A DNA stretch of 56,041 bases from Thermodesulfovibrionia bacterium (GTDB taxonomy: Bacteria > Nitrospirota > Thermodesulfovibrionia > UBA6902), in NCBI GenBank assembly GCA_945786855.1, contig CALZGI010000309.1, forward strand, positions 1 through 56,041, given 5' to 3'. The notes beneath the pieces were generated by a model. It did not search any database. It saw nothing but the letters and a program-made list of their open reading frames with translations, and was not told where the DNA came from. This document shows positions 1-56,041 of this stretch, in pieces (within the stretch, counting starts at the first letter, position 1; each line of letters opens with the position of its first letter). A program made the translations under genes and the position numbers.

Positions 1-118
1 CCCCGTACATTCAACATCTGCCATTTCTGCGGGAACAATGCTTATGGCTTTTTATTGACAGACCATCAAATAAGGAGCTACAATATGCTCACACGTTACT
101 TAATATATGGAGGGTAAA

Positions 119-328
119 ATGCCTATTTATGAATATTTATGTCTTAAGTGCGATAAAAAATTTTCGCTTCTGCAGAGCCTTTTCCCTGCTGAAAAAAATA
201 CTGAGTGCCCCGAGTGTTCGTCAAGAGAAGTAAAAAAAATAATCTCTTCTTTCTCATGCGGGGCTGGTTCAGATGTCGGCTCTTCCTCATCAATGCCTGC
301 GCCTAACTTCGGAGGTGGTGGCGGTTGA
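119..328 (+). CDS. FmdB-type zinc ribbon protein
   Basis: Small protein of 69 residues that begins MPIYEY, the hallmark start of the FmdB/putative regulatory zinc-ribbon family. Two CxxC pairs are visible (CLKC near residue 9 and CPEC near residue 31), which should bind one zinc. A serine/glycine-rich tail follows and ends in a run of glycines. An upstream in-frame ATG at 107 exists, but the GGAGGG at 109-114 lies inside that extension and serves as ribosome binding site for the ATG at 119, so 119 is chosen. The family is widespread and its function is poorly known (originally linked to formamidase/acetamidase regulation), so no role is assigned. It is followed by a short hairpin and converges on the TPR gene. 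Confidence 0.85.
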   Translation: MPIYEYLCLKCDKKFSLLQSLFPAEKNTECPECSSREVKKIISSFSCGAGSDVGSSSSMPAPNFGGGGG

Positions 329-340
329 GGAGTTTCTTCC

Positions 341-361
341 TGCTGAACAGTTTGTTCAGCA
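341..361 (+). terminator. hairpin downstream of the FmdB gene
   Basis: Nine-base arms (TGCTGAACA and TGTTCAGCA) separated by a three-base loop, located 12 bases after the FmdB stop codon. No T-run follows, so it may be only a weak terminator or an RNA-stabilising hairpin. It sits between two convergent genes. Confidence 0.4.
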
Positions 362-411
362 ATTGATTGTGAGAAGAGAATCAGAGGAATGAATAGTGAG
401 GTGAAACAGGG

Positions 412-975
412 CTAGTTATCCCGCTCTTCCAGCCATTTCTTAACCAGTCTGATCTCCTCTTCCGTAAGTAACATACCCCGGGATTCTTCTTTCCCTTCCA
501 TTAAAGCCATGGCTTTATTGAACTGGGTTCTGACCATTCCGAAGGTATCACTGAATCCCTGTGAGTTTCCTTCCGAAAAGGTGATAGCAGTCTTAATGTT
601 CCTTGCCGCCTCATAAGCATTGCCGGTCTGGGCATATGCTGAACCCCGGGCAAAGTAGGCGGCTCCGTAATCGGGCTTAATCTCTATGGTTTTATCAAAA
701 TCAATGATCGCTTTTTCAAACTCATCCCTGGACATTCGTGCAGTTCCACGATAAAAATATGCCCGTGCGTGCTGACTGTCCATGCCGATCACTGATCCAA
801 AATCCTCTATAGCTTTATCAATCTGTCCCGTCTTAAGATACGCCACTCCACGGCTGAGAAGTACAACTGATGTATTCCCTCTCATCGTGAGAAATTCTGA
901 AAAAACATCAATACTTTCCTGGTGTCTACCTTCAACAAAAAGCTTCCGGGCAGCTTCAAACAATTCCCTTGCCAT
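412..975 (-). CDS. tetratricopeptide repeat protein
   Basis: A 187-residue soluble protein made mainly of TPR repeats; three consecutive repeats with the usual G/A/Y/A/F pattern run from about residue 20 to 125 (e.g. ...GVAYLKTGQIDKAIEDF..., ...YRGTARMSRDEFEKAIIDF..., ...ARGSAYAQTGNAYEAARNI...). There is no signal peptide or membrane segment, so it is probably a cytoplasmic protein-protein interaction scaffold. The open frame extends upstream to 1014, but the ATG at 975 has a strong Shine-Dalgarno (AAGGGG, 7 bases away) and the longer start has none. No partner can be named from context. Confidence 0.8.
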   Translation of the reverse strand: MARELFEAARKLFVEGRHQESIDVFSEFLTMRGNTSVVLLSRGVAYLKTGQIDKAIEDFGSVIGMDSQHARAYFYRGTARMSRDEFEKAIIDFDKTIEIKPDYGAAYFARGSAYAQTGNAYEAARNIKTAITFSEGNSQGFSDTFGMVRTQFNKAMALMEGKEESRGMLLTEEEIRLVKKWLEERDN

Positions 976-1136
976 CACACTGCCCCTTCTGTTTGCCTGT
1001 TTAAAATCAGTCATTGAAAAAACACTTATCTTTCGAAGAAAGTATTTCTGAGTGCATCATGATCACACAGTCACAAAGTGCTGCACCTTATCGCCGTCGT
1101 ATTTCATGTATCATCATATGACTAATGTTTCCCTCT

Positions 1137-1158
1137 CAATATGATATATATCATATTG
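1137..1158. promoter_or_regulatory. 22-bp perfect palindrome, possible operator
   Basis: An uninterrupted 22-bp palindrome made almost entirely of A and T (half site CAATATGATAT). It lies in the intergenic region between the divergent TPR gene (start 975) and the small Cys-rich ORF (start 1229). The size and symmetry fit a dimeric repressor site. It could instead be a cruciform or a chance AT-rich palindrome; no regulator can be named. Confidence 0.4.
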
Positions 1159-1228
1159 CCGGGCATGATAAATAAATAAAATGTAATGTTGAGGTTAATG
1201 AGAACTCTTATTTTTACTATCTATTATT

Positions 1229-1381
1229 GTGAAAAAACAGAAGGTTATCAAAACAAAGGTGTCAGAAAAAAAAGTGTTAGAAGAAGATTCTTCTGTGATA
1301 TGTTTTAACAGGGACTGCAAACTGAGAAAACAAAAGAGCTGTAAGGGATTTGAAGGCTGCCCCGGTTTTCGGGGCAAATAA
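1229..1381 (+). CDS. small Cys-rich protein (putative)
   Basis: A 50-codon frame starting with GTG and ending with TAA at 1379-1381. The N-terminal half is lysine-rich. The C-terminal half carries four cysteines in the pattern C-x4-C-x7-C-x5-C, ending CKGFEGCPGFRGK, which looks like a compact metal-binding or redox motif rather than random translation. Against it: there is no convincing ribosome binding site before the GTG, and the frame is short. The opposite strand also has an open frame here (1195-1377), but that has no recognisable features. It ends 3 bases from the stop of the convergent zinc-ribbon membrane protein. Function unknown. Confidence 0.4.
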   Translation: MKKQKVIKTKVSEKKVLEEDSSVICFNRDCKLRKQKSCKGFEGCPGFRGK

Positions 1382-1384
1382 AAT

Positions 1385-1663
1385 CTAAAGCCACCCCTGA
1401 TACATACTTAACCAGAGGAAGCATCCCGAGAAAGATAGAATTTTTTCTGTAGAGCTCAACCGATCAGTTTTCACCAGCGCAACGAGACTGAGCGGGGACA
1501 AAAGAAAACAGGCTGTAATGTAAACCCATTTGGGGACGCGGGCTTTCTGCTGTGCAAGAGGGAACACGGAGCAGAAAGGGCACTCAATTTCTCCATCAAG
1601 GCGATGACCGCATCTGGCACATCGGGTTATGCCGAGAATACTATCTGTATCATTCTGCTCCAT
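1385..1663 (-). CDS. small membrane protein with N-terminal zinc ribbon
   Basis: A 92-residue protein. The first third has two CxxC pairs (CARC and CPFC, residues about 15-32) forming a zinc ribbon. The rest holds two hydrophobic stretches (about residues 46-65 and 76-91) that should span the membrane, joined by a short charged loop. The start could be the ATG at 1663 or the GTG one codon earlier; neither has a clear ribosome binding site. Such zinc-ribbon plus two-helix proteins are common and uncharacterised, so no function is assigned. Confidence 0.6.
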   Translation of the reverse strand: MEQNDTDSILGITRCARCGHRLDGEIECPFCSVFPLAQQKARVPKWVYITACFLLSPLSLVALVKTDRLSSTEKILSFSGCFLWLSMYQGWL

Positions 1664-1741
1664 CACAGTGAAATACTTAAACAGGTATCATTTCCATACA
1701 GCCTTCATGCCCCGGGCGGGTCATACCATAGACAGGGATAA

Positions 1742-2188
1742 TCAGATTGCATCATTATCATCAGGCGGGAGTTCATTCTCATCAAAAGGCATTACTCCAA
1801 GGCTTATCATTGCATACTCCACTTCCAAAACAAAATCTGCATAATCAAAGGAAGACATATCTTTCTTTAAAGCAAGGTCCACCAGATCATTTAACCCATT
1901 GAAGTTGAATCTCTTATCAATCACCCCCGCACGGTTGAGAAGCTCGTACACCTTGCTGTCATCATTTAGATTATCATTTTCATTTATGTGTAGTTTTATT
2001 TTGTTATCGGGCAATGAAACATACCACTGCATTGCGGAGACCAGAGCATCATAAAGAGTTACAATCCCCAAAGATATCCGTCCGTTCCGCAGTCTTCTCT
2101 TACCGCCGCGAATGTGAAATCGTGTTCGCAGGAGCAAAGCTTCCGCTGGACTGACATTATCGTAATCAATATTTCTAAAGTGCGGCAT
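1742..2188 (-). CDS. conserved-looking hypothetical protein
   Basis: A 148-residue acidic, soluble protein with an ATG start at 2188 and normal codon use. It has a basic patch near residues 22-36 (RFHIRGGKRRLRNG), a helical segment containing ALVSAMQWYV, and a very acidic C-terminus. No signal peptide, membrane segment or catalytic motif was recognised. The helical organisation vaguely recalls HEPN-like proteins, but the defining RxxxxH motif is not seen, so I do not call it one. It is transcribed in the same direction as the zinc-ribbon membrane gene downstream. Confidence 0.6.
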   Translation of the reverse strand: MPHFRNIDYDNVSPAEALLLRTRFHIRGGKRRLRNGRISLGIVTLYDALVSAMQWYVSLPDNKIKLHINENDNLNDDSKVYELLNRAGVIDKRFNFNGLNDLVDLALKKDMSSFDYADFVLEVEYAMISLGVMPFDENELPPDDNDAI

Positions 2189-2283
2189 GTATCGACCTAT
2201 TGGTTAGGATATCATATTCTACCGGGAAAAGAACATTCTTTATAAACTATAATGAATACTCAAGGCGCGTTAAATATTTATTA

Positions 2284-3057
2284 TCACAGCGTGTTTAAAA
2301 AGGCCAAAATATCAGACATTTCTTCTTCAGAGAGATGATCAAATGACGGCATTCTGTTGAAAGGTTCAGTAAACTGGAGCAGAATGTTTACAGGACTCGC
2401 AGGCCGTTTACTGACAGGGAGTTTGTCATTTTTCAAAATCCCCTTCAATCCCGGGCCCACAATATTATCTGTGCTGTAAGCATTATGACAAAAACTGCAC
2501 TTGGAGCCGAACAGGGTTTTCCCTCTTCCGACACTTTCTGAATCAGTTTTGAGAGAGAACCTCACGGATTCATCAATAGTTTGCTCCTTCCTGACGGTTA
2601 CCTTCGTCTTATACTGCATCAGTTTATCAAAAGAAGGGTCTGTCCCAAAGTCGGATACAAGCAGATAATACCCTCCTGATGTCGCAACGATCCCAAAAGT
2701 GAGAATTGCCATAATCAGGCCAAACATCTTTGCCTGATTATAAAAGTGCCTGTAAACCCTGATATAGGATATTTTTATCCCCATGAGAACGATGACAAGC
2801 ACCGCAAAAAGACTGTGGAAAGTACTTCTTGTTGATAGTTCAGCTCTCGTTACAACAATAAAATTGATACAGAAATACGCAATGAACGCAAAGACAAGGA
2901 GGTAGAATATACCATTGAGTCTGTGTAATCTCTTCAACTTGTCCGAATTTATTTTGATGTCCTTCCTTCCGAAAACCTCAAACATTGTGTACATAGCTAT
3001 CACCGCTGATAAAAGCAGAACAACTGAAAGCAGAGATTTCAAAAAGAAAATCGACAT
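2284..3057 (-). CDS. four-helix membrane protein with C-terminal cytochrome c domain
   Basis: About 257 residues. The N-terminal 130 residues contain four hydrophobic helices (about 2-27, 48-70, 79-100 and 108-130). Histidines sit near helix ends (RLHRLNG, TFHSLFA, YRHFYN), suggesting a b-type haem four-helix bundle. After a periplasmic linker comes a class I cytochrome c domain with the haem motif CSFCH (His at about residue 190) and a likely axial Met in RMPSF. The frame is open to a TTG at 3168, but the ATG at 3057 is preceded by GGAGGA at ideal spacing, so the shorter form is preferred. Probable role: membrane electron transfer to a periplasmic acceptor. The exact partner is unknown, and the b-haem is inferred only from the histidines. 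Confidence 0.75.
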   Translation of the reverse strand: MSIFFLKSLLSVVLLLSAVIAMYTMFEVFGRKDIKINSDKLKRLHRLNGIFYLLVFAFIAYFCINFIVVTRAELSTRSTFHSLFAVLVIVLMGIKISYIRVYRHFYNQAKMFGLIMAILTFGIVATSGGYYLLVSDFGTDPSFDKLMQYKTKVTVRKEQTIDESVRFSLKTDSESVGRGKTLFGSKCSFCHNAYSTDNIVGPGLKGILKNDKLPVSKRPASPVNILLQFTEPFNRMPSFDHLSEEEMSDILAFLNTL

Positions 3058-3250
3058 CCAATCCTCCATATATTTCGATGAGCCAGCATAAGTATATCTC
3101 ATTCCTTTCGGGCTGTCCACAGGGTATGGAGCATCCTGAGACAATTCAATCCAGAGCTGTTCCTTCAACTCTAAAGAGCAGTTTATGCCTGTTTATTCAA
3201 GAAATTTCAGCAAGTTGCCGAAAAAGTAAACATTATACAAAGGAGAAATA

Positions 3251-4228
3251 ATGCCCGCTGCAGTTTTATTTGTTGATGATGAAGAAAAGGTACTGAATTC
3301 AGCAAACAGAATTTTCATAGACAATCACATAAAAATATTAAATGCAGCCAATGCTGAGGAAGCACTCAGTCATTTCCGGAATGAAGAGATATCTGTAATC
3401 GTGTCAGACAATCAAATGCCGGGAATGAGCGGCCTTGAGCTCCTTTCCAGAGTCAGGGAAATATCTCCTGATACTATCAAAATATTAATGACCGGTCACG
3501 ATGACCTTGTGACTGCCGTTGACGCCATCAACCGGGACGAAGTATTCCGCTTTGTCATAAAGCCCTGGGACGGAGAAATCCTCATGCAGATTGTACAGGA
3601 AGGAATGAATCGCTACATGATCGTTCAGGGCATGAGGGAAAAAAATGAATCAAACCTGCTTTCTCTCGCACAGACAATCGAATTAAAAGACCACTACACA
3701 CAGGGCCATTGCGAAAGTGTAGCCCGATATGCCCTGATGATCGGTACCACCCTCAACCTTGATGAAGAAACATTGAAACAGCTAAGGTACGGAAGCTGGC
3801 TTCATGACTGCGGGAAAATTGGTGTCCCCGAAAAAATTCTCAACAAAAGGGGTCAGCTCTCTGAAAATGAATATGAAACTATTAAACATCATCCGCGATG
3901 GGGCGCTGATGTGGCGCTACAGGCTGAACTTCCTTCAGAGATAGTCAACATCATCCTGCGTCACCACGAACGGTTTGACGGCAGCGGCTACCCTTCAGGT
4001 TTAGAGGGGACAGATATTCCCCATGAGGCAAGAATAGTTACAATCGCTGATGTCTATGATGCATTAACAACCGACCGTCCCTATCGGGAAGGATTTGATA
4101 CCGCGAAGGCACTCGGAATAATGCAGAAGATGAAAGGAATTATTTTTGATCCCGATTTGCTCGACATCTTCCTCTATGAGTGCCTCAGAGTACAGGACAA
4201 TCTCAAGCATCCCTCTATTCAGGCTTAA
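3251..4228 (+). CDS. response regulator with HD-GYP phosphodiesterase domain
   Basis: A 325-residue two-domain protein of the RpfG type. Residues 1-120 form a receiver domain with acidic pocket D9/D10, phospho-acceptor D53 (SDNQMPG) and the conserved Lys in VIKPWD. Residues about 145-320 form an HD-GYP domain with HD at about 185-186 (HDCGKIG) and the signature HHERFDGSGYP. Family members hydrolyse cyclic di-GMP (some other cyclic dinucleotides), here presumably switched by phosphorylation. The start at 3251 is well supported by AAAGGAG seven bases upstream. It is divergent from the cytochrome gene and has no adjacent kinase. A link to the PilZ protein and flagellar genes further right is plausible but not shown. 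Confidence 0.93.
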   Translation: MPAAVLFVDDEEKVLNSANRIFIDNHIKILNAANAEEALSHFRNEEISVIVSDNQMPGMSGLELLSRVREISPDTIKILMTGHDDLVTAVDAINRDEVFRFVIKPWDGEILMQIVQEGMNRYMIVQGMREKNESNLLSLAQTIELKDHYTQGHCESVARYALMIGTTLNLDEETLKQLRYGSWLHDCGKIGVPEKILNKRGQLSENEYETIKHHPRWGADVALQAELPSEIVNIILRHHERFDGSGYPSGLEGTDIPHEARIVTIADVYDALTTDRPYREGFDTAKALGIMQKMKGIIFDPDLLDIFLYECLRVQDNLKHPSIQA

Positions 4229-4566
4229 TAGAGATTATTCCCGCCAGGACTTTTCCATTCACTTACTGATGTTGAACAGCAAAAATAATTTCACAATTTA
4301 TTGTGAGCGTTCATTTATACATAAATCAGAGTAACGCTCCATGTCCTTCAGAAAAGCAAGGATTCACATTCTTGCCGGCGACCTATCGTGATCCACGGCG
4401 TTACTGCCTGTCAAATAATAAGAATTCGCTGCCATGCACGTTAACGCCATATGTAAAAACGTTTTAATCATGCTACTATTATGTTGACTCAGCAAACGGA
4501 CACATAAGAATACCAGGTTACGCTGAATACTTAAAATAATGTCAGGGCGTCAGGAACGGAATCAGA
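4229..4566. other. intergenic region, no gene seen
   Basis: About 340 bases between the HD-GYP gene and the glycosyltransferase with no credible coding frame. An inverted repeat CACAAT-TT-ATTGTG lies near 4292-4305 and could be a regulator site or part of a terminator for the upstream gene. No confident promoter elements were identified. Confidence 0.5.
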
Positions 4567-6300
4567 ATGGGTAATAATCTGGACAGCTGGAAAAGAGACT
4601 GGAGGTTCATGAGTGTTTTTTTTAGTGGGGACGAGATTTCAGCTATTACAAAAAAACTGAATAACCTGAAAATTCATACTGTAGTCTTTTGTTCTTATGA
4701 GAACCGGTTTGCCCGGAGCGGGGGACTGTCAGCGGTAACGACAAATATACTCCCCTATCTGAAAGAGATCAATCACATTCCCCGGGTTATTTTGATGACT
4801 CCCTTTCACTCGGGGGCAATGAACGAGAGACATGTGCGTTCCACGTCCAAATCATTCAATGTACTGTATAACAATAAATCAACAAAGGTCGAAATATTTG
4901 AATATCAATGGGATTATGATGATCCCGTTAAAGGTTCTTTAACAGAATACTATGTGAAGGCAGATGGTTATTTTAATGCCCGGAATAACCTTCATGATCC
5001 CTATACTTTTGATTCTGATAATTATGAGCTGAACGCGGCCATGCAAAGCGTAAACTCCCTTTTTTTCTGCAAGGCCGTCCCTTTTGCTCTGCAGGAACTG
5101 AATATAAAAAAGAATATTATTCTCCACCTCCATGAATGGCAGACTTCCCTGATAGCATTCACTGCCAAGGAAGCTATGCTGAATGGTACACTGGAATCCT
5201 GCGGAACTGTACAGACAATGCATAACTCTTATGATTCGAGTATCTCGAGAGGGAATTTGTCCAGCCTGATAGACACATCCAGGAAAAAGAAAATCTCCGG
5301 GCTCTCCGATAAGGTATTGTCTGCCTATCAAATCGGTCTGCAGCTGATTGACGCTCCCGTTACTACGGTCAGCGAACACTTTGCCGAAGAATTGACATCA
5401 GACAGAATACAGACAAAGCACTTCGCACCTCACCTTCAACATATTTTAAAAGCGAGTGGAGTATTCGGAATTAATAATGGGATGTTTGTCGACATTTCAA
5501 GAGAATACCCAAAAGGGAAAAACCATACCCTGCAGGACATAGAAAAGATCAAATCCAGAAAAAGAAAGGCTCTTTTGAGAATCCTCACTTCTTACAAACC
5601 TCCGGGACGTTTTGGCGACCTGACTTATGGTGGAAGGGCCATATCACACCTGCCTGATGATATTCCGATTCTGGTAATGAGCGGAAGACTCGATCCCATT
5701 CAGAAGGGCTACTCCGTATTCCTGCGGGCAATAGAAAATTTTGCAGAAGATGAAATTAAAGTAATACTCACACCCATGCCTGTCAATCCTGATGATCTGG
5801 ATTATTTTTACGAGATAGCCTGCAAGTGCAAGGGAAATATTACGGTATTTCCAATCAGAATGAAGAAGGGCTATTATGAACTGCAGACAGGTGCCACATT
5901 CGGGATTATGCCATCCATATATGAGCCATTTGGTGCCGCCGTGGAGTACATGGCGAACGGTACGGTAAATATCGGGAGGGCAACAGGAGGGCTGGTAGAT
6001 CAGATAGATGCTGAATGCGGATTTTTATTTAAAGAGGATGCTGTTTTTTACACCAGGGAAAACATGATGGATTTTATGGATACATCCCACATTATTCAAA
6101 TGAGAAAAACAAACCCCTGGGCACAGAGTATGGCCGATAATCTTTCTGAAGTTATCAGGAAGGCAATACATTTATATCAGCATCACCGGGAAGCATATTA
6201 TCAGATGATCATCAATGGTTTTAAAAAAGCAGGACAGTTTAACTGGGAAGAGAATGTTATAAAATATCATCAGGTTTATACAATGATAAGCAGTCCATAG
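4567..6300 (+). CDS. glycogen/starch synthase-like glycosyltransferase (GT5 type)
   Basis: A 577-residue GT-B fold enzyme. The N-terminal half carries RSGGLSAV (about 48-55), corresponding to the nucleotide-sugar-binding KxGGL motif of glycogen synthases, and HLHEWQTS (about 193), the conserved HDWQT-like motif. The C-terminal half has the donor-binding segment MPSIYEPFGAAVEYM, with the E-x7-E arrangement typical of retaining GT-B enzymes, followed by ATGGLVD. Family members transfer glucose from ADP- or UDP-glucose to a growing alpha-glucan. Arg replaces the usual Lys in the first motif, so the acceptor may differ. The start is either the ATG at 4567 or the ATG at 4609, which has GGAGG only three bases away. 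It stands alone, with no glycogen operon partners nearby. Confidence 0.8.
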   Translation: MGNNLDSWKRDWRFMSVFFSGDEISAITKKLNNLKIHTVVFCSYENRFARSGGLSAVTTNILPYLKEINHIPRVILMTPFHSGAMNERHVRSTSKSFNVLYNNKSTKVEIFEYQWDYDDPVKGSLTEYYVKADGYFNARNNLHDPYTFDSDNYELNAAMQSVNSLFFCKAVPFALQELNIKKNIILHLHEWQTSLIAFTAKEAMLNGTLESCGTVQTMHNSYDSSISRGNLSSLIDTSRKKKISGLSDKVLSAYQIGLQLIDAPVTTVSEHFAEELTSDRIQTKHFAPHLQHILKASGVFGINNGMFVDISREYPKGKNHTLQDIEKIKSRKRKALLRILTSYKPPGRFGDLTYGGRAISHLPDDIPILVMSGRLDPIQKGYSVFLRAIENFAEDEIKVILTPMPVNPDDLDYFYEIACKCKGNITVFPIRMKKGYYELQTGATFGIMPSIYEPFGAAVEYMANGTVNIGRATGGLVDQIDAECGFLFKEDAVFYTRENMMDFMDTSHIIQMRKTNPWAQSMADNLSEVIRKAIHLYQHHREAYYQMIINGFKKAGQFNWEENVIKYHQVYTMISSP

Positions 6301-6621
6301 AACGAACTTCGGGATATTCCCGGCACCTCACCTTCTTCTGCCCCAGACATATCATCGTACAGGGTCTAACCTGGTATCAATACACGAGCGGCTCATTCAT
6401 GGATCCTTTTTTGAATGCCCGGAGATGAACAATTCCCTAATCTTCTCATGTATCGTTGTACAACCATGGTGAATTTTGGACTGATAATAAATATCAACAG
6501 AAGAGCACATTATTGGTGTACCGCCAGACCAAAACTCAATCTCACATTATAGCCTGCATAAACATATATCTAATTTAAATCATTAATACAGTAAGTTATC
6601 ATCTTTACCTCCTACTTGTCC
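6301..6621. other. intergenic region, no gene seen
   Basis: No credible coding frame. A short stem (CGGGA-tat-TCCCG, 6310-6322) lies just after the glycosyltransferase stop and might terminate it weakly. The remainder leads into the TetR promoter. Confidence 0.45.
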
Positions 6622-6650
6622 TTGACACCTTACTATATTTAGTATAATAT
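6622..6650 (+). promoter_or_regulatory. sigma-70 promoter of the TetR gene
   Basis: Consensus -35 TTGACA (6622-6627), a 17-bp spacer, and -10 TAATAT (6645-6650). This is the best housekeeping-type promoter in the window. Transcription would start near 6657, about 50 bases before the ATG of the TetR-family regulator. Confidence 0.75.
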
Positions 6651-6656
6651 TATACT
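6641..6656. promoter_or_regulatory. 16-bp palindromic operator overlapping the -10 box
   Basis: A perfect 16-bp palindrome (half site AGTATAAT) covers the -10 element and the likely transcription start. TetR-family repressors bind such palindromes as dimers and usually repress their own gene, so this is the probable autoregulatory operator. The overlap with the promoter is seen directly; the identity of the binding protein is inferred. Confidence 0.6.
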
Positions 6657-6707
6657 TAACTTATTATTAGACTCAGTTAACTCTTGATCACGGCTTACTT
6701 ATTTAGC

Positions 6708-7379
6708 ATGACACCTCTTTCTCATACAAACAGGCGTGAGCGAAAAAAGTTTGAGACACGCCAGAAAATTACAAAAATTGCAATGTACCTCTTTGGTAAA
6801 CAGGGGTTCGATGCCACAACCATGGAACAGATTGCCGATGAAGTTGATATTTCCAAGGCCACCCTCTATAACTATTTCCCTGTGAAGGAGTCCATCATCA
6901 GCGACTACTGGCAGAAGAACGTAAAGGATTTAAAACTCCAGATCCTCGAACTCATTCAGTTGCTGCCTGACACGAAATCCCGGATACAGAAAACATTTAC
7001 GAAAGCAGCGAACGAACTGTTCCGTTCAAAGCAGGACATTTATAAAATTTATTTAAGCTACTGGTTAAGGAATTTGAATAATCCTTCCCTGAGCGAAAAA
7101 CTACAGAGTGGATTTGAAGATGTATTTACTATGATAATAAAGTTAGGCCATCAGTCAGGTGACATCAGAAAAGACATCCCTGTCGAGCTTCTGGTGAAAT
7201 ATCTGGAAGTCGAGTTTCTGACAGCCTGCATCAGCTGGCTTTCAGATCCTAAATTATTCCCTCTGGAGAAAACCTTAACCCATACAGTTTCCCTTTTCGT
7301 TGACGGCGCAGGAACAGGAAGCAGAAAAAGTAAAAGTAAAATTGGTGGGAAAGATTCTGCGCAGGGCTCACTGCTCTAG
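6708..7379 (+). CDS. TetR/AcrR-family transcriptional regulator
   Basis: About 223 residues. The N-terminal 60 residues are a classic TetR helix-turn-helix (TRQKITKIAMYLFGKQGFDATTMEQIADEVDISKATLYNYFPVKESI in segments), with the recognition helix ISKATLYNYF. The rest is an all-helical ligand-binding/dimerisation domain with no specific motif that reveals the ligand. The frame is also open from a TTG at 6684. Neither start has a clear ribosome binding site, and the ATG is preferred because it begins closer to the domain and follows the mapped promoter. No co-transcribed target is present (queC converges), so it probably controls itself plus distant genes. The last 20 residues are basic and serine-rich. 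Confidence 0.85.
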   Translation: MTPLSHTNRRERKKFETRQKITKIAMYLFGKQGFDATTMEQIADEVDISKATLYNYFPVKESIISDYWQKNVKDLKLQILELIQLLPDTKSRIQKTFTKAANELFRSKQDIYKIYLSYWLRNLNNPSLSEKLQSGFEDVFTMIIKLGHQSGDIRKDIPVELLVKYLEVEFLTACISWLSDPKLFPLEKTLTHTVSLFVDGAGTGSRKSKSKIGGKDSAQGSLL

Positions 7380-7510
7380 CGTGCCGCCGTCATCATACTC
7401 CGAAAAATACAGATATTGTTCAATCAAATAATTAACTCGATATCTTAATGATAATATATGCACGCTCAGGCTGGTTCGTATTGCGTCTAAACTGAGGTAT
7501 CAACTGCAGT

Positions 7511-7618
7511 CATTCCCGAGGCCTGCCTGCCGGTAGGCAGGTCTGTTGATCGGGAATCCAGAAACCACGCAGCACTATACAATTCTGGATACCCGCTTTC
7601 GCGAGTATGATAAACGCG
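7511..7618. repeat. dispersed palindromic intergenic repeat
   Basis: A compact element with nested inverted repeats: outer arms ATTCCCGA (7512-7519) and TCGGGAAT (7550-7557) around an inner near-palindrome rich in GCCTGCC/GGCAGG (7522-7541). A second hairpin follows (ATACCCGC-tttc-GCGAGTAT, 7589-7608; one mismatched pair). The phrases 'ATTCCCG...GGGAATCCAG' and 'CCCGCTTTCGCG' are typical of multi-copy intergenic palindromes in many bacterial genomes. It sits in the space between the convergent tetR and queC genes. Confidence 0.6.
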
Positions 7619-7633
7619 GCAAGCCACAGGATA

Positions 7634-8419
7634 TTAATCCCGAAGACATAGTAAAGGATCCCTCACTCCAGCCTCTTCAAACCCCTTCGCCCGTAACCTG
7701 CAGCTGTCGCACCTCGTGCATGGTTTATACCCGGTACGATCGCCGGCACGGGACCCTTCCTCATCATTCTCTCCCCTGCCCTCTTTCACCGGATCATAGC
7801 AGCTCCAGGTCATCGCAAAGTCAACACCAAGATCTGATCCTTTCTTTACTATCTCCGCTTTGGTAAGCCTTAAAAGAGGAGCCCTGACCCTGAATCTGAT
7901 CGTCCCTTCAACAGAAACTTTTGTAGCCAGGTTAGCCATATTCTCAAAGGCATGTATTAACTCCGGCCGGCAGTCCGGATATCCGCTGTAATCGACAGCA
8001 TTGACTCCAATAAAAATATCCTCAGCCTCAAGTGTCTCTGCCCACGCAAGGGCAAAGGACAGAAAAACAGTATTTCTCGCCGGGACATACGTTACAGGGA
8101 TTACATCTGGTTCATGAAGACCGTCGACGGAGTTTTTGTCTTCTGCACTGTTGCACGGTTGCACTTTTGCACTGCTCTTGGGAACTTCAATGTCCCCGGT
8201 GAGCGCTGAACCGCCTATGTCACGCAGGTTGAAATTCACTGTCAGGTGTTTTTTGACACCATATTTTACTGCACTCCTGCACGCTGATTCAAGTTCGATG
8301 ATATGCCGCTGTCCATAATCAAAGCTTAAGGCATAAATCTCATACCCCTGTGATTTTGCAATCGCAAGAGTTGTCGATGAATCCAGCCCGCCACTAAAAA
8401 GAACAACCGCACGTTTCAT
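7634..8419 (-). CDS. queC: 7-cyano-7-deazaguanine synthase
   Basis: A 261-residue enzyme of the queuosine/archaeosine pathway that converts 7-carboxy-7-deazaguanine plus ammonia and ATP to preQ0. The N-terminal PP-loop SGGLDS (residues 9-14) binds ATP. The segments [15 protein letters not shown] and GYPDCR are characteristic of the family, and the C-terminal cysteines in WSCYDP and CTRCDSC form the zinc site. It is longer than the usual 220-230 residues because of two insertions: one before [10 protein letters not shown] (about residues 82-106, encoded partly by a GTGCAA repeat array) and one between the first zinc Cys and the CxxC motif. No other queuosine genes are adjacent. It lies just downstream of plsY. 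Confidence 0.95.
8144..8174. repeat. GTGCAA-type short repeat array inside queC
   Basis: On the coding strand of queC, four copies of a GTGCA core follow one another at 8-9-base spacing (AGTGCAAA, AGTGCAACC, GTGCAACA, GTGCAG). It encodes the residues [10 protein letters not shown] in a region where QueC proteins normally have a short loop. The array explains part of the family-length discrepancy and looks like an inserted or expanded repeat tolerated in frame. Confidence 0.6.
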
Positions 8420-8431
8420 TCTTAAGATCTT

Positions 8432-8445
8432 TGCTGTCGACAGCA
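8432..8445. other. palindrome between plsY and queC
   Basis: A perfect 14-bp palindrome (half site TGCTGTC) fills the 28-base gap between the plsY stop and the queC start. It could form a small hairpin that modulates read-through or queC translation. It has no T-run, so it is not a standard terminator. Confidence 0.35.
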
Positions 8446-8447
8446 GG

Positions 8448-9110
8448 CTAAACCGCCTTATCCCCTATCCGGTCTTCAGTACCTGCCAACAGATTGCTGA
8501 TATTTGATTTATGTTTATAAATTATGCATGCCGCAAGTACAAGACCAACAATTGATTTTACGTATGATGAACCGGAAATCATATACACAATCGGCATTGC
8601 AGACACTGATACAATAGCTGCCAGTGCAGAATATTTAAAAGCAACCGCAACTGCAATCCAGATAAACAGTACAATTGCGGCAACAGCAGGACTGTAGGCA
8701 AGGATGACTCCAAATCCCGTTGCAACCCCCTTCCCGCCTCTGAATGAGAGAAATACAGAGAACATATGTCCAAGTACGGCAGATATCCCTGCTACACCCG
8801 GCCAGAGGTCCGCCATAAGACCCGCAAACTCCGGTCTTTCTCCGGAGTAGTCGATGTTCTTGATCACATACTGACAGATCAGAACAGGAACCGCCCCTTT
8901 CAACAGATCGCCGAGCAGGGTAAAGATGGCAGCTTTTTTACCTGCCGATCTCAGTACATTCGTGGCCCCGATGTTTTTACTTCCCATGCTTGTTATGTCA
9001 AGCCCCATTTTTTTTGTAAAGATAATGCCAAAGGGGATAGAGCCTGATACAAAGGCCACAGGAATAATAATATATAAGGCCGGATAGAACGTTAAAGCAT
9101 CAGCTATCAT
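8448..9110 (-). CDS. plsY: acyl-phosphate:glycerol-3-phosphate acyltransferase
   Basis: About 220 residues, an integral membrane enzyme that makes lysophosphatidic acid from acyl-phosphate and glycerol-3-phosphate, the first acylation in phospholipid synthesis. Family signatures are visible: SGSIPFG(I) near the N-terminus, [12 protein letters not shown], a GDLLKG motif and [12 protein letters not shown], between five hydrophobic segments. The frame extends to a TTG at 9122, but the ATG at 9110 overlaps the pgsA stop in an ATGA arrangement, a normal translational coupling, so 9110 is chosen. Together with pgsA upstream it forms a small phospholipid-synthesis unit. Confidence 0.95.
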
Positions 9111-9646
9111 ATCCGTTTCCAAAAGAGTATAAAATACTGTACTCCCGATATAATTCCCAGGATCATTGCAATCCAGAGAAGGACTATTCCGAGATGGTAT
9201 AAATCAATGTCCTTGAATATCTCTGTCAATAGGAAAGTCTTGTCCAGGAGGAGAACAAGTATTGCCGAAATCTGCGCTGTAACTTTTATCTTTCCGCCCA
9301 TTTCAGCGGGGATGACAATGTCTTTTGTAAGAGCGACAATCCTCAATCCGGTCACGATAAACTCCCTGGCGATGATTACAATGGCAATCCAGGCAGGAAT
9401 AAGCTCCATGTCCACGAAAAGAATAAGGGCTGATATTACCAGGAGTTTGTCAGCAATAGGGTCAAGGAGTATCCCCATCTTTGTGACCTGCTTTGACTTT
9501 CGGGCCAGATAGCCGTCGAGCAGATCGGTCAGGGAAGCAATCGCAAAGAGCAGTGCACCAAGGAAAGGATGTTCCGGAGCTACCAGAATAAAGGGAAGAA
9601 TTATGAGTATTCTGCTGAATGTAATAATTGTGGGAACGTTAACCAA
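9107..9646 (-). CDS. pgsA: CDP-diacylglycerol--glycerol-3-phosphate 3-phosphatidyltransferase
   Basis: A 179-residue membrane enzyme that makes phosphatidylglycerol phosphate. It carries the complete CDP-alcohol phosphatidyltransferase signature D-xx-DG-xx-AR-x8-G-xxx-D-xxx-D between about residues 42 and 67 (DLLDGYLAR ... GILLDPIADK), and several hydrophobic helices. Translation starts at a TTG (9646), supported by AGGGGAG five bases upstream; it overlaps the end of kdsC by 8 bases. The downstream plsY overlaps by four bases, so kdsC-pgsA-plsY are probably translated from one message. Confidence 0.95.
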   Translation of the reverse strand: MVNVPTIITFSRILIILPFILVAPEHPFLGALLFAIASLTDLLDGYLARKSKQVTKMGILLDPIADKLLVISALILFVDMELIPAWIAIVIIAREFIVTGLRIVALTKDIVIPAEMGGKIKVTAQISAILVLLLDKTFLLTEIFKDIDLYHLGIVLLWIAMILGIISGVQYFILFWKRI

Positions 9647-10166
9647 GAGACTCCCCTGAGACTTTTTCCCAGAGCCCTGAGAATTTAAGAATGAGGTCCG
9701 TGAACTCCCTCACGGCCCCCCTGCCGCCTCGTCTCACTGTAATGATGTCCGCATGTTTTTTAATTTCCTCTTCTGCGTCGGCAGGTGCGGCAGTAAGACC
9801 CGCCCTTTTTATAAGTTCCTGATCGACCACATCATCGCCCATAAAAGCGACATTTTCTTCACTGCACTTATACTTCTCCATCATCTTTTCAAATACAAGT
9901 GATTTTTTGAATATTTTCTGATGAACATCCTGAATTCCCAGTTCCTTTGCCCGTATTTCAACGACCCTGGATTTTCTTCCTGTAATTATTCCAACCGGTA
10001 TGCCCGCTTTTTGCAGCATCTTAATCCCGTGACCGTCCCTGACATGAAACCTTTTGTACTCATTTCCATCATTGTCAAGAACAATACTTCCATCGGTCAG
10101 GACACCGTCGACGTCGAGAAGCAGGAGTTTTATTTTTTTTGCCTTTTCATTTATCCCTTTTTTCAT
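9639..10166 (-). CDS. kdsC: 3-deoxy-D-manno-octulosonate 8-phosphate phosphatase
   Basis: About 175 residues, a HAD-superfamily phosphatase that dephosphorylates Kdo-8-phosphate in lipopolysaccharide inner-core synthesis. It has the nucleophile motif DVDGVLTDG (D18 and D20), the hydrated HVRDGHGIKML segment, ITGR and the acidic MGDDVVD motif; it lacks a cap domain, as expected for KdsC. The frame runs up to a TTG at 10202, but the ATG at 10166 follows a GGGGG stretch and gives the normal family length. It is clustered with kdsD and kdsA, which supplies the full Kdo-8-P pathway apart from kdsB. Confidence 0.92.
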   Translation of the reverse strand: MKKGINEKAKKIKLLLLDVDGVLTDGSIVLDNDGNEYKRFHVRDGHGIKMLQKAGIPVGIITGRKSRVVEIRAKELGIQDVHQKIFKKSLVFEKMMEKYKCSEENVAFMGDDVVDQELIKRAGLTAAPADAEEEIKKHADIITVRRGGRGAVREFTDLILKFSGLWEKVSGESLG

Positions 10167-10261
10167 CCCATACCCCCACGCGTTCAGTTGTTCAATATAC
10201 AAATAAATCAGCTTCGGCTTTTTCCTGTTAAATCAATATAAGCGAACTCAGACCTGAACAG

Positions 10262-11230
10262 TTATACAATCCCTGCCTTCAATAAATCATGAAGATGAAT
10301 TACACCGTCTACAGTGTGATCCTCTTCAGCAACAACAAGGACAGTTATAGTATATTTTTCCATTAAAGCTACCGCTTTGGCAGCCAGCATATTTTTCCTG
10401 ATCGTTTTAGGCCTGTGGGTCATGACTTCACCCGCCCGTAGAGAGAAAAAATCTTCACCCCACTTTTCAAGCCCCCTCCGCAGGTCACCGTCGGTGATTA
10501 CCCCCAGGAGTTTATTGTCCGTATCAAGAACAGTTGTGAGTCCCAGTCTTTTTGAAGAGATTTCTATAATAGCGTCTTTCACAAGTGTATCTGAATCTAC
10601 AGACGGGACAACATCTCCACTATGCATAAGGTCTTCAACCGTCAGGAGCAGTTTTCGTCCAAGGCTTCCACCGGGATGGAAGAATGCGAAGTCCTCCTCG
10701 GTAAATCCTTTTTTGCTGAGCAGTGATATGGCAAGGGCATCTCCCATTGCAAGGGCCGCAGTTGTAGACGCTGTGGGTGCCAGTCCCATTGGGCATGCCT
10801 CTTCTGCTACTGAAATATCGAGTGAAACATCGGACCTTTTTGAGAGAACAGACTGGAAGTTGCCTGTCATGGCAATAATTTTCATGTCCAGTCTCTTGAG
10901 GGTGGGAAGAATGCGCACAACCTCTTCAGTTTCTCCACTGTTGGAAATCGCAAGGATTACATCGTCCTTTGATACCATTCCTATGTCGCCATGACTCCCT
11001 TCAGCAGGATTCAGAAACAGGGCAGGCGTGCCGGTAGAAGCAAGAGTGGCTGCTATTTTTTTACCGATGATTCCGGACTTCCCCATGCCGGTGACAACCA
11101 CCTTTCCTCTGCATTCATACATTACATGTACTGCCTGAACAAAAGATTCATCGACACGGTCAATAAGTTTCCTTACTGCATCCGCTTCTATTTTTAATAT
11201 ATTTTTTGCGTCTTCAATAATCTTATTCAT
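10262..11230 (-). CDS. kdsD: D-arabinose 5-phosphate isomerase
   Basis: A 322-residue enzyme that interconverts ribulose-5-phosphate and arabinose-5-phosphate, the first step toward Kdo. An N-terminal SIS sugar-isomerase domain (about 35-170) contains VVVTGMGKSGIIGKKIAATLASTGTPA, EGSHGDIGM and SNSGETEE. Two CBS domains follow (about 205-320) with the typical LGVITDGDLRR. Length and organisation match KdsD/GutQ. It lies 95 bases upstream of kdsC and 46 bases downstream of kdsA in one transcriptional direction. Confidence 0.95.
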   Translation of the reverse strand: MNKIIEDAKNILKIEADAVRKLIDRVDESFVQAVHVMYECRGKVVVTGMGKSGIIGKKIAATLASTGTPALFLNPAEGSHGDIGMVSKDDVILAISNSGETEEVVRILPTLKRLDMKIIAMTGNFQSVLSKRSDVSLDISVAEEACPMGLAPTASTTAALAMGDALAISLLSKKGFTEEDFAFFHPGGSLGRKLLLTVEDLMHSGDVVPSVDSDTLVKDAIIEISSKRLGLTTVLDTDNKLLGVITDGDLRRGLEKWGEDFFSLRAGEVMTHRPKTIRKNMLAAKAVALMEKYTITVLVVAEEDHTVDGVIHLHDLLKAGIV

Positions 11231-11276
11231 AACAAAATTTATGTTCCTTTTCCTTCAAACGAAAGACAGTCATTTA

Positions 11277-12116
11277 TCAACTCTGGTCTTCCCACTTCCT
11301 CACAAGAAGGTTCAGTGCCATGAGCTGTTCTGCCAACAGGGCAAACATGTCGAGGGACAGCATATTCGGTCCATCGCAGGGGGCCTTGTCAGGGTCGTCA
11401 TGAACTTCCATAAAAACGGCATCGCAGCCTGCCGAAACCGCTGATTTTGAAAGAGTGCCAATAAACTCTCTCTGCCCTCCGGAACAGGACCCCTTTCCTC
11501 CGGGAAGTTGAACACTGTGCGTTGCATCATACACAACAGGGTATCCGAAGCTTTGCATTATCGGTATGGACCGCATGTCAACCACAAGATTATTATATCC
11601 GAATGTAACGCCTCTTTCAGTCAGCATAACGTTCTTATTACCGACGGAAGTCACTTTACCTATAATATTCTCTGCGTCACCGGGTGCTAAAAACTGTCCC
11701 TTCTTTACATTGACCGGTTTTCCGGTCTGCGCTGCAGCCACAAGTAAATCTGTCTGTCTGCAGAGAAAAGCCGGTATCTGGATAATGTCCAGCACTTCCG
11801 CAGCATCGGCAACTTCCTCAACAGAATGAACATCAGATATAACGGGAAGCTCAGTTTCATCTCTGACTTTTTTCAGAATAGAGAGGCCTTTTTTGATTCC
11901 GGGCCCCCTGAAGGAATTCAGAGAAGTCCTGTTTGCTTTATCAAAGGAGCTTTTAAATATTATTGGGATTCCAAGAGTTTCCCCGAATTGCTTCAGTCTT
12001 TCAGCATGCCTGAGAGTGGAAACCGCATCCTCAATAACACAGGGACCGGCAATAAAGACAAGCGGGTTTCCAGCCCCAATTTTAACGCTTCCTGCTTTTA
12101 CTTCCCTTGTTTTCAT
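11277..12116 (-). CDS. kdsA: 2-dehydro-3-deoxyphosphooctonate aldolase (Kdo-8-P synthase)
   Basis: About 280 residues, a DAHP-synthase-fold enzyme condensing arabinose-5-phosphate with phosphoenolpyruvate. Characteristic segments are FIAGPCVIE, FKSSFDKANRTS, FRGPG, VKKGQFLAPGD, ERGVTFGYNNLVVDMRS and the C-terminal EVHDDPDKAPCDGPN. The open frame continues 13 residues upstream (TTG at 12155), but family members start close to the VKAGSVKIG segment, so the ATG at 12116 is preferred even though its GGAG is very close. It is the first gene of kdsA-kdsD-kdsC-pgsA-plsY-queC. A promoter in the 140-base gap to lpd is expected but not certain. Confidence 0.95.
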   Translation of the reverse strand: MKTREVKAGSVKIGAGNPLVFIAGPCVIEDAVSTLRHAERLKQFGETLGIPIIFKSSFDKANRTSLNSFRGPGIKKGLSILKKVRDETELPVISDVHSVEEVADAAEVLDIIQIPAFLCRQTDLLVAAAQTGKPVNVKKGQFLAPGDAENIIGKVTSVGNKNVMLTERGVTFGYNNLVVDMRSIPIMQSFGYPVVYDATHSVQLPGGKGSCSGGQREFIGTLSKSAVSAGCDAVFMEVHDDPDKAPCDGPNMLSLDMFALLAEQLMALNLLVRKWEDQS

Positions 12117-12255
12117 CTCCGAAGCATCTTTCTGTGAAAAACCCCCTACCACCAATGCGCGGCAGTACGGGGGATTTATTTAACAACCAACAATGAACTT
12201 AATTTTATGGTTATTCAATATGTTAACATCACTAGTCTTACAACTTACATTAAAC

Positions 12256-13641
12256 TCACTTCTTGGGACAGTGCACAGCCATGTCATGGACATCCTCGGC
12301 AGCTTCCATAATGCCTTCGGCAAGTGTGGGGTGTGCATGAATTGTGTGAGCAATATCTTTCACTGTCAGTCCTTTTTCCATAGCTACTGCAATTTCATGG
12401 ACTAAATCAGAGGCATGCGGTCCGATAATGTGCGCACCGAGTATTTTGTCGGTGCTCGCCTCTGATATGATTTTGAAGAGCCCCGCTATTTCACCCATGG
12501 CATGAGCCTTTCCTAGGGCCCTGAACTGAAACCGCCCGACCTTGTATTGAATTCCCTTGTCCACAACATCCTTTTCCCTTAGACCAACAGACCCAATTTC
12601 AGGGCTGGTAAAAATTGCAGCAGGTATAACATCGTAGTTGACACTGGATTTTGCTCCCATGGCGTTTTCTGCAGCAACCATACCTTCCTTTGAAGCAAGG
12701 TGGGCAAGCATAATACCTCCAACAACATCGCCTATCGCGAAAATTCCCCCTACATTCGTCTGAAGGCTGCTGTCAACTAAAATCTCCCCTCTCTGCCCTG
12801 TTTTTACGCCAACCGCTTCAAGCCCTATTTCCCTGCTGTTTACAGACCTGCCGATGGAAACAAGCACTTTTTCCGCTTCAATGGTCTTTCCGTTCGACAG
12901 TGCAACCGATACTCCTTTGTCCCGGACATCAACCTTATCAACGCTTGTGTTTGTTAATAATTTAATTTTCTTTTTCTTCAGTTCTCTTTCGAGTAATTGA
13001 GAAATTTCTTCATCCTCAGTCGAAACCGCGTTTGGCATCATCTCAACCATTGTCACATCGGAGCCGAATTCTTTATAGATAAATGCAAATTCACACCCGA
13101 TAACGCCTGCTCCTATAACGAGAAGGCTTTCAGGTACTGAATCGGGATTAATGGCATGATCACTGGACAGAATCCGGGTACCGTCATAAGGAAATACAGG
13201 TATCTGCGCGGGCTTTGATCCCGTCGCGATAATGATTTTATCCGTCTCCACTTCAGAAGTTGAACCGTCCGGGAAAGACACCCTGATTAACCCAGGATTT
13301 ACTATGACTCCCCTTCCTTCAATAAGCCGTACGCCCCAGGATTTGAAAAGACCACGAATTCCTTTTACCTGTGTTGCAACAACCTTGTTTTTTCTCTCGA
13401 CTATTCTCTCTATATTCGGGGTTATCGTCCCCTCGAGGTCCAGTCCGTAATTTTTGGCATTTTTTGCCTTGTGCAGGACTTCTGCTGAAGCTATTAATGT
13501 CTTTGTGGGTATGCATCCCCAGTTAAGGCATGTACCTCCAACTTCACCTTCCTCTATAACCATGACTTCAGCACCAAGCTGGGCAGCCCTTATAGCTGCA
13601 ACATAACCACCCGGTCCGGCACCCAGTATTGTTATCTTCAT
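12256..13641 (-). CDS. lpd: dihydrolipoyl dehydrogenase
   Basis: A 461-residue FAD flavoprotein (E3/L-protein) that reoxidises dihydrolipoyl groups with NAD+. It shows the N-terminal FAD motif GAGPGGYVAAIRAAQLG, the redox disulfide GGTCLNWGC (C38-C43), the NAD motif GAGVIGCEFA, the second FAD segment FAIGDVVGG and the C-terminal active-site HAHPTLAE. The start overlaps the gcvH stop by one base, so its substrate in this unit is most likely lipoyl-GcvH. No gcvT or gcvP is present in the window. Confidence 0.95.
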   Translation of the reverse strand: MKITILGAGPGGYVAAIRAAQLGAEVMVIEEGEVGGTCLNWGCIPTKTLIASAEVLHKAKNAKNYGLDLEGTITPNIERIVERKNKVVATQVKGIRGLFKSWGVRLIEGRGVIVNPGLIRVSFPDGSTSEVETDKIIIATGSKPAQIPVFPYDGTRILSSDHAINPDSVPESLLVIGAGVIGCEFAFIYKEFGSDVTMVEMMPNAVSTEDEEISQLLERELKKKKIKLLTNTSVDKVDVRDKGVSVALSNGKTIEAEKVLVSIGRSVNSREIGLEAVGVKTGQRGEILVDSSLQTNVGGIFAIGDVVGGIMLAHLASKEGMVAAENAMGAKSSVNYDVIPAAIFTSPEIGSVGLREKDVVDKGIQYKVGRFQFRALGKAHAMGEIAGLFKIISEASTDKILGAHIIGPHASDLVHEIAVAMEKGLTVKDIAHTIHAHPTLAEGIMEAAEDVHDMAVHCPKK

Positions 13642-14033
13642 TATTTCAGTTTCACCTCATCTTCGAGATATTTTTCATAATCAGCTGAATCCATGAGATC
13701 ACCCAGTTCTGAATCACTCTCCATTTCAATAACCGCAACCCATCCCTTGCCATAGGGGTCTTCATTGATTATTTCAGGAGAATCTCCCAAGTCTTCATTA
13801 AATTCAACTACGGTTCCGCTCACGGGACTGATAACAGACGAAGTGGCTTTCGTCGATTCTATCTGGGTAAGTTCAGTGCCTGCCTCTATCGTGGACTCAA
13901 GTTCAGGGGCATCCACATACACAATGTCACCAAGTGACTCCTGTGCATAAAATGAAATCCCTATGGTTGCCTTGTTCCCTGACACTTTAACCCACGCATG
14001 CTCTTTATGATATTTGACATCATCAGGATACAT
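13641..14033 (-). CDS. gcvH: glycine cleavage system H protein
   Basis: A 130-residue lipoyl carrier protein. The lipoylated lysine is K62 in IESTKATSSV, inside the conserved SLGDIVYVDAPE ... SPVSGTVVEFN framework; the C-terminus is rich in acidic residues. The start is firmly placed by AAGGAGGG seven bases upstream. It forms a bicistronic unit with lpd. Because the rest of the glycine cleavage complex is absent from the window, this could be part of a distributed glycine system; a specialised lipoyl-carrier use cannot be excluded from sequence alone. Confidence 0.95.
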   Translation of the reverse strand: MYPDDVKYHKEHAWVKVSGNKATIGISFYAQESLGDIVYVDAPELESTIEAGTELTQIESTKATSSVISPVSGTVVEFNEDLGDSPEIINEDPYGKGWVAVIEMESDSELGDLMDSADYEKYLEDEVKLK

Positions 14034-14133
14034 GTTTACCCTCCTTGATTAAATTACTGGTTCTGTGTTCTTTCTTGAATAAAAAGGTGTGTGAAATTCT
14101 AATCATAGAAATACAATTTGTCAAGAAAACAGC

Positions 14134-14673
14134 TTATTCAGCAAGGAATTTATCGATATACTGTTTCGACCCTTTGCCGGTCCAATCCCTGAAGCCTGTG
14201 AATTTTTTCTTAACGATACCCTCTTCATCTATAAAGTATGATGTGGGAAGTCCAGCAATATTGTAAAGTGCAGCCACTGTGCCGTCGCTGTCGGAAAGGA
14301 CCGGAAATTCAGACGGGTTTTTTTTCATATAATTTTTGACTGTTTCGATTGAACGGTCAATGGAGACAGAAATGATGGCGAGTCCCCTCTCGCCGTATTC
14401 GGCATGAATCATGTTCAGGTGGTTCCTTTCTTTTCTGCAGTATGGGCACCATGTTGCCCAGAAGTTTAAAAGAACATTCTTCCCTTTTAATGATGAAAGG
14501 GATACTTCCTTCCCTGTCAGATCCTTCAACACAAAGTCAGGAGCGCTCGCACCGATCCTGCTGTCGACAAGCATCGGATTAAATCCCTCGGCACTGTCAA
14601 TAGTCACCTGGGAAACAAAAAGGTACAATCCGGCAATAAAAGCCAGGACACACAGTAAACTATATCGTTTCAT
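14134..14673 (-). CDS. TlpA/ResA-type membrane-anchored thioredoxin
   Basis: A 179-residue protein with an uncleaved or signal-type hydrophobic N-terminus (residues about 5-22), which puts the thioredoxin domain in the periplasm. The active site is WCPYC (C76 and C79), preceded by SAPDFVLKDLTGKEVSLSSLKGK and followed by a cis-Pro segment AGLPTSYFID, all typical of TlpA/ResA/CcmG proteins. Such proteins reduce disulfides in periplasmic targets, often apocytochromes c. The window encodes at least one c-type cytochrome, but that link is only suggestive. It lies directly downstream of the tRNA-Leu gene. Confidence 0.9.
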   Translation of the reverse strand: MKRYSLLCVLAFIAGLYLFVSQVTIDSAEGFNPMLVDSRIGASAPDFVLKDLTGKEVSLSSLKGKNVLLNFWATWCPYCRKERNHLNMIHAEYGERGLAIISVSIDRSIETVKNYMKKNPSEFPVLSDSDGTVAALYNIAGLPTSYFIDEEGIVKKKFTGFRDWTGKGSKQYIDKFLAE

Positions 14674-14717
14674 ATTTCTTTCTTTCCTTTATATAGAGTA
14701 ACCTTATCATGTTTTAA

Positions 14718-14803
14718 TGGTGCCGGAGGCGGGAGTTGAACCCGCACGTCCTTGCGGACAATGGATTTTGAGTCCACCGCGTCTGCCATTCCACCACTCC
14801 GGC
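14718..14803 (-). tRNA. tRNA-Leu (anticodon CAA)
   Basis: An 86-base tRNA including an encoded CCA end. The acceptor arms GCCGGAG/CTCCGGC pair perfectly. The T arm is GCGGG-TTCAACT-CCCGC, and the anticodon loop CTCAAAA gives CAA, reading UUG. A long variable arm (TGTCCGCAAGGACG region) confirms a class II leucine tRNA. It is on the same strand as, and about 45 bases upstream of, the TlpA-type gene. Confidence 0.97.
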
Positions 14804-14993
14804 TCCCTTGATTTTAAAGGGTTTTATCAACCTTTACGCAAACTATTATACAACAATAGTAGTAGAAAAGAGGGCACTATACAGAAAATACATTACAGAA
14901 TGGGAAATAGAAATAGAATGAAATGAAATTTTATTCAATAATTTTTGTGTTCCTATGATAAATGCAGCCTCTGTCTAAGTATAAATAATTCGA

Positions 14994-15155
14994 GATGTAG
15001 AAATGGTGCTGAATGACGCAGGGGAAATGGTACAGAACGCATGGAATGAATTACCAATAAAATGTCCTGGGATGGCAATTGATGAATATATTGTAATGCC
15101 CAATAATGTACATGGCATCACATTCATTGTAGGGGCTCCTCTTGTGAGTGCCCAT
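14994..15155 (+). pseudogene. fragment of a REP-associated (IS200-like, Y1) transposase
   Basis: The plus-strand frame reads EMVLNDAGEMVQNAWNELP ... DEYIVMPNNVHGI, which matches the central part of RAYT/Y1 transposases, including the conserved VMPNHVHGI segment (the first catalytic His of the HUH pair is Asn here). Only about 50 residues remain: the N-terminal part is absent and the frame runs into unrelated sequence after VGAPLVSAH. It is therefore a decayed insertion remnant. It lies in the 650-base gap between the tRNA-Leu gene and motA, where no other gene is apparent. Confidence 0.75.
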
Positions 15156-15270
15156 GCCTTTCCATCACCCCGGAGTCACTCGTATTATTAAGATAAACAG
15201 ACCATTCGTTAATAATCAAAGAGATATGTATTTTGGTAGATATCAGTGTGGTCAACTTTAATTTATCCAT

Positions 15271-15298
15271 TAAAGTTTTATCCCCTTGATACCGAATA
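15271..15298 (+). promoter_or_regulatory. weak sigma-28-like promoter upstream of motA
   Basis: TAAAGTTT (15271-15278) matches the FliA -35 consensus exactly. A partial -10 match (ACCGAATA, 15291-15298) follows one base further away than the optimum. It lies about 160 bases upstream of motA. The -35 element is convincing; the -10 match is only five of eight, so this is tentative. Confidence 0.35.
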
Positions 15299-15458
15299 GT
15301 ATAGTAAATATTTCTTAATGGAAATGCTGTTAAGCATGATATAAAACTTATTAATCAGTCACTTGATTGTGTGATCATTATGACCATATTATTACAAGGC
15401 GTCTACATACTCCTCTCATCGAGGCGTACATACTGAACTGATGTAAAGGAACATATTA

Positions 15459-16307
15459 ATGTTTGTGATAATTGGTATCATTGTCGTTTTCGCATCTGTA
15501 ATCGGCGGGTATGTTCTCCATCACGGGAATCTCCATGTCCTCTTTCAGCCCACAGAATTGCTCATTATTGGCGGGGCTGCCGTCGGTGCTTTTATAATTC
15601 AGTCCCCTGCTAACGTCCTGGGAATAGTTGTAAAAAATAGCATGAGAGTATTGTCTGCAAAGGGGCCCAATAAAAGTCAGTTCCTTGAGGTACTGGGATG
15701 CCTGAATGCAATATTTACAAAGATGAGGAAGGAAGGACTTATCGCCATTGAAGGTGATATTGAAAATCCGCAAGAAAGTCCCATATTCACCAAATACCCC
15801 AGCATTCTCAAAAACCACCATGCTCTGGACTTTATCTGTGACAACCTGAAGGTAATTATATCGGCAAACGTAACTCCCTTCGAACTTGAGAATGTAATGG
15901 ACCTTGAGATGGAGTCCCATCACCATGAGGCGATGATTCCGTCTCACAGTATAAATAAAATTGCCGATGGACTTCCGGCCCTCGGTATCGTAGCCGCTGT
16001 ACTGGGCGTTGTCATTACCATGGGGAAGGTCAGTGAGCCTCCGGAAGTACTTGGTGCAAGCATTGGAGCAGCTCTTGTGGGAACATTCCTCGGCGTATTG
16101 CTCAGTTATGGATTTGTTGGACCCGTGGGAACACACCTTGAGCATATAGCTGAGGATGACCTTCTTGCCTTTCAGGTAGTCAAAATAGCCCTCGTCTCCT
16201 TTGTAGGAGGTTCAGCGCCGCAGATAGCCGTCGAATATGCGCGTCGCGTGATCCCGTCAGGTGCAAAACCGAGTTTTACGGAGCTTGAGGAGTCATTGAG
16301 AGCATGA
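15459..16307 (+). CDS. motA: flagellar motor stator protein MotA (first copy)
   Basis: A 282-residue inner-membrane stator subunit of the longer MotA class (close in length to E. coli MotA). Four hydrophobic segments are visible (two at the N-terminus, two around 165-215), with PALGIVAAVLGVVITMGKV and GAALVGTFLGVLLSYGFVGP, the signatures of helices 3 and 4, and a large cytoplasmic loop containing the E/R residues that meet FliG. It overlaps motB by four bases (ATGA). It is encoded on the opposite strand from all the other flagellar genes in the window and probably has its own promoter. Confidence 0.95.
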   Translation: MFVIIGIIVVFASVIGGYVLHHGNLHVLFQPTELLIIGGAAVGAFIIQSPANVLGIVVKNSMRVLSAKGPNKSQFLEVLGCLNAIFTKMRKEGLIAIEGDIENPQESPIFTKYPSILKNHHALDFICDNLKVIISANVTPFELENVMDLEMESHHHEAMIPSHSINKIADGLPALGIVAAVLGVVITMGKVSEPPEVLGASIGAALVGTFLGVLLSYGFVGPVGTHLEHIAEDDLLAFQVVKIALVSFVGGSAPQIAVEYARRVIPSGAKPSFTELEESLRA

Positions 16308-17428
16308 GCAACAATAATTCAATAATAGTCAAGAAAGTAAAAAAAGTCAGCGGAGGCGGTCACCACGGTGGTGGATGGAAAGTTGCATATGCAGATTTTG
16401 TGACAGCCATGATGGCCTTTTTTTTACTCCTCTGGCTTCTCTCAATGGTGTCAGATGAAAAAAGGGCCCGGCTGTCAGCCTATTTCAAGTATTTCAGTTT
16501 ATATGACAGCGGCGGCACATCATGGATGGGCAAATCAAGTGACATTTTTGCTGAGTCCGGAGAAAATAAGATGAAAGTATTCGCTGACAGACATGGTGAT
16601 ACTGTTGAAAATTCAGAAGTACTTCAGAAGAAAATGCTGGAAGTTGGTGATGCAATAAAAGAGGGCATTTCAAAAAAAATGGGTGATATGGAAGACCAGG
16701 TCCTTATTGATATTGTTGATGAAGGTATCCGGATTCAGATGATCGACAAAGAAGGCAGTTTAATGTTCGAACGCGGAAAAAACACATTAACACCAAAGGC
16801 CAGAGAAGTCCTTAAAATATTAAGTAAAGATATCAACAGTGTTGATAACAAGATTATCATTGAAGGACATACAGACTCACTGCCCTATGCCGGAAAAGAG
16901 TACAGCAACTGGGAACTGTCCACGGAAAGGGCGTCATCAGCGAGAAGGGCCCTCGAATCAGAGGGGCTGGATCCGAAAAGGATTTCCCGCGTCGCCGGGT
17001 ATGCCGACTCAGACCCGCTTATCAAAGATGACCCGAGAGATCCTCGTAACCGCCGCATCAGTATTACCCTTAAGGCACCAGAGAGAAAAAAGGAAGATAT
17101 TGTCGTAATAAAAAGTGATGGCCAACAGTTAAAGGATGTGCCGAAAGAACTTATATCCACAATAGATAGTAAATCAATTCCGCACCCTGAAGCAATAATG
17201 AAAGAAAAAGCGGCAGCAGGTACATCGACACGGGACTACGACTCTATCATTCGGCAAGGCAACGTCAAGATGAAAAACGGAAATTATTCTTCAAATACAA
17301 AGAATCACAGTCCTGCCGGGCAAGAACTTAATAATGTGCGGGGTGGACCGAGAGTACCGGTAATCAAAGAACTTTTAAGTCCTGTTCTGTCCGATGATCT
17401 GTTCACCGACACACCGGGTGGAAAATAG
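16304..17428 (+). CDS. motB: flagellar motor stator protein MotB (first copy)
   Basis: A 374-residue partner of MotA. A single N-terminal membrane helix carries the ion-binding aspartate D31 (KVAYADFVTAMMAFFLLLWL). The OmpA-like peptidoglycan-binding domain (about 150-265) contains IEGHTDSLPY and NWELSTERA. The C-terminal 100 residues are an unstructured-looking, polar extension. The stop codon lies directly against the stop of the convergent histidine kinase gene (17428/17429), leaving no intergenic space. Confidence 0.95.
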   Translation: MSNNNSIIVKKVKKVSGGGHHGGGWKVAYADFVTAMMAFFLLLWLLSMVSDEKRARLSAYFKYFSLYDSGGTSWMGKSSDIFAESGENKMKVFADRHGDTVENSEVLQKKMLEVGDAIKEGISKKMGDMEDQVLIDIVDEGIRIQMIDKEGSLMFERGKNTLTPKAREVLKILSKDINSVDNKIIIEGHTDSLPYAGKEYSNWELSTERASSARRALESEGLDPKRISRVAGYADSDPLIKDDPRDPRNRRISITLKAPERKKEDIVVIKSDGQQLKDVPKELISTIDSKSIPHPEAIMKEKAAAGTSTRDYDSIIRQGNVKMKNGNYSSNTKNHSPAGQELNNVRGGPRVPVIKELLSPVLSDDLFTDTPGGK

Positions 17429-18538
17429 TTAGTTTAATTGAGGCAACTTGATGGTGAATAAAGTCCCTTCGCCGGATGTACTCTTCACCTCTATCGTCCC
17501 ACCCTGTTCTGCTATGATGCCATGAGCGATTGAAAGCCCGAGACCTGTACCCTTGTTCACCGGTTTTGTCGTGAAGAAGGGGTCAAATATTTTTGGGAGC
17601 ACGTCAGGCGGGATTCCCCTGCCGTTATCCGCCACCTCTATGAATGTGGTCTTCGATTCTGCATCAAAATATGATTTAAACTCAATGCGCCCCTTCCCTC
17701 CAGCTTCTGAAATGGCATGTTCGGCATTTATGATAAGGTTCAGTATCACCTGCTGTATCTGCTGGTGGTCGACAGAGAGGGAAGGCACGTCGCCATAATT
17801 TCTGATTAATTCAATATTCGTAGATTTCAGCCAGTACTCGTGGAGTTCAATAGTTTTGTCGATAATGTCATTTATTTTTACTACACTCTTCTGGGCAGGT
17901 GTCTGTCTCGAAAATGTAAGCATATTCTCAACAATTCGCTTGCACCTTATTGCAGAATCATAGACATTCCTGAGGTACTTTTCGTTCTTATCATTTTGAT
18001 TTTTCATGAGAAGCATTTCTGTGTAACCGATAATTCCCGTAAGGGGGTTATTGATCTCATGGGCTACCCCTGACGTCAGTGTTCCAAGAGATGACAGCTT
18101 GTCAAGATGATAAACCTGGTCTTTCAGCCGCCTGGTTTCCGTAATGTCTCTCATAATATATACTGCGGCTTCATGGTCATCATAATTTATCGGATAACAA
18201 CTGATCAGGTAGTCCGTATTATTCAGGGTCCTCTCCACAGAACGGGACGAGAAACCCTCCTTTGCATCAGGCAGCAGGCACCACTCGTGGGGCTCGCTCA
18301 ATTCAAAAAGCTCGTAGTAGGGTTTCATGATGATGTCTGCCGGCTCCCTGTCGAAGAGATTGGCAAATGCCTTGTTCGTGCGTAATATTTTATAATTCTG
18401 GTCAATCACGAACAGGTAATCCGTTATGGCATCAATGATGTTCTGCCACCACTTCTGACTCGTGTGTATCTGCCTGAATAAGGGTGACTGCTGCCCCAGT
18501 TCATGCTCTTCCTCTTTCATGTCTGTTTCTTTTCTCAT
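17429..18538 (-). CDS. PAS-domain sensor histidine kinase
   Basis: A 369-residue soluble kinase. A PAS domain (about 35-145; [21 protein letters not shown]) is followed by a HisKA domain with phospho-acceptor H160 ([20 protein letters not shown]) and a C-terminal ATPase domain with N box, [22 protein letters not shown], and GTGLGLSI. No membrane helix, so the signal is cytoplasmic. The start overlaps the stop of the second motB by four bases (ATGA). The response regulator four genes upstream in the same operon (20782-21417) has no output domain of its own and is a natural partner, which is an inference. Similar PAS-HisKA kinases act as FlrB-like flagellar regulators. Confidence 0.92.
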
Positions 18539-19245
18539 CTGGGTTCTTTTATGCTTTCAGCTTCACTGAGAATGACTATGTTGACCCTCCTGTTTTTCGC
18601 CCTTCCCGACGGAGTATCGTTTGACGCGACCGGTTTGTACTCTGAATAGCCTATTGTTGATAACTTGCCCGGTGGAATATTATGGTTCTCGACAAAATAT
18701 TTTGCAACACTGATCGCTCTTGCGGCAGACAGTTCCCAGTTTGAAGGAAATTTTTCATTATGTATTGGAACATTGTCCGTGTGACCCTCTATTCTGATCA
18801 TATTGGGATACTTATGAAGAATGGATGCTATTTCGTCCATTATATCCCTGGAATCATCTTTCAGTCCGGCATTTCCCGAAGGGAAAAAATATTTATCCGC
18901 AACGGACATGACGACACCCCGGGTATCCCTTGTGACATCAATAGAACCCTTCGATTCCTTTATAAATGTTCCGAGAATGTCTTTTACGTCAGATTCTACC
19001 TCGACATTGGCAGGAACAAATATCTGAACTCCTTCAATAACTGAGAGCGCATTTCCACGCGCCCCTTCCACATGAAAGGCAGACCTCATGGAATCGACAA
19101 ACTTTCCAAGTTTGTCAGAATCGATATTACTTATCGCATACATTGCAGTAAAAAAACAGAACAGAAGTGTAACAAAGTCTGCGTAGGAAACCATCCAGCG
19201 TTCAACATTCTCATGTTCTTCCTCTTTCTTTCGCCTTCTTCTCAT
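18535..19245 (-). CDS. motB: flagellar motor protein MotB (second copy)
   Basis: About 236 residues, shorter than the first MotB. The N-terminus RRRRKKEEEHENVERWMVSYADFVTLLFCFF has the ion-channel aspartate (D23 in YADF) at the start of the single membrane helix. The OmpA-like domain follows (about 120-225; IEGHTDNVPIH, NWELSAARA, IGYSEYKPV, NRRVNIVI). The frame is open to a GTG at 19287, but homologues start at the basic segment, so the ATG at 19245 is preferred; neither has a clear ribosome binding site. It pairs with the MotA gene upstream as a second stator set. Ion specificity cannot be decided here. Confidence 0.92.
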   Translation of the reverse strand: MRRRRKKEEEHENVERWMVSYADFVTLLFCFFTAMYAISNIDSDKLGKFVDSMRSAFHVEGARGNALSVIEGVQIFVPANVEVESDVKDILGTFIKESKGSIDVTRDTRGVVMSVADKYFFPSGNAGLKDDSRDIMDEIASILHKYPNMIRIEGHTDNVPIHNEKFPSNWELSAARAISVAKYFVENHNIPPGKLSTIGYSEYKPVASNDTPSGRAKNRRVNIVILSEAESIKEPR

Positions 19246-19361
19246 TATTCTGTCAGTACGGGAAGCAGGGGAGCAGTTCTCTCTCACCCGGTTTCACGAT
19301 TTCATGCATTACATCAAAACAGCAGAGACAATGTTTTTCAACGGACATCATATTATTCATT

Positions 19362-20123
19362 TCATGCCCGATGGTCATTGGACAGAAAGGAACTCAGTTG
19401 TTCCTTGAGGTAATAAGGACTTTTTCCAGCCTGTATCCCGATCACTCCTTCGATGATCATCTCCCGAAGCATGATTTCCTGTTTCATGTTATTGATCATT
19501 TTTTTTGCAATCGGGAGAAATATTAAATTTGCGGAAGCCACCCCGTACACAGTGGCAACAAACGCAACTGCTATCCCTGAACCGAGTTTGGTCGGATCGC
19601 TCAGGTTTTCCATAACGTGAATAAGGCCGAGAACGGCACCGATTATCCCTACTGTCGGGGCATACCCGCCGGCGGCTTCAAAAACCCTTGCTGCCCTCCC
19701 CCTGTCCTGCTCGAAGGTCCTGTTGTCCTGTTCAAGTGAGTTGTACAGCATGTTCTGGTCTATACCGTCTATCATAAGTCTGAGGGCACGCTTGAAAAAG
19801 CTGTACCTGATATTGTCAATGTCGCCGTCCAGAGATATTATTCCCTTTTGCCTTGCCTTATTCGCATAGGCAACCATTTCCTGGATTATAAGGCGGTCCT
19901 CGGGTAAATGTTTCTCGCCCATAAATACATTTTTCAGCATCCGGACTGAAAGTACTATATCCTTCAAGGAAAAGCTAAGGAATGTTGCACCAATCGTACC
20001 TCCAAAAACAATTAAAGCAGCGGAACCCTGCATAATGGAACCGATACTTCCTCCCTCGAGGGTGTTTCCTCCAATAACTGCGGCAATACCGAGAAAGAGG
20101 CCGATGACACTCGCTTTATTCAT
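19362..20123 (-). CDS. motA: flagellar motor protein MotA/PomA type (second copy)
   Basis: A 253-residue stator subunit of the shorter MotA/PomA class. Four hydrophobic segments are visible, the first beginning NKASVIGLFLGIAAVIGG and the last pair with GGYAPTVGIIGAVLGLIHVMENL and GSGIAVAFVATVYGVASANLIFLP, typical of PomA-like proteins. It overlaps the PilZ gene by 8 bases and is followed by the second motB. Its divergence from the first MotA (282 residues, other strand) indicates two stator types rather than a recent duplication. Confidence 0.93.
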   Translation of the reverse strand: MNKASVIGLFLGIAAVIGGNTLEGGSIGSIMQGSAALIVFGGTIGATFLSFSLKDIVLSVRMLKNVFMGEKHLPEDRLIIQEMVAYANKARQKGIISLDGDIDNIRYSFFKRALRLMIDGIDQNMLYNSLEQDNRTFEQDRGRAARVFEAAGGYAPTVGIIGAVLGLIHVMENLSDPTKLGSGIAVAFVATVYGVASANLIFLPIAKKMINNMKQEIMLREMIIEGVIGIQAGKSPYYLKEQLSSFLSNDHRA

Positions 20124-20721
20124 TCGATCCCGCTTCTTTCCGCTTTCTGATTGTTTCCCTTTGATGAGACATGGTGTACTTCACAATCTCATTTCTCACG
20201 GAATCCTCCATGTTAATGTATTCAATGGCAACATCATATTGATTATCCGGCAGATCAATTACCCTCTTTACTTCGCCGTATGCAAAAACAGCCACAGGCG
20301 GATAGGTAGGCAGGAGGAGTTTGATCTCCATAATATCGCCCTCTTTGACGGGGTGGTCCACAGTAAATCGGATTCCTGAAGCGCTGATATTGACAAATTT
20401 CTTTTCGGGCTCCAGCAGCCCTTCTTTTTCGAGCATTATATGATTAATGATAAAGTCGAGTTTGGTTTTTATTTCCGTCATCATTCTGTAGAGTCTTGAA
20501 TTGTCCTGAGGTTCCGAAACAATCTCATCAGGAACCGGCTCCGATATACCTGTAACATCCATAAGAGAAAATGCCTTTGAGCTCATAGCTGTTTCAGCAA
20601 AACCCTGAAAGCTTTTCTCGTCAATTTGCACAGGGCTTGCTACTACAGAAATAATATCGTCTACCCTGAAGAAGTTTCTCTTCTCCTGCTCTGCCCTCTT
20701 TTCCTTTTTTTCATCAGACAT
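20116..20721 (-). CDS. PilZ-domain cyclic di-GMP receptor
   Basis: A 201-residue protein whose C-terminal part is a PilZ domain. The NxSxxG motif is present as NISASGIRF, followed by GDIMEIKLLLP and a beta-barrel pattern ending VAIEYINMED. An RxxxR element (RNFFR) occurs near residue 15 and could be the arginine pair that binds cyclic di-GMP, although it is far from the barrel (about 95 residues). The N-terminal 100 residues are helical. YcgR-like proteins of this type act as a brake on the motor, which fits the overlap with the second motA. The HD-GYP protein at 3251 is the only obvious c-di-GMP-degrading enzyme in the window. Confidence 0.85.
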   Translation of the reverse strand: MSDEKKEKRAEQEKRNFFRVDDIISVVASPVQIDEKSFQGFAETAMSSKAFSLMDVTGISEPVPDEIVSEPQDNSRLYRMMTEIKTKLDFIINHIMLEKEGLLEPEKKFVNISASGIRFTVDHPVKEGDIMEIKLLLPTYPPVAVFAYGEVKRVIDLPDNQYDVAIEYINMEDSVRNEIVKYTMSHQRETIRKRKEAGSNE

Positions 20722-20781
20722 TAGTGCCTCCCACGTTGTCTCATTTTCAATCCCATTGCAATCATACCGGTTCTCCCAAAA

Positions 20782-21417
20782 TTACTGCTCATCATTTTTT
20801 AAATCATTTACAAGGTCGCTGTATTTTTTCAAGCTGTTGTCTTCATTATCAGAGAAGGCTCCCCTTTTCAGTGAATCGGCCTCTCTGGTATTCATTGCGT
20901 TGTGTACCTCCTGTTTCTCAGCGCCTTCTGCGTAGTCAGGTGCGTTGCTGTCATCCCCACTTTTTTGCGAGGCCCTGCACGCTTCCAGACACCGGTACGT
21001 CTCTTTCAACTGATGTGAAAGCGTCTCGTTCTCATTGATAAGAGACGCCAGTTTATAGGCATTCCTTACAACCAGCAGCAGCTGCTGCATCACAAAGGGC
21101 TTGACAATATAGTCATATGCGCCCTCTTTCATTGCCTCGAGCGCCGTGTCAAGTGTTCCGTAGGCGGTCAGAAGCACGACTGCAATTCTCGGGTTCATCT
21201 GTACCGATGTTCTGAGCACTTCCATGCCGTCAGCGCCCGGCATTCTCAGATCGGTCAATACCAGTTTTATGTCTTCCATCCTGAGGATCTCAAGCGCAGC
21301 AAGACCGTCATTGGCAACAATAACGGGATAGCCTTCTTCAGAGAGAAAGTTCACAATAACGTCCTGTACTATCTGGTCATCTTCTGCAATAAGAACTTTG
21401 AATTCACTCTTATCCAC
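20782..21417 (-). CDS. response regulator receiver protein without output domain
   Basis: A 211-residue protein. Residues 1-125 form an NtrC-like receiver with acidic pocket D13/D14, phospho-acceptor D56 (LTDLRMPGADG), T84 and K106 (YDYIVKPF). The remaining 85 residues are polar, helical (coiled coil around LINENETLSHQLKETYRCLEAC) and end without an AAA+ or DNA-binding domain, so it cannot activate sigma-54 on its own. It probably relays phosphate or binds a motor/switch partner. It is in the same operon as the PilZ protein, second stators and PAS kinase. Its upstream gap (21418-21508) has an imperfect hairpin around 21440-21478. Confidence 0.88.
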   Translation of the reverse strand: MDKSEFKVLIAEDDQIVQDVIVNFLSEEGYPVIVANDGLAALEILRMEDIKLVLTDLRMPGADGMEVLRTSVQMNPRIAVVLLTAYGTLDTALEAMKEGAYDYIVKPFVMQQLLLVVRNAYKLASLINENETLSHQLKETYRCLEACRASQKSGDDSNAPDYAEGAEKQEVHNAMNTREADSLKRGAFSDNEDNSLKKYSDLVNDLKNDEQ

Positions 21418-21508
21418 TCTATTTTATTTCTCCTTTCTCTCCCTCCCAGAACCGATGAAGAGGCGTCTGGAGTGAGGGGAATTGACCTGTTCCTTATTTA
21501 TCTTCACA

Positions 21509-21943
21509 TTAATCTCTGTACTCATGTACTTTCTCACCAAGGGCCCCAAGCCACTCATCCTCTTTTTGCAGTAAAGGTGAGAGTTCATACTCTATGAGGT
21601 CAGACAACATGACCCAGTCCTTTGACGCCATGGCAGTATGCATCTCCTGAAACAGGTCCAAACCCGAATTATCGGCCGAAATAGGGTCCGGCGGCAGGCC
21701 AAATCCATTATAGTAATCAACTCCTTCTCTGAGCTGATCCACAAATTCTACAAAACACGCGAGGTCCTGAATATTTTGCGTCAGATTCGTAAACACCTTT
21801 TCGCTTTCTTCAAGCCTCAGGTGCTGGATATTGCCGGTAAATGTTTCTGCAAGTTTTGTTGCTGAATATCGTGCATCGCTGATACTTTCCCGTATAGCGT
21901 TGATAAGTTCCGGCCTTTCAATTACTTTCTTTACTTCATTCAT
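21509..21943 (-). CDS. hypothetical acidic helical protein in motility operon
   Basis: About 144 residues, acidic and predicted helical, no membrane segment or recognised domain. The frame is open to 22018, but the ATG at 21943 is preceded by a very strong GAGGAGGAGG ribosome binding site, so the shorter form is used. The C-terminal half (DWVMLSDLIEYELSPLLQKEDEWL) resembles the helical tails seen in small flagellar accessory proteins, but I do not recognise a family. It lies between the GT9 protein and the receiver protein in one transcriptional unit, so a motility or filament-glycosylation role is only a contextual guess. Confidence 0.65.
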   Translation of the reverse strand: MNEVKKVIERPELINAIRESISDARYSATKLAETFTGNIQHLRLEESEKVFTNLTQNIQDLACFVEFVDQLREGVDYYNGFGLPPDPISADNSGLDLFQEMHTAMASKDWVMLSDLIEYELSPLLQKEDEWLGALGEKVHEYRD

Positions 21944-21978
21944 GTCCTCCTCCTCTTGTTGAATATTACTCTCAATGT

Positions 21979-23721
21979 TTAACACACATTCAGGATCCCT
22001 GCTTGCCCCCCTGCACATTCACCCGCCCCTCCCTCTGATGTAGATTTCATCAGAGCTATGATCCTGTCTGTTAATTGATGCATCATGTCAGCCCGGAGAT
22101 TTAATTCTCGATACATTGCATGGGAAGCTTCAGATACTTCACTTAAATCATTTCCCTCCAATGCCTCCTTTGAGTATTTGAAAATCACGACGAACGGCCT
22201 GAGACATGGATTCGTGTGTCCTGCGAGCTCGATTGCAGCATCTATGGATTCGACTTTTCCCAGAAGCACCTTTAACGCTTCAATGTTTATGTCTTTTTTT
22301 TCACTTTCCCTGAAAATGCGTCCCGTCTGTTCCATGCCCTGACCTGACAAATTTACCAGCTTTTTGAGACTGTCAACATCAGCTTCGATTGAGAGGGCTG
22401 TTTCATGAAAGTCACAGAAGCTATCATAAGCATTCATTTCATCCATAATATTTTCATATATTTCTTCGCCCATCCGCTCCTGCCCATCAGTTTCCATATT
22501 CCAGACATGTCTATAGAGAATGCGATAGAATGTCTTGTTGTCCAACGGACGTCTAACGAGCGGAGCATAATCAAGATATCCATCTTCTTTAATTCGTGAC
22601 CGGTATACCTGCACATTCTCCCAACGGGCAGCGTCTGACCCAGAAGGTTCACTGTCCTGATTCAAAGCAATCCGGGCAACTTCAAGAACAGCAGACGGTT
22701 GAATATGGGATTTGCACACCATATCATTACAGCGAACATCAAATCCGCAGGGTGAACAGGCGAGGTCTGCCTGTATCACATAATGACCTTCTCCGTAAGG
22801 ACCGGTCTCCATGAAATGGACATTTGCAGTTGAAATATCAAGAACTCGCGTACCGACCGATGTAGCAATATGCAGCGGCCCAGTATCGTTGCTGATAAAG
22901 AGGCCGCATCTCCCCAGCAATGCTGCGAGTTCTCCCAGACTCGTTCGCCCGACCAGGTTCAATGGGGTAACGCTTGCAATCTCTTCAAATTGCTCAGAAA
23001 GGGTTCTCTCTCCCTCAGTGCCAAACAATACTATTTTTGCTCCCAGCGTTTCGACGATCATCTCTGCGAGCCGGGCATAGGATGAAACGGGCCACGTCTT
23101 TTCACTGTTGCTTGCGCCAAGATGAAACCCGATAAGCACATCGCCCTTTGAAATCCCCGCATTCGTTAACAGTGCTGAAGCTCTTGCATCGTCCCTTTCC
23201 GATACACTGTATGTCAGCTCTTTTATTTCAGATTTTACCCCCCCTATTTTCAGATACATATCCACCAGATGAAAAGGATTATAGATTCTGTTCGGGATTA
23301 CATTAAAGAAATATCTCATCCACGGATGCTTTATGACCCTGTGGCCTTCCGAGTCAATAGTGAATCCCCTTACTTCTGCGGCATTCAGGAAAGACGTTAA
23401 CAGTGCGCTGATCGGCGAATGAGTAATATTGATTGCAAGGTCATATTCCCTGCCTCCGAGCAGGCTTATGAAATCTTCCAGATATTTATAGTTCTCAACA
23501 AGAGAATGTTTTTTTTCTGTGAGCCTGTTTCGATAGTCATTCATATCAAAGTCAATAAGTTCATCTATATAGGGGATTCCGTTACATATTTCGAAAAATG
23601 CCGTGTTCACCAGCAGCGTAATTCTGGATCCAGGATAGTGCTCCTTCAGCCCGGCCATTAAAGGGGTCGTCTGCAGGAGGTCGCCCATACGCGTCAGGTT
23701 TATAATCAGTATTTCTTGCAT
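21979..23721 (-). CDS. GT9 heptosyltransferase-like protein with helical C-terminal extension
   Basis: A 580-residue protein. Residues 1-345 are a glycosyltransferase family 9 (ADP-heptose:LPS heptosyltransferase) domain: N-terminal INLTRMGDLLQTTPLM, central GFHLGASNSEKTWP, and the donor-binding FISNDTGPLHIATSVG. GT9 normally ends there; here about 230 more residues follow, helical and acidic, with no recognised family. GT9 enzymes transfer heptose or related sugars from nucleotide donors. The location between the MAF-CgeB protein and motility regulators suggests filament glycosylation rather than LPS, but this is inference. It starts 6 bases after the upstream gene's stop. Confidence 0.85.
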   Translation of the reverse strand: MQEILIINLTRMGDLLQTTPLMAGLKEHYPGSRITLLVNTAFFEICNGIPYIDELIDFDMNDYRNRLTEKKHSLVENYKYLEDFISLLGGREYDLAINITHSPISALLTSFLNAAEVRGFTIDSEGHRVIKHPWMRYFFNVIPNRIYNPFHLVDMYLKIGGVKSEIKELTYSVSERDDARASALLTNAGISKGDVLIGFHLGASNSEKTWPVSSYARLAEMIVETLGAKIVLFGTEGERTLSEQFEEIASVTPLNLVGRTSLGELAALLGRCGLFISNDTGPLHIATSVGTRVLDISTANVHFMETGPYGEGHYVIQADLACSPCGFDVRCNDMVCKSHIQPSAVLEVARIALNQDSEPSGSDAARWENVQVYRSRIKEDGYLDYAPLVRRPLDNKTFYRILYRHVWNMETDGQERMGEEIYENIMDEMNAYDSFCDFHETALSIEADVDSLKKLVNLSGQGMEQTGRIFRESEKKDINIEALKVLLGKVESIDAAIELAGHTNPCLRPFVVIFKYSKEALEGNDLSEVSEASHAMYRELNLRADMMHQLTDRIIALMKSTSEGGAGECAGGQAGILNVC

Positions 23722-23727
23722 ATATTA

Positions 23728-25491
23728 TTACCGAACAAACTCATTCATCATGAGAAAGAGGGTTTCCATTCTGTTTAAGTCGCCTTCTCCTGTCGTGATA
23801 TTCTCAACAATCCCGGAGAGGGACACCCTCTTCCTTTCTGAAAACCGGGACAAATATTTCGAAAGTTCTGCATCATCTTCCGCCTCATCAAGAAGGGACT
23901 GCACGTTCTCACCTTCATTAGACCAGAGGGTTGGCTCAAGAGTTCTTTCTGCGACAATCTTTAACATCTCCTTCATCCTTTGTTCATAGGTATGATCCTG
24001 CAGAATTCTCTTTCTGGCATTTCGGGTTATCCTTTCTCTTTCCCCGGAGCGGGCAAGATAATAAGCCGCCTTGTTTCTTAGGTCGTTCAAATCGTCATAG
24101 AGAATAATCTCTTCGCCTTCTTCAAAGAGATCATCCATCTCTGATCGCCGGTCTGCGAGCTGAAATCCGCCGCAGCTTGCTATCTCGAATGTCCGCGGAT
24201 TCACAAAATCCCCGAATGGATGTATTCCCCTGTGATAGGTTGATGAATGAAGATTGATATTAATCTTCGTTGCATTGAATATTTTCACTATTTCGTCCGT
24301 CTCCATTCGCTGCCCTGATCTTTGAATGCATGGCGCCAGCGCAGAATTCATGTCCCAGTCTGAGCCCCATATCCTGAAATCGAAATCGAGCAATCCTTTC
24401 AGGAAATGTCTCCTGTTATAGTATCCGGCACCCACGAAAGAGAGGTCGCTCCCGTAACTCTGCCGTTCACTTTCAGCCAGCTCCAGGGGCCGGTGAATTT
24501 CCGGACTGGCAGCCATGGGAAGGTATGAGTAATTCCTGATGCCTTCCTTTTCGAGTTCTGCAAAGAAAGGTTCCCTCTGGATTGTAAAAAAGAAATCATA
24601 GTGAGGTGCAATCTTTTTCCAGTAATCCATGAGTCTGAAATCTTCGACAAACCAGTATGCTGATCTGGTTTTTTTCTGCTGCAGACGTTTGAGACATTCC
24701 GGAGACAAGGGAGACTGCGCAAGGGACAATACGATGTCCGGCCTGAACTCCTCACACCGCGCCATGATTATCTCCGATATAAAGGTGGTAAGAATCTCTG
24801 ACAGTTTGTTGTACTTCTCACTGTCTCCCGATATGTCCCTTGCCAGAAAAAGATCATCGGAAAATCGGCTGTTGTCTATAAATTCCACGGTATGGCCCAT
24901 CTTGATAAGTGCCCGTGAGCAATAACCGGCAATCTGAAGAGAACCTCCATATATCGGTCCTACCACAACGATCCTCAGGCCCCTGCTTATTGACTGAAGA
25001 GATCTCAATTTATCCTGAATATTTTCGAAATATGCCATGTTCAGGTTTACTGAGGGTTTGTACGGCAAAATGGCGAATGAGTCCTTTACAGAAGCCACCT
25101 CATTTTTTGTTACAATTTTGACCCGGTAAATGAGAGATGTCAGATCCACACATTCCATTGCTTTTTTTATGATATCCAGCCTCGGTTCATAAACAATTAT
25201 GCTCCTGTCCGAAGCTTTGCTGAGTTCCAGCAGGTGATACCCCAGACCGAAGCCGAGGACATGTATCTCTCCCGCATTTCCAAGCTCTTTTGCATGGTGT
25301 TCGACCCATGTTATTGCCTCTTTCACAGGGTCATAAAGACTGTGAAGACTGATATTGCTGACCCGGAGCGAGGGAATACCTTTTTTTGATTTGACAAGCT
25401 CAATATCCGAGCCGCATTGTGTGCTTAAGACAGCTTGAGCCAGGTGTCTATCGTACTTTTTGAGTACTGCCATGTTTTTTTTAAATGTCAT
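23728..25491 (-). CDS. MAF-type N-terminal module fused to CgeB-like glycosyltransferase
   Basis: About 587 residues. The first 150 residues (SLHSLYDPVKEA ... VLGFGLGYHLLEL) match the N-terminal module of motility-associated factor (MAF) flagellar glycosyltransferases and are clearly related to the same module inside the 1205-residue neighbour. From about residue 175 onward there is a CgeB/DUF3880-type GT-B domain: VVVGPIYGGSLQIAGY, DIVLSLAQSPL, SAYWFVEDFR, FVGAGYYNRRHF, and the C-terminal NPRTFEIASCGGFQLADRRSEMDDLFEEGEE. The start is taken as the ATG at 25491 (an upstream TTG is possible). A sigma-54 promoter sits 56 bases upstream, making this the first gene of the operon that runs down to the histidine kinase. 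Confidence 0.85.
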   Translation of the reverse strand: MTFKKNMAVLKKYDRHLAQAVLSTQCGSDIELVKSKKGIPSLRVSNISLHSLYDPVKEAITWVEHHAKELGNAGEIHVLGFGLGYHLLELSKASDRSIIVYEPRLDIIKKAMECVDLTSLIYRVKIVTKNEVASVKDSFAILPYKPSVNLNMAYFENIQDKLRSLQSISRGLRIVVVGPIYGGSLQIAGYCSRALIKMGHTVEFIDNSRFSDDLFLARDISGDSEKYNKLSEILTTFISEIIMARCEEFRPDIVLSLAQSPLSPECLKRLQQKKTRSAYWFVEDFRLMDYWKKIAPHYDFFFTIQREPFFAELEKEGIRNYSYLPMAASPEIHRPLELAESERQSYGSDLSFVGAGYYNRRHFLKGLLDFDFRIWGSDWDMNSALAPCIQRSGQRMETDEIVKIFNATKININLHSSTYHRGIHPFGDFVNPRTFEIASCGGFQLADRRSEMDDLFEEGEEIILYDDLNDLRNKAAYYLARSGERERITRNARKRILQDHTYEQRMKEMLKIVAERTLEPTLWSNEGENVQSLLDEAEDDAELSKYLSRFSERKRVSLSGIVENITTGEGDLNRMETLFLMMNEFVR

Positions 25492-25546
25492 TGTATCTTT
25501 CAAGGAAACAGCAATCCCGTCATAAAATTATCCACGCATGGTATAA

Positions 25547-25562
25547 AGCAATTATCTTGCCA
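25547..25562 (-). promoter_or_regulatory. sigma-54 (RpoN) promoter, glycosyltransferase/stator operon
   Basis: On the minus strand the site reads TGGCAAGATAATTGCT, with the GG (-24) and GC (-12) doublets at the exact ten-base separation required for RpoN. The expected start is near 25535, leaving a leader of about 45 bases before the ATG at 25491. Three more such sites occur in this island, which supports the call. Confidence 0.8.
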
Positions 25563-25749
25563 AAATCTAATAGGATTGCAAAGGGAGAGAGTTTACTTGG
25601 GGTCTTATACTGTAACTGTCTGTATTTATGTAAATTAAAGAGATATTTGCATATATCGTCAATACAGTCTCTATTGACCATGAAAGAGCGAATTTCATTG
25701 CTTCGTCAATATGTTGACATGAAAGCAGGATGTTTTTTTTAATAATCCC

Positions 25750-25832
25750 GGCAAGAGGCTATGGGCACTGGGCAGGAGGATAAGAATGATCTTGAACTTA
25801 CCCCTTGCCCCTAGCCCCTGACCTCTCGCCTC
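25750..25832. repeat. imperfect G/C-tract inverted repeat
   Basis: Two 30-base arms (25750-25779, G-rich; 25801-25832, C-rich) of repeated GGGCA/TGCCCC-like blocks align as an imperfect inverted repeat around a 21-base loop, and a T-run follows on the plus strand (25834-25840). They could form a long hairpin after the 1205-residue glycosyltransferase gene. The rest of the 340-base gap (25504-25842) contains the sigma-54 promoter and no believable gene. Confidence 0.55.
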
Positions 25833-25842
25833 TATTTTTTCC

Positions 25843-28800
25843 TCATTTATATTTTTGTTCCATACTCTGAATTAATACGCGAAGCCGGTGTTTATAGGTA
25901 TGATCTTTCAGAACTCTTTCCCTCCCAAGCAAAGCAACACGCTCCCTCTCCCAGGGGTATTTCAGGTAAAACTTTATAATTTCCGGAACTTCGTCTCTGT
26001 GTCTGTACACAATTATTTCCTTATTGACTTCAAATAAATTATTCATCGAATCCTGATAGTCTGTAAGCAGAAAGGCACCGCAGGCAGGCACATCGAATAC
26101 TCTTTGATTGACCGCTTCCCTCATCTGCCGGCTGGTAGCATTAAAATTGACCTTGCAGGCATTGTAAAAAAAAGGAAGCTCTTTATAGTAATGAAGGGGC
26201 TGCTTCAACCGGATAGCATTGTCTTTTAACAGCTGGTCCCATGAAGGATCGCCATGAATTACAGCGTCAAACCGTGCAAGCTCAGTAATGAGAGAATTAC
26301 GGTATTTCAAGGTTGCCTGCCAGAGAACAGCCGCTTCGAAATCCATTTTTTCTTTTTCATCGAGATCATCAAAGAGAACATGATCGCTCCCCCCGAGATA
26401 GTCGCCGATTGAAGGAAACCGATTATGAGAATGCAGGAACTTATCGGCAATTTTATGCACGAGCGGTCTCAGCCGTTCATCAACTCTTCCTGTGTATTTA
26501 TTCACCGCATCGACCATGGAATTCCCTACAAACCCTGTATCGCACTGGTACTTCTGAATTTTATGTCTGTGCTTTCTTGCCGTAAGGGGTCTGAAGATCT
26601 TTTCATCTGTCCCAAGCGGTAAATGATCTACTGATTCAAAACCCAGGTCTTTCATGTCTTTTACATAGGACTTATCCCAGAGGAAGAGTGACATCCAGGG
26701 AGACACGTTCTTCTGAAAGGCATTGACTATCAGTGTGGGACTGTCTACATACCAGGAAGCAACAGGCATCTCAAGAGACTCAACAAGTTCCGTAAGGGCG
26801 CCCCCTTCATCGAAGCCAAGATGGTTTATGGTAAGCAGAAAATCGGGCCTGAAATTCAGCACTGCTTCCATAAATCTTGAAACGATAACGTCACCCCTCT
26901 CACCGGTCCCTACAGGCATACGATACACATCCTGATCAAGGGACTGGAGGCCTTTTTCAATTTCTCTGACAAGAAAATATCCCGTATCAAGCAGCAGGAT
27001 CTTCAGTCTTTCTTTTTTGAATTTCGTGTACCTGAGCCTTTCCCAGAGTTTTATTGAGAGTGATTTATTCAGCGCCTCCAGTATCGGCCTGTAATAAACT
27101 GAATACGCAGAGACTGCCGCTGCCAACGGAAACACAGACAGAGACTTCAATCCACCTTCCATTTGATGTTCCGTGACCTTTCTCACTGCATCGCCGGTTG
27201 AAAGTCCTGTGTAGATCTTTACCCTGTCATCAATGGAGGGTCCGTGTTTGGAAGCCAGATTACTGATTTCATGAATGGCTTCTATCACCACAATTTGCGC
27301 ATCAGGAAATCTTTTACTCAATTCAGCCACATGATATCCAAGTCCAATCCCTAAAACGATGATAATGCCGCCCTCATCGAAATGAAACTTATCGACAATT
27401 ACTCGCGCCTCCGCCGCCGGATCGTAAAGACTGTGAAGAGTTTTAAGAGACCCGTTCCGGCATTTCACTCTCACAGATTTGGTGCCATTTTTTGCCGTTA
27501 CTATGGACAGATCTGTGTTCGTATAATCAGCGTTCTCCATTACTGATAACTCTTTATGCAGCTCATTTTCAATATGCTCTTGCTGTCTGGGGACCTGATC
27601 GTCTTCAGCAAGATGTGCATATCTGGCATGAATAATCTTCATGGTTTCTAAAAAGTCAGACCGTTTTGAGGACGTGCTGCTCGATCCGTTCGAACGGGTT
27701 CTGAACTCTGCCGTCACACCTTTTACATGGTGAAAATTGTATTGCTGAGACATCCTTATCCAGAGGTCCCAATCCTCATGTGTCTCGAGACCTTCATCAA
27801 AGCAACCAACCTCCTCAATGCAATCCTTCCTGTGAGCAATAGTCAGAGTAGGGATAAAGTTCATGACAAGAATTCTTTGTTTGTCAAAGTCCTCACTGTA
27901 AACGAGTCTTCTATCAGTAGTTACATATTCATCTTTTTCCCATTTCTGGAATGCCTGATAAGAATCGGTGTATGCTACCTTACAGTCATTCCGTTCAAGA
28001 TACCCTACCAGTTTTTCCAGGTGTTCCGGATAATAAATGTCATCATCATCAAGATAGGCTATATACTTTCCCCTGGCTATTTCCAGTCCGCTGTTCCTCG
28101 CTTTTGCAGGGCCCTGCCTCTCTCCGAGATTCAGTACGGTAATGCTGCAGTCCTTTTCGTACGTATTCGTAACACCGGCGATATCATCACCGCCATCATT
28201 CACAACGATTATTTCATAATCCCGGTATGTCTGTCCCGTCACACTTTCGATGGCTTCAGCAAGCAGATGAGTTCGGTTACGGGTCGGAATAATAATGCTG
28301 ACCGACGGAGTGCATGTATTTGCTTGTCCAGATACCTCAGTTTCCGGGACATTCACCGAGGATAGATATGAACTCCTGCTGCTCTTCAGTTCTTTCTGCA
28401 TCCAGAGATAATCTTCAACTTCAACAGAACGGTGCTTTGCAAGATCAACATTCGAGCGAATAGTGTCTGCGGGGTCACACATGAATGCCTTGCTTAACAG
28501 ATCAACTCCCAGCTCATGCTGTTCATTCAGGCACCGAAGAATGCCAAGATTATTCAAGGCAACGACATTAAGGGGATCAAGTTTTAATGCTAACATGAAT
28601 AATTGTGCCGCAAAGGGCATGTCACTTGCCGGTGTATCATTCCATGCGAGAAATCTGAATCCACGTGAACCTACATATGCATAGAGCTGAGCCAGGTCTC
28701 TTTTCTGTGGAACATGCTCGTAACCGAAAAATCTGACAAAATATTCCGGTATCAGATATTTATCACGAATTGATGCAAACTCCCTCTCAGCTGAAGCCTC

Positions 28801-29460
28801 AGAGCGTTCTACGCCGTTCCTCCCTTCCAGATACAATCCGACCGTCAAATCAATTTTTCTTGCATTGAGTCCGGATGTTATAAATCTGAACATAAACTCC
28901 CTGTCACCGAATACTTTGAGTTCTTCGTCATAACAGCCGATCAGGTCAAATGTATCTTTCATAAACATTGCGGCATGAGAGGTTATCTGATAGTAAAAAA
29001 ATAGAGGCGGGAAAAATTCCGGGTATTCAAACAGGAACTTTTCAGTTCCTGATTCGATCGAATCGTTCTCAACTTTTGTGACAAGCCAGTTTCCGTATAC
29101 CGCATGAATATCAGTGTCCTTTTGAAATTCATCTGCCATTATTTCCAGAGCATCCGCTGTAAACCTGTCATCCGAATTTGCATTAATAACATAGTTCCCT
29201 CTGGATAATGTGATCCCGCGATTCCATGCACCATAAACAGTCTCCCTGACGTCGGTCCGTACATAACGGATATTTTTATGGTGCTTCATGAATTCATCTA
29301 CAATTACTTTTTCTTTTTGAGGAGAGTTCGAGTCTATAACGATTATCTCAAGCTGCTTTTTTCGGAACAGCGACTGACCGACCAGGTCCTGAAGTCTGCC
29401 CCTCATGAACCGTTCGCTGTTGTACGCTGAGACTATTGCTGATACTCTGATTTCTTCCAT
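25843..29460 (-). CDS. multidomain glycosyltransferase GT2-TPR-GT2-MAF-CgeB
   Basis: A 1205-residue fusion. Residues 1-230: GT2 (GT-A) domain with NANSDDR as the DXD-like motif. Residues about 270-360: TPR-like linker (PLNVVALNNLGILRCLNEQHELGVDLL). Residues about 385-640: second GT2 domain (SIIIPTRNRTHLL, YLDDDDIYYPEH at about 473, HEDWDLWIRM). Residues about 670-790: MAF-type N-terminal module (LHSLYDPAAEA, VLGIGLGYHVAEL). Residues about 815-1205: CgeB-like GT-B domain (LLLDTGYFL, ASWYVDSPTL, FVGNSMVDAV, NQRVFDVPACGAFLLTDYQDSMNNLFE). It probably adds several sugars to flagellin in sequence, an inference from the domains and location. The second GT2 closely resembles one in the 1798-residue protein. 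Confidence 0.85.
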   Translation of the reverse strand: MEEIRVSAIVSAYNSERFMRGRLQDLVGQSLFRKKQLEIIVIDSNSPQKEKVIVDEFMKHHKNIRYVRTDVRETVYGAWNRGITLSRGNYVINANSDDRFTADALEIMADEFQKDTDIHAVYGNWLVTKVENDSIESGTEKFLFEYPEFFPPLFFYYQITSHAAMFMKDTFDLIGCYDEELKVFGDREFMFRFITSGLNARKIDLTVGLYLEGRNGVERSEASAEREFASIRDKYLIPEYFVRFFGYEHVPQKRDLAQLYAYVGSRGFRFLAWNDTPASDMPFAAQLFMLALKLDPLNVVALNNLGILRCLNEQHELGVDLLSKAFMCDPADTIRSNVDLAKHRSVEVEDYLWMQKELKSSRSSYLSSVNVPETEVSGQANTCTPSVSIIIPTRNRTHLLAEAIESVTGQTYRDYEIIVVNDGGDDIAGVTNTYEKDCSITVLNLGERQGPAKARNSGLEIARGKYIAYLDDDDIYYPEHLEKLVGYLERNDCKVAYTDSYQAFQKWEKDEYVTTDRRLVYSEDFDKQRILVMNFIPTLTIAHRKDCIEEVGCFDEGLETHEDWDLWIRMSQQYNFHHVKGVTAEFRTRSNGSSSTSSKRSDFLETMKIIHARYAHLAEDDQVPRQQEHIENELHKELSVMENADYTNTDLSIVTAKNGTKSVRVKCRNGSLKTLHSLYDPAAEARVIVDKFHFDEGGIIIVLGIGLGYHVAELSKRFPDAQIVVIEAIHEISNLASKHGPSIDDRVKIYTGLSTGDAVRKVTEHQMEGGLKSLSVFPLAAAVSAYSVYYRPILEALNKSLSIKLWERLRYTKFKKERLKILLLDTGYFLVREIEKGLQSLDQDVYRMPVGTGERGDVIVSRFMEAVLNFRPDFLLTINHLGFDEGGALTELVESLEMPVASWYVDSPTLIVNAFQKNVSPWMSLFLWDKSYVKDMKDLGFESVDHLPLGTDEKIFRPLTARKHRHKIQKYQCDTGFVGNSMVDAVNKYTGRVDERLRPLVHKIADKFLHSHNRFPSIGDYLGGSDHVLFDDLDEKEKMDFEAAVLWQATLKYRNSLITELARFDAVIHGDPSWDQLLKDNAIRLKQPLHYYKELPFFYNACKVNFNATSRQMREAVNQRVFDVPACGAFLLTDYQDSMNNLFEVNKEIIVYRHRDEVPEIIKFYLKYPWERERVALLGRERVLKDHTYKHRLRVLIQSMEQKYK

Positions 29461-29500
29461 TGAATCGTAAGTGCGAAATTTTTAATTATAGTAATTGCAA

Positions 29501-31522
29501 TTATCTCAGGACCGATAATAATTCCGTGATCTCTTCGTCTTCCGGATGATTCTCAAGGTAGGACAAATACAATTTCCTGGCATCCTCTGTATTCTCAAAA
29601 TTTTCGAGCAACCTGCCGCAATTGACAATAACACTGCGATCGTTCGGATCAATGTTCAACGCCTTTGCAAAAAACTCAGATGCATTGCGAGCATCACCTT
29701 TTTGGAGACAGACAACACCGAGGTTATTATAAGCCGTTGCATATCCTGAAGCCATTTCAGCGGCCTTCAAAAATAAGTTCATGGCTCCGTCAATGTCGCC
29801 GTTATTAAACAACTCTTCTCCCATCTTATTGAATGCACATGGTGAATTACCATTGCCTGGCACAGTTATGAGTTCGTTATAGTCTGCCTTCGGGAATATT
29901 TTCAGCTTTCCTCCTATGGTGGCATCCAGAATTATTTTTCCATTCTTTTCATATATTTCTTTAGCTATGGCGTATGATTTTTCAGAACGCTCAAGATCCG
30001 GATATTGCCACTGTATTCCCTTTCCAAAGTATTCAGGGTGAAAGTGATTCTCGTCGCTGCTGTCCGCCGTTACGAGTTTATTGGGATCCCCCGACGCAGG
30101 AAAATTGTGGTCAACACCAATCAGGATTACAGTATGAAATCCGAGATAAAAAGCCACCTGCATGGCACAGTACGTGACGGTCCACCCCTCACACCACTGC
30201 ATTGTTTCAAGGTCTTCGATGAAATCGTGGGCGCCTGAGCTTTCCATAAAAAACGTATTCCACCTGTTCCTTACATATCTCTGAGATTCACTCCTGATGA
30301 ACTTGACTGATTTTATTGAGTTAATCTCTTCAGAAAACTGTTCGATCACATGCGGATTCACTGAACAATAAAAGGTGGGTTCGAACCCCATATTCTCATA
30401 GTTCAGATAAATCCTGTTCGTTCCAATAGTGTATTCATGCTTCAAAATCCGCATATCGGTTTTTTTCAGGCTTGGTCCGTTCCCGATAATAAAGCAGCGC
30501 TGACCTTCAAATATATTCTTCATGTCTTTCATGCTCAGATTCTTCTTATTATTATTGACCGGACTGTCCGGCGGACCGCTTAATTCATATGACATGCCCG
30601 GAAGTTTATTCTCAGCTTTGCTGTAAAAATATTTAATCATCAGTTCCCTGACTTCGTCGTCCTTGACACCATGCATGAGCGGGAGCCTGTTCGCAAATCC
30701 CCGGAATATATCCTCCCCGCTCATCCTCGTTTTGAAGTCGCAAAAGATAATATCCTTTCTTGCTTCATATGTATCCAGAGGCCACTGAAAGGGATCGTTC
30801 AAGCCGGTCTTTTCCTTCCAATACAGGGCAAAAAGAAAATAATCATAAGCCACGTCATACCCGCTTATAACAGGACCATAGAAACAGTTACCGGCAGTCT
30901 CTGTGCCCTCTCCATCCCTGTATTGCCACCACGGATTCTCATATCTGTTATAAAAATAGTGTTCAAGGGGCAAGTTTCTGAGCTTTCTGCAGTCATAGAG
31001 GGAACACCCCGCCCAGTGTGTAGGAATTAATGTATGTCCGATCAGCCCATGCTTCAGGTGCCCGAATATCGGGCCATCATAATTTCTCCATGCTTCGAAT
31101 ATGTCACGAAGCCAGCCCTCTTTTAAAATAACGCAGTCAGGTTCTATCATCAGAAAGGAATCAAGCAGCTGAATGTATTTATAAACACAGAGGTTCCATT
31201 CGAAGATGCTCTTTTTTTGTGATCTGGTTCGTATCGCCTGATTCCCTCCATAACGAAGCAGGTTCGGGTCATTGTCAATCATTTCCTGAGGGACTTTGAT
31301 GTCCGGGAGTTCATTTGAAAAAAGTGCTTTTTTCCGGTTCATAAACTGCAGAAGCGTATCTGATATACATATACTCCCGATACTGTCTCCATACTGCAGA
31401 TAATATGTGCATTCAAGCCCCTCATCAACTGACATGAGGAGTTCAAGCATTTTTTCTGCGGAAACCTGGTCACCCTTATGAAAATTCAGGACGATGTTAA
31501 TATTTTCAGACCTTTTGACCAT
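29501..31522 (-). CDS. DUF115/MptE-like protein with N-terminal GT-like region and C-terminal TPRs
   Basis: About 673 residues. Residues 1-310 resemble a GT-A-like domain (DSFLMIEPDCVIL as a possible metal-binding DXD-type loop; family not certain). Residues about 335-560 form the DUF115/6-hydroxymethylpterin pyrophosphokinase-like domain found in MAF proteins, with GQRCFIIGNGPSLKKTD and the later VILIGVDHNFP. The last 100 residues are TPR repeats (AYNNLGVVCLQKGDARNASEFF). MAF-family proteins are required for pseudaminic/legionaminic acid transfer to flagellin in several bacteria. The frame is open to 31609, but GGAGG five bases before the ATG at 31522 fixes the start, overlapping the upstream GT2 by 17 bases. 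Confidence 0.85.
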   Translation of the reverse strand: MVKRSENINIVLNFHKGDQVSAEKMLELLMSVDEGLECTYYLQYGDSIGSICISDTLLQFMNRKKALFSNELPDIKVPQEMIDNDPNLLRYGGNQAIRTRSQKKSIFEWNLCVYKYIQLLDSFLMIEPDCVILKEGWLRDIFEAWRNYDGPIFGHLKHGLIGHTLIPTHWAGCSLYDCRKLRNLPLEHYFYNRYENPWWQYRDGEGTETAGNCFYGPVISGYDVAYDYFLFALYWKEKTGLNDPFQWPLDTYEARKDIIFCDFKTRMSGEDIFRGFANRLPLMHGVKDDEVRELMIKYFYSKAENKLPGMSYELSGPPDSPVNNNKKNLSMKDMKNIFEGQRCFIIGNGPSLKKTDMRILKHEYTIGTNRIYLNYENMGFEPTFYCSVNPHVIEQFSEEINSIKSVKFIRSESQRYVRNRWNTFFMESSGAHDFIEDLETMQWCEGWTVTYCAMQVAFYLGFHTVILIGVDHNFPASGDPNKLVTADSSDENHFHPEYFGKGIQWQYPDLERSEKSYAIAKEIYEKNGKIILDATIGGKLKIFPKADYNELITVPGNGNSPCAFNKMGEELFNNGDIDGAMNLFLKAAEMASGYATAYNNLGVVCLQKGDARNASEFFAKALNIDPNDRSVIVNCGRLLENFENTEDARKLYLSYLENHPEDEEITELLSVLR

Positions 31523-32630
31523 CACGCCTCCTCTCGACACCGTAAGGGCTGCGATTATGCTCCCTGTATCTTTGCAGCAACACGGCAAGACTACTGCATT
31601 CCCCGCCAAAACCAGCCTTTAACTCTTCAATATAATTTATCACCCTTTCTTTGACATCTTCCCATACACTAAGCCATTCATTCTCAGGTTTACACGTTGC
31701 CTTTAATGTTTCATATTTCACAATGTGATCCAGCTCTTCATGAGATATCTGCTCAATCATGCGCCAGCTTATATCTTCAGAAATCTCTTTGGCTGCTTCA
31801 TGCTGACCGTTAATAACACACTTAATGGAAGCGCTGAATGCCCTTTTCGTCAGTGCCAAGAAGTATACGGCACTGCCGTAACCATTCATGAATTCCTCAA
31901 TGGCCGTGTCCATGCTGGTCGAAAATATTTTTTCCATTACCTGCTTGCACTGTCTATGATGCTTAAGTATTTTTGCCTGGGTCACACTTTCCGGATGATA
32001 CGTTATTGCCACCTTGCAGGAGTTGACTTTCTTAAAGTAACCTCCTTTCCTCATCATCCTGAACCACAGATCATAGTCTTCACCGTTTGTCAGGGACTCG
32101 TCAAATCCGCCAGCACTTACTATCTCTTTCTTTTTAGCAATCACGCAGCAGGTACCGAATGGATTGTTTGTTACCGTAGAAAAGTATACCCTCTCATTTG
32201 GCAGGGGCGAGTTAAACAAGGCGGTGGAACGCAACACATTGTTTTTGTCATCAACAACGACAGCCGGGCAGAAAACGCCGAGCATCTCAGGATCGCTCTC
32301 TTCAATCAGCACCTTCATCCTCCGGTCCAGACTATTCTCAAGTAACAGGTCGTCGGCATCAAGAAAACCTATATATTCACCGGAGGCAACCGTTACCCCC
32401 CTGTTTCTCGCGGCTGAGACTCCACTGTTTTCCTGCGTCACGCTCTTAAATCTTGAGTCCCACTCTTCAAACTGCCGGATGAGGTCCGGGGAACTATCAG
32501 TGCTGCCGTCATCTACTATAATAATTTCAAAGTTCGAGTACTGCTCATTTTTAATAGAGAACAGTGTCCTTTTTAACGTCGCAGCACCGTTATAGCAGGG
32601 GACCACTATGGAAACAAGGGGTTCATGCAT
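31506..32630 (-). CDS. GT2 family glycosyltransferase
   Basis: A 374-residue inverting GT-A enzyme. The N-terminal 230 residues show VSIVVPCYNGAATLKRTL, IIVDDGSTDSSPDLI, NSGVSAARNRGV and the metal-binding FLDADDLL, with the acceptor-side segment TNGEDYDLWFRM. The C-terminal 130 residues are helical. Start ATG at 32630 with GGGAGG six bases upstream; it overlaps the preceding sulfotransferase gene by 8 bases and the following DUF115 gene by 17 bases, so these are translationally coupled. Donor and acceptor are unknown; the glycan-island context suggests flagellar glycan synthesis. Confidence 0.93.
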   Translation of the reverse strand: MHEPLVSIVVPCYNGAATLKRTLFSIKNEQYSNFEIIIVDDGSTDSSPDLIRQFEEWDSRFKSVTQENSGVSAARNRGVTVASGEYIGFLDADDLLLENSLDRRMKVLIEESDPEMLGVFCPAVVVDDKNNVLRSTALFNSPLPNERVYFSTVTNNPFGTCCVIAKKKEIVSAGGFDESLTNGEDYDLWFRMMRKGGYFKKVNSCKVAITYHPESVTQAKILKHHRQCKQVMEKIFSTSMDTAIEEFMNGYGSAVYFLALTKRAFSASIKCVINGQHEAAKEISEDISWRMIEQISHEELDHIVKYETLKATCKPENEWLSVWEDVKERVINYIEELKAGFGGECSSLAVLLQRYREHNRSPYGVERRRDGQKV

Positions 32631-35406
32631 TTGAGCCTCCCCTGCGAAGGGACACCATCTTAATTTTTTCCTTCACCTGTATGATAAATTTCCTCATGAG
32701 CTGCTCATCAATTCCTTCCAGTAGCATTACCATTTCGCAGACCTGCTCTACCTTCTTTAACTTGCCGCGCAATAAACAGCAGTCCACAAGCATTTCTGCC
32801 GCGGCAATTCTTGATGTGGCTGAAATGGTGTCACAGGACAAGGCTTCTTCAAACTGTTTCTCCGCCTCATCATATTTTTTTTGGGCAATGCAGCACTTGC
32901 CAAGACCAGTAAGCGCATGATACCTGTCTGTTCCGGGCACACCTTCTATGGACAATGCTTCTGTATACCTTTTTTCTGCACTCTCATATGTGCCGCATTG
33001 AAAAGCCAGTATCCCGAGCCTGTTCAATAACCTGTACTTCCATATGGCTGCAATGCCGCCCTCTGACAGGGCACTTAAGTACTCCTGTTTTTCTTCTTCA
33101 CTCTTCCCCTGCTCCGACAAACATTTCCCCAGGTGAAGTACGGTGCTTATCTTCGTCTCGTTCGGTACATCCATAGACAATGCTTCCCTGTACTGATCCT
33201 CGGCATCAACATATCTCTTCAGAGCGGCATAACATCTCCCAAGAAAAAGATGAGCGTTAAACCTTTCCTTTTGAGGGACTTCTCCAAGTAAAAGGGCATC
33301 TGCAAATTTTTGTTCAGCCTCATGATATTTCTTCTCGGCAAAACAGCTTCTGCCAAAACCAAGCAATACGTGAAAACGCTCAATTTCCGGGAGGCCATTG
33401 ATTGCCAGGGCCTTCGCAAATTTCCCTTCGGCATCATGATATCTACCCTCGTCCAATAGAATGTTTCCAATCCTGAGCAGTAACTTGTTTCGGTCCTGAC
33501 GAGTAATATTCTCAAAAAGAATAGCATTTTCATAGATCTCACGAGCTGATGCATGTTTCCTCTCTTCCGAATAATACGTCCCTATTTGAATAATTGTGTC
33601 TATGCCGCTTTCCTGTTTTAATACTAAATCCTCATTCTCCAATGCATTGTTGATCTCTGATTGCGAAGGCCGGACAGATGGTGCATATTCATATAATTTC
33701 ATTAGCTCTGTTGTTTCCTGCTCAATTAACCATGCAGTAGCAGGAGTAATTCTGTTCTGCCAGATCCCTCTCTTATTGCGGATCCGCCCTGTTTTAACTT
33801 CCTCCTTCCAGCTCTCTGTTTTGTGAAGTGTGCAGGATTCATACTTCATGGCAAATTTCGATACCATCTCATCACGAAAGGGCAGGTTCAGGAATTGACA
33901 TACTTCATTTAAAGTGCACCCGGTCTTTTCTACAAGGTCTTCATATCGAATGGATAAAAGACTGCCTGGGAATTCTCCAAGGAACCGCTGGGCCTGCCCT
34001 ATCGACCTGTTCCATTCCAGCGCGTATAATCTGAAGGATTTTGTATGCGCCATGGGCATCATCATTCTTGAACTGACTACGTCACGGGGATCACGGATTA
34101 TATTTAGAAACTTGGCATCAGGAAAACTTTCCACAATATCCCTGAGGTACTGTACATGAAAAGGGGTCTTTTCAATCACCCGTCGGATTCTTGCACTATC
34201 ATCAGCGGGCCGGAAAAGATCGAATATATCTATCAAAATATCAACTGCTGTTAATTGCCCGCTTTCCGCCTTTTTAAAAAACTCAGACATTAAATATTCA
34301 GGTATATCGAGGACCATCTTCTCATAAAAAAGATCTATTATGTCTTTTACATTATCCTGATTAATTTTGTCAGTCGGTCGAATTCCAAGGCGGGGAAGTA
34401 TTGAACAGAAATAATGGGTCTCAGGCAATGAAAATGCGTTTTCACTCACGCTTAACATACATTGCAGCAGCGTAGTGCCTGAGCGTGGACTGCCAACGAC
34501 AAATATGGGATCTTTCATTGTTTTTCTCATGCCATAAAAATTCACCTTTTCATGAGTGTATGCAGCCGCCCCGATGCTATGTCGTTTCCCTTTTCCAGTC
34601 CAGACCGAGAGGTCTCTGCCAAGCAGGTCTTCAAGCTCCTTTATTGAATTCCCGTATCTCTCATTCAATTTCCTCCGGGTTGAATGGGCCATTATCCTGT
34701 TTGTCTGGGTGTTATAAACCTTATCAGTACCCTGAAATTCAAAATGCTCATCAACTCCCAGAAATGTGCATATATTTTTCAGTATGTGCGCAGGTGAGGC
34801 AATGTAGTCTTCATATAGATAGATATAAAAATTATCTTTGGGAAATACTTCAAAGAACCTTTTCAGCTGCTCAGCGTATAACCCCTTGCTGAAATAACTG
34901 AGATGCCGAATGTGATAGTTACCGGCTCCAAGCCGTTCACTTTCCTTATCTATGGCATCTTCGAAGCTCAGACCTTCAACAGGATAGTTCAGTGCTCTGT
35001 ATTTGTCCTGCCACCAGTTATTCACGGCATGACAATAGTGTGAAAAGGCCCTGTCCACAGGATTTCTGAGCGCTACAATAAACTTGATGTCCCCGCCCAG
35101 TGTTTTATAAATTCTGTCGCGGCATTCGGGATCAAAGATATAGCTGGGAGTGTATTCTCCAATTGCAATATTATTCTCAAACTGACTGAAATACCACGCG
35201 TCATCATCTTTTGCATATTTCTCATCAAAATAATGCAGCTCCTTGGTCCCATTGACCGGGAAGCTGATTTCCGGATGACCGGCCAGCAATCTTGCGACAG
35301 TTGTCGTACCCGCCTTAGCTGCCCCTATTCCGAGAAAATTGGGCCTGATTCCAGAAGAAGGAGATAGCCTTGAACTACATTGATCTAATTTTAACTGAAA
35401 GCTCAT
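32623..35406 (-). CDS. tandem sulfotransferase protein with C-terminal TPR domain
   Basis: A 927-residue fusion. Residues about 20-290 form a sulfotransferase domain of the heparan-sulfate N-sulfotransferase type: LGIGAAKAGTTTVARLL is the 5'-phosphosulfate-binding loop and VALRNPVDRAFSHY the 3'-phosphate motif. Residues about 298-585 form a second, distinct sulfotransferase: VVGSPRSGTTLLQ, EKTPFHVQYL and IIRDPRDVVSSR. Residues about 610-905 are at least eight TPR repeats. Sulfotransferases use PAPS to sulfate hydroxyl or amino groups on glycans, so the island's glycan is probably sulfated; the acceptor is inferred. No PAPS synthesis gene is in the window. Start ATG with AAGG seven bases upstream. 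Confidence 0.9.
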   Translation of the reverse strand: MSFQLKLDQCSSRLSPSSGIRPNFLGIGAAKAGTTTVARLLAGHPEISFPVNGTKELHYFDEKYAKDDDAWYFSQFENNIAIGEYTPSYIFDPECRDRIYKTLGGDIKFIVALRNPVDRAFSHYCHAVNNWWQDKYRALNYPVEGLSFEDAIDKESERLGAGNYHIRHLSYFSKGLYAEQLKRFFEVFPKDNFYIYLYEDYIASPAHILKNICTFLGVDEHFEFQGTDKVYNTQTNRIMAHSTRRKLNERYGNSIKELEDLLGRDLSVWTGKGKRHSIGAAAYTHEKVNFYGMRKTMKDPIFVVGSPRSGTTLLQCMLSVSENAFSLPETHYFCSILPRLGIRPTDKINQDNVKDIIDLFYEKMVLDIPEYLMSEFFKKAESGQLTAVDILIDIFDLFRPADDSARIRRVIEKTPFHVQYLRDIVESFPDAKFLNIIRDPRDVVSSRMMMPMAHTKSFRLYALEWNRSIGQAQRFLGEFPGSLLSIRYEDLVEKTGCTLNEVCQFLNLPFRDEMVSKFAMKYESCTLHKTESWKEEVKTGRIRNKRGIWQNRITPATAWLIEQETTELMKLYEYAPSVRPSQSEINNALENEDLVLKQESGIDTIIQIGTYYSEERKHASAREIYENAILFENITRQDRNKLLLRIGNILLDEGRYHDAEGKFAKALAINGLPEIERFHVLLGFGRSCFAEKKYHEAEQKFADALLLGEVPQKERFNAHLFLGRCYAALKRYVDAEDQYREALSMDVPNETKISTVLHLGKCLSEQGKSEEEKQEYLSALSEGGIAAIWKYRLLNRLGILAFQCGTYESAEKRYTEALSIEGVPGTDRYHALTGLGKCCIAQKKYDEAEKQFEEALSCDTISATSRIAAAEMLVDCCLLRGKLKKVEQVCEMVMLLEGIDEQLMRKFIIQVKEKIKMVSLRRGGSNA

Positions 35407-35409
35407 GTA

Positions 35410-36147
35410 TTACCTTTTAACCGGGTCGTGCAGACACGCTCCTATACCTCCATCAACATTTACTGAAGCCCCTGTCATAAAACTGGCTTCCGGACTGGCC
35501 AGGAAGAAAACAGCCCGGGCTACCTCATCCTGACTGGCAATTCGTTCCAATGGATGATAGGACCCCAATTCCTTCAGTCCGTCTGGATTATCTTTAAATC
35601 CATCGAGCAGCATCGGTGTATCCGTGGCTGCCGGGAGTACTGCATTCACCCGAACATCGGGCGCAAGTTCCAGCGCGAGCGCTCGAGTCAGCGAAAGGAG
35701 AGCTCCCTTGCTTGTGGAATAAGCGGTAAATTCCCTTTTTGTAAGCTCCGCGTGGATACTCGAAACATTCACAACACTTCCTCTTGCCGCACGCAGCATA
35801 GGCAAAAACATCTGTGTCAGCCAGAATGGAGCAAGCAGGTTCGTGTCAAGCGTCACGTCCCAGTCTGCCGTTGTAAGATTCTCGACCGATTTAACAATCT
35901 GGACAGCTGCATTATTTACGAGGACATCCAGCCTTCCATCAGCAAAACTTTTCGCTTTTTCATAGAATTCTTTGCATTCTGAATCCCCGTTCCGCAGTCT
36001 GCTTACATCAAACTGAATTACTTCATAATCAAGACCAGAGGCTGCCCTGCTGTCTACACCGATAACCTTGTACCCTTTCCTCTCTAAAAGCTCGCAGACC
36101 GCCTTGCCAATTCCTCCTGCAGCTCCTGTTACGAGTGCTGATTTCAT
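35410..36147 (-). CDS. SDR-family oxidoreductase (PtmA-like)
   Basis: A 245-residue short-chain dehydrogenase/reductase: dinucleotide motif TGAAGGIGKAV near the N-terminus, NNAA, the catalytic Ser in VVNVSSIHAE, the catalytic YSTSK and the C-terminal TGASVNVDGG. It acts on a sugar or hydroxy-acid substrate with NAD(P)H. Adjacent acylneuraminate cytidylyltransferase, hydroxyacid dehydrogenase and cyclase genes recall the Campylobacter flagellin-modification pair ptmA (SDR) and ptmB (CMP-sugar synthetase), so a role in an activated acidic sugar pathway is likely but not proven. Good ribosome binding site AGAGGAAG. Confidence 0.92.
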   Translation of the reverse strand: MKSALVTGAAGGIGKAVCELLERKGYKVIGVDSRAASGLDYEVIQFDVSRLRNGDSECKEFYEKAKSFADGRLDVLVNNAAVQIVKSVENLTTADWDVTLDTNLLAPFWLTQMFLPMLRAARGSVVNVSSIHAELTKREFTAYSTSKGALLSLTRALALELAPDVRVNAVLPAATDTPMLLDGFKDNPDGLKELGSYHPLERIASQDEVARAVFFLASPEASFMTGASVNVDGGIGACLHDPVKR

Positions 36148-36159
36148 ATTATCTTCCTC

Positions 36160-37116
36160 TTAACCTGCTACTGAAACCGGTTCTTTATTCAGCTCTGCCA
36201 GTAAGTTCGATATTGTTGACTCATGAATTCTCATCCAGTGCTCCTCACTGCTGTTCGCGTTATGAGGAGAGAGGAGTACATTGGACATTGAGCGCAATGG
36301 GCTGTCAAGGGGGAGCGGCTCATCTTCAAAGACATCAAGGGCCGCACCGGCTATTAATTTATTTTGCAGGGCCTTAATAACAGCAGGTTCATCGACAAGC
36401 GGCCCTCTCGCAGCATTTATAAAGTAAGCCGTCCGTTTCATGAGTGAAAATTCAGATCTTCCCATGATGTGATAGCTTGAGGGATTAAGGTCACAGTTCA
36501 GGCTGACAAAATCACTCGCGCGCAGCAGGTCCTCTTTGTCCACCATTTGGATACCTGACTCATCAATAAACTCAGAAGGCATTTCCTCAATGTCATTCCC
36601 GAGTAATCGCATTTGAAATGCCTTTGCACGCTCTATAACCGCTTTCCCTGTATTCCCTGTACCGATGACTCCCAGTGTACGATTAGAAAGTGAAAAACAG
36701 TTCAGCTTTTCCCACTCACCGTCCTTCATTCTTTCATCTATCCACGGGATGCGCCTGGCAAATGCAAGCATATATCCGAGTACCTGGTCCGCCACCGGCT
36801 CATTAAAGGCCCCCGGTGTATTGCGGATGGCAATGCCGAGTTCTCTCGCTGTTATCTGATCGAATGAGTCTATGCCCGTGCCCCACTTCGAAAGCACTTT
36901 CAGTCTGGGAGCTGACCTTAAGACCTTTGATGTAAACTGGTCGTCGCCGGCAATTACTCCGTCAATATCGCCGATAACTTCCAGTAGCTCCTGTTCGGAA
37001 AGACGCTCTTTGACCGGGGGCACTATGACCTCAATATCGTTATCATTAAAAAAATGCATGTACTCCTTTATTACGGGCTGCATGTACGGGGCAGTTATAA
37101 GTACCTTAAATTTCAT
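36160..37116 (-). CDS. D-2-hydroxyacid dehydrogenase (PGDH-like)
   Basis: A 318-residue NAD-dependent D-isomer-specific 2-hydroxyacid dehydrogenase. It contains the Rossmann motif GVIGTGNTGKAVIERA, an acidic residue after the second strand (GNDIEE), the catalytic Arg in INAARGPLVDE, the Glu in FEDEPLP and the catalytic His in LLSPHNANSSEEHW. Length fits the family. It overlaps the cytidylyltransferase upstream by 11 bases. A place in serine synthesis is possible, but the tight operon with CMP-sugar and SDR genes suggests oxidation or reduction of an intermediate of the filament glycan. Confidence 0.92.
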   Translation of the reverse strand: MKFKVLITAPYMQPVIKEYMHFFNDNDIEVIVPPVKERLSEQELLEVIGDIDGVIAGDDQFTSKVLRSAPRLKVLSKWGTGIDSFDQITARELGIAIRNTPGAFNEPVADQVLGYMLAFARRIPWIDERMKDGEWEKLNCFSLSNRTLGVIGTGNTGKAVIERAKAFQMRLLGNDIEEMPSEFIDESGIQMVDKEDLLRASDFVSLNCDLNPSSYHIMGRSEFSLMKRTAYFINAARGPLVDEPAVIKALQNKLIAGAALDVFEDEPLPLDSPLRSMSNVLLSPHNANSSEEHWMRIHESTISNLLAELNKEPVSVAG

Positions 37117-37810
37117 TACTGAACACCTTCGCCTTTCTCGTTTTTTTATAAAGAAATTCCGCTAATAGAAAGTCCATTTCTTCATCAATATCTGCCGCTT
37201 CCTCACGGTCAATTTCAAACATTATGGGTTTTTGACCTATGCGGTTTCCACGCTCTTTGAGAATCTCTTTTGAAAAAATATATATCGTTGAGTTCTCCTC
37301 AAAAACAGGGGGCAAATCCTGTGTTCTTAACAATTCATCAGGATCATGATTGATGGGATTTCCCTGTTTGTCATAAAGGCGTGTCTGCAAACGGGTAACC
37401 CCGAAGAGTGAATCATGATCACCGGGCCTCAGAAAGGTCTCGATCGCCTTTGATATGGACTCTGTTGTAAGAAGCGGATTAGTGCTGTGTGTCTGCAGGT
37501 AGAAGTCAGCTTCTATTTCAGTTACATCGTAAAGCAGAATATTGTTCATGGGTTCAAATCCCGAACGCAGATGGGCAGGTCGTTCAATCAGCCTGACAGG
37601 GAAATTTCTTGGCGCGTCATCAAGGATAAAAGGACTGTCCGTGTCAATACATACTTCATCAATATGCGGACATTCAAGAAGGCTTCCGATTATGTGATGA
37701 TACAAAGGCCTGTCCCCAAGAAGACGATAATTCTTCCCCGGCACCCGTTCACTGTTATGTCTCATGGGAACCAGTGCAGCAATTCTTGGTTTTTTCACAT
37801 TTTTCATCAT
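37106..37810 (-). CDS. acylneuraminate cytidylyltransferase family protein (PtmB-like)
   Basis: A 234-residue CMP-sugar synthetase. The N-terminal nucleotide-binding motif is ALVPMRHNSERVPGKNYRLLGDRPLY, followed by VCIDTDSP and the QTHSTNPLLTTESI segment that corresponds to the cytidine-binding LQPTSPLR region of NeuA/PseF/LegF. The family activates sialic, legionaminic or pseudaminic acids, or Kdo-like acids, with CTP. No NeuB-type nonulosonate synthase is in the window, so the sugar is unknown. The ATG lies at 37810, directly abutting the cyclase stop at 37811. Confidence 0.9.
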   Translation of the reverse strand: MMKNVKKPRIAALVPMRHNSERVPGKNYRLLGDRPLYHHIIGSLLECPHIDEVCIDTDSPFILDDAPRNFPVRLIERPAHLRSGFEPMNNILLYDVTEIEADFYLQTHSTNPLLTTESISKAIETFLRPGDHDSLFGVTRLQTRLYDKQGNPINHDPDELLRTQDLPPVFEENSTIYIFSKEILKERGNRIGQKPIMFEIDREEAADIDEEMDFLLAEFLYKKTRKAKVFSNEI

Positions 37811-38479
37811 TTAATCACCGCAGCAGCACGCGCTCTTCGTTCTCAAAACCGCTCTCGCAGGCGCACCTTCAGCACCGACAAGTTTTATGGGAAGGCAGAT
37901 TAATTCATACATACCCGCATTAACCATCGATAGATTAAGCCCTTCAAGTATGACAACCCCTCCCCTTAAAAGCGTAATGTGATTGCGTGAGGCCGGTTCC
38001 CTGTATAATTCGACTGAAAGGTAGTCAACACCGAATAGCTTGATACCTCTCTCAACGATCCATTCAGCAGCATCCGAATTAAGGGCCGCAAAATCCTGTC
38101 TGAACATGTCTCCCCATTCTTCCCACAACCTTGAGTTCCCTGTCTTCATCAGAAGTCTTTCTGTTTCATCGGGTATTTCGAGGGTCTCAAGATCATCGGG
38201 TGTAATGATGTCGGCCTCCGGCAAATACGCGACATACGCATTCCCTACCAATATATCCAGAGGAATCTGACTTACACTCTCTCCGTCGGGCAGAAAATGA
38301 AGAGACGTCTCGATATGAGTACCTGTATGCACATCGCATGTGAGCCTGGATACATTCACGTCATTTCCGTTTTCAAAACAGGAAAGCCGTTCCACCTTCA
38401 TCCCTTCACTTCCCGGCCAGGTAGGCAGTGCTGAATCCAGAGGTACCGATATATCAATGAGGTTGTTCGATTTTTTCAT
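37811..38479 (-). CDS. cyclase/kynurenine formamidase family hydrolase
   Basis: A 222-residue protein of the metal-dependent cyclase family (PF04199 type). The metal motif is H51-T-G-T-H55-I-E57-T-S-L-H61, a variant of HxGTHxDxPxH in which Asp is replaced by Glu and Pro by Ser. DISVPLDSALPTWPG is the typical N-terminal segment. Family members hydrolyse formamides or cyclic amides/lactones. It precedes the cytidylyltransferase, hydroxyacid dehydrogenase and SDR genes without a gap, so it may process an N-acylated or lactone intermediate of the sugar acid; this is inference. The C-terminus ends CCCGD. Confidence 0.88.
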   Translation of the reverse strand: MKKSNNLIDISVPLDSALPTWPGSEGMKVERLSCFENGNDVNVSRLTCDVHTGTHIETSLHFLPDGESVSQIPLDILVGNAYVAYLPEADIITPDDLETLEIPDETERLLMKTGNSRLWEEWGDMFRQDFAALNSDAAEWIVERGIKLFGVDYLSVELYREPASRNHITLLRGGVVILEGLNLSMVNAGMYELICLPIKLVGAEGAPARAVLRTKSACCCGD

Positions 38480-39443
38480 TTTTCTCTATTTTCATGTAAT
38501 CAATATAGTCATTATCAGACGTATCCGGTTTATTGCCATTGTCCGCTGGCCTGGACAGTCCGTTGGGATAATAGAACCTTTGCCTGAGCGCGGAGCTGAC
38601 AGGGTCCCTCTGCGCATACCCTCTGTATGTTCCCCAGAACTGCATTAATCTGAACAGGGGAATGCTCAATAGATTGCCGAACAGTTTCCCCTTACGGAAT
38701 GCATGTGCATAGTCGTTCAATGTATTGATAAACCAGAGCCACAAAAAATCCTTCATCCGAAATTTCTGTTCGGGGAAAAGCTGACAGAATACAATTGACT
38801 CACGGTAGTAGCGATTAAGCGTTCCCATATATCTTTCGTTATGGACATGAATTACTTCTGCTTCTGCCGCATATGCTAAATAGTATCCCTTGCCAATCAG
38901 ACGCTTTGCCCAGTCGATATCTTCAAGTCCCGTTAATCCCTCATCATAGGGAACAATCTTCCACAAATCTCTTGGAATCGCCGCATTGGCGTTATTGCAA
39001 AAGGGTGTCCGCTGAACGGACAATGAATGCTCGGGGAACCACTTTGAAAATATTTGATGCTCAGAAAATTTATTCATTTCATTTCCACGCTGTTTTCCAT
39101 ATGTGAGAGCGACTTTAGGATCATTGAACGGCGCAATCAGTGTCTCCAGCCAGCGGCGGTGAGTCGGATATACATGGGCGCTGGCAAATACTATGATGTT
39201 CCCATTGGCCGCTTTACATCCCACATTCAGTGCGTGACCGAATGAAAATTCCTGCGCACTTATTGTCCTGATGATAACGGGAAAGCAGGAAGCTATTGAC
39301 AGAGTCCTGTCTGTGGAACCGGAATCAACGATTATCACTTCAATGTCGTTCAGGGTCTGTTCATAAATACCTGTAAGCAGACGTCCTATGTGCTCCTGCT
39401 CATTGCAGCAGCGAATAATGACTGATACAGACGGTTTAGACAT
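38454..39443 (-). CDS. GT2 family glycosyltransferase
   Basis: About 329 residues. The GT-A domain shows VSVIIRCCNEQEHIGRLL, VIIVDSGSTDRTL and the acceptor-side LEDIDWAKRLIGKGY; the usual DXD position is occupied by FASAHVYP, as in rhamnosyltransferase-like members. The frame continues to 39479, but the ATG at 39443 has AGGAG nine bases upstream and overlaps the merR stop by 8 bases. The C-terminal part is basic and aromatic, as in polysaccharide-associated GT2 enzymes. It is the second gene of the merR-led operon. Confidence 0.9.
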   Translation of the reverse strand: MSKPSVSVIIRCCNEQEHIGRLLTGIYEQTLNDIEVIIVDSGSTDRTLSIASCFPVIIRTISAQEFSFGHALNVGCKAANGNIIVFASAHVYPTHRRWLETLIAPFNDPKVALTYGKQRGNEMNKFSEHQIFSKWFPEHSLSVQRTPFCNNANAAIPRDLWKIVPYDEGLTGLEDIDWAKRLIGKGYYLAYAAEAEVIHVHNERYMGTLNRYYRESIVFCQLFPEQKFRMKDFLWLWFINTLNDYAHAFRKGKLFGNLLSIPLFRLMQFWGTYRGYAQRDPVSSALRQRFYYPNGLSRPADNGNKPDTSDNDYIDYMKIEKNEKIEQPH

Positions 39444-39705
39444 GTGCCTGTGCTCCTGCACCAAGTTCATACCCTTCATGCTTCCTTATTTCCTTCAATG
39501 CACCTGCTATCGTATACTTCTCCTGATAGCGCAGATATTTTATTTTCTCTATGATTCTGATATCCCTGAGGCAGTATCGTCTCTGACCTCCCGGTGTCTT
39601 GCCGGGTTTGAGATAATTCTTAAAGTCTTTTTCCCAGAACCTTATCGTATGGACCGGAACACCGGTTACTTTACTTACATCGTTTATCGTAAATACTAAT
39701 TTCAT
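39436..39705 (-). CDS. short MerR-family DNA-binding protein
   Basis: About 89 residues consisting of little more than a MerR winged helix: FTINDVSKVTGVPVHTIRFWEKDF and the wing PGGQRRYCLRDI. The effector-binding coiled coil and ligand domain of full MerR proteins are missing. The ATG at 39705 is chosen because the upstream TTG (39738) gives a non-homologous extension; neither has a good ribosome binding site. It is the first gene after a sigma-54 promoter and is followed, overlapping, by glycosyltransferase genes, so it probably regulates this operon, possibly through the inverted repeats in its own leader. Confidence 0.85.
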   Translation of the reverse strand: MKLVFTINDVSKVTGVPVHTIRFWEKDFKNYLKPGKTPGGQRRYCLRDIRIIEKIKYLRYQEKYTIAGALKEIRKHEGYELGAGAQAHV

Positions 39706-39730
39706 CGAAATGGTTAGTACTTTCTCTTGC

Positions 39731-39768
39731 CTTTGCAAAGAGTTTAAAAAAATTTAAAGTTTACTTTA
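39731..39768. promoter_or_regulatory. inverted repeats in merR leader (possible operator)
   Basis: Two symmetric elements sit between the sigma-54 site and the merR start: CTTTGCAAAG, a perfect 10-bp palindrome (39731-39740), and TAAAGT-TT-ACTTTA (39755-39768). The second is at the expected transcription start, a position where a bound protein would block RpoN polymerase. MerR self-regulation is a reasonable but unproven explanation. Confidence 0.45.
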
Positions 39769-39776
39769 GGTTTCAA

Positions 39777-39792
39777 AGCAATATCTGTGCCA
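39777..39792 (-). promoter_or_regulatory. sigma-54 (RpoN) promoter, merR/glycosylation operon
   Basis: On the minus strand TGGCACAGATATTGCT matches the consensus TGGCAC-N5-TTGC[A/T] completely, with correct GG-GC spacing. The expected start is near 39766, about 60 bases before the merR ATG. It would drive a unit that continues through the GT2, cyclase, CMP-sugar, sulfotransferase and large glycosyltransferase genes. Confidence 0.85.
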
Positions 39793-40118
39793 TATAAATT
39801 TCTTGTACGGGCCTTTTCTGCATCAGAGATAGATGATCTATGAACACAGACGTAACGGCACTATCTAATTCGCTCTGCCTTGAGCAGTATGGACATTATC
39901 ATGTCTTATTTATCACGCTTATATAGTTACTTACAGAGTTTAATTCATAATTTACATCAGCCCTCAACAATGATGAATAGTATTCCTGAGACGGAAATGA
40001 CTGGAATGATCAGAACGGGGGGAGGCCCCACCTGTTGGACTCTCCCCCGCATGAAATCGTCAATGGGATGGTGATCGTCAATATTTTGATGGAGAACGAA
40101 GTCTCCATTCACTCTAAT
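39793..40118. other. intergenic region with stem-loops downstream of fliS1
   Basis: About 330 bases without a gene. Two stem-loops lie after the minus-strand fliS gene: ATGGAGA/TCTCCAT (40089-40108) and a G/C-rich stem CGGGGGGAG...CTCCCCCG (40016-40049). One or both may terminate fliS1 transcription, although no clean T-run follows on the minus strand. Confidence 0.45.
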
Positions 40119-40487
40119 CTATACTTTTCCTGCTTCCTGCATCTCCTGCCAGGAACTGCGGATGATATCAATGACCTTCTCTGCATCACTGAGTGCGTCA
40201 CGATTGTTCTGCAGGTCTGCCTTTGCAAGACTGTCAAGAACAAAATCGTAAAGGCTCCTGAGATTTACGGCAATTTCTCCGGTGTCCATATTGAGAGAGC
40301 CCGACAGTTCTTTTACAATATCCGTTGCCTTTTTGATATATAAAGACCTGCCGGAAGAATCGCCTATGTCCAGCTTTTCTTTTGCTTTACCGATAAAGTT
40401 GATTGCACCGTCATAGAGCATTGAAACGATCTGCACTCCATCGGTTCCCCTCTGCTCCGCCTGTGGTTTCAGTGCTGTTCCTCCCAT
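40119..40487 (-). CDS. fliS: flagellar export chaperone FliS (first copy)
   Basis: A 122-residue helical protein with the FliS hallmark VQIVSMLYDGAINFIGKAKEKL and a second conserved block LSGSLNMDTGEIAVNLRSLYDFVLDSLAKADLQNN. FliS binds the C-terminus of flagellin in the cytoplasm and prevents premature polymerisation. The frame is open to 40577, but GAAGGAGG before the ATG at 40487 fixes the start. A second fliS lies at 46566-46958; the two flank the 1798-residue glycosyltransferase gene. This copy has its own sigma-54-like promoter. Confidence 0.93.
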   Translation of the reverse strand: MGGTALKPQAEQRGTDGVQIVSMLYDGAINFIGKAKEKLDIGDSSGRSLYIKKATDIVKELSGSLNMDTGEIAVNLRSLYDFVLDSLAKADLQNNRDALSDAEKVIDIIRSSWQEMQEAGKV

Positions 40488-40546
40488 GGTTCCCTCCTTC
40501 TCTTTTCTTTCATAGATTGACGAAATGTTTTTTCTATTTTTTAAAA

Positions 40547-40562
40547 AGCAATATTTGTGCCC
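40547..40562 (-). promoter_or_regulatory. sigma-54 (RpoN) promoter of fliS1
   Basis: On the minus strand GGGCACAAATATTGCT matches the RpoN consensus at all positions except the first base, and keeps the GG and GC doublets at the right distance. Transcription would start near 40535, about 48 bases before the fliS ATG. The rest of the 270-base gap to the large gene (40488-40759) shows no gene. Confidence 0.75.
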
Positions 40563-40759
40563 GATTTGCATGCACATGTGCTTTAAGCAGGCCCACTCCT
40601 GAAGTGGCCATAATTGAAGGGGTTCTCCTTTATTTCGAACGGAAGATGACCCGTCTGCGGCTTTTCCTGAATTTCATATATTCCCGGAAAGGTCTTCCTG
40701 CTGCGGAAATATTTTCCTGTCTTCTTTCGTATATTGAGGCAGGATAAACCTGTAAAGGT

Positions 40760-43700
40760 TCAGACTTTTACTTGCTTTCTTGCTGCCTCTATCTCCTTCA
40801 CTAGAGAAACTGCCCGTCTGTGTTCTCGGTCAAAAATAAAAATCTTCGCCAATTCATCTTCCGCCCGATCAATCTTTCCCGTATCTATAAGTGTCTGCGC
40901 CAGTGACGCAAGCGCATCAAGGTTAGCCGGATGATAGAGCAGGTATTCTCTTATATAGTTCTCTACAGCATCATGTCGTTTCAGTTCCCTTCCGGTCTGG
41001 ACAATTGAGTCAAGTACATTCTTCCTATCAGGGTCTTCTTCAAAGGTCCTGCAGAGAACCTCAAAACCATCTACTCTGCTCCCCTCTTTCCATAACTGCA
41101 TTCCCTTCATAAAATCTTCATTCAATCTCTCTTCCTCAGTTTTCTTATTCAGAACCTTTTCGAATATTAATCTGATTCTTTCTGCCGTCCTTTGAGAATC
41201 AAACATCTTCTTTGCTCTTGACAATGCCCTGGCCCCGAGTTCTGCTCTGAGTGCATGATCCAGAATCAGTTTCTTTATGGCCCCATACAGAGACAGATGA
41301 TCATTCGGTTGAATTAATATCCCATCATCTCCCACTACTTCAGGGATGGACCCTGAACGAGTTGAAATAACAGGTTTCCCGCAGGCCATGCTTTCTATGA
41401 GCACCATTCCGAACTGCTCCTGCCAATCTCTGGTAGATATACTTGGGAGGACAAATATGTCGGAAAGATTATGCAATCTGTGCATATAATGATAAGGATA
41501 TTCCTCCAGTAAAGTAACATGGCTGCCAATCCCCAGATCTGTTATCCTTTTATGAACACCGTCTAATTCGGGGCCTTTCCCAATAATGAGAAATCGTACA
41601 AAACGTTCTTTTATAGAGTCATCCCGAATAACTCCTGTCGCCGCGTGTATCAGGTCATAAATCCCCTTCTCCCACACCATCCTTCCGATAAAGAGCACCA
41701 CTATTTCGTCATTACCAATTCCGATTTTTTCTCTGTCTCTTTCAATATTCTTCTTATCAGGCTTAAAGACATTCAGATCCACACCCATTGGAACTACATC
41801 AATCCGTGCTTCAGAAACACCCTCAAGCATGAGTGCCTCTTTTGCACGCTGAGTAACAGCAATGAAATGGTCAGCTCCATGTCGGACCGTTTTCTTTATA
41901 CGGTGAACCTCTTCATACTGATCATAGTTAAATGGAATATTTTCCCATTCAAGACATACAACCTTGCATCCGTATTTCTGTTTTGCCTGAACGGCCTGTT
42001 CCGAAAACCTGTATGTAATATCAGCAGAATATATTAGATCCTTGTCGGAAAGATGATCTTCAAGTCCTTTCATATCCAGAAGCAGACCCTGTGATTCACA
42101 GGGGAGTTTCACCACAGGAAACTGAATGTGGCTTAGATCGAAAACATGCGGTTCTGTTGTATAGGCAGTGATAGAATACATGTCACGAAGAGGTTCATAG
42201 TTCTGCATTTCCCATTTATTGATATTTGCTCCTCTTACGATAGCGAGTTTCTTCTTATTCATCTCTCCTGATTTCATTTCAGGCAATATTTCTTCATTTT
42301 CAGGTCTTCTCTTGTACTCATACTTCTTCCCCTCTTCACTGATGCATTTATCCTGCTGCTCTGAACAATTAATCAGGGCACGATTATCAGGAAGGTACTC
42401 TATTCTGAATCCGTCCTCATGCACTTTCGTTTCCTCATCAGGTTCAATTTTCCCCTTCCACTTACTTAAAAAGTGAAGTGTATTTCGTTCACCGTGATCA
42501 AGCCTTCCCTCGGTACTTTCTTCATAATGGAGAAGAGTGCTTTCGGGGTTATACATAATCTTCAGTCCTTTTTCTCTGACTCTCAGACAAAAGTCAACAT
42601 CTTCATATCCGTTCAAAAATCCCTCATCAAACATGTCCAGTGCCAGGAAAACATTTCTTTTTACAAGCATGCAGGCCGCAGTTACTGCATTGAACTCCCT
42701 GAGGTAGTTGACTGCAGGATGCTCCCTTTCAATACCCTTGTATATATGGGATATGCTCAATCCTGATTCACGACAACCGAATACTACACCAGCGTGCTGC
42801 ACCCTATCATCCGGGTAGAGCAGTTTACTTCCCACAACTGCTACGTCCGGATTCCCGTCGGCAACGCTCACCATGCTATCCAGCCAGCCCGGTTCAGGAA
42901 CGGTGTCATTATTCAGAAAGACCAGAAATTCACCCTCTGCAGCCATAGCCCCCTGATTGCAGGACCGGGCAAAGCCAAGGTTCTCTCCGTTCGTGATAAT
43001 CTTTACATTTCCTTCAAGGCATTTCAGAAACTCACCTGTTCCGTCCGTTGAGGCATTATCAATAATAATCACTTCGTAGGGTTCATATGCTGTATTCAAT
43101 GAGAGAGCTTCGAGACACTGTTTCGTATATTCAAGGTTATTCATGACAGGAATGATGATTGATGCCATACCCTTAATGTCGTGTCCTGCTGACTTTTCAT
43201 TCATCGTTGCTCTTTTATTATTCTTTGTATCGCTCTGTACAATCATTTCTGAGCGGAGTGAATTGAGTGTGTCCAGCACTTCACAGTTATCAGTGCTGGC
43301 CTTTTCAACAGCCGTCAGAATCTTTTCCGCATCTGCATATTGTTTATCTTCAATCAGCCTGGCGGTCATATCAATAAAACTGTCAGAGTAACTGGGATCA
43401 AACATGATGGTACGCGTTACCCACTCTCCCGGGATATCACTCCTGCCCTCCAGGGAATAAAGGTCACATAATACTGCGTAGAACACTTCAATATCCGGGT
43501 ATTGTTTTGCAAGCTCAGCATACTCATCTATTGCCTGTAAGAATTTAGATTCTGATATGAATGTAGCTGCCAGTTTGATTCTGTTATTCAAATCATTTCC
43601 CTTGTCGGGAGAATTATGAGATATCATTTCCAGGTTATACATCATATATGCACGCTTCTGAGCATCCAGCACATGGGGTTTGTCTTTTGCGTAATCTCGA

Positions 43701-46156
43701 TATTTTTTATGTACAGCAATACCGGTTCTATAGAAAGCTTCCATACCTTTACTCGTCATTGACGTACCGTCATCCCGTGACCTGAACTCCGCAGTGACCT
43801 TTTTGATATGAGGCATTTCATAAAACCTGGACATACGAATCCAAAGGTCCCAGTCTTCCACAACGGGGAGAGATTCATCAAATAATCCTGTCTTATCGAG
43901 ACATGATTTTTCGTGCATGAAGCAGAGGACAGGCACAAAGTTCGATACCAGAATCTGGTCATAGTCAAAATCCTGTGAATAGGGAAGGTCTATTTTTTGG
44001 GTAACATACTGTCCGTTTTCCTTGACCTGATGGGCTCTGTGAGCATCGGTATAAACAATTTTATGATCGCTGTTTTCAAGGTAGTGTACGAGTGTTTCAA
44101 GATGGTCAGGATAGAAAATATCATCATCATCAAGATAAGCGATATATTTCCCTCTCGACAGCTTAATCCCTGTATTCCTGGCCGCCGCAAGCCCCCTGTT
44201 TACAGAATGTCTGACGTAAGTTATATTGCTTTTCCCGTTCATTGAAGTAATAATGGGTTCAATGTCTGGCCCTGCATCATTTACAACAAGAAGCTCGAAA
44301 TTTTTATACTTCTGATCAAGTACACTCTTGACAGCATCCGCCACCATTTCCGGTCTGTTATGTGTTGGAACAATTACTGACACCATAACTTCGTGGTCCT
44401 CGTCATCTCTCAGGTTCTGCTGCTTCGCATCTCCAGTGCTCCTTCCGTCGGTTTCAGCTATTAACCTCAACTGTTCAGCACACTTTTCAGATGCATCATG
44501 GTCCACTGTATTGCAGTGCTTGAGAATAAAAGAATCTCTCTCTTCTTTCTTATGATCCAGGCCTTCCAGTGCTTTTTTTATTGCCTCTGCGAGGTCAGTT
44601 CTGGAACTGGCGATTTCTATTGCCCCCGTATCATCCTCTGTAAATATCCTGAAGGGCTCTTTGTGAGGATTGTAATAGACAACCCCCCTTCCCTGTATTA
44701 CCGCTTCATAAATTATTGTGCTGAATCTTGTTAAAATGAGTGATGATTTTTCAATCTGCGGCTTAAGCTTAAAGGCGTCGGATCTCACTGCATGATAATC
44801 AACCGGGAATTCCCCCCTGTCTCTCGGGTGCTGTGAGATAAAGAAGTCAAGGTTTAATCCTCTGCATGCGCTCACGGCATCTGCGACCCATTGATCGCGA
44901 ATATCCTCATAAATGCCGTATGTAAAGTTCGCATTAATCAGTACCACAGGTTTATCCGGGAGAGGAAGATCGTTCATTGAATCATACTTGGGATTGCCGG
45001 TAATAATGACATTATCGCTCCGTCTGATATACTTCTTCATTAGCGGACCCTGCATAAATGCGTAATCTGCATGCATCATCCTGTTAATACTGGTATCGAT
45101 AAAGTCCAGGCAGCCCTCCTGCAGGCATACAGTAGGTATGCCAAGGGATTTCACTTCCTTCACTAACTGTCTTTCCTCCGGGCCCCAATCATTGGCAAAA
45201 ATTACAACAGAAGGATTTATGGAGCGAAGGATTCCGTTCTGATACTTGAAATATTCATGTCCCAGTTTATTCAGATAATACTCTGCATTCTCCTGCCTTG
45301 TCTCGAATATCATGAATTTTGCACTCTCCAGTTTTTGTGCCACTGGATTCATTAAATGAACGTGCGTATCATTTGATGGAACAAATAAATACAGATAGTC
45401 CCGGCTCTTTTCCTGTGCATCATGACACGGGACTTCATCGGCAGAAGTTGCAGTTTTAATTTTCTTTATACCGCCTACAACAAATTCAGGATCATTGCAA
45501 TTGAATTTCTGATATCTTTTCTGATATTTATCACGTAAATAAAGAACATTTGCCCTGTATTTTTCTCTTATTTCATCGAGTGTATGCTGAACGCTTTTCT
45601 CATCAAAAATGTCCATACTGTCAGGAATACTTAAGTTTGTCTGCTGAGATGCTTCAAGCCAGCTTGTCTTGTCAGACAACGCGAACGTAGCCAGAAACAG
45701 ACCGCCATCTTTCAGTAATGCCATACTTTTTTTATAGAGCTCACGAATTTTTTCCGGTTCATTATGCTCAATAGCCGAAAGCCAGAAAATGGCATCAACA
45801 GAATTTTCATCAAAACTGTTCATCTCCAGAAAGTCTTCATAATAGTCGACATTGTCCGTTTTATTCTGATGACAATAGCCATAAGGCCGGTCAATGCCCA
45901 GTATGCTGATGTTGAATTTCTTTTCCAGGAAATTATGCAATTTTGATCTGCCGCAGCCCACATCCAGGATCACTAACTCCCTGCCCCGCTTATCGGCAAG
46001 AAATTTCTGCATCTCCATGGTGATCCACACATGGTCTATTACATAATTCCAGCCAAGTGCAGGACTGCCGGTGAGATGGTTAAGTCCATTCCTTTTCAGT
46101 TCATCTAGAATCTCCTCTTCTTTTGAAATAAATTCCGGATCAATGATGGTCAGCAT
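40760..46156 (-). CDS. 1798-residue methyltransferase/multi-glycosyltransferase protein
   Basis: An exceptionally long fusion. Residues 1-230: class I SAM-dependent methyltransferase (ILDVGCGRSKLHNFL near 70). Residues about 250-560: GT-B-like domain resembling CDP-glycerol transferases/capsule proteins (YLFVPSNDTHVHLMNP, IITGNPKYDSM, ISQHPRDRGEFP, TRFSTIIYEAVIQGRGVVYY). Residues about 590-850: GT2 (VIVPTHNRPEM, YLDDDDIFYPDH). Residues about 870-985: TPR-like linker. Residues about 993-1265: second GT2 of rhamnosyltransferase type (IIIDNASTDGTGEFL, FLNNDTVPEPGWLD). Residues about 1300-1680: GT4 (GANINKWE, VVPMGVDLNVFKPD, FIGRMVWEKGIYD, ESMACGKPVISTRSGSIPEVV). Residues 1690-1798: TPR. Start ATG with AAGGGAG upstream. 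It probably assembles and methylates a multi-sugar chain; the acceptor is inferred to be flagellin. Confidence 0.88.
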   Translation of the reverse strand: MLTIIDPEFISKEEEILDELKRNGLNHLTGSPALGWNYVIDHVWITMEMQKFLADKRGRELVILDVGCGRSKLHNFLEKKFNISILGIDRPYGYCHQNKTDNVDYYEDFLEMNSFDENSVDAIFWLSAIEHNEPEKIRELYKKSMALLKDGGLFLATFALSDKTSWLEASQQTNLSIPDSMDIFDEKSVQHTLDEIREKYRANVLYLRDKYQKRYQKFNCNDPEFVVGGIKKIKTATSADEVPCHDAQEKSRDYLYLFVPSNDTHVHLMNPVAQKLESAKFMIFETRQENAEYYLNKLGHEYFKYQNGILRSINPSVVIFANDWGPEERQLVKEVKSLGIPTVCLQEGCLDFIDTSINRMMHADYAFMQGPLMKKYIRRSDNVIITGNPKYDSMNDLPLPDKPVVLINANFTYGIYEDIRDQWVADAVSACRGLNLDFFISQHPRDRGEFPVDYHAVRSDAFKLKPQIEKSSLILTRFSTIIYEAVIQGRGVVYYNPHKEPFRIFTEDDTGAIEIASSRTDLAEAIKKALEGLDHKKEERDSFILKHCNTVDHDASEKCAEQLRLIAETDGRSTGDAKQQNLRDDEDHEVMVSVIVPTHNRPEMVADAVKSVLDQKYKNFELLVVNDAGPDIEPIITSMNGKSNITYVRHSVNRGLAAARNTGIKLSRGKYIAYLDDDDIFYPDHLETLVHYLENSDHKIVYTDAHRAHQVKENGQYVTQKIDLPYSQDFDYDQILVSNFVPVLCFMHEKSCLDKTGLFDESLPVVEDWDLWIRMSRFYEMPHIKKVTAEFRSRDDGTSMTSKGMEAFYRTGIAVHKKYRDYAKDKPHVLDAQKRAYMMYNLEMISHNSPDKGNDLNNRIKLAATFISESKFLQAIDEYAELAKQYPDIEVFYAVLCDLYSLEGRSDIPGEWVTRTIMFDPSYSDSFIDMTARLIEDKQYADAEKILTAVEKASTDNCEVLDTLNSLRSEMIVQSDTKNNKRATMNEKSAGHDIKGMASIIIPVMNNLEYTKQCLEALSLNTAYEPYEVIIIDNASTDGTGEFLKCLEGNVKIITNGENLGFARSCNQGAMAAEGEFLVFLNNDTVPEPGWLDSMVSVADGNPDVAVVGSKLLYPDDRVQHAGVVFGCRESGLSISHIYKGIEREHPAVNYLREFNAVTAACMLVKRNVFLALDMFDEGFLNGYEDVDFCLRVREKGLKIMYNPESTLLHYEESTEGRLDHGERNTLHFLSKWKGKIEPDEETKVHEDGFRIEYLPDNRALINCSEQQDKCISEEGKKYEYKRRPENEEILPEMKSGEMNKKKLAIVRGANINKWEMQNYEPLRDMYSITAYTTEPHVFDLSHIQFPVVKLPCESQGLLLDMKGLEDHLSDKDLIYSADITYRFSEQAVQAKQKYGCKVVCLEWENIPFNYDQYEEVHRIKKTVRHGADHFIAVTQRAKEALMLEGVSEARIDVVPMGVDLNVFKPDKKNIERDREKIGIGNDEIVVLFIGRMVWEKGIYDLIHAATGVIRDDSIKERFVRFLIIGKGPELDGVHKRITDLGIGSHVTLLEEYPYHYMHRLHNLSDIFVLPSISTRDWQEQFGMVLIESMACGKPVISTRSGSIPEVVGDDGILIQPNDHLSLYGAIKKLILDHALRAELGARALSRAKKMFDSQRTAERIRLIFEKVLNKKTEEERLNEDFMKGMQLWKEGSRVDGFEVLCRTFEEDPDRKNVLDSIVQTGRELKRHDAVENYIREYLLYHPANLDALASLAQTLIDTGKIDRAEDELAKIFIFDREHRRAVSLVKEIEAARKQVKV

Positions 46157-46347
46157 TCGTTACTCCCTTTATACGTTCTCTTGCCACAATTCTGTCTTGC
46201 AATAATATTCCCTCACCTGCTGGGCTGGAGTGGTACGCCTTCCAGCTGCATGTCCTGTGGGAAAAGACACGTTATATTTATAAATGCTCTCGTGCATGTC
46301 CTTCTTACCGACCCGTTCATATTCCAAAGTTATTCCTGACATCAAAA

Positions 46348-46363
46348 TGCAATTACTTTGCCA
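46348..46363 (-). promoter_or_regulatory. sigma-54 (RpoN) promoter of the large glycosyltransferase gene
   Basis: On the minus strand TGGCAAAGTAATTGCA keeps both invariant doublets of the -24/-12 element and differs from consensus at one non-critical base. The expected start is near 46336, giving a leader of about 180 bases before the ATG at 46156. This position also argues against a gene in the overlapping 46169-46381 frame. Confidence 0.75.
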
Positions 46364-46565
46364 GATACGGTTACGATGCAAAGACTAATCTCGGGATATC
46401 AGAGAAACATTGGAACCTATTAACTTCACAACGTTTTTTTGCGACTGGATCTAAAGAGAGGAGATTGATTCTCTTAAATCTTCTGAAGATTTATTTCGAT
46501 GTACGTCAACATTATGACGCTTGAGGGGTTTTGATCCTTAGGAAGGAACATCTTAACAAACGACA
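46364..46565. other. intergenic region between fliS2 and the large gene
   Basis: Together with 46157-46347 this makes about 400 bases without a supported gene. A perfect 17-base palindrome (AAATCTTC-T-GAAGATTT, 46476-46492) lies about 75 bases after the fliS2 stop and could help to end the flaG-fliD-fliS message; no strong T-run follows. The remainder is AT-rich leader sequence. Confidence 0.45.
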
Positions 46566-46958
46566 TTATACTGCTGCATGGACCTCTACAGAATTTTTCA
46601 TCTTCTGCATCATCTCCTGCCACCCGTCCCTGATTGTCTGAACAACCTTTTGAGCATCTTCAAGGGCCTGAATATCATTGTTGAGATTTGCATAAAGGAG
46701 TCGCTGCAGAACGTACTCGTAGAGGCTTCTAAGATTTTTTGAAATGTCCCCCCCTTTTTCCATATCCAATACATTAGAGAGTTCACTGATAATGGCAGTT
46801 ACTTTTGAGAAATGATGTCCCTTTGTTAGAACATCACCGTTTTCTATTTTCTTCCTGGCAATCTTTAAATGGTTCAATGCTCCTTCATAGAGCATAAAAA
46901 TAATCTGCACTTCATCAGTATTAGCAAGAACCGTCTTTTTGTAACCATTTATATCCAT
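46566..46958 (-). CDS. fliS: flagellar export chaperone FliS (second copy)
   Basis: A 130-residue FliS: VQIIFMLYEGALNHLKIARKKI and LDMEKGGDISKNLRSLYEYVLQRLLYANLNND. It is downstream of fliD by 17 bases, the classical fliD-fliS arrangement, so this copy is likely the main flagellin chaperone. The C-terminus (MQKMKNSVEVHAAV) is longer and more basic than in the other copy. Sequence divergence between the two FliS proteins suggests different clients. Confidence 0.94.
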   Translation of the reverse strand: MDINGYKKTVLANTDEVQIIFMLYEGALNHLKIARKKIENGDVLTKGHHFSKVTAIISELSNVLDMEKGGDISKNLRSLYEYVLQRLLYANLNNDIQALEDAQKVVQTIRDGWQEMMQKMKNSVEVHAAV

Positions 46959-46975
46959 ACCTATCTATTTGCCTC

Positions 46976-48346
46976 CTATGCTGTTGCGGAAAAGTTCCCC
47001 AAGAAGTTACCTATCGTATTAAAACTGCTTACCGTTGTTTCCAGTGCCGTAAATTTCCGGACCAGATCTACCTCTGCTTTATCCAGCCTGTATTCCATAC
47101 CTTTTATCGTATCTGCTATATTGTCAATTACGTCCTGCAGTCCGTCTTTCCTGAGAGTGATGGCTCCGTCTACAGAACTGGTAGTTTCACTAATATATTT
47201 ATGGATCTGCGTTGCAATGCCATTTGTGCCGTCTTTAAAGAGGTCTGCAACATCATCCAGATTGGAACCAAGTTTTGTGTCCAGGATTGAACTGTTTATT
47301 TTTAGGTTGCCCGTCTCATAGTCTGTTGTGATACCGATCTCGGCAAGCACACTCAGGCTTCCTGACAGTCCCTGTACGCTTCCTGATATGATGCTCCTCA
47401 ACCTGTTTTGTATATTTCGGGCCGTTGATTCACCTGAGAGGGCACCGCTTTCCTCCGTTTCAGAGTCGTATGACATGTTCGTTGAAAAAAATGACATCAT
47501 ATCATTATAGGCGGTGACAAATCCTTCTATCTGCTCCTTTATGGCGTCATTATCCGCGGACACTGATACTATCGCTGAGGAATTTTCCGTTTTCAGGTTT
47601 AATGTGACGCCTTCTATAACATCTCCGATAGCATTTGTACTCCTTGAGATTTGCAGACCATCAACAGTAAAGTCAGCGTCCTTTGCTGTCTTTTTCTCTT
47701 CGAATGCACCGGCCGTAAAGTTTACGGTACCTCCGTTACCATCCAGAGTTGTTCCGGCATCAACACTAATGGTATTTTCAGCCCCCGTATCATTTCCTGT
47801 AATAATAAGACGATAGTTCGTTCCATCATTCACAACAGTAGCGTTCACTCCCGGATTATCAGAATCATCGATAATAAGATTCCTGAGATCATCCAGCGTT
47901 GATCCATCTGCAACACTGAGTGTCCTCTGCGTGCCCGCATAGGTGTATTGAAAGGTCTTGTCACTGCCGCTGTTATTGACAACATCAGAAGATGCAGTCA
48001 GCCCTGTCCCGTTATGCACCTGCTTTTCTTCTGAAGCGAGAGAGGTCACCGATATGGAGTAATTTCCACTCGAAGCAGTACCGGTTGCGCTCGCGTCAAG
48101 AACATCTTCATCACTGACGGAGGCAGTCTTCACATAAAAGCTGGATGTTGTTTTCAGCTTTTCAGCAGAGCTCTTCAGGGCTGAAAGGTTTGATGAGAGT
48201 TCACCGTAGGATGACAATTTATCATTATATGATGATTTCTTGCTCTCTAATATCTGAATCGGCCTGCGCTTAATTTCAATGAGCTTTTCAATCAATTCAT
48301 TGTAGTCTACCCCTGTGCTCAAACCTCCTACGGTAAAGCTCGACAT
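46976..48346 (-). CDS. fliD: flagellar hook-associated protein 2 (filament cap)
   Basis: A 456-residue FliD. The N-terminus MSSFTVGGLSTGVDYNELIEKLIEIKRRPI is the conserved start of the family. The middle (GNYSISVTSLASEEKQVHN, DFTVDGLQISRSTN, AIGDVIEGVTLNLK) matches the FliD_N/FliD_C layout, and the C-terminal helix ends with the coiled coil MEYRLDKAEVDLVRKFTALETTVSSFNTIGNFL. It forms the cap under which exported flagellin polymerises. The start is set by AAGGAGGG four bases upstream; it directly abuts the flaG stop. Confidence 0.96.
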   Translation of the reverse strand: MSSFTVGGLSTGVDYNELIEKLIEIKRRPIQILESKKSSYNDKLSSYGELSSNLSALKSSAEKLKTTSSFYVKTASVSDEDVLDASATGTASSGNYSISVTSLASEEKQVHNGTGLTASSDVVNNSGSDKTFQYTYAGTQRTLSVADGSTLDDLRNLIIDDSDNPGVNATVVNDGTNYRLIITGNDTGAENTISVDAGTTLDGNGGTVNFTAGAFEEKKTAKDADFTVDGLQISRSTNAIGDVIEGVTLNLKTENSSAIVSVSADNDAIKEQIEGFVTAYNDMMSFFSTNMSYDSETEESGALSGESTARNIQNRLRSIISGSVQGLSGSLSVLAEIGITTDYETGNLKINSSILDTKLGSNLDDVADLFKDGTNGIATQIHKYISETTSSVDGAITLRKDGLQDVIDNIADTIKGMEYRLDKAEVDLVRKFTALETTVSSFNTIGNFLGNFSATA

Positions 48347-48709
48347 CTATCCCTCCTTGTCTATCAGCAGACCTTTTAAGTTTTTCGCATTTTTTGAAAG
48401 CTCAATGAATTCCTCAGCCGGTATTTGCCGTATTACTTCGTCTGTTTCGCCATCAACTACTTTCACAATCATCATGTTCAGGTCTTTCTCGAGTTCCATA
48501 CGAATTTCCCTATTAAAAAATTTTGCTGCACTGACTATTTTCTGAACTGCCTGCTCTGTATCTATCTTTTCATCTGTGAGTAACTCATCTTGATTATATG
48601 CTTTCTCCTGCTTCTCTTCCGCCCTTTCAGCTTGAACATCTTTACGTCCCCTCACTTCAGATGCAGGCACATTCTCTATTCCAGTTTGTTTGAAAATGCC
48701 GTTTATCAT
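48347..48709 (-). CDS. flaG: FlaG family protein
   Basis: About 120 residues. The C-terminal half matches the FlaG domain (RIMELEKDLN-like: REIRMELEKDLNMMIVKVVDGETDEVIRQIPAEEFIEL). The N-terminal half is polar and charged, as usual. FlaG proteins influence filament length and fliD function and normally lie between flagellin and fliD, as here. The frame is open to a GTG at 48721; the ATG at 48709 has AGGGA four bases upstream and is preferred. Confidence 0.9.
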   Translation of the reverse strand: MINGIFKQTGIENVPASEVRGRKDVQAERAEEKQEKAYNQDELLTDEKIDTEQAVQKIVSAAKFFNREIRMELEKDLNMMIVKVVDGETDEVIRQIPAEEFIELSKNAKNLKGLLIDKEG

Positions 48710-48738
48710 ATTTTCCCTCACCCCTTTCGTTTAAAATT

Positions 48739-48777
48739 ATCAGGAAGGGACAGGCTCACGCCTGCCCTCTTCCTGAT
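48739..48777 (-). terminator. strong hairpin terminator after fliC
   Basis: A nearly continuous inverted repeat of about 17 base pairs (outer arms ATCAGGAAG and CTTCCTGAT, inner GGACAGGC/GCCTGCCC) with a four-base loop, 15 bases after the fliC stop. On the minus strand it is followed by AATTTTAAA. It should end most flagellin transcripts or stabilise their 3' end, allowing some read-through into flaG-fliD-fliS. Confidence 0.75.
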
Positions 48778-48791
48778 GAACGTAAGGGATC

Positions 48792-49637
48792 CTATCCTAA
48801 GAGCTGCAACGCATACTGCGGCATTACATTTGCCTGTGCAAGGACAGCAACACCAGCCTGAAGAATTATCTGGCTCTTCGTAAGGTTAGCTGTTTCGGTT
48901 GCGAAATCAGCATCTTTAATTCTTGAGTTTGCTGCCGAAAGGTTTTCAGCTGTAATTTCCAGATTGGCGATTGTACTTCCAAGCCTGTTCTGAGCAGCAC
49001 CGAGATTACCTCTCCTCGTGGACACTGTTCCGATTGCACTGTCAACAAGTGCCAGCATCGACTGTGCATTTGATGCTGTGTCTATACTTGACACCGTAGC
49101 ACTGAGTCCAAGAGCTGATGAGTTGATGTCTCTCAATGAACCGCCGCTTACAGAAATTCTGTCATTGGCAGTGTTGTTGATTCCGACCTGCAATGACACA
49201 CCATTTGCGCTCAATGTTCCGTCCAGAAGTTTCAGTCCGTTAAACTCTGTCGTGTCGGAAATTCTCGTGATTTCAGTCTTGAGGTCACTAAACTCCGTCT
49301 GGAGAGCTGTCCTGTCAGATGTTGACAGAGTGCCTGTAGCTGCCTGAGTTGAAAGCTCTCTCATCCGAGTGAGAATATTATGGATCTCGTTCATTCCGCC
49401 TTCAGCTGTCTGCACAACACTGATGCCGTCCTGGGCGTTTCTGACAGCCTGGTTAATACCTCTGATGTGGGCGGAGAGTTTCATGGAGATGGCCATTCCG
49501 GCAGCATCATCCTTTGCAGAGTTGATTCTGAGACCTGAGGATAATCTTTCTACAGATCTTCCCAGGCTGTTCTGAGTGTTCTTGACGTTTCTCTGAGCAT
49601 TCAGAGAGAATAGGTTGGTGTTAACTACTAGTCCCAT
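48792..49637 (-). CDS. fliC: flagellin
   Basis: A 281-residue flagellin with an N-terminal D0/D1 region (GLVVNTNLFSLNAQRNVKNTQNSLGRSVERLSSGLRINSAKDDAAGMAIS) and a C-terminal D1/D0 region (AAQNRLGSTIANLEITAENLSAANSRIKDADFATE ... ILQAGVAVLAQANVMPQYALQLL). The centre is short and holds only a small Ser/Thr/Asn-rich segment (about 130-190), so it lacks the large D2/D3 domains of enterobacterial flagellins. The start is set by AAGGAGG seven bases before 49637; an upstream ATG at 49661 is not used. It has a full-consensus sigma-28 promoter and a long leader. Only one flagellin gene is seen in the window. Confidence 0.97.
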   Translation of the reverse strand: MGLVVNTNLFSLNAQRNVKNTQNSLGRSVERLSSGLRINSAKDDAAGMAISMKLSAHIRGINQAVRNAQDGISVVQTAEGGMNEIHNILTRMRELSTQAATGTLSTSDRTALQTEFSDLKTEITRISDTTEFNGLKLLDGTLSANGVSLQVGINNTANDRISVSGGSLRDINSSALGLSATVSSIDTASNAQSMLALVDSAIGTVSTRRGNLGAAQNRLGSTIANLEITAENLSAANSRIKDADFATETANLTKSQIILQAGVAVLAQANVMPQYALQLLG

Positions 49638-49855
49638 GGTTTCCTCCTTGATATTCGTCAATATGTCTCTCGACGTTCTCCTGTCCGGACATCTGACTTT
49701 TTTCGGCTTCCGTGCCGTTTTTTTGGCAAACTTATGTCTGCCCTTTCATGCTAAGGATTAGGTCAATTTATTGTGCTTTGCAAAATGTCTGCTCTGCACC
49801 TTTCTTTTTCCATCACCCCTTTCTTGACCGTCTCCGTTCTCTGTTCTTAGTTTAC
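49638..49855 (-). promoter_or_regulatory. fliC mRNA leader with putative CsrA-binding GGA sites
   Basis: The roughly 200-base leader between the sigma-28 promoter and the fliC start contains several GGA trinucleotides. One lies in the loop of a perfect small hairpin, CGGC-ACGGAA-GCCG (49704-49717). Another lies in a TGTCCGGACA palindrome just after it, and a further one overlaps the Shine-Dalgarno. GGA in a hairpin loop plus a GGA at the ribosome binding site is the arrangement CsrA uses to block translation, and csrA-fliW lie immediately upstream. Binding is inferred, not shown. Confidence 0.55.
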
Positions 49856-49882
49856 TTATCGGCATTTTGAAGCAAAACTTTA
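49856..49882 (-). promoter_or_regulatory. sigma-28 (FliA) promoter of fliC
   Basis: On the minus strand the -35 is TAAAGTTT (49875-49882), the spacer is 11 bases, and the -10 is GCCGATAA (49856-49863): a complete match to the E. coli FliA consensus. Transcription would begin near 49849 and run about 210 bases to the fliC start. Upstream to fliW (49883-50099) no gene is apparent. Confidence 0.93.
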
Positions 49883-50099
49883 GGATAAACTGTAAAGTTT
49901 TTTTCCAACAAGCATGTAAGAGAAAAACCCTTATTTATCTAAGTAATTGCGAATATTAAGGAGAGGGTACAGTCATTAAAAAATCTCAATATTATTTAGA
50001 TATGCAAAATCGTACAGGAAAATCTTTCAAGGATTGTATTATGAATAACGTCAGAAAGGAATTAATAATCAGTATCCACAGCGGCACGAAAGAAGAATT

Positions 50100-50507
50100 T
50101 CATATTACTTCTGCATATGATCGATCCGCTTTTTCCAGTACTACCTGCACACCTTTCAGTAACCGCGAATTGATCACTATCGGGCCCTGAAAATTAGCGA
50201 TAACATCGTCTCCATCAACTCTCATGGTTACGAGAATAGCCAGATCTTCGTCATTTTCAATCTCGATGAACTTCTTTACAGAGCTATCCAGTTCAAGAGA
50301 GTATTCCGCTACAACAAGATCGGGAGATATGACGATAAATGCTATATCAGGGTCGTCAACGGACTGCAGCCACTTTACCGTGGTATCTTTATGATCTATG
50401 AGAATAAAGCCTTTCATATCGGGCAGACCGACAAGACCGGAAGGGAAATGAATGATCTTCTCCTTATTTACTTCCAGTTCACCGAATCTGGATGTGTTCA
50501 GTTTCAT
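50100..50507 (-). CDS. fliW: flagellar assembly factor FliW
   Basis: A 135-residue FliW: FPSGLVGLPDMKGFILIDHKD, VKWLQSVDDPDIAFIVISPDLV, and the C-terminal NFQGPIVINSRLLKGVQVVLEK are family hallmarks. FliW binds both free flagellin and CsrA; when flagellin is exported, FliW is released to bind CsrA and lift repression of flagellin translation. The four-base overlap with csrA and the position next to fliC fit that partner-switching circuit. Confidence 0.96.
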   Translation of the reverse strand: MKLNTSRFGELEVNKEKIIHFPSGLVGLPDMKGFILIDHKDTTVKWLQSVDDPDIAFIVISPDLVVAEYSLELDSSVKKFIEIENDEDLAILVTMRVDGDDVIANFQGPIVINSRLLKGVQVVLEKADRSYAEVI

Positions 50508-50737
50508 TCCTTTGACCTCAGCGCCTTGTTAATTTTTGCAAATTCGTCCATAAAAAGATTTGCAGCCTTCATGTTTTCTTCCTTTATCTTCTCAAATAAT
50601 TCTTTGCGGTAAATTCTGAGGTCTGAAGGCGCGTCAATACCCAGCCTGACCGTATTTCCCTTTATCTGAATAACGGTGATCGTAATATCATCACCAAGTT
50701 TTATTGATTCGTCTGACTTCCTTGTCAACACCAGCAT
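50504..50737 (-). CDS. csrA: carbon storage regulator CsrA
   Basis: A 77-residue CsrA beginning MLVLTRKSDESIKLGDDITITVIQIKGNTVRLGIDAPSDLRIYRKELFEKI, the full RNA-binding fold, followed by the C-terminal extension that is usual in bacteria where FliW regulates CsrA. It binds GGA motifs in mRNA leaders and blocks translation. It overlaps fliW by four bases (ATGA) and sits between fliC and flgL. The fliC leader carries matching GGA motifs. Confidence 0.97.
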   Translation of the reverse strand: MLVLTRKSDESIKLGDDITITVIQIKGNTVRLGIDAPSDLRIYRKELFEKIKEENMKAANLFMDEFAKINKALRSKE

Positions 50738-50840
50738 CCTGCTTCTCCTGAATGTACTCTCTTATTTTTTATTGCATAATACGCTGTTTCCCGGTTTATT
50801 GTCCAGTCAAAGCAGATTCATTCGATAACTGCGGCATCTA

Positions 50841-51725
50841 TTATCTTAAGAAATTCAGTAAAGAACGGGACAGGATATCAGCTCCCGATTGTCTCAGTGA
50901 CTCCAATGCTACTTCTGTTTTTGAAATTTCCGTCACGGCCTCGGCAATATCAGTATCTACTGTTTCAGACAGAAATCCCTTTAAGGTATAATCCCTGTTC
51001 TCAATACTGCTCTTGAGATTGTCAAGACGATTCAGTCGCGCACCTATGTCAGCGCGGACATTTGCTACCTGGTCAAAGGCACTGTCTATGTCGGTGATCG
51101 CATTCTCGATTCCTGTCTGGTTATTGGCCATGAGATCATTGTACAGAATATCGAGAGTTTCCATATGGGTTGTTCCACCGACACTGAAGACCTGATCGCC
51201 CGGGATATTTATCGCCATTGTGGTATTCCCGTCAATAACAACTTTAATCTCTCCTGAATCGCCCTGATAGTTAAACCCGGGGCCCGACCCAAATGGAGAC
51301 GTATCGGTTTTGAATCCGGAAAAGATATGTCTGTTTTTAAAACTGCTTCCGGACAGTCGGAAAACCTCATCTCTCAGACTCCCGATTTCCTTTGCTATTG
51401 AAGCGCGGCTCTGCTGTGTCTGGGTGCCGTTCGCTGCCTGAAGTGCCAGTTCCCGTGCTCTCGATAATACATCTTCCATTGAAGACATGGCTGTGTCGGC
51501 AAAACTCAGGTTTGATTCTGCTTCATTGATATTTTCTTTGTGCTGTTGAAGTTCGTTAATGCTTACTCTGTAATCCATGGAACGCATCATTCCCGTAACA
51601 TCGTCTGAAGGCTTGTTTATCTTTTTCCCCGTCGCAAGCATATTGGTCCAACGGGACAGTGTCCTCAGATTGTTATGAAAAGACCTGTTCAGCTGATTAA
51701 ACATTGAAGCGGTCGCTATTCTCAT
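50841..51725 (-). CDS. flgL: flagellar hook-filament junction protein FlgL
   Basis: A 294-residue FlgL (HAP3), related to flagellin. N-terminal MRIATASMFNQLNRSFHNNLRTLSRWTNMLATGKKINKPSDDVTGMMRSMDYR and the C-terminal heptad helix ending QSGADILSRSLLNFL are typical, as is the central FSGFKTDTSPFG segment. It connects the hook-associated ring to the filament. The ATG overlaps the flgK stop by four bases, so it is translationally coupled to flgK. Confidence 0.96.
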   Translation of the reverse strand: MRIATASMFNQLNRSFHNNLRTLSRWTNMLATGKKINKPSDDVTGMMRSMDYRVSINELQQHKENINEAESNLSFADTAMSSMEDVLSRARELALQAANGTQTQQSRASIAKEIGSLRDEVFRLSGSSFKNRHIFSGFKTDTSPFGSGPGFNYQGDSGEIKVVIDGNTTMAINIPGDQVFSVGGTTHMETLDILYNDLMANNQTGIENAITDIDSAFDQVANVRADIGARLNRLDNLKSSIENRDYTLKGFLSETVDTDIAEAVTEISKTEVALESLRQSGADILSRSLLNFLR

Positions 51726-53344
51726 AGGTTTATTATTGTCTCCATAAGTTCATCTGTTACTCTGAGTATTCGCGCACCTGCCTCATACATATGCTGAAAC
51801 TGCAAAAGCTTTGCAGCCTCCTCATCAAGGTTTACTCCTGATACAGCATCTCTTTTTTTCTCCAGTTCAAACCTCAGGTTATCGTCATAGGTAAGACTGT
51901 CCTGAGCCGCCCTGCTTGTGATGGCGACATCGGAAACTATTCCCTGGTAGTAACCTTCAAAGGTTGAAGTGTTCAGATCGGAGACCCCGTTCTGATGCAG
52001 CTGTATTATTTCGAGTGCCTTTGTATTGTCCCCGGGGAGGCTTGCATTGGAAGATGAGGCGGCGACCTTCAGCGTATCTGTGAGAGCAACATTCATATTC
52101 CTTATAGCCCCTCTCAGTGGACTCACAAGAAAGCTGTCACTCGCTGCCGGCGCTCCGTCAATGACCACATCAATCCCGTCAAAGCTTATTGTATTTCCCG
52201 CGGTGTACGCGCCGGACGTAACCAGAGCCCCCGATTGGCGGTTGTAGATTTCGTAATTTGCTGCATTAGTAAAGTTGATGTCATACTCATCAAGGGTAAG
52301 CGCTGAATAATCATTTACCGTCGAAGATGCCACAAACCCTGCAGATGAATATTCTCTTGTAGATATTTGAAGGGCACTAAAAAAATCATTATTTGTCGTG
52401 CTGTCAAGACCGTATCCCGTACTGTGCAGCATATTTGTTTCTTTAGTTATGGAAGCCATCAGCTTCCTTAAATCATGGAGTGAATTGTCTTCTATATCCT
52501 CCCTGACCGAGATTAATCCCCCTAACTGACCTTTCTGAAATACAGAGCTTACATCTCGTCCTCTCAGATACACGTTATTCTTTCCATCCAAATCGACCTG
52601 GGTTGATAGTGCATAGGCATTCTGGTCATTCACAAGACTCTTTCCGCCGGCAAGTATAGATACCCGATTGTTTCTGTCCTCATACCAGGTGTAATCCATA
52701 AGTTCAGCAAGGGCAATCATCTGTCTGTCCCTTTCATCCCTTAAATAACTGGCGTCTTCGCTTGTAAGGCCTGCCTCAAGCCCTGCAATCTTATCATTTA
52801 ATGAAGCAATGTTTGATGTCAAGGCATTTATGTCACTCACTACGGTATTGATATCACTATTGATCTGCTTGAGATTGTCCGTAATAGAGCTTTCCATCTG
52901 CCGTGCTGTCTGTACAAGCGCTCTCGCCTTTTCCAGGAGTGCTGTTCTCGGGGCCTGATCTTCAGGATTATTTGACACATCCTGCCATGAATCAAGATAT
53001 TCCTTTAAAGGTGTAGCGAGTCCAAGGTCAAGGGCTTCATTGAATATCTGTTCAACATGGCTCAGTCCCCGATCAAGTGCATATGACCTGCCATAGCTCT
53101 GATTTTGACCGATAAGCTGAAGATGAATAAACTTGTCATGATGCCTTCTTAAGTCGACATCACCGATACCCCGTCCGATTTCATTTCCGTCTATCTGGAC
53201 CGGGTTGGCTATTTTAAGAATTGCTTCGTGCCTGCTGTATCCTGGAGTATTGACGTTCGCTATATTATTGCTTATTGCGTTCAGCGCAGTCTGGCTTGCA
53301 AAAATTGCAGACTTACCGATATCGAGGAGTCCGAATAAAGACAT
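51722..53344 (-). CDS. flgK: flagellar hook-associated protein FlgK
   Basis: A 540-residue FlgK (HAP1). The N-terminal LFGLLDIGKSAIFASQTALNAISNNIANVNTPGYSRHEAIL is the conserved rod/hook-type motif (ALNAISNNIANVNTPGYSR). Central segments GGLISVREDI and NMLHSTGYGLDSTT belong to the hook-associated family, and the C-terminal VNLDEEAAKLLQFQHMYEAGARILRVTDELMETIINL is the standard tail. Length fits. It lies directly after flgN without a gap and overlaps flgL. Confidence 0.96.
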   Translation of the reverse strand: MSLFGLLDIGKSAIFASQTALNAISNNIANVNTPGYSRHEAILKIANPVQIDGNEIGRGIGDVDLRRHHDKFIHLQLIGQNQSYGRSYALDRGLSHVEQIFNEALDLGLATPLKEYLDSWQDVSNNPEDQAPRTALLEKARALVQTARQMESSITDNLKQINSDINTVVSDINALTSNIASLNDKIAGLEAGLTSEDASYLRDERDRQMIALAELMDYTWYEDRNNRVSILAGGKSLVNDQNAYALSTQVDLDGKNNVYLRGRDVSSVFQKGQLGGLISVREDIEDNSLHDLRKLMASITKETNMLHSTGYGLDSTTNNDFFSALQISTREYSSAGFVASSTVNDYSALTLDEYDINFTNAANYEIYNRQSGALVTSGAYTAGNTISFDGIDVVIDGAPAASDSFLVSPLRGAIRNMNVALTDTLKVAASSSNASLPGDNTKALEIIQLHQNGVSDLNTSTFEGYYQGIVSDVAITSRAAQDSLTYDDNLRFELEKKRDAVSGVNLDEEAAKLLQFQHMYEAGARILRVTDELMETIINL

Positions 53345-53800
53345 CTATGTCTCCTTAGACAACAGCATTCCGGTCGTCTGTGAATTATTTTCAGATTTAA
53401 ATATGCTGAAAAACTTTGTATTTGTCCTTAAATAATTAAGTGAGCGGTCTATCAGAATCGAGTTAAATCTGTTCATTTCCTCTATACTCTGAAGGAGTGA
53501 CAGCAACTGTGAACGCAAATCAGGAAACTCTTTGTTGCCTGTCGCTTTTCCGAGCTCTTCCAGATTGATATCACTGCCCAGCCCGTTGTGGTCAGCACAC
53601 TGCATGGTCAGTCGCTGCCTCTCTTCTTCAAGGAGCCTGAGTTTCATAATGACAGTATCTTTTTCCTTTGATATCTCCTCGACCTTCTCCGATTCAATGT
53701 CAATGAGGCATTTCCGTTCCTTTTTCAAGAGCTCATTGAGCACCTTGTAGGCATTGATTTGTTCCTTCAGTATGTCAGTGAGCGCTTTCTCTGATGTCAT
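53345..53800 (-). CDS. flgN: flagellar export chaperone FlgN-like protein
   Basis: A 151-residue helical protein with the FlgN pattern: an N-terminal helix EKALTDILKEQINAYKVLNELLKKERKCLIDIESEKVEEISKEKDTVIMKLRLLEEERQ and a C-terminal coiled coil ending with the LNYLRTN segment found in FlgN proteins. FlgN is the cytoplasmic chaperone for FlgK and FlgL, both immediately downstream. It overlaps flgM upstream by four bases (ATGA). Confidence 0.88.
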   Translation of the reverse strand: MTSEKALTDILKEQINAYKVLNELLKKERKCLIDIESEKVEEISKEKDTVIMKLRLLEEERQRLTMQCADHNGLGSDINLEELGKATGNKEFPDLRSQLLSLLQSIEEMNRFNSILIDRSLNYLRTNTKFFSIFKSENNSQTTGMLLSKET

Positions 53801-54090
53801 ATTTCTTCGAGGACTTTCTCGGCAACTTTCAGTGAGTCGATATTGTAATTACCGGAATCAATGGCCTTTTTTACTTCCTCAACCCGATCAGTTCTGATAT
53901 CAGGCAAGTTTTCTATCAGGCCCTTCAGTTCATGTATTTCACGGGATCTTCCCGACAGGCTTATTTTGTCGCTGCCAGCCTCCTCGCTTTGCGTACTGTC
54001 TATCTTCCCGGCATCCTGGTTTTTATTCAGTTCCTGAACCTTATTGTAAAGCTCTTTCCCTTCAACCGGATTATTACCATCTATCTTCAT
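53797..54090 (-). CDS. flgM: anti-sigma-28 factor FlgM
   Basis: A 97-residue protein matching FlgM: a disordered N-terminus and the C-terminal sigma-28-binding helices (ISLSGRSREIHELKGLIENLPDIRTDRVEEVKKAIDSGNYNIDSLKVAEKVLEEI). FlgM holds FliA inactive until the hook is finished and FlgM is exported. Its own sigma-28 promoter (54197-54223) gives a feedback loop. The start is supported by GGGGG seven bases upstream. Confidence 0.95.
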   Translation of the reverse strand: MKIDGNNPVEGKELYNKVQELNKNQDAGKIDSTQSEEAGSDKISLSGRSREIHELKGLIENLPDIRTDRVEEVKKAIDSGNYNIDSLKVAEKVLEEI

Positions 54091-54196
54091 CTTGTTACCC
54101 CCTTTTCTTGCAACTGCGTCATGTCAAACACCGTCTTTCCTTCATACATTCGGTGCATCTCCCCACTGTAAATTCTCTTTACAGTTACTGGGTTTA

Positions 54197-54223
54197 TTAT
54201 CGGCACTTTCAAGAAAAACTTTA
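54197..54223 (-). promoter_or_regulatory. sigma-28 (FliA) promoter of flgM operon
   Basis: On the minus strand TAAAGTTT (54216-54223), an 11-base spacer and GCCGATAA (54197-54204) form a complete FliA consensus identical in the core boxes to the fliC promoter. The expected start is near 54190, 100 bases before flgM; it should drive flgM-flgN-flgK-flgL. Confidence 0.93.
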
Positions 54224-54247
54224 GTGCTCTCATTTGTTATTGTCTTT

Positions 54248-54586
54248 TTATTCATTACTATTCTGTTCATTGGCGCCTGCCGCTCTTTCAAGTGACTGAA
54301 TGATGGCATCTTGCAGTCCAAGTCCCCTTTCAGCAAACAGTTTAGAGACTTCCATATCGAAAAGACTCATGTAGGTACCATGCCCGTTTCCTTTTTTTTC
54401 CACTGACATGTTCTCTGCCGATTCTCTCATGGTCTTTAATAACTGGTAGGCAAAGAGTGATTCCATTTCTTTCGCGACTTTTTTTATGTCAGCATTTGAA
54501 TTGATGAGCTTTGGAGCTCCATCTTTTGCGGATGTGTTCACCACTTTCTCTTCATAACGCTGGATAAGTGCGGGTAAATCGATCAT
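54248..54586 (-). CDS. flgJ: FlgJ-type rod-binding protein (no muramidase domain)
   Basis: A 112-residue protein equal to the N-terminal rod-scaffold domain of FlgJ: KKVAKEMESLFAYQLLKTMRESA and GTYMSLFDMEVSKLFAERGLGLQDAIIQSL are characteristic. The C-terminal peptidoglycan hydrolase domain of E. coli FlgJ is absent, as in many non-enterobacterial lineages, where a separate hydrolase works with it. The ATG overlaps the flgI stop by four bases. Confidence 0.93.
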   Translation of the reverse strand: MIDLPALIQRYEEKVVNTSAKDGAPKLINSNADIKKVAKEMESLFAYQLLKTMRESAENMSVEKKGNGHGTYMSLFDMEVSKLFAERGLGLQDAIIQSLERAAGANEQNSNE

Positions 54587-55719
54587 ATTATCTCCAGTTC
54601 CGCCCTCAAGGCACCTGCTGACTTTAACGCCTGCAGGATGGATATTAAATCACGGGGAGTCACTCCCAATGCATTCAGTCCCCTGACTACCTGTCCGAGC
54701 GTAATCCCTGAAACGGGAATAAGAGACGCCTTCTGTTCCATCACGGAGACGCTCGTTCTGGGAACCACCACCGTTGCAGAATTCTTGGGAGAAAAAGGAA
54801 GTGGCTGGGAAACTTCCGGCAGTTCATTGATTTCTATGGCCAGTGAACCATGGGCAATAGCCACAGGAGCTATCCGGACGTTACTCCCAATAACGATGGT
54901 ACCCGTTCTTTCGTTTATAACAACCTTTGCAGCCATATCGACCTCGACATCCAGCTCTTCGATTCTCCCTATCAAACCCACAAAGTTATCTCTATACATA
55001 GATGGCACTGCCACTTTCACCGATGAAGGATCAGTCGCAAAGGCATATTCACCCTTGAACGCTTCATTGATTCGCGACGATATTTTATCTGCTGTTGCAA
55101 AATCAGCCTTTTTAAGAAAGAGTCTGATTTCATCTCCCTTTCCCAGCGTGAATAAAGGCTCTCTTTCTATAGTAATCCCTTCGGGGACTTTCCCTGCAGT
55201 CGGGTGATTCTTTTGTGCCAATGCGCCGACACCCTCTGCCGAAAAACCTCCGATAGATACAGGTCCCTGGGCGAGGCCATAGACCTCGCCGTCAGGACCT
55301 TTGAGGGGGGTAAGAAGTAATGTTCCACCCTGTAGACTGCTCGCATCGCCAATAGTCGAGACGAGCGCATCGATTTTCATACCTGGCTTTGCAAAGGGCG
55401 GCAGTGTCGCCGTTATAATAACCGAAGCCAGGCTCTTTGATTTGAAGGCATCAGAGTCGATCGTCACTCCCATCCGTTTCAGCATATTTGAAATGCTCTC
55501 TATCGTCGACTTTCCCTTGTCGCCTGAACTGTCAAGCCCGACGACAACGCCGTATCCGATGAGCTGATTGTCCCTTACTCCTTCAAATTTTGCTATGTCC
55601 TTAATACGATCGGCGTATACAGAAGTGAGAAGTGAGGAGTGAAAAGTGAAAAGTGCAAGTAGAAGCGCCAATAATATTCTTATGCTCATCTTCATATCTT
55701 TCCTTTTAGTGTCCATCAT
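54583..55719 (-). CDS. flgI: flagellar P-ring protein FlgI
   Basis: A 378-residue FlgI. The conserved ADRIKDIAKFEGVRDNQLIGYGVVVGLDSSGDK follows an N-terminal signal peptide (about residues 11-36), and the rest (GTLLLTPLKGPDGEVYGLAQGPVSIGGF, NERTGTIVIG, PLPFSPKN, GVTPRDLISILQALKSAGAL) is typical. FlgI forms the ring around the rod in the peptidoglycan. The signal peptide is partly encoded by an AAGTGA repeat array (55622-55658), and the leader contains a related array that includes the ribosome binding site (AGGAG before the ATG at 55719). Confidence 0.95.
   Translation of the reverse strand: MMDTKRKDMKMSIRILLALLLALFTFHSSLLTSVYADRIKDIAKFEGVRDNQLIGYGVVVGLDSSGDKGKSTIESISNMLKRMGVTIDSDAFKSKSLASVIITATLPPFAKPGMKIDALVSTIGDASSLQGGTLLLTPLKGPDGEVYGLAQGPVSIGGFSAEGVGALAQKNHPTAGKVPEGITIEREPLFTLGKGDEIRLFLKKADFATADKISSRINEAFKGEYAFATDPSSVKVAVPSMYRDNFVGLIGRIEELDVEVDMAAKVVINERTGTIVIGSNVRIAPVAIAHGSLAIEINELPEVSQPLPFSPKNSATVVVPRTSVSVMEQKASLIPVSGITLGQVVRGLNALGVTPRDLISILQALKSAGALRAELEII
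55622..55658. repeat. AAGTGA repeat array inside the flgI signal peptide
   Basis: On the plus strand five successive AGTG-containing heptad-like units (GAAGTGAGAAGTGAGGAGTG, then AAAAGTGAAAAGTGC) occur without interruption. On the coding strand it specifies the hydrophobic residues FTFHSSLLTS of the FlgI signal peptide. Similar short arrays occur in queC and just upstream of flgI. Confidence 0.6.
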
Positions 55720-55723
55720 TTAA

Positions 55724-55769
55724 CTCCTGACTCTCAACTTTAACCTTTCAACTCTTAACTTATTAAAAG
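55724..55769. repeat. AGTTRA repeat array between flgH and flgI
   Basis: On the minus strand the spacer reads as successive AGTTAAG / AGTTGAAAG / GTTAAAG / TTGAGAG / GTCAGGAGTTAA blocks, a heptad-like array. It overlaps the flgH end and carries the AGGAG that serves as the flgI ribosome binding site, so the array itself supplies the translation signal. Confidence 0.5.
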
Positions 55770-56041
55770 GGCCACACATGATCAAGTGCCCTGACCATCC
55801 AGCCTGGATGCTGCTTTTCCTGAATAACACCGTCACCAACATAATACACTTGGGCATCAGCAATCTTGTTGCTGAATATGGCATTGTCTGACGAAATGTC
55901 GTCAGGCCTGACCATACCCGTAAGAACCAGAATCTGCTTCTCATTGTTTATCGTCAGTTCTTTTCGTGCCTCCAGCATGAGATTGTTATTCGGCAGTACC
56001 TCGACTACCTTGGCCGTGATGGTTGCAATGAGTTGCCCTTC
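55763..56041 (-). CDS. flgH: flagellar L-ring protein FlgH (C-terminal part, cut by window edge)
   Basis: The frame is open from the window end at 56041 to the stop at 55763, giving 92 residues. LIATITAKVVEVLPNNNLMLEARKELTINNEKQILVLTGMVRPDDISSDNAIFSNKIADAQVYYVGDGVIQEKQHPGWM is the conserved C-terminal core of FlgH, the outer-membrane L-ring lipoprotein. The N-terminal lipoprotein signal lies beyond the window. It precedes flgI by 43 bases. Confidence 0.95.
   Translation of the reverse strand, partial: EGQLIATITAKVVEVLPNNNLMLEARKELTINNEKQILVLTGMVRPDDISSDNAIFSNKIADAQVYYVGDGVIQEKQHPGWMVRALDHVWPF

Follow-up and report, generated by a model that had tools for sequence, protein, structure and literature searches.

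Which function could be served by a 1798-residue multidomain protein that is encoded between two genes for the flagellin chaperone FliS? This question is raised by a locus of an uncultured Thermodesulfovibrionia bacterium (contig CALZGI010000309.1), of which a stretch of 56,041 nucleotides, hereafter the window, was analyzed. The original prediction had read this protein (hereafter X) as a fusion of a methyltransferase, four glycosyltransferases (GTs) and TPR segments, which could build and cap an entire oligosaccharide of the flagellar filament.

Reading frame and domains of protein X

The open reading frame of X (40760..46156, (-)) runs without interruption from 46156 to 40760 on the minus strand and comprises 1798 codons, as had been predicted. 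Its ATG is preceded by a Shine-Dalgarno-like GGGAG, and no membrane-helix-like hydropathy stretch was found in the protein (highest 19-residue mean 1.33). GC3 (0.39-0.45) is uniform from module to module and matches that of the flagellar neighbour genes, and the codon usage, even over every module, resembles that of the adjoining genes, which makes an assembly join or a frameshift unlikely. A frameshifted junction of separate genes, the weak point named at the outset, thus finds no support. The length, which had been called unusual, is not unique, as the relative G021 encodes a GT fusion of 2325 aa; this protein (L059:4550-11527, (-)) contains a GT4, three GT2, a radical SAM/SPASM domain and a DUF5672.

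The N-terminal module (residues 1-240; 45437..46156, (-)) is a predicted class I SAM methyltransferase, a class assigned here on a PF13649/PF08241 score over cut-off together with motif I. Both were found, with Methyltransf_25 matching residues 63-152 (1.3e-8; 35.9 bits against a Pfam cut-off of 27) and motif I (DVGCG) at residue 65. Further downstream, Glycos_transf_2 (PF00535) exceeds its cut-off twice, at residues 593-748 and ~999-1215 (7.8e-63). The corresponding domains GT2a (residues 585-850; 43607..44404, (-)) and GT2b (residues 990-1240; 42437..43189, (-)) each carry DXD-type and ED motifs (YLDDD at 674 and EDWDL at 767; FLNND at 1080 and EDVDF at 1185), so that both are assigned to the GT2 family by profile and motif. 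The same kind of evidence places residues 1300-1672 (41141..42259, (-)) in GT4: Glycos_transf_1 (PF00534) lies over cut-off at residues 1471-1644 (5e-39) and the E-x7-E motif EQFGMVLIE starts at residue 1580. AlphaFold2 was run on the GT2b-GT4-TPR part with a ten-row alignment (mean pLDDT 71) and modelled the GT4 as a GT-B fold that, among solved structures, comes closest to MshA, HepE and BshA (best Foldseek E 1.6e-20).

With regard to the TPR segments, only part of the prediction held. The C-terminal TPR (residues 1673-1798; 40763..41140, (-)) is over cut-off for TPR_19 at residues 1726-1786 (4.1e-8), and the last 130 residues were modelled as TPR-like paired helices with a pLDDT of ~80-94 over most of their length. 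The first segment (residues 851-985; 43202..43606, (-)) stays sub-threshold (TPR_19, E 0.008) and is called TPR-like; it is 34% identical to the C-terminal end of the slot protein from G280 described below. With TPR and GT domains in one chain, X shows the combination that marks FlmG/Maf-1-type enzymes.

The fourth GT had been proposed as a CDP-glycerol-transferase-like GT-B domain (residues 241-575; 44432..45436, (-)). Here, no Pfam family matched over its cut-off: PF04464, the CDP-glycerol glycerophosphotransferase family, reached an E of 0.0036 (16.7 bits against a cut-off of 22.1), and we name the domain GT-B-like rather than filing it in this family. The BFO_1060 profile NF046086 (E 2.1e-8; 33.7 bits against a curated cut-off of 200 bits) and TIGR04396 (1.9e-5) match best on its C-terminal half, both far under their curated cut-offs, so that by profile the domain would not count as a BFO_1060 member either. 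The likeness to the BFO_1060, surface-polysaccharide and CDP-glycerol transferases is thus a weak one at the profile level, and a QHP motif is present at residue 442. Single-sequence structure prediction gave no usable fold (pLDDT 36.7), phmmer against the PDB returned no credible match, and 396 Nitrospirota genomes contained no homologue other than the domain itself. Likewise, 246 Nitrospirota genomes searched at E 1e-9 contained no homologue of the N-terminal 590 residues of X, and in viral contigs, plasmids and phages the domain and the N-terminal half matched only themselves. A role as nonulosonate transferase remains a guess, since our literature search linked BFO_1060 to no named enzyme. 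Altogether, the methyltransferase, both GT2 domains and the GT4 exceed their Pfam cut-offs and the predicted signature of every module is intact (DVGCG, DXD-type/ED, E-x7-E, QHP), but of the four proposed GT modules the one at residues 241-575 is matched by profiles weakly only.

The slot behind fliS1 in related genomes

X is embedded in the order flgI-flgJ-flgM-flgN-flgK-flgL-fliW-fliC-flaG-fliD-fliS1, followed by X and fliS2. The short flagellin gene fliC (48792..49661, (-)) encodes ~281 aa from an internal ATG and is 77-90% identical in relatives; flaG (48347..48721, (-)) and fliD (46976..48346, (-)) were assigned by synteny and identity. As predicted, the flanking genes are both fliS: fliS1 (46566..46958, (-)) matches PF02561 with 1.2e-36 and fliS2 (40119..40577, (-); likely internal start at ~40487) with 1.6e-27, and their products form two distinct clades in a tree (support 100/100). 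Elsewhere in the window, two different motAB pairs lie near each other (15459-17428, (+); 18535-20123, (-)).

We searched 37 genomes of the same family and found FliD at E 1e-40 in 22, including the window genome; the stretch 3' of fliD was read in 20 relatives. The slot fliC-flaG-fliD-fliS1-[X]-fliS2 is common to them, and its content varies. In 10/20 relatives, fliS1 is followed by fusions of the type MT_A-(TPR)-GT4-TPR, two of them cut by contig ends. Two relatives, G012 and G014, carry MT_B-tail-GT2b-GT4-TPR proteins (1395 and 1396 aa), and the GT4-TPR part stands alone in another two. G006 and G280 encode, in one chain, a methyltransferase, a B12-binding radical SAM domain and three GT2 without a GT4 (1337 and 1480 aa; L058:7436-11449, (-), and L071:8358-12800, (-)). 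The remaining four relatives have a lone MT_A (G274), an MT_B piece, fliS2 only and, in a distant member, unrelated content. A methyltransferase is thus present in the slots of 16/20 relatives, and the GT4-TPR modules are 55-67% identical to that of the window (55-66% over the aligned part). Other families encode similar GT4 proteins at a related locus (L055-L057), with the methyltransferase placed after the GT4. The expectation of the same architecture beside fliC and fliS was therefore borne out for the slot and its usual GT4-TPR end, but not for the front parts, which differ. As some relatives have GT4-TPR alone, a methyltransferase only or an empty slot, flagella do not depend on X.

Comparison of the single modules shows that X itself is a mosaic. 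GT2a shares 64-68% identity with the radical-SAM type of G006/G280 and <30% with G012/G014, whereas GT2b shares 62-69% with G012/G014 and 35-44% with G006/G280. The GT4, as the conserved anchor, shares 58-70% identity with those of the other GT4 carriers in the comparison and pairs with G014 in the GT4 tree (98/95); for GT2b and GT4 together, identity to G012/G014 ranges from 58 to 69%. The methyltransferase of X had no or <32% local match to MT_A and MT_B and is not orthologous to them. X thus joins modules of two slot types to two parts that were not found in the relatives, its methyltransferase and its GT-B-like domain. A similar exchange is seen between close relatives: G012 and G020 are sisters in both the GT4 tree (100/99) and the FliD tree (100/100), but their N-termini are MT_B-GT2b and MT_A, respectively, and within genus g7 the radical-SAM type of G006/G280 contrasts with MT_A-GT4 in G017, though FliD is 85% identical. 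The C-terminus of the slot protein thus tends to follow the species, and the front is exchanged between lineages.

A further constant element of the slot is a predicted sigma-54 promoter (pattern TGGCAN6TTGCW, with GG and GC mandatory). The -24/-12 box TGGCAAAGTAATTGCA lies 5' of X at 46348..46363 (-), and a box between fliS1 and X was found in 20/20 slots (the window and 19 relatives), 17 exact and three with one mismatch; mononucleotide shuffles of the same stretches gave chance expectations of 0.02 slots with an exact box and 0.18 with a one-mismatch box. It is located behind one extra gene in G012 and G020 and before fliS2 in G275, and occurs likewise in the distant L055 and L056. Only three exact boxes were found in the window against 0.26 expected, and all precede glycosylation genes: besides that of X, one (39777..39792, (-)) stands ahead of the MerR-led glycan island and one (25547-25562, (-)) ahead of the GT at 23728-25503. 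In addition, a sigma-54-like box with one mismatch (40547..40562, (-)) lies 5' of the probable fliS2 start. Given rpoN in the genome and the conserved GG and GC elements, X is predicted to belong to the sigma-54 flagellar genes. A perfect sigma-28 box, TAAAGTTT-N11-GCCGATAA (49856..49882, (-)), precedes fliC. In polar-flagellum hierarchies, sigma-54 genes come before sigma-28 flagellin, so X would exist before its proposed substrate.

A proposed role in flagellin glycosylation

Family synteny, the conserved sigma-54 box and the TPR/FliS precedents strongly support a link of X to the flagellar filament, as had been proposed. In our reading, X is probably a soluble flagellin-glycan assembly enzyme in a modular slot, timed by sigma-54. 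It would be transcribed from the sigma-54 promoter, probably at the hook/basal-body stage and ahead of the sigma-28-driven flagellin, and act in the cytoplasm. The C-terminal TPR, perhaps with the internal one, would hold flagellin while the GT4, the two GT2 and probably the GT-B-like domain add sugars stepwise to a flagellin O-glycan, which the N-terminal methyltransferase would methylate. Flagellin would be modified first and then be brought to the export gate by FliS, with the slot-specific FliS2 as a candidate dedicated partner. Swapping of N-terminal modules between lineages at a constant GT4-TPR end would yield a species-specific filament glycan. The flagellin acceptor, the sugars, the order and timing of the steps and the partner role of FliS2 are what we infer. 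More tentatively, and with less than even probability, the slot as a whole might be a flagellar glycotype-switching locus (swapped N-terminal modules, a GT4-TPR docking anchor, a dedicated FliS and a sigma-54 promoter), in which X would serve as an assembly line for building and capping the filament oligosaccharide on flagellin.

Each principle of X has a precedent, and the modular slot is, in our view, the more interesting part. WsaE of Geobacillus stearothermophilus likewise is a soluble single chain with an N-terminal methyltransferase and several GT domains, namely two rhamnosyltransferases, and its methyl cap terminates the glycan (PMC2943079); in contrast to X, it serves an S-layer glycan on a lipid carrier at a non-flagellar locus, with no TPR or GT4/GT-B set described. 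WsfC of Paenibacillus alvei fuses a CDP-glycerol-type transferase domain to two GT domains, but is an S-layer enzyme for which neither methyltransferase nor TPR is described. At flagellin loci, PA1091/FgtA of P. aeruginosa PAO1 joins a flagellin GT to a TagF-like domain, with CD0240/CD0244 as the C. difficile counterpart; these systems have one GT and a separate methyltransferase gene, and the GT-B-like domain of X falls below the Pfam cut-off of the TagF family. The type B GT2 of C. difficile (CDR20291_0242), which has a methyltransferase domain, was proposed to attach two rhamnoses and methylate both (PMC5207246), but has fewer domains, and no GT4/TPR or slot between two fliS genes is described. 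In FlmG of Caulobacter and in Maf-1, as proposed for X, a TPR is the part of a cytoplasmic flagellin glycosyltransferase that binds flagellin; the TPR of FlmG binds flagellin (PMC7591256) and the C-terminal TPR of Maf-1 confers flagellin specificity (according to work cited in PMC13317340). Unlike X, both have a single GT of another family for nonulosonic acid, and the TPR of FlmG is N-terminal. FliS-type chaperones of C. jejuni and A. caviae favour glycosylated flagellin, and in A. caviae glycosylation comes before chaperone binding (PMC4065374). No publication about glycosylated flagellin from this lineage came up in our literature search, which does not prove that none exists.

Several other explanations were weighed against this proposal. 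It is rather unlikely that X makes a phosphoglycan. In this case, its GT-B-like domain would be a CDP-type phosphotransferase as in PA1091/CD0244, and all three activities for a Type A/b-type-like flagellin glycan (GT, phosphotransferase and methyltransferase) would be joined in one chain. In PA1091, a GT2 is indeed fused to a phosphotransferase of the CD0244-like (TagF-like) kind, and the methyltransferase with which it works, PA1088, is a separate protein (PMC11833859, PMC10714395); the PF04464 match and the HP motif at 442 would agree. However, NF046086 and TIGR04396 outscore PF04464 on this domain, no counterpart of CD0241 (HAD/ThrH-like) is found among the annotated window genes, and the sole nearby cytidylyltransferase belongs with the CMP-sugar synthetases (PF02348), while CD0242 is described as a nucleotidyltransferase modelled on GDP-mannose pyrophosphorylase (PMC10714395). 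Somewhat less probable still is a methyltransferase that acts on flagellin itself or on a nucleotide-sugar donor instead of the glycan. Its presence in most slots, even alone in G274, makes methylation seem as constant as the GT4, and methylation of the flagellin protein exists (FliB, mentioned in PMC13317340); but its position before the GT4 in some proteins and after it in the paralogues L055-L057 is as expected were both to act on one sugar, and WsaE methylates its glycan (PMC2943079).

We consider it improbable that X merely lies in the flagellar cluster and, instead of acting on flagellin, produces a glycan that is lipid-linked or belongs to the envelope (LPS, capsule or S-layer). The GT2 and GT4 families serve all such pathways and the similar fusions WsaE and WsfC are S-layer enzymes, yet the position between flagellin-chaperone genes and the sigma-54 box are strictly conserved in the family, a Maf-like protein is encoded in the same island, and no wzm/wzt, flippase or oligosaccharyltransferase is found among the window genes annotated with Pfam, which are those from ~14 kb onwards. 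Least of all do we expect an artefact of assembly or binning, or dead modules. X lies on a single MAG contig from a bin with 6.8% contamination, and its N-terminal 590 residues and GT-B-like part lack homologues in the genomes searched; against this stand the unbroken, compositionally even frame, the GT2b-GT4-TPR fusion in G012 and G014, two genomes that are independent and assembled as one contig each, and the intact motifs.

If the proposed role of X in flagellin glycosylation is true, the slots would provide a modular set, made by nature, of soluble enzymes that build flagellin glycans with one docking end and varied catalytic modules. They would also offer a route to study how the filament surface diversifies while flagellin barely changes, and a ready test of the second FliS as a glycosylation partner. 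The nested series from GT4-TPR over MT-GT4-TPR and MT-GT2-GT4-TPR to the 1798-aa form would make the products of the modules readable by comparison.

The downstream glycan island

Downstream of fliS2, the window encodes a MerR-like regulator (named from sequence only), GT2s and further GTs, as well as a Maf-like flagellin glycosyltransferase with TPR (29501..31609, (-); PF01973, 2.8e-16). Given the Maf-like protein and these GTs, which could attach or extend glycans, X alone need not make the whole glycan. That X builds and caps a complete oligosaccharide, as first suggested, is plausible in view of WsaE and WsfC, but tentative, as the fourth GT module is weakly supported and other GTs lie in the island. 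The island also holds a cassette of cyclase-family, CMP-sugar-synthetase-like, 2-hydroxyacid dehydrogenase and SDR genes (35410-38479, (-)); its cyclase-family and CMP-sugar-synthetase-like members are conserved in G014 as well. A NeuB-like synthase is encoded elsewhere in the genome. A 927-aa chain with two sulfotransferase domains and TPR (32623-35406, (-)) suggests sulfated glycans. Finally, a 1205-aa protein (25843-29460, (-)) seems to have arisen by fusion, as G017 encodes its two parts in separate genes (L060; 470 and 562 aa).
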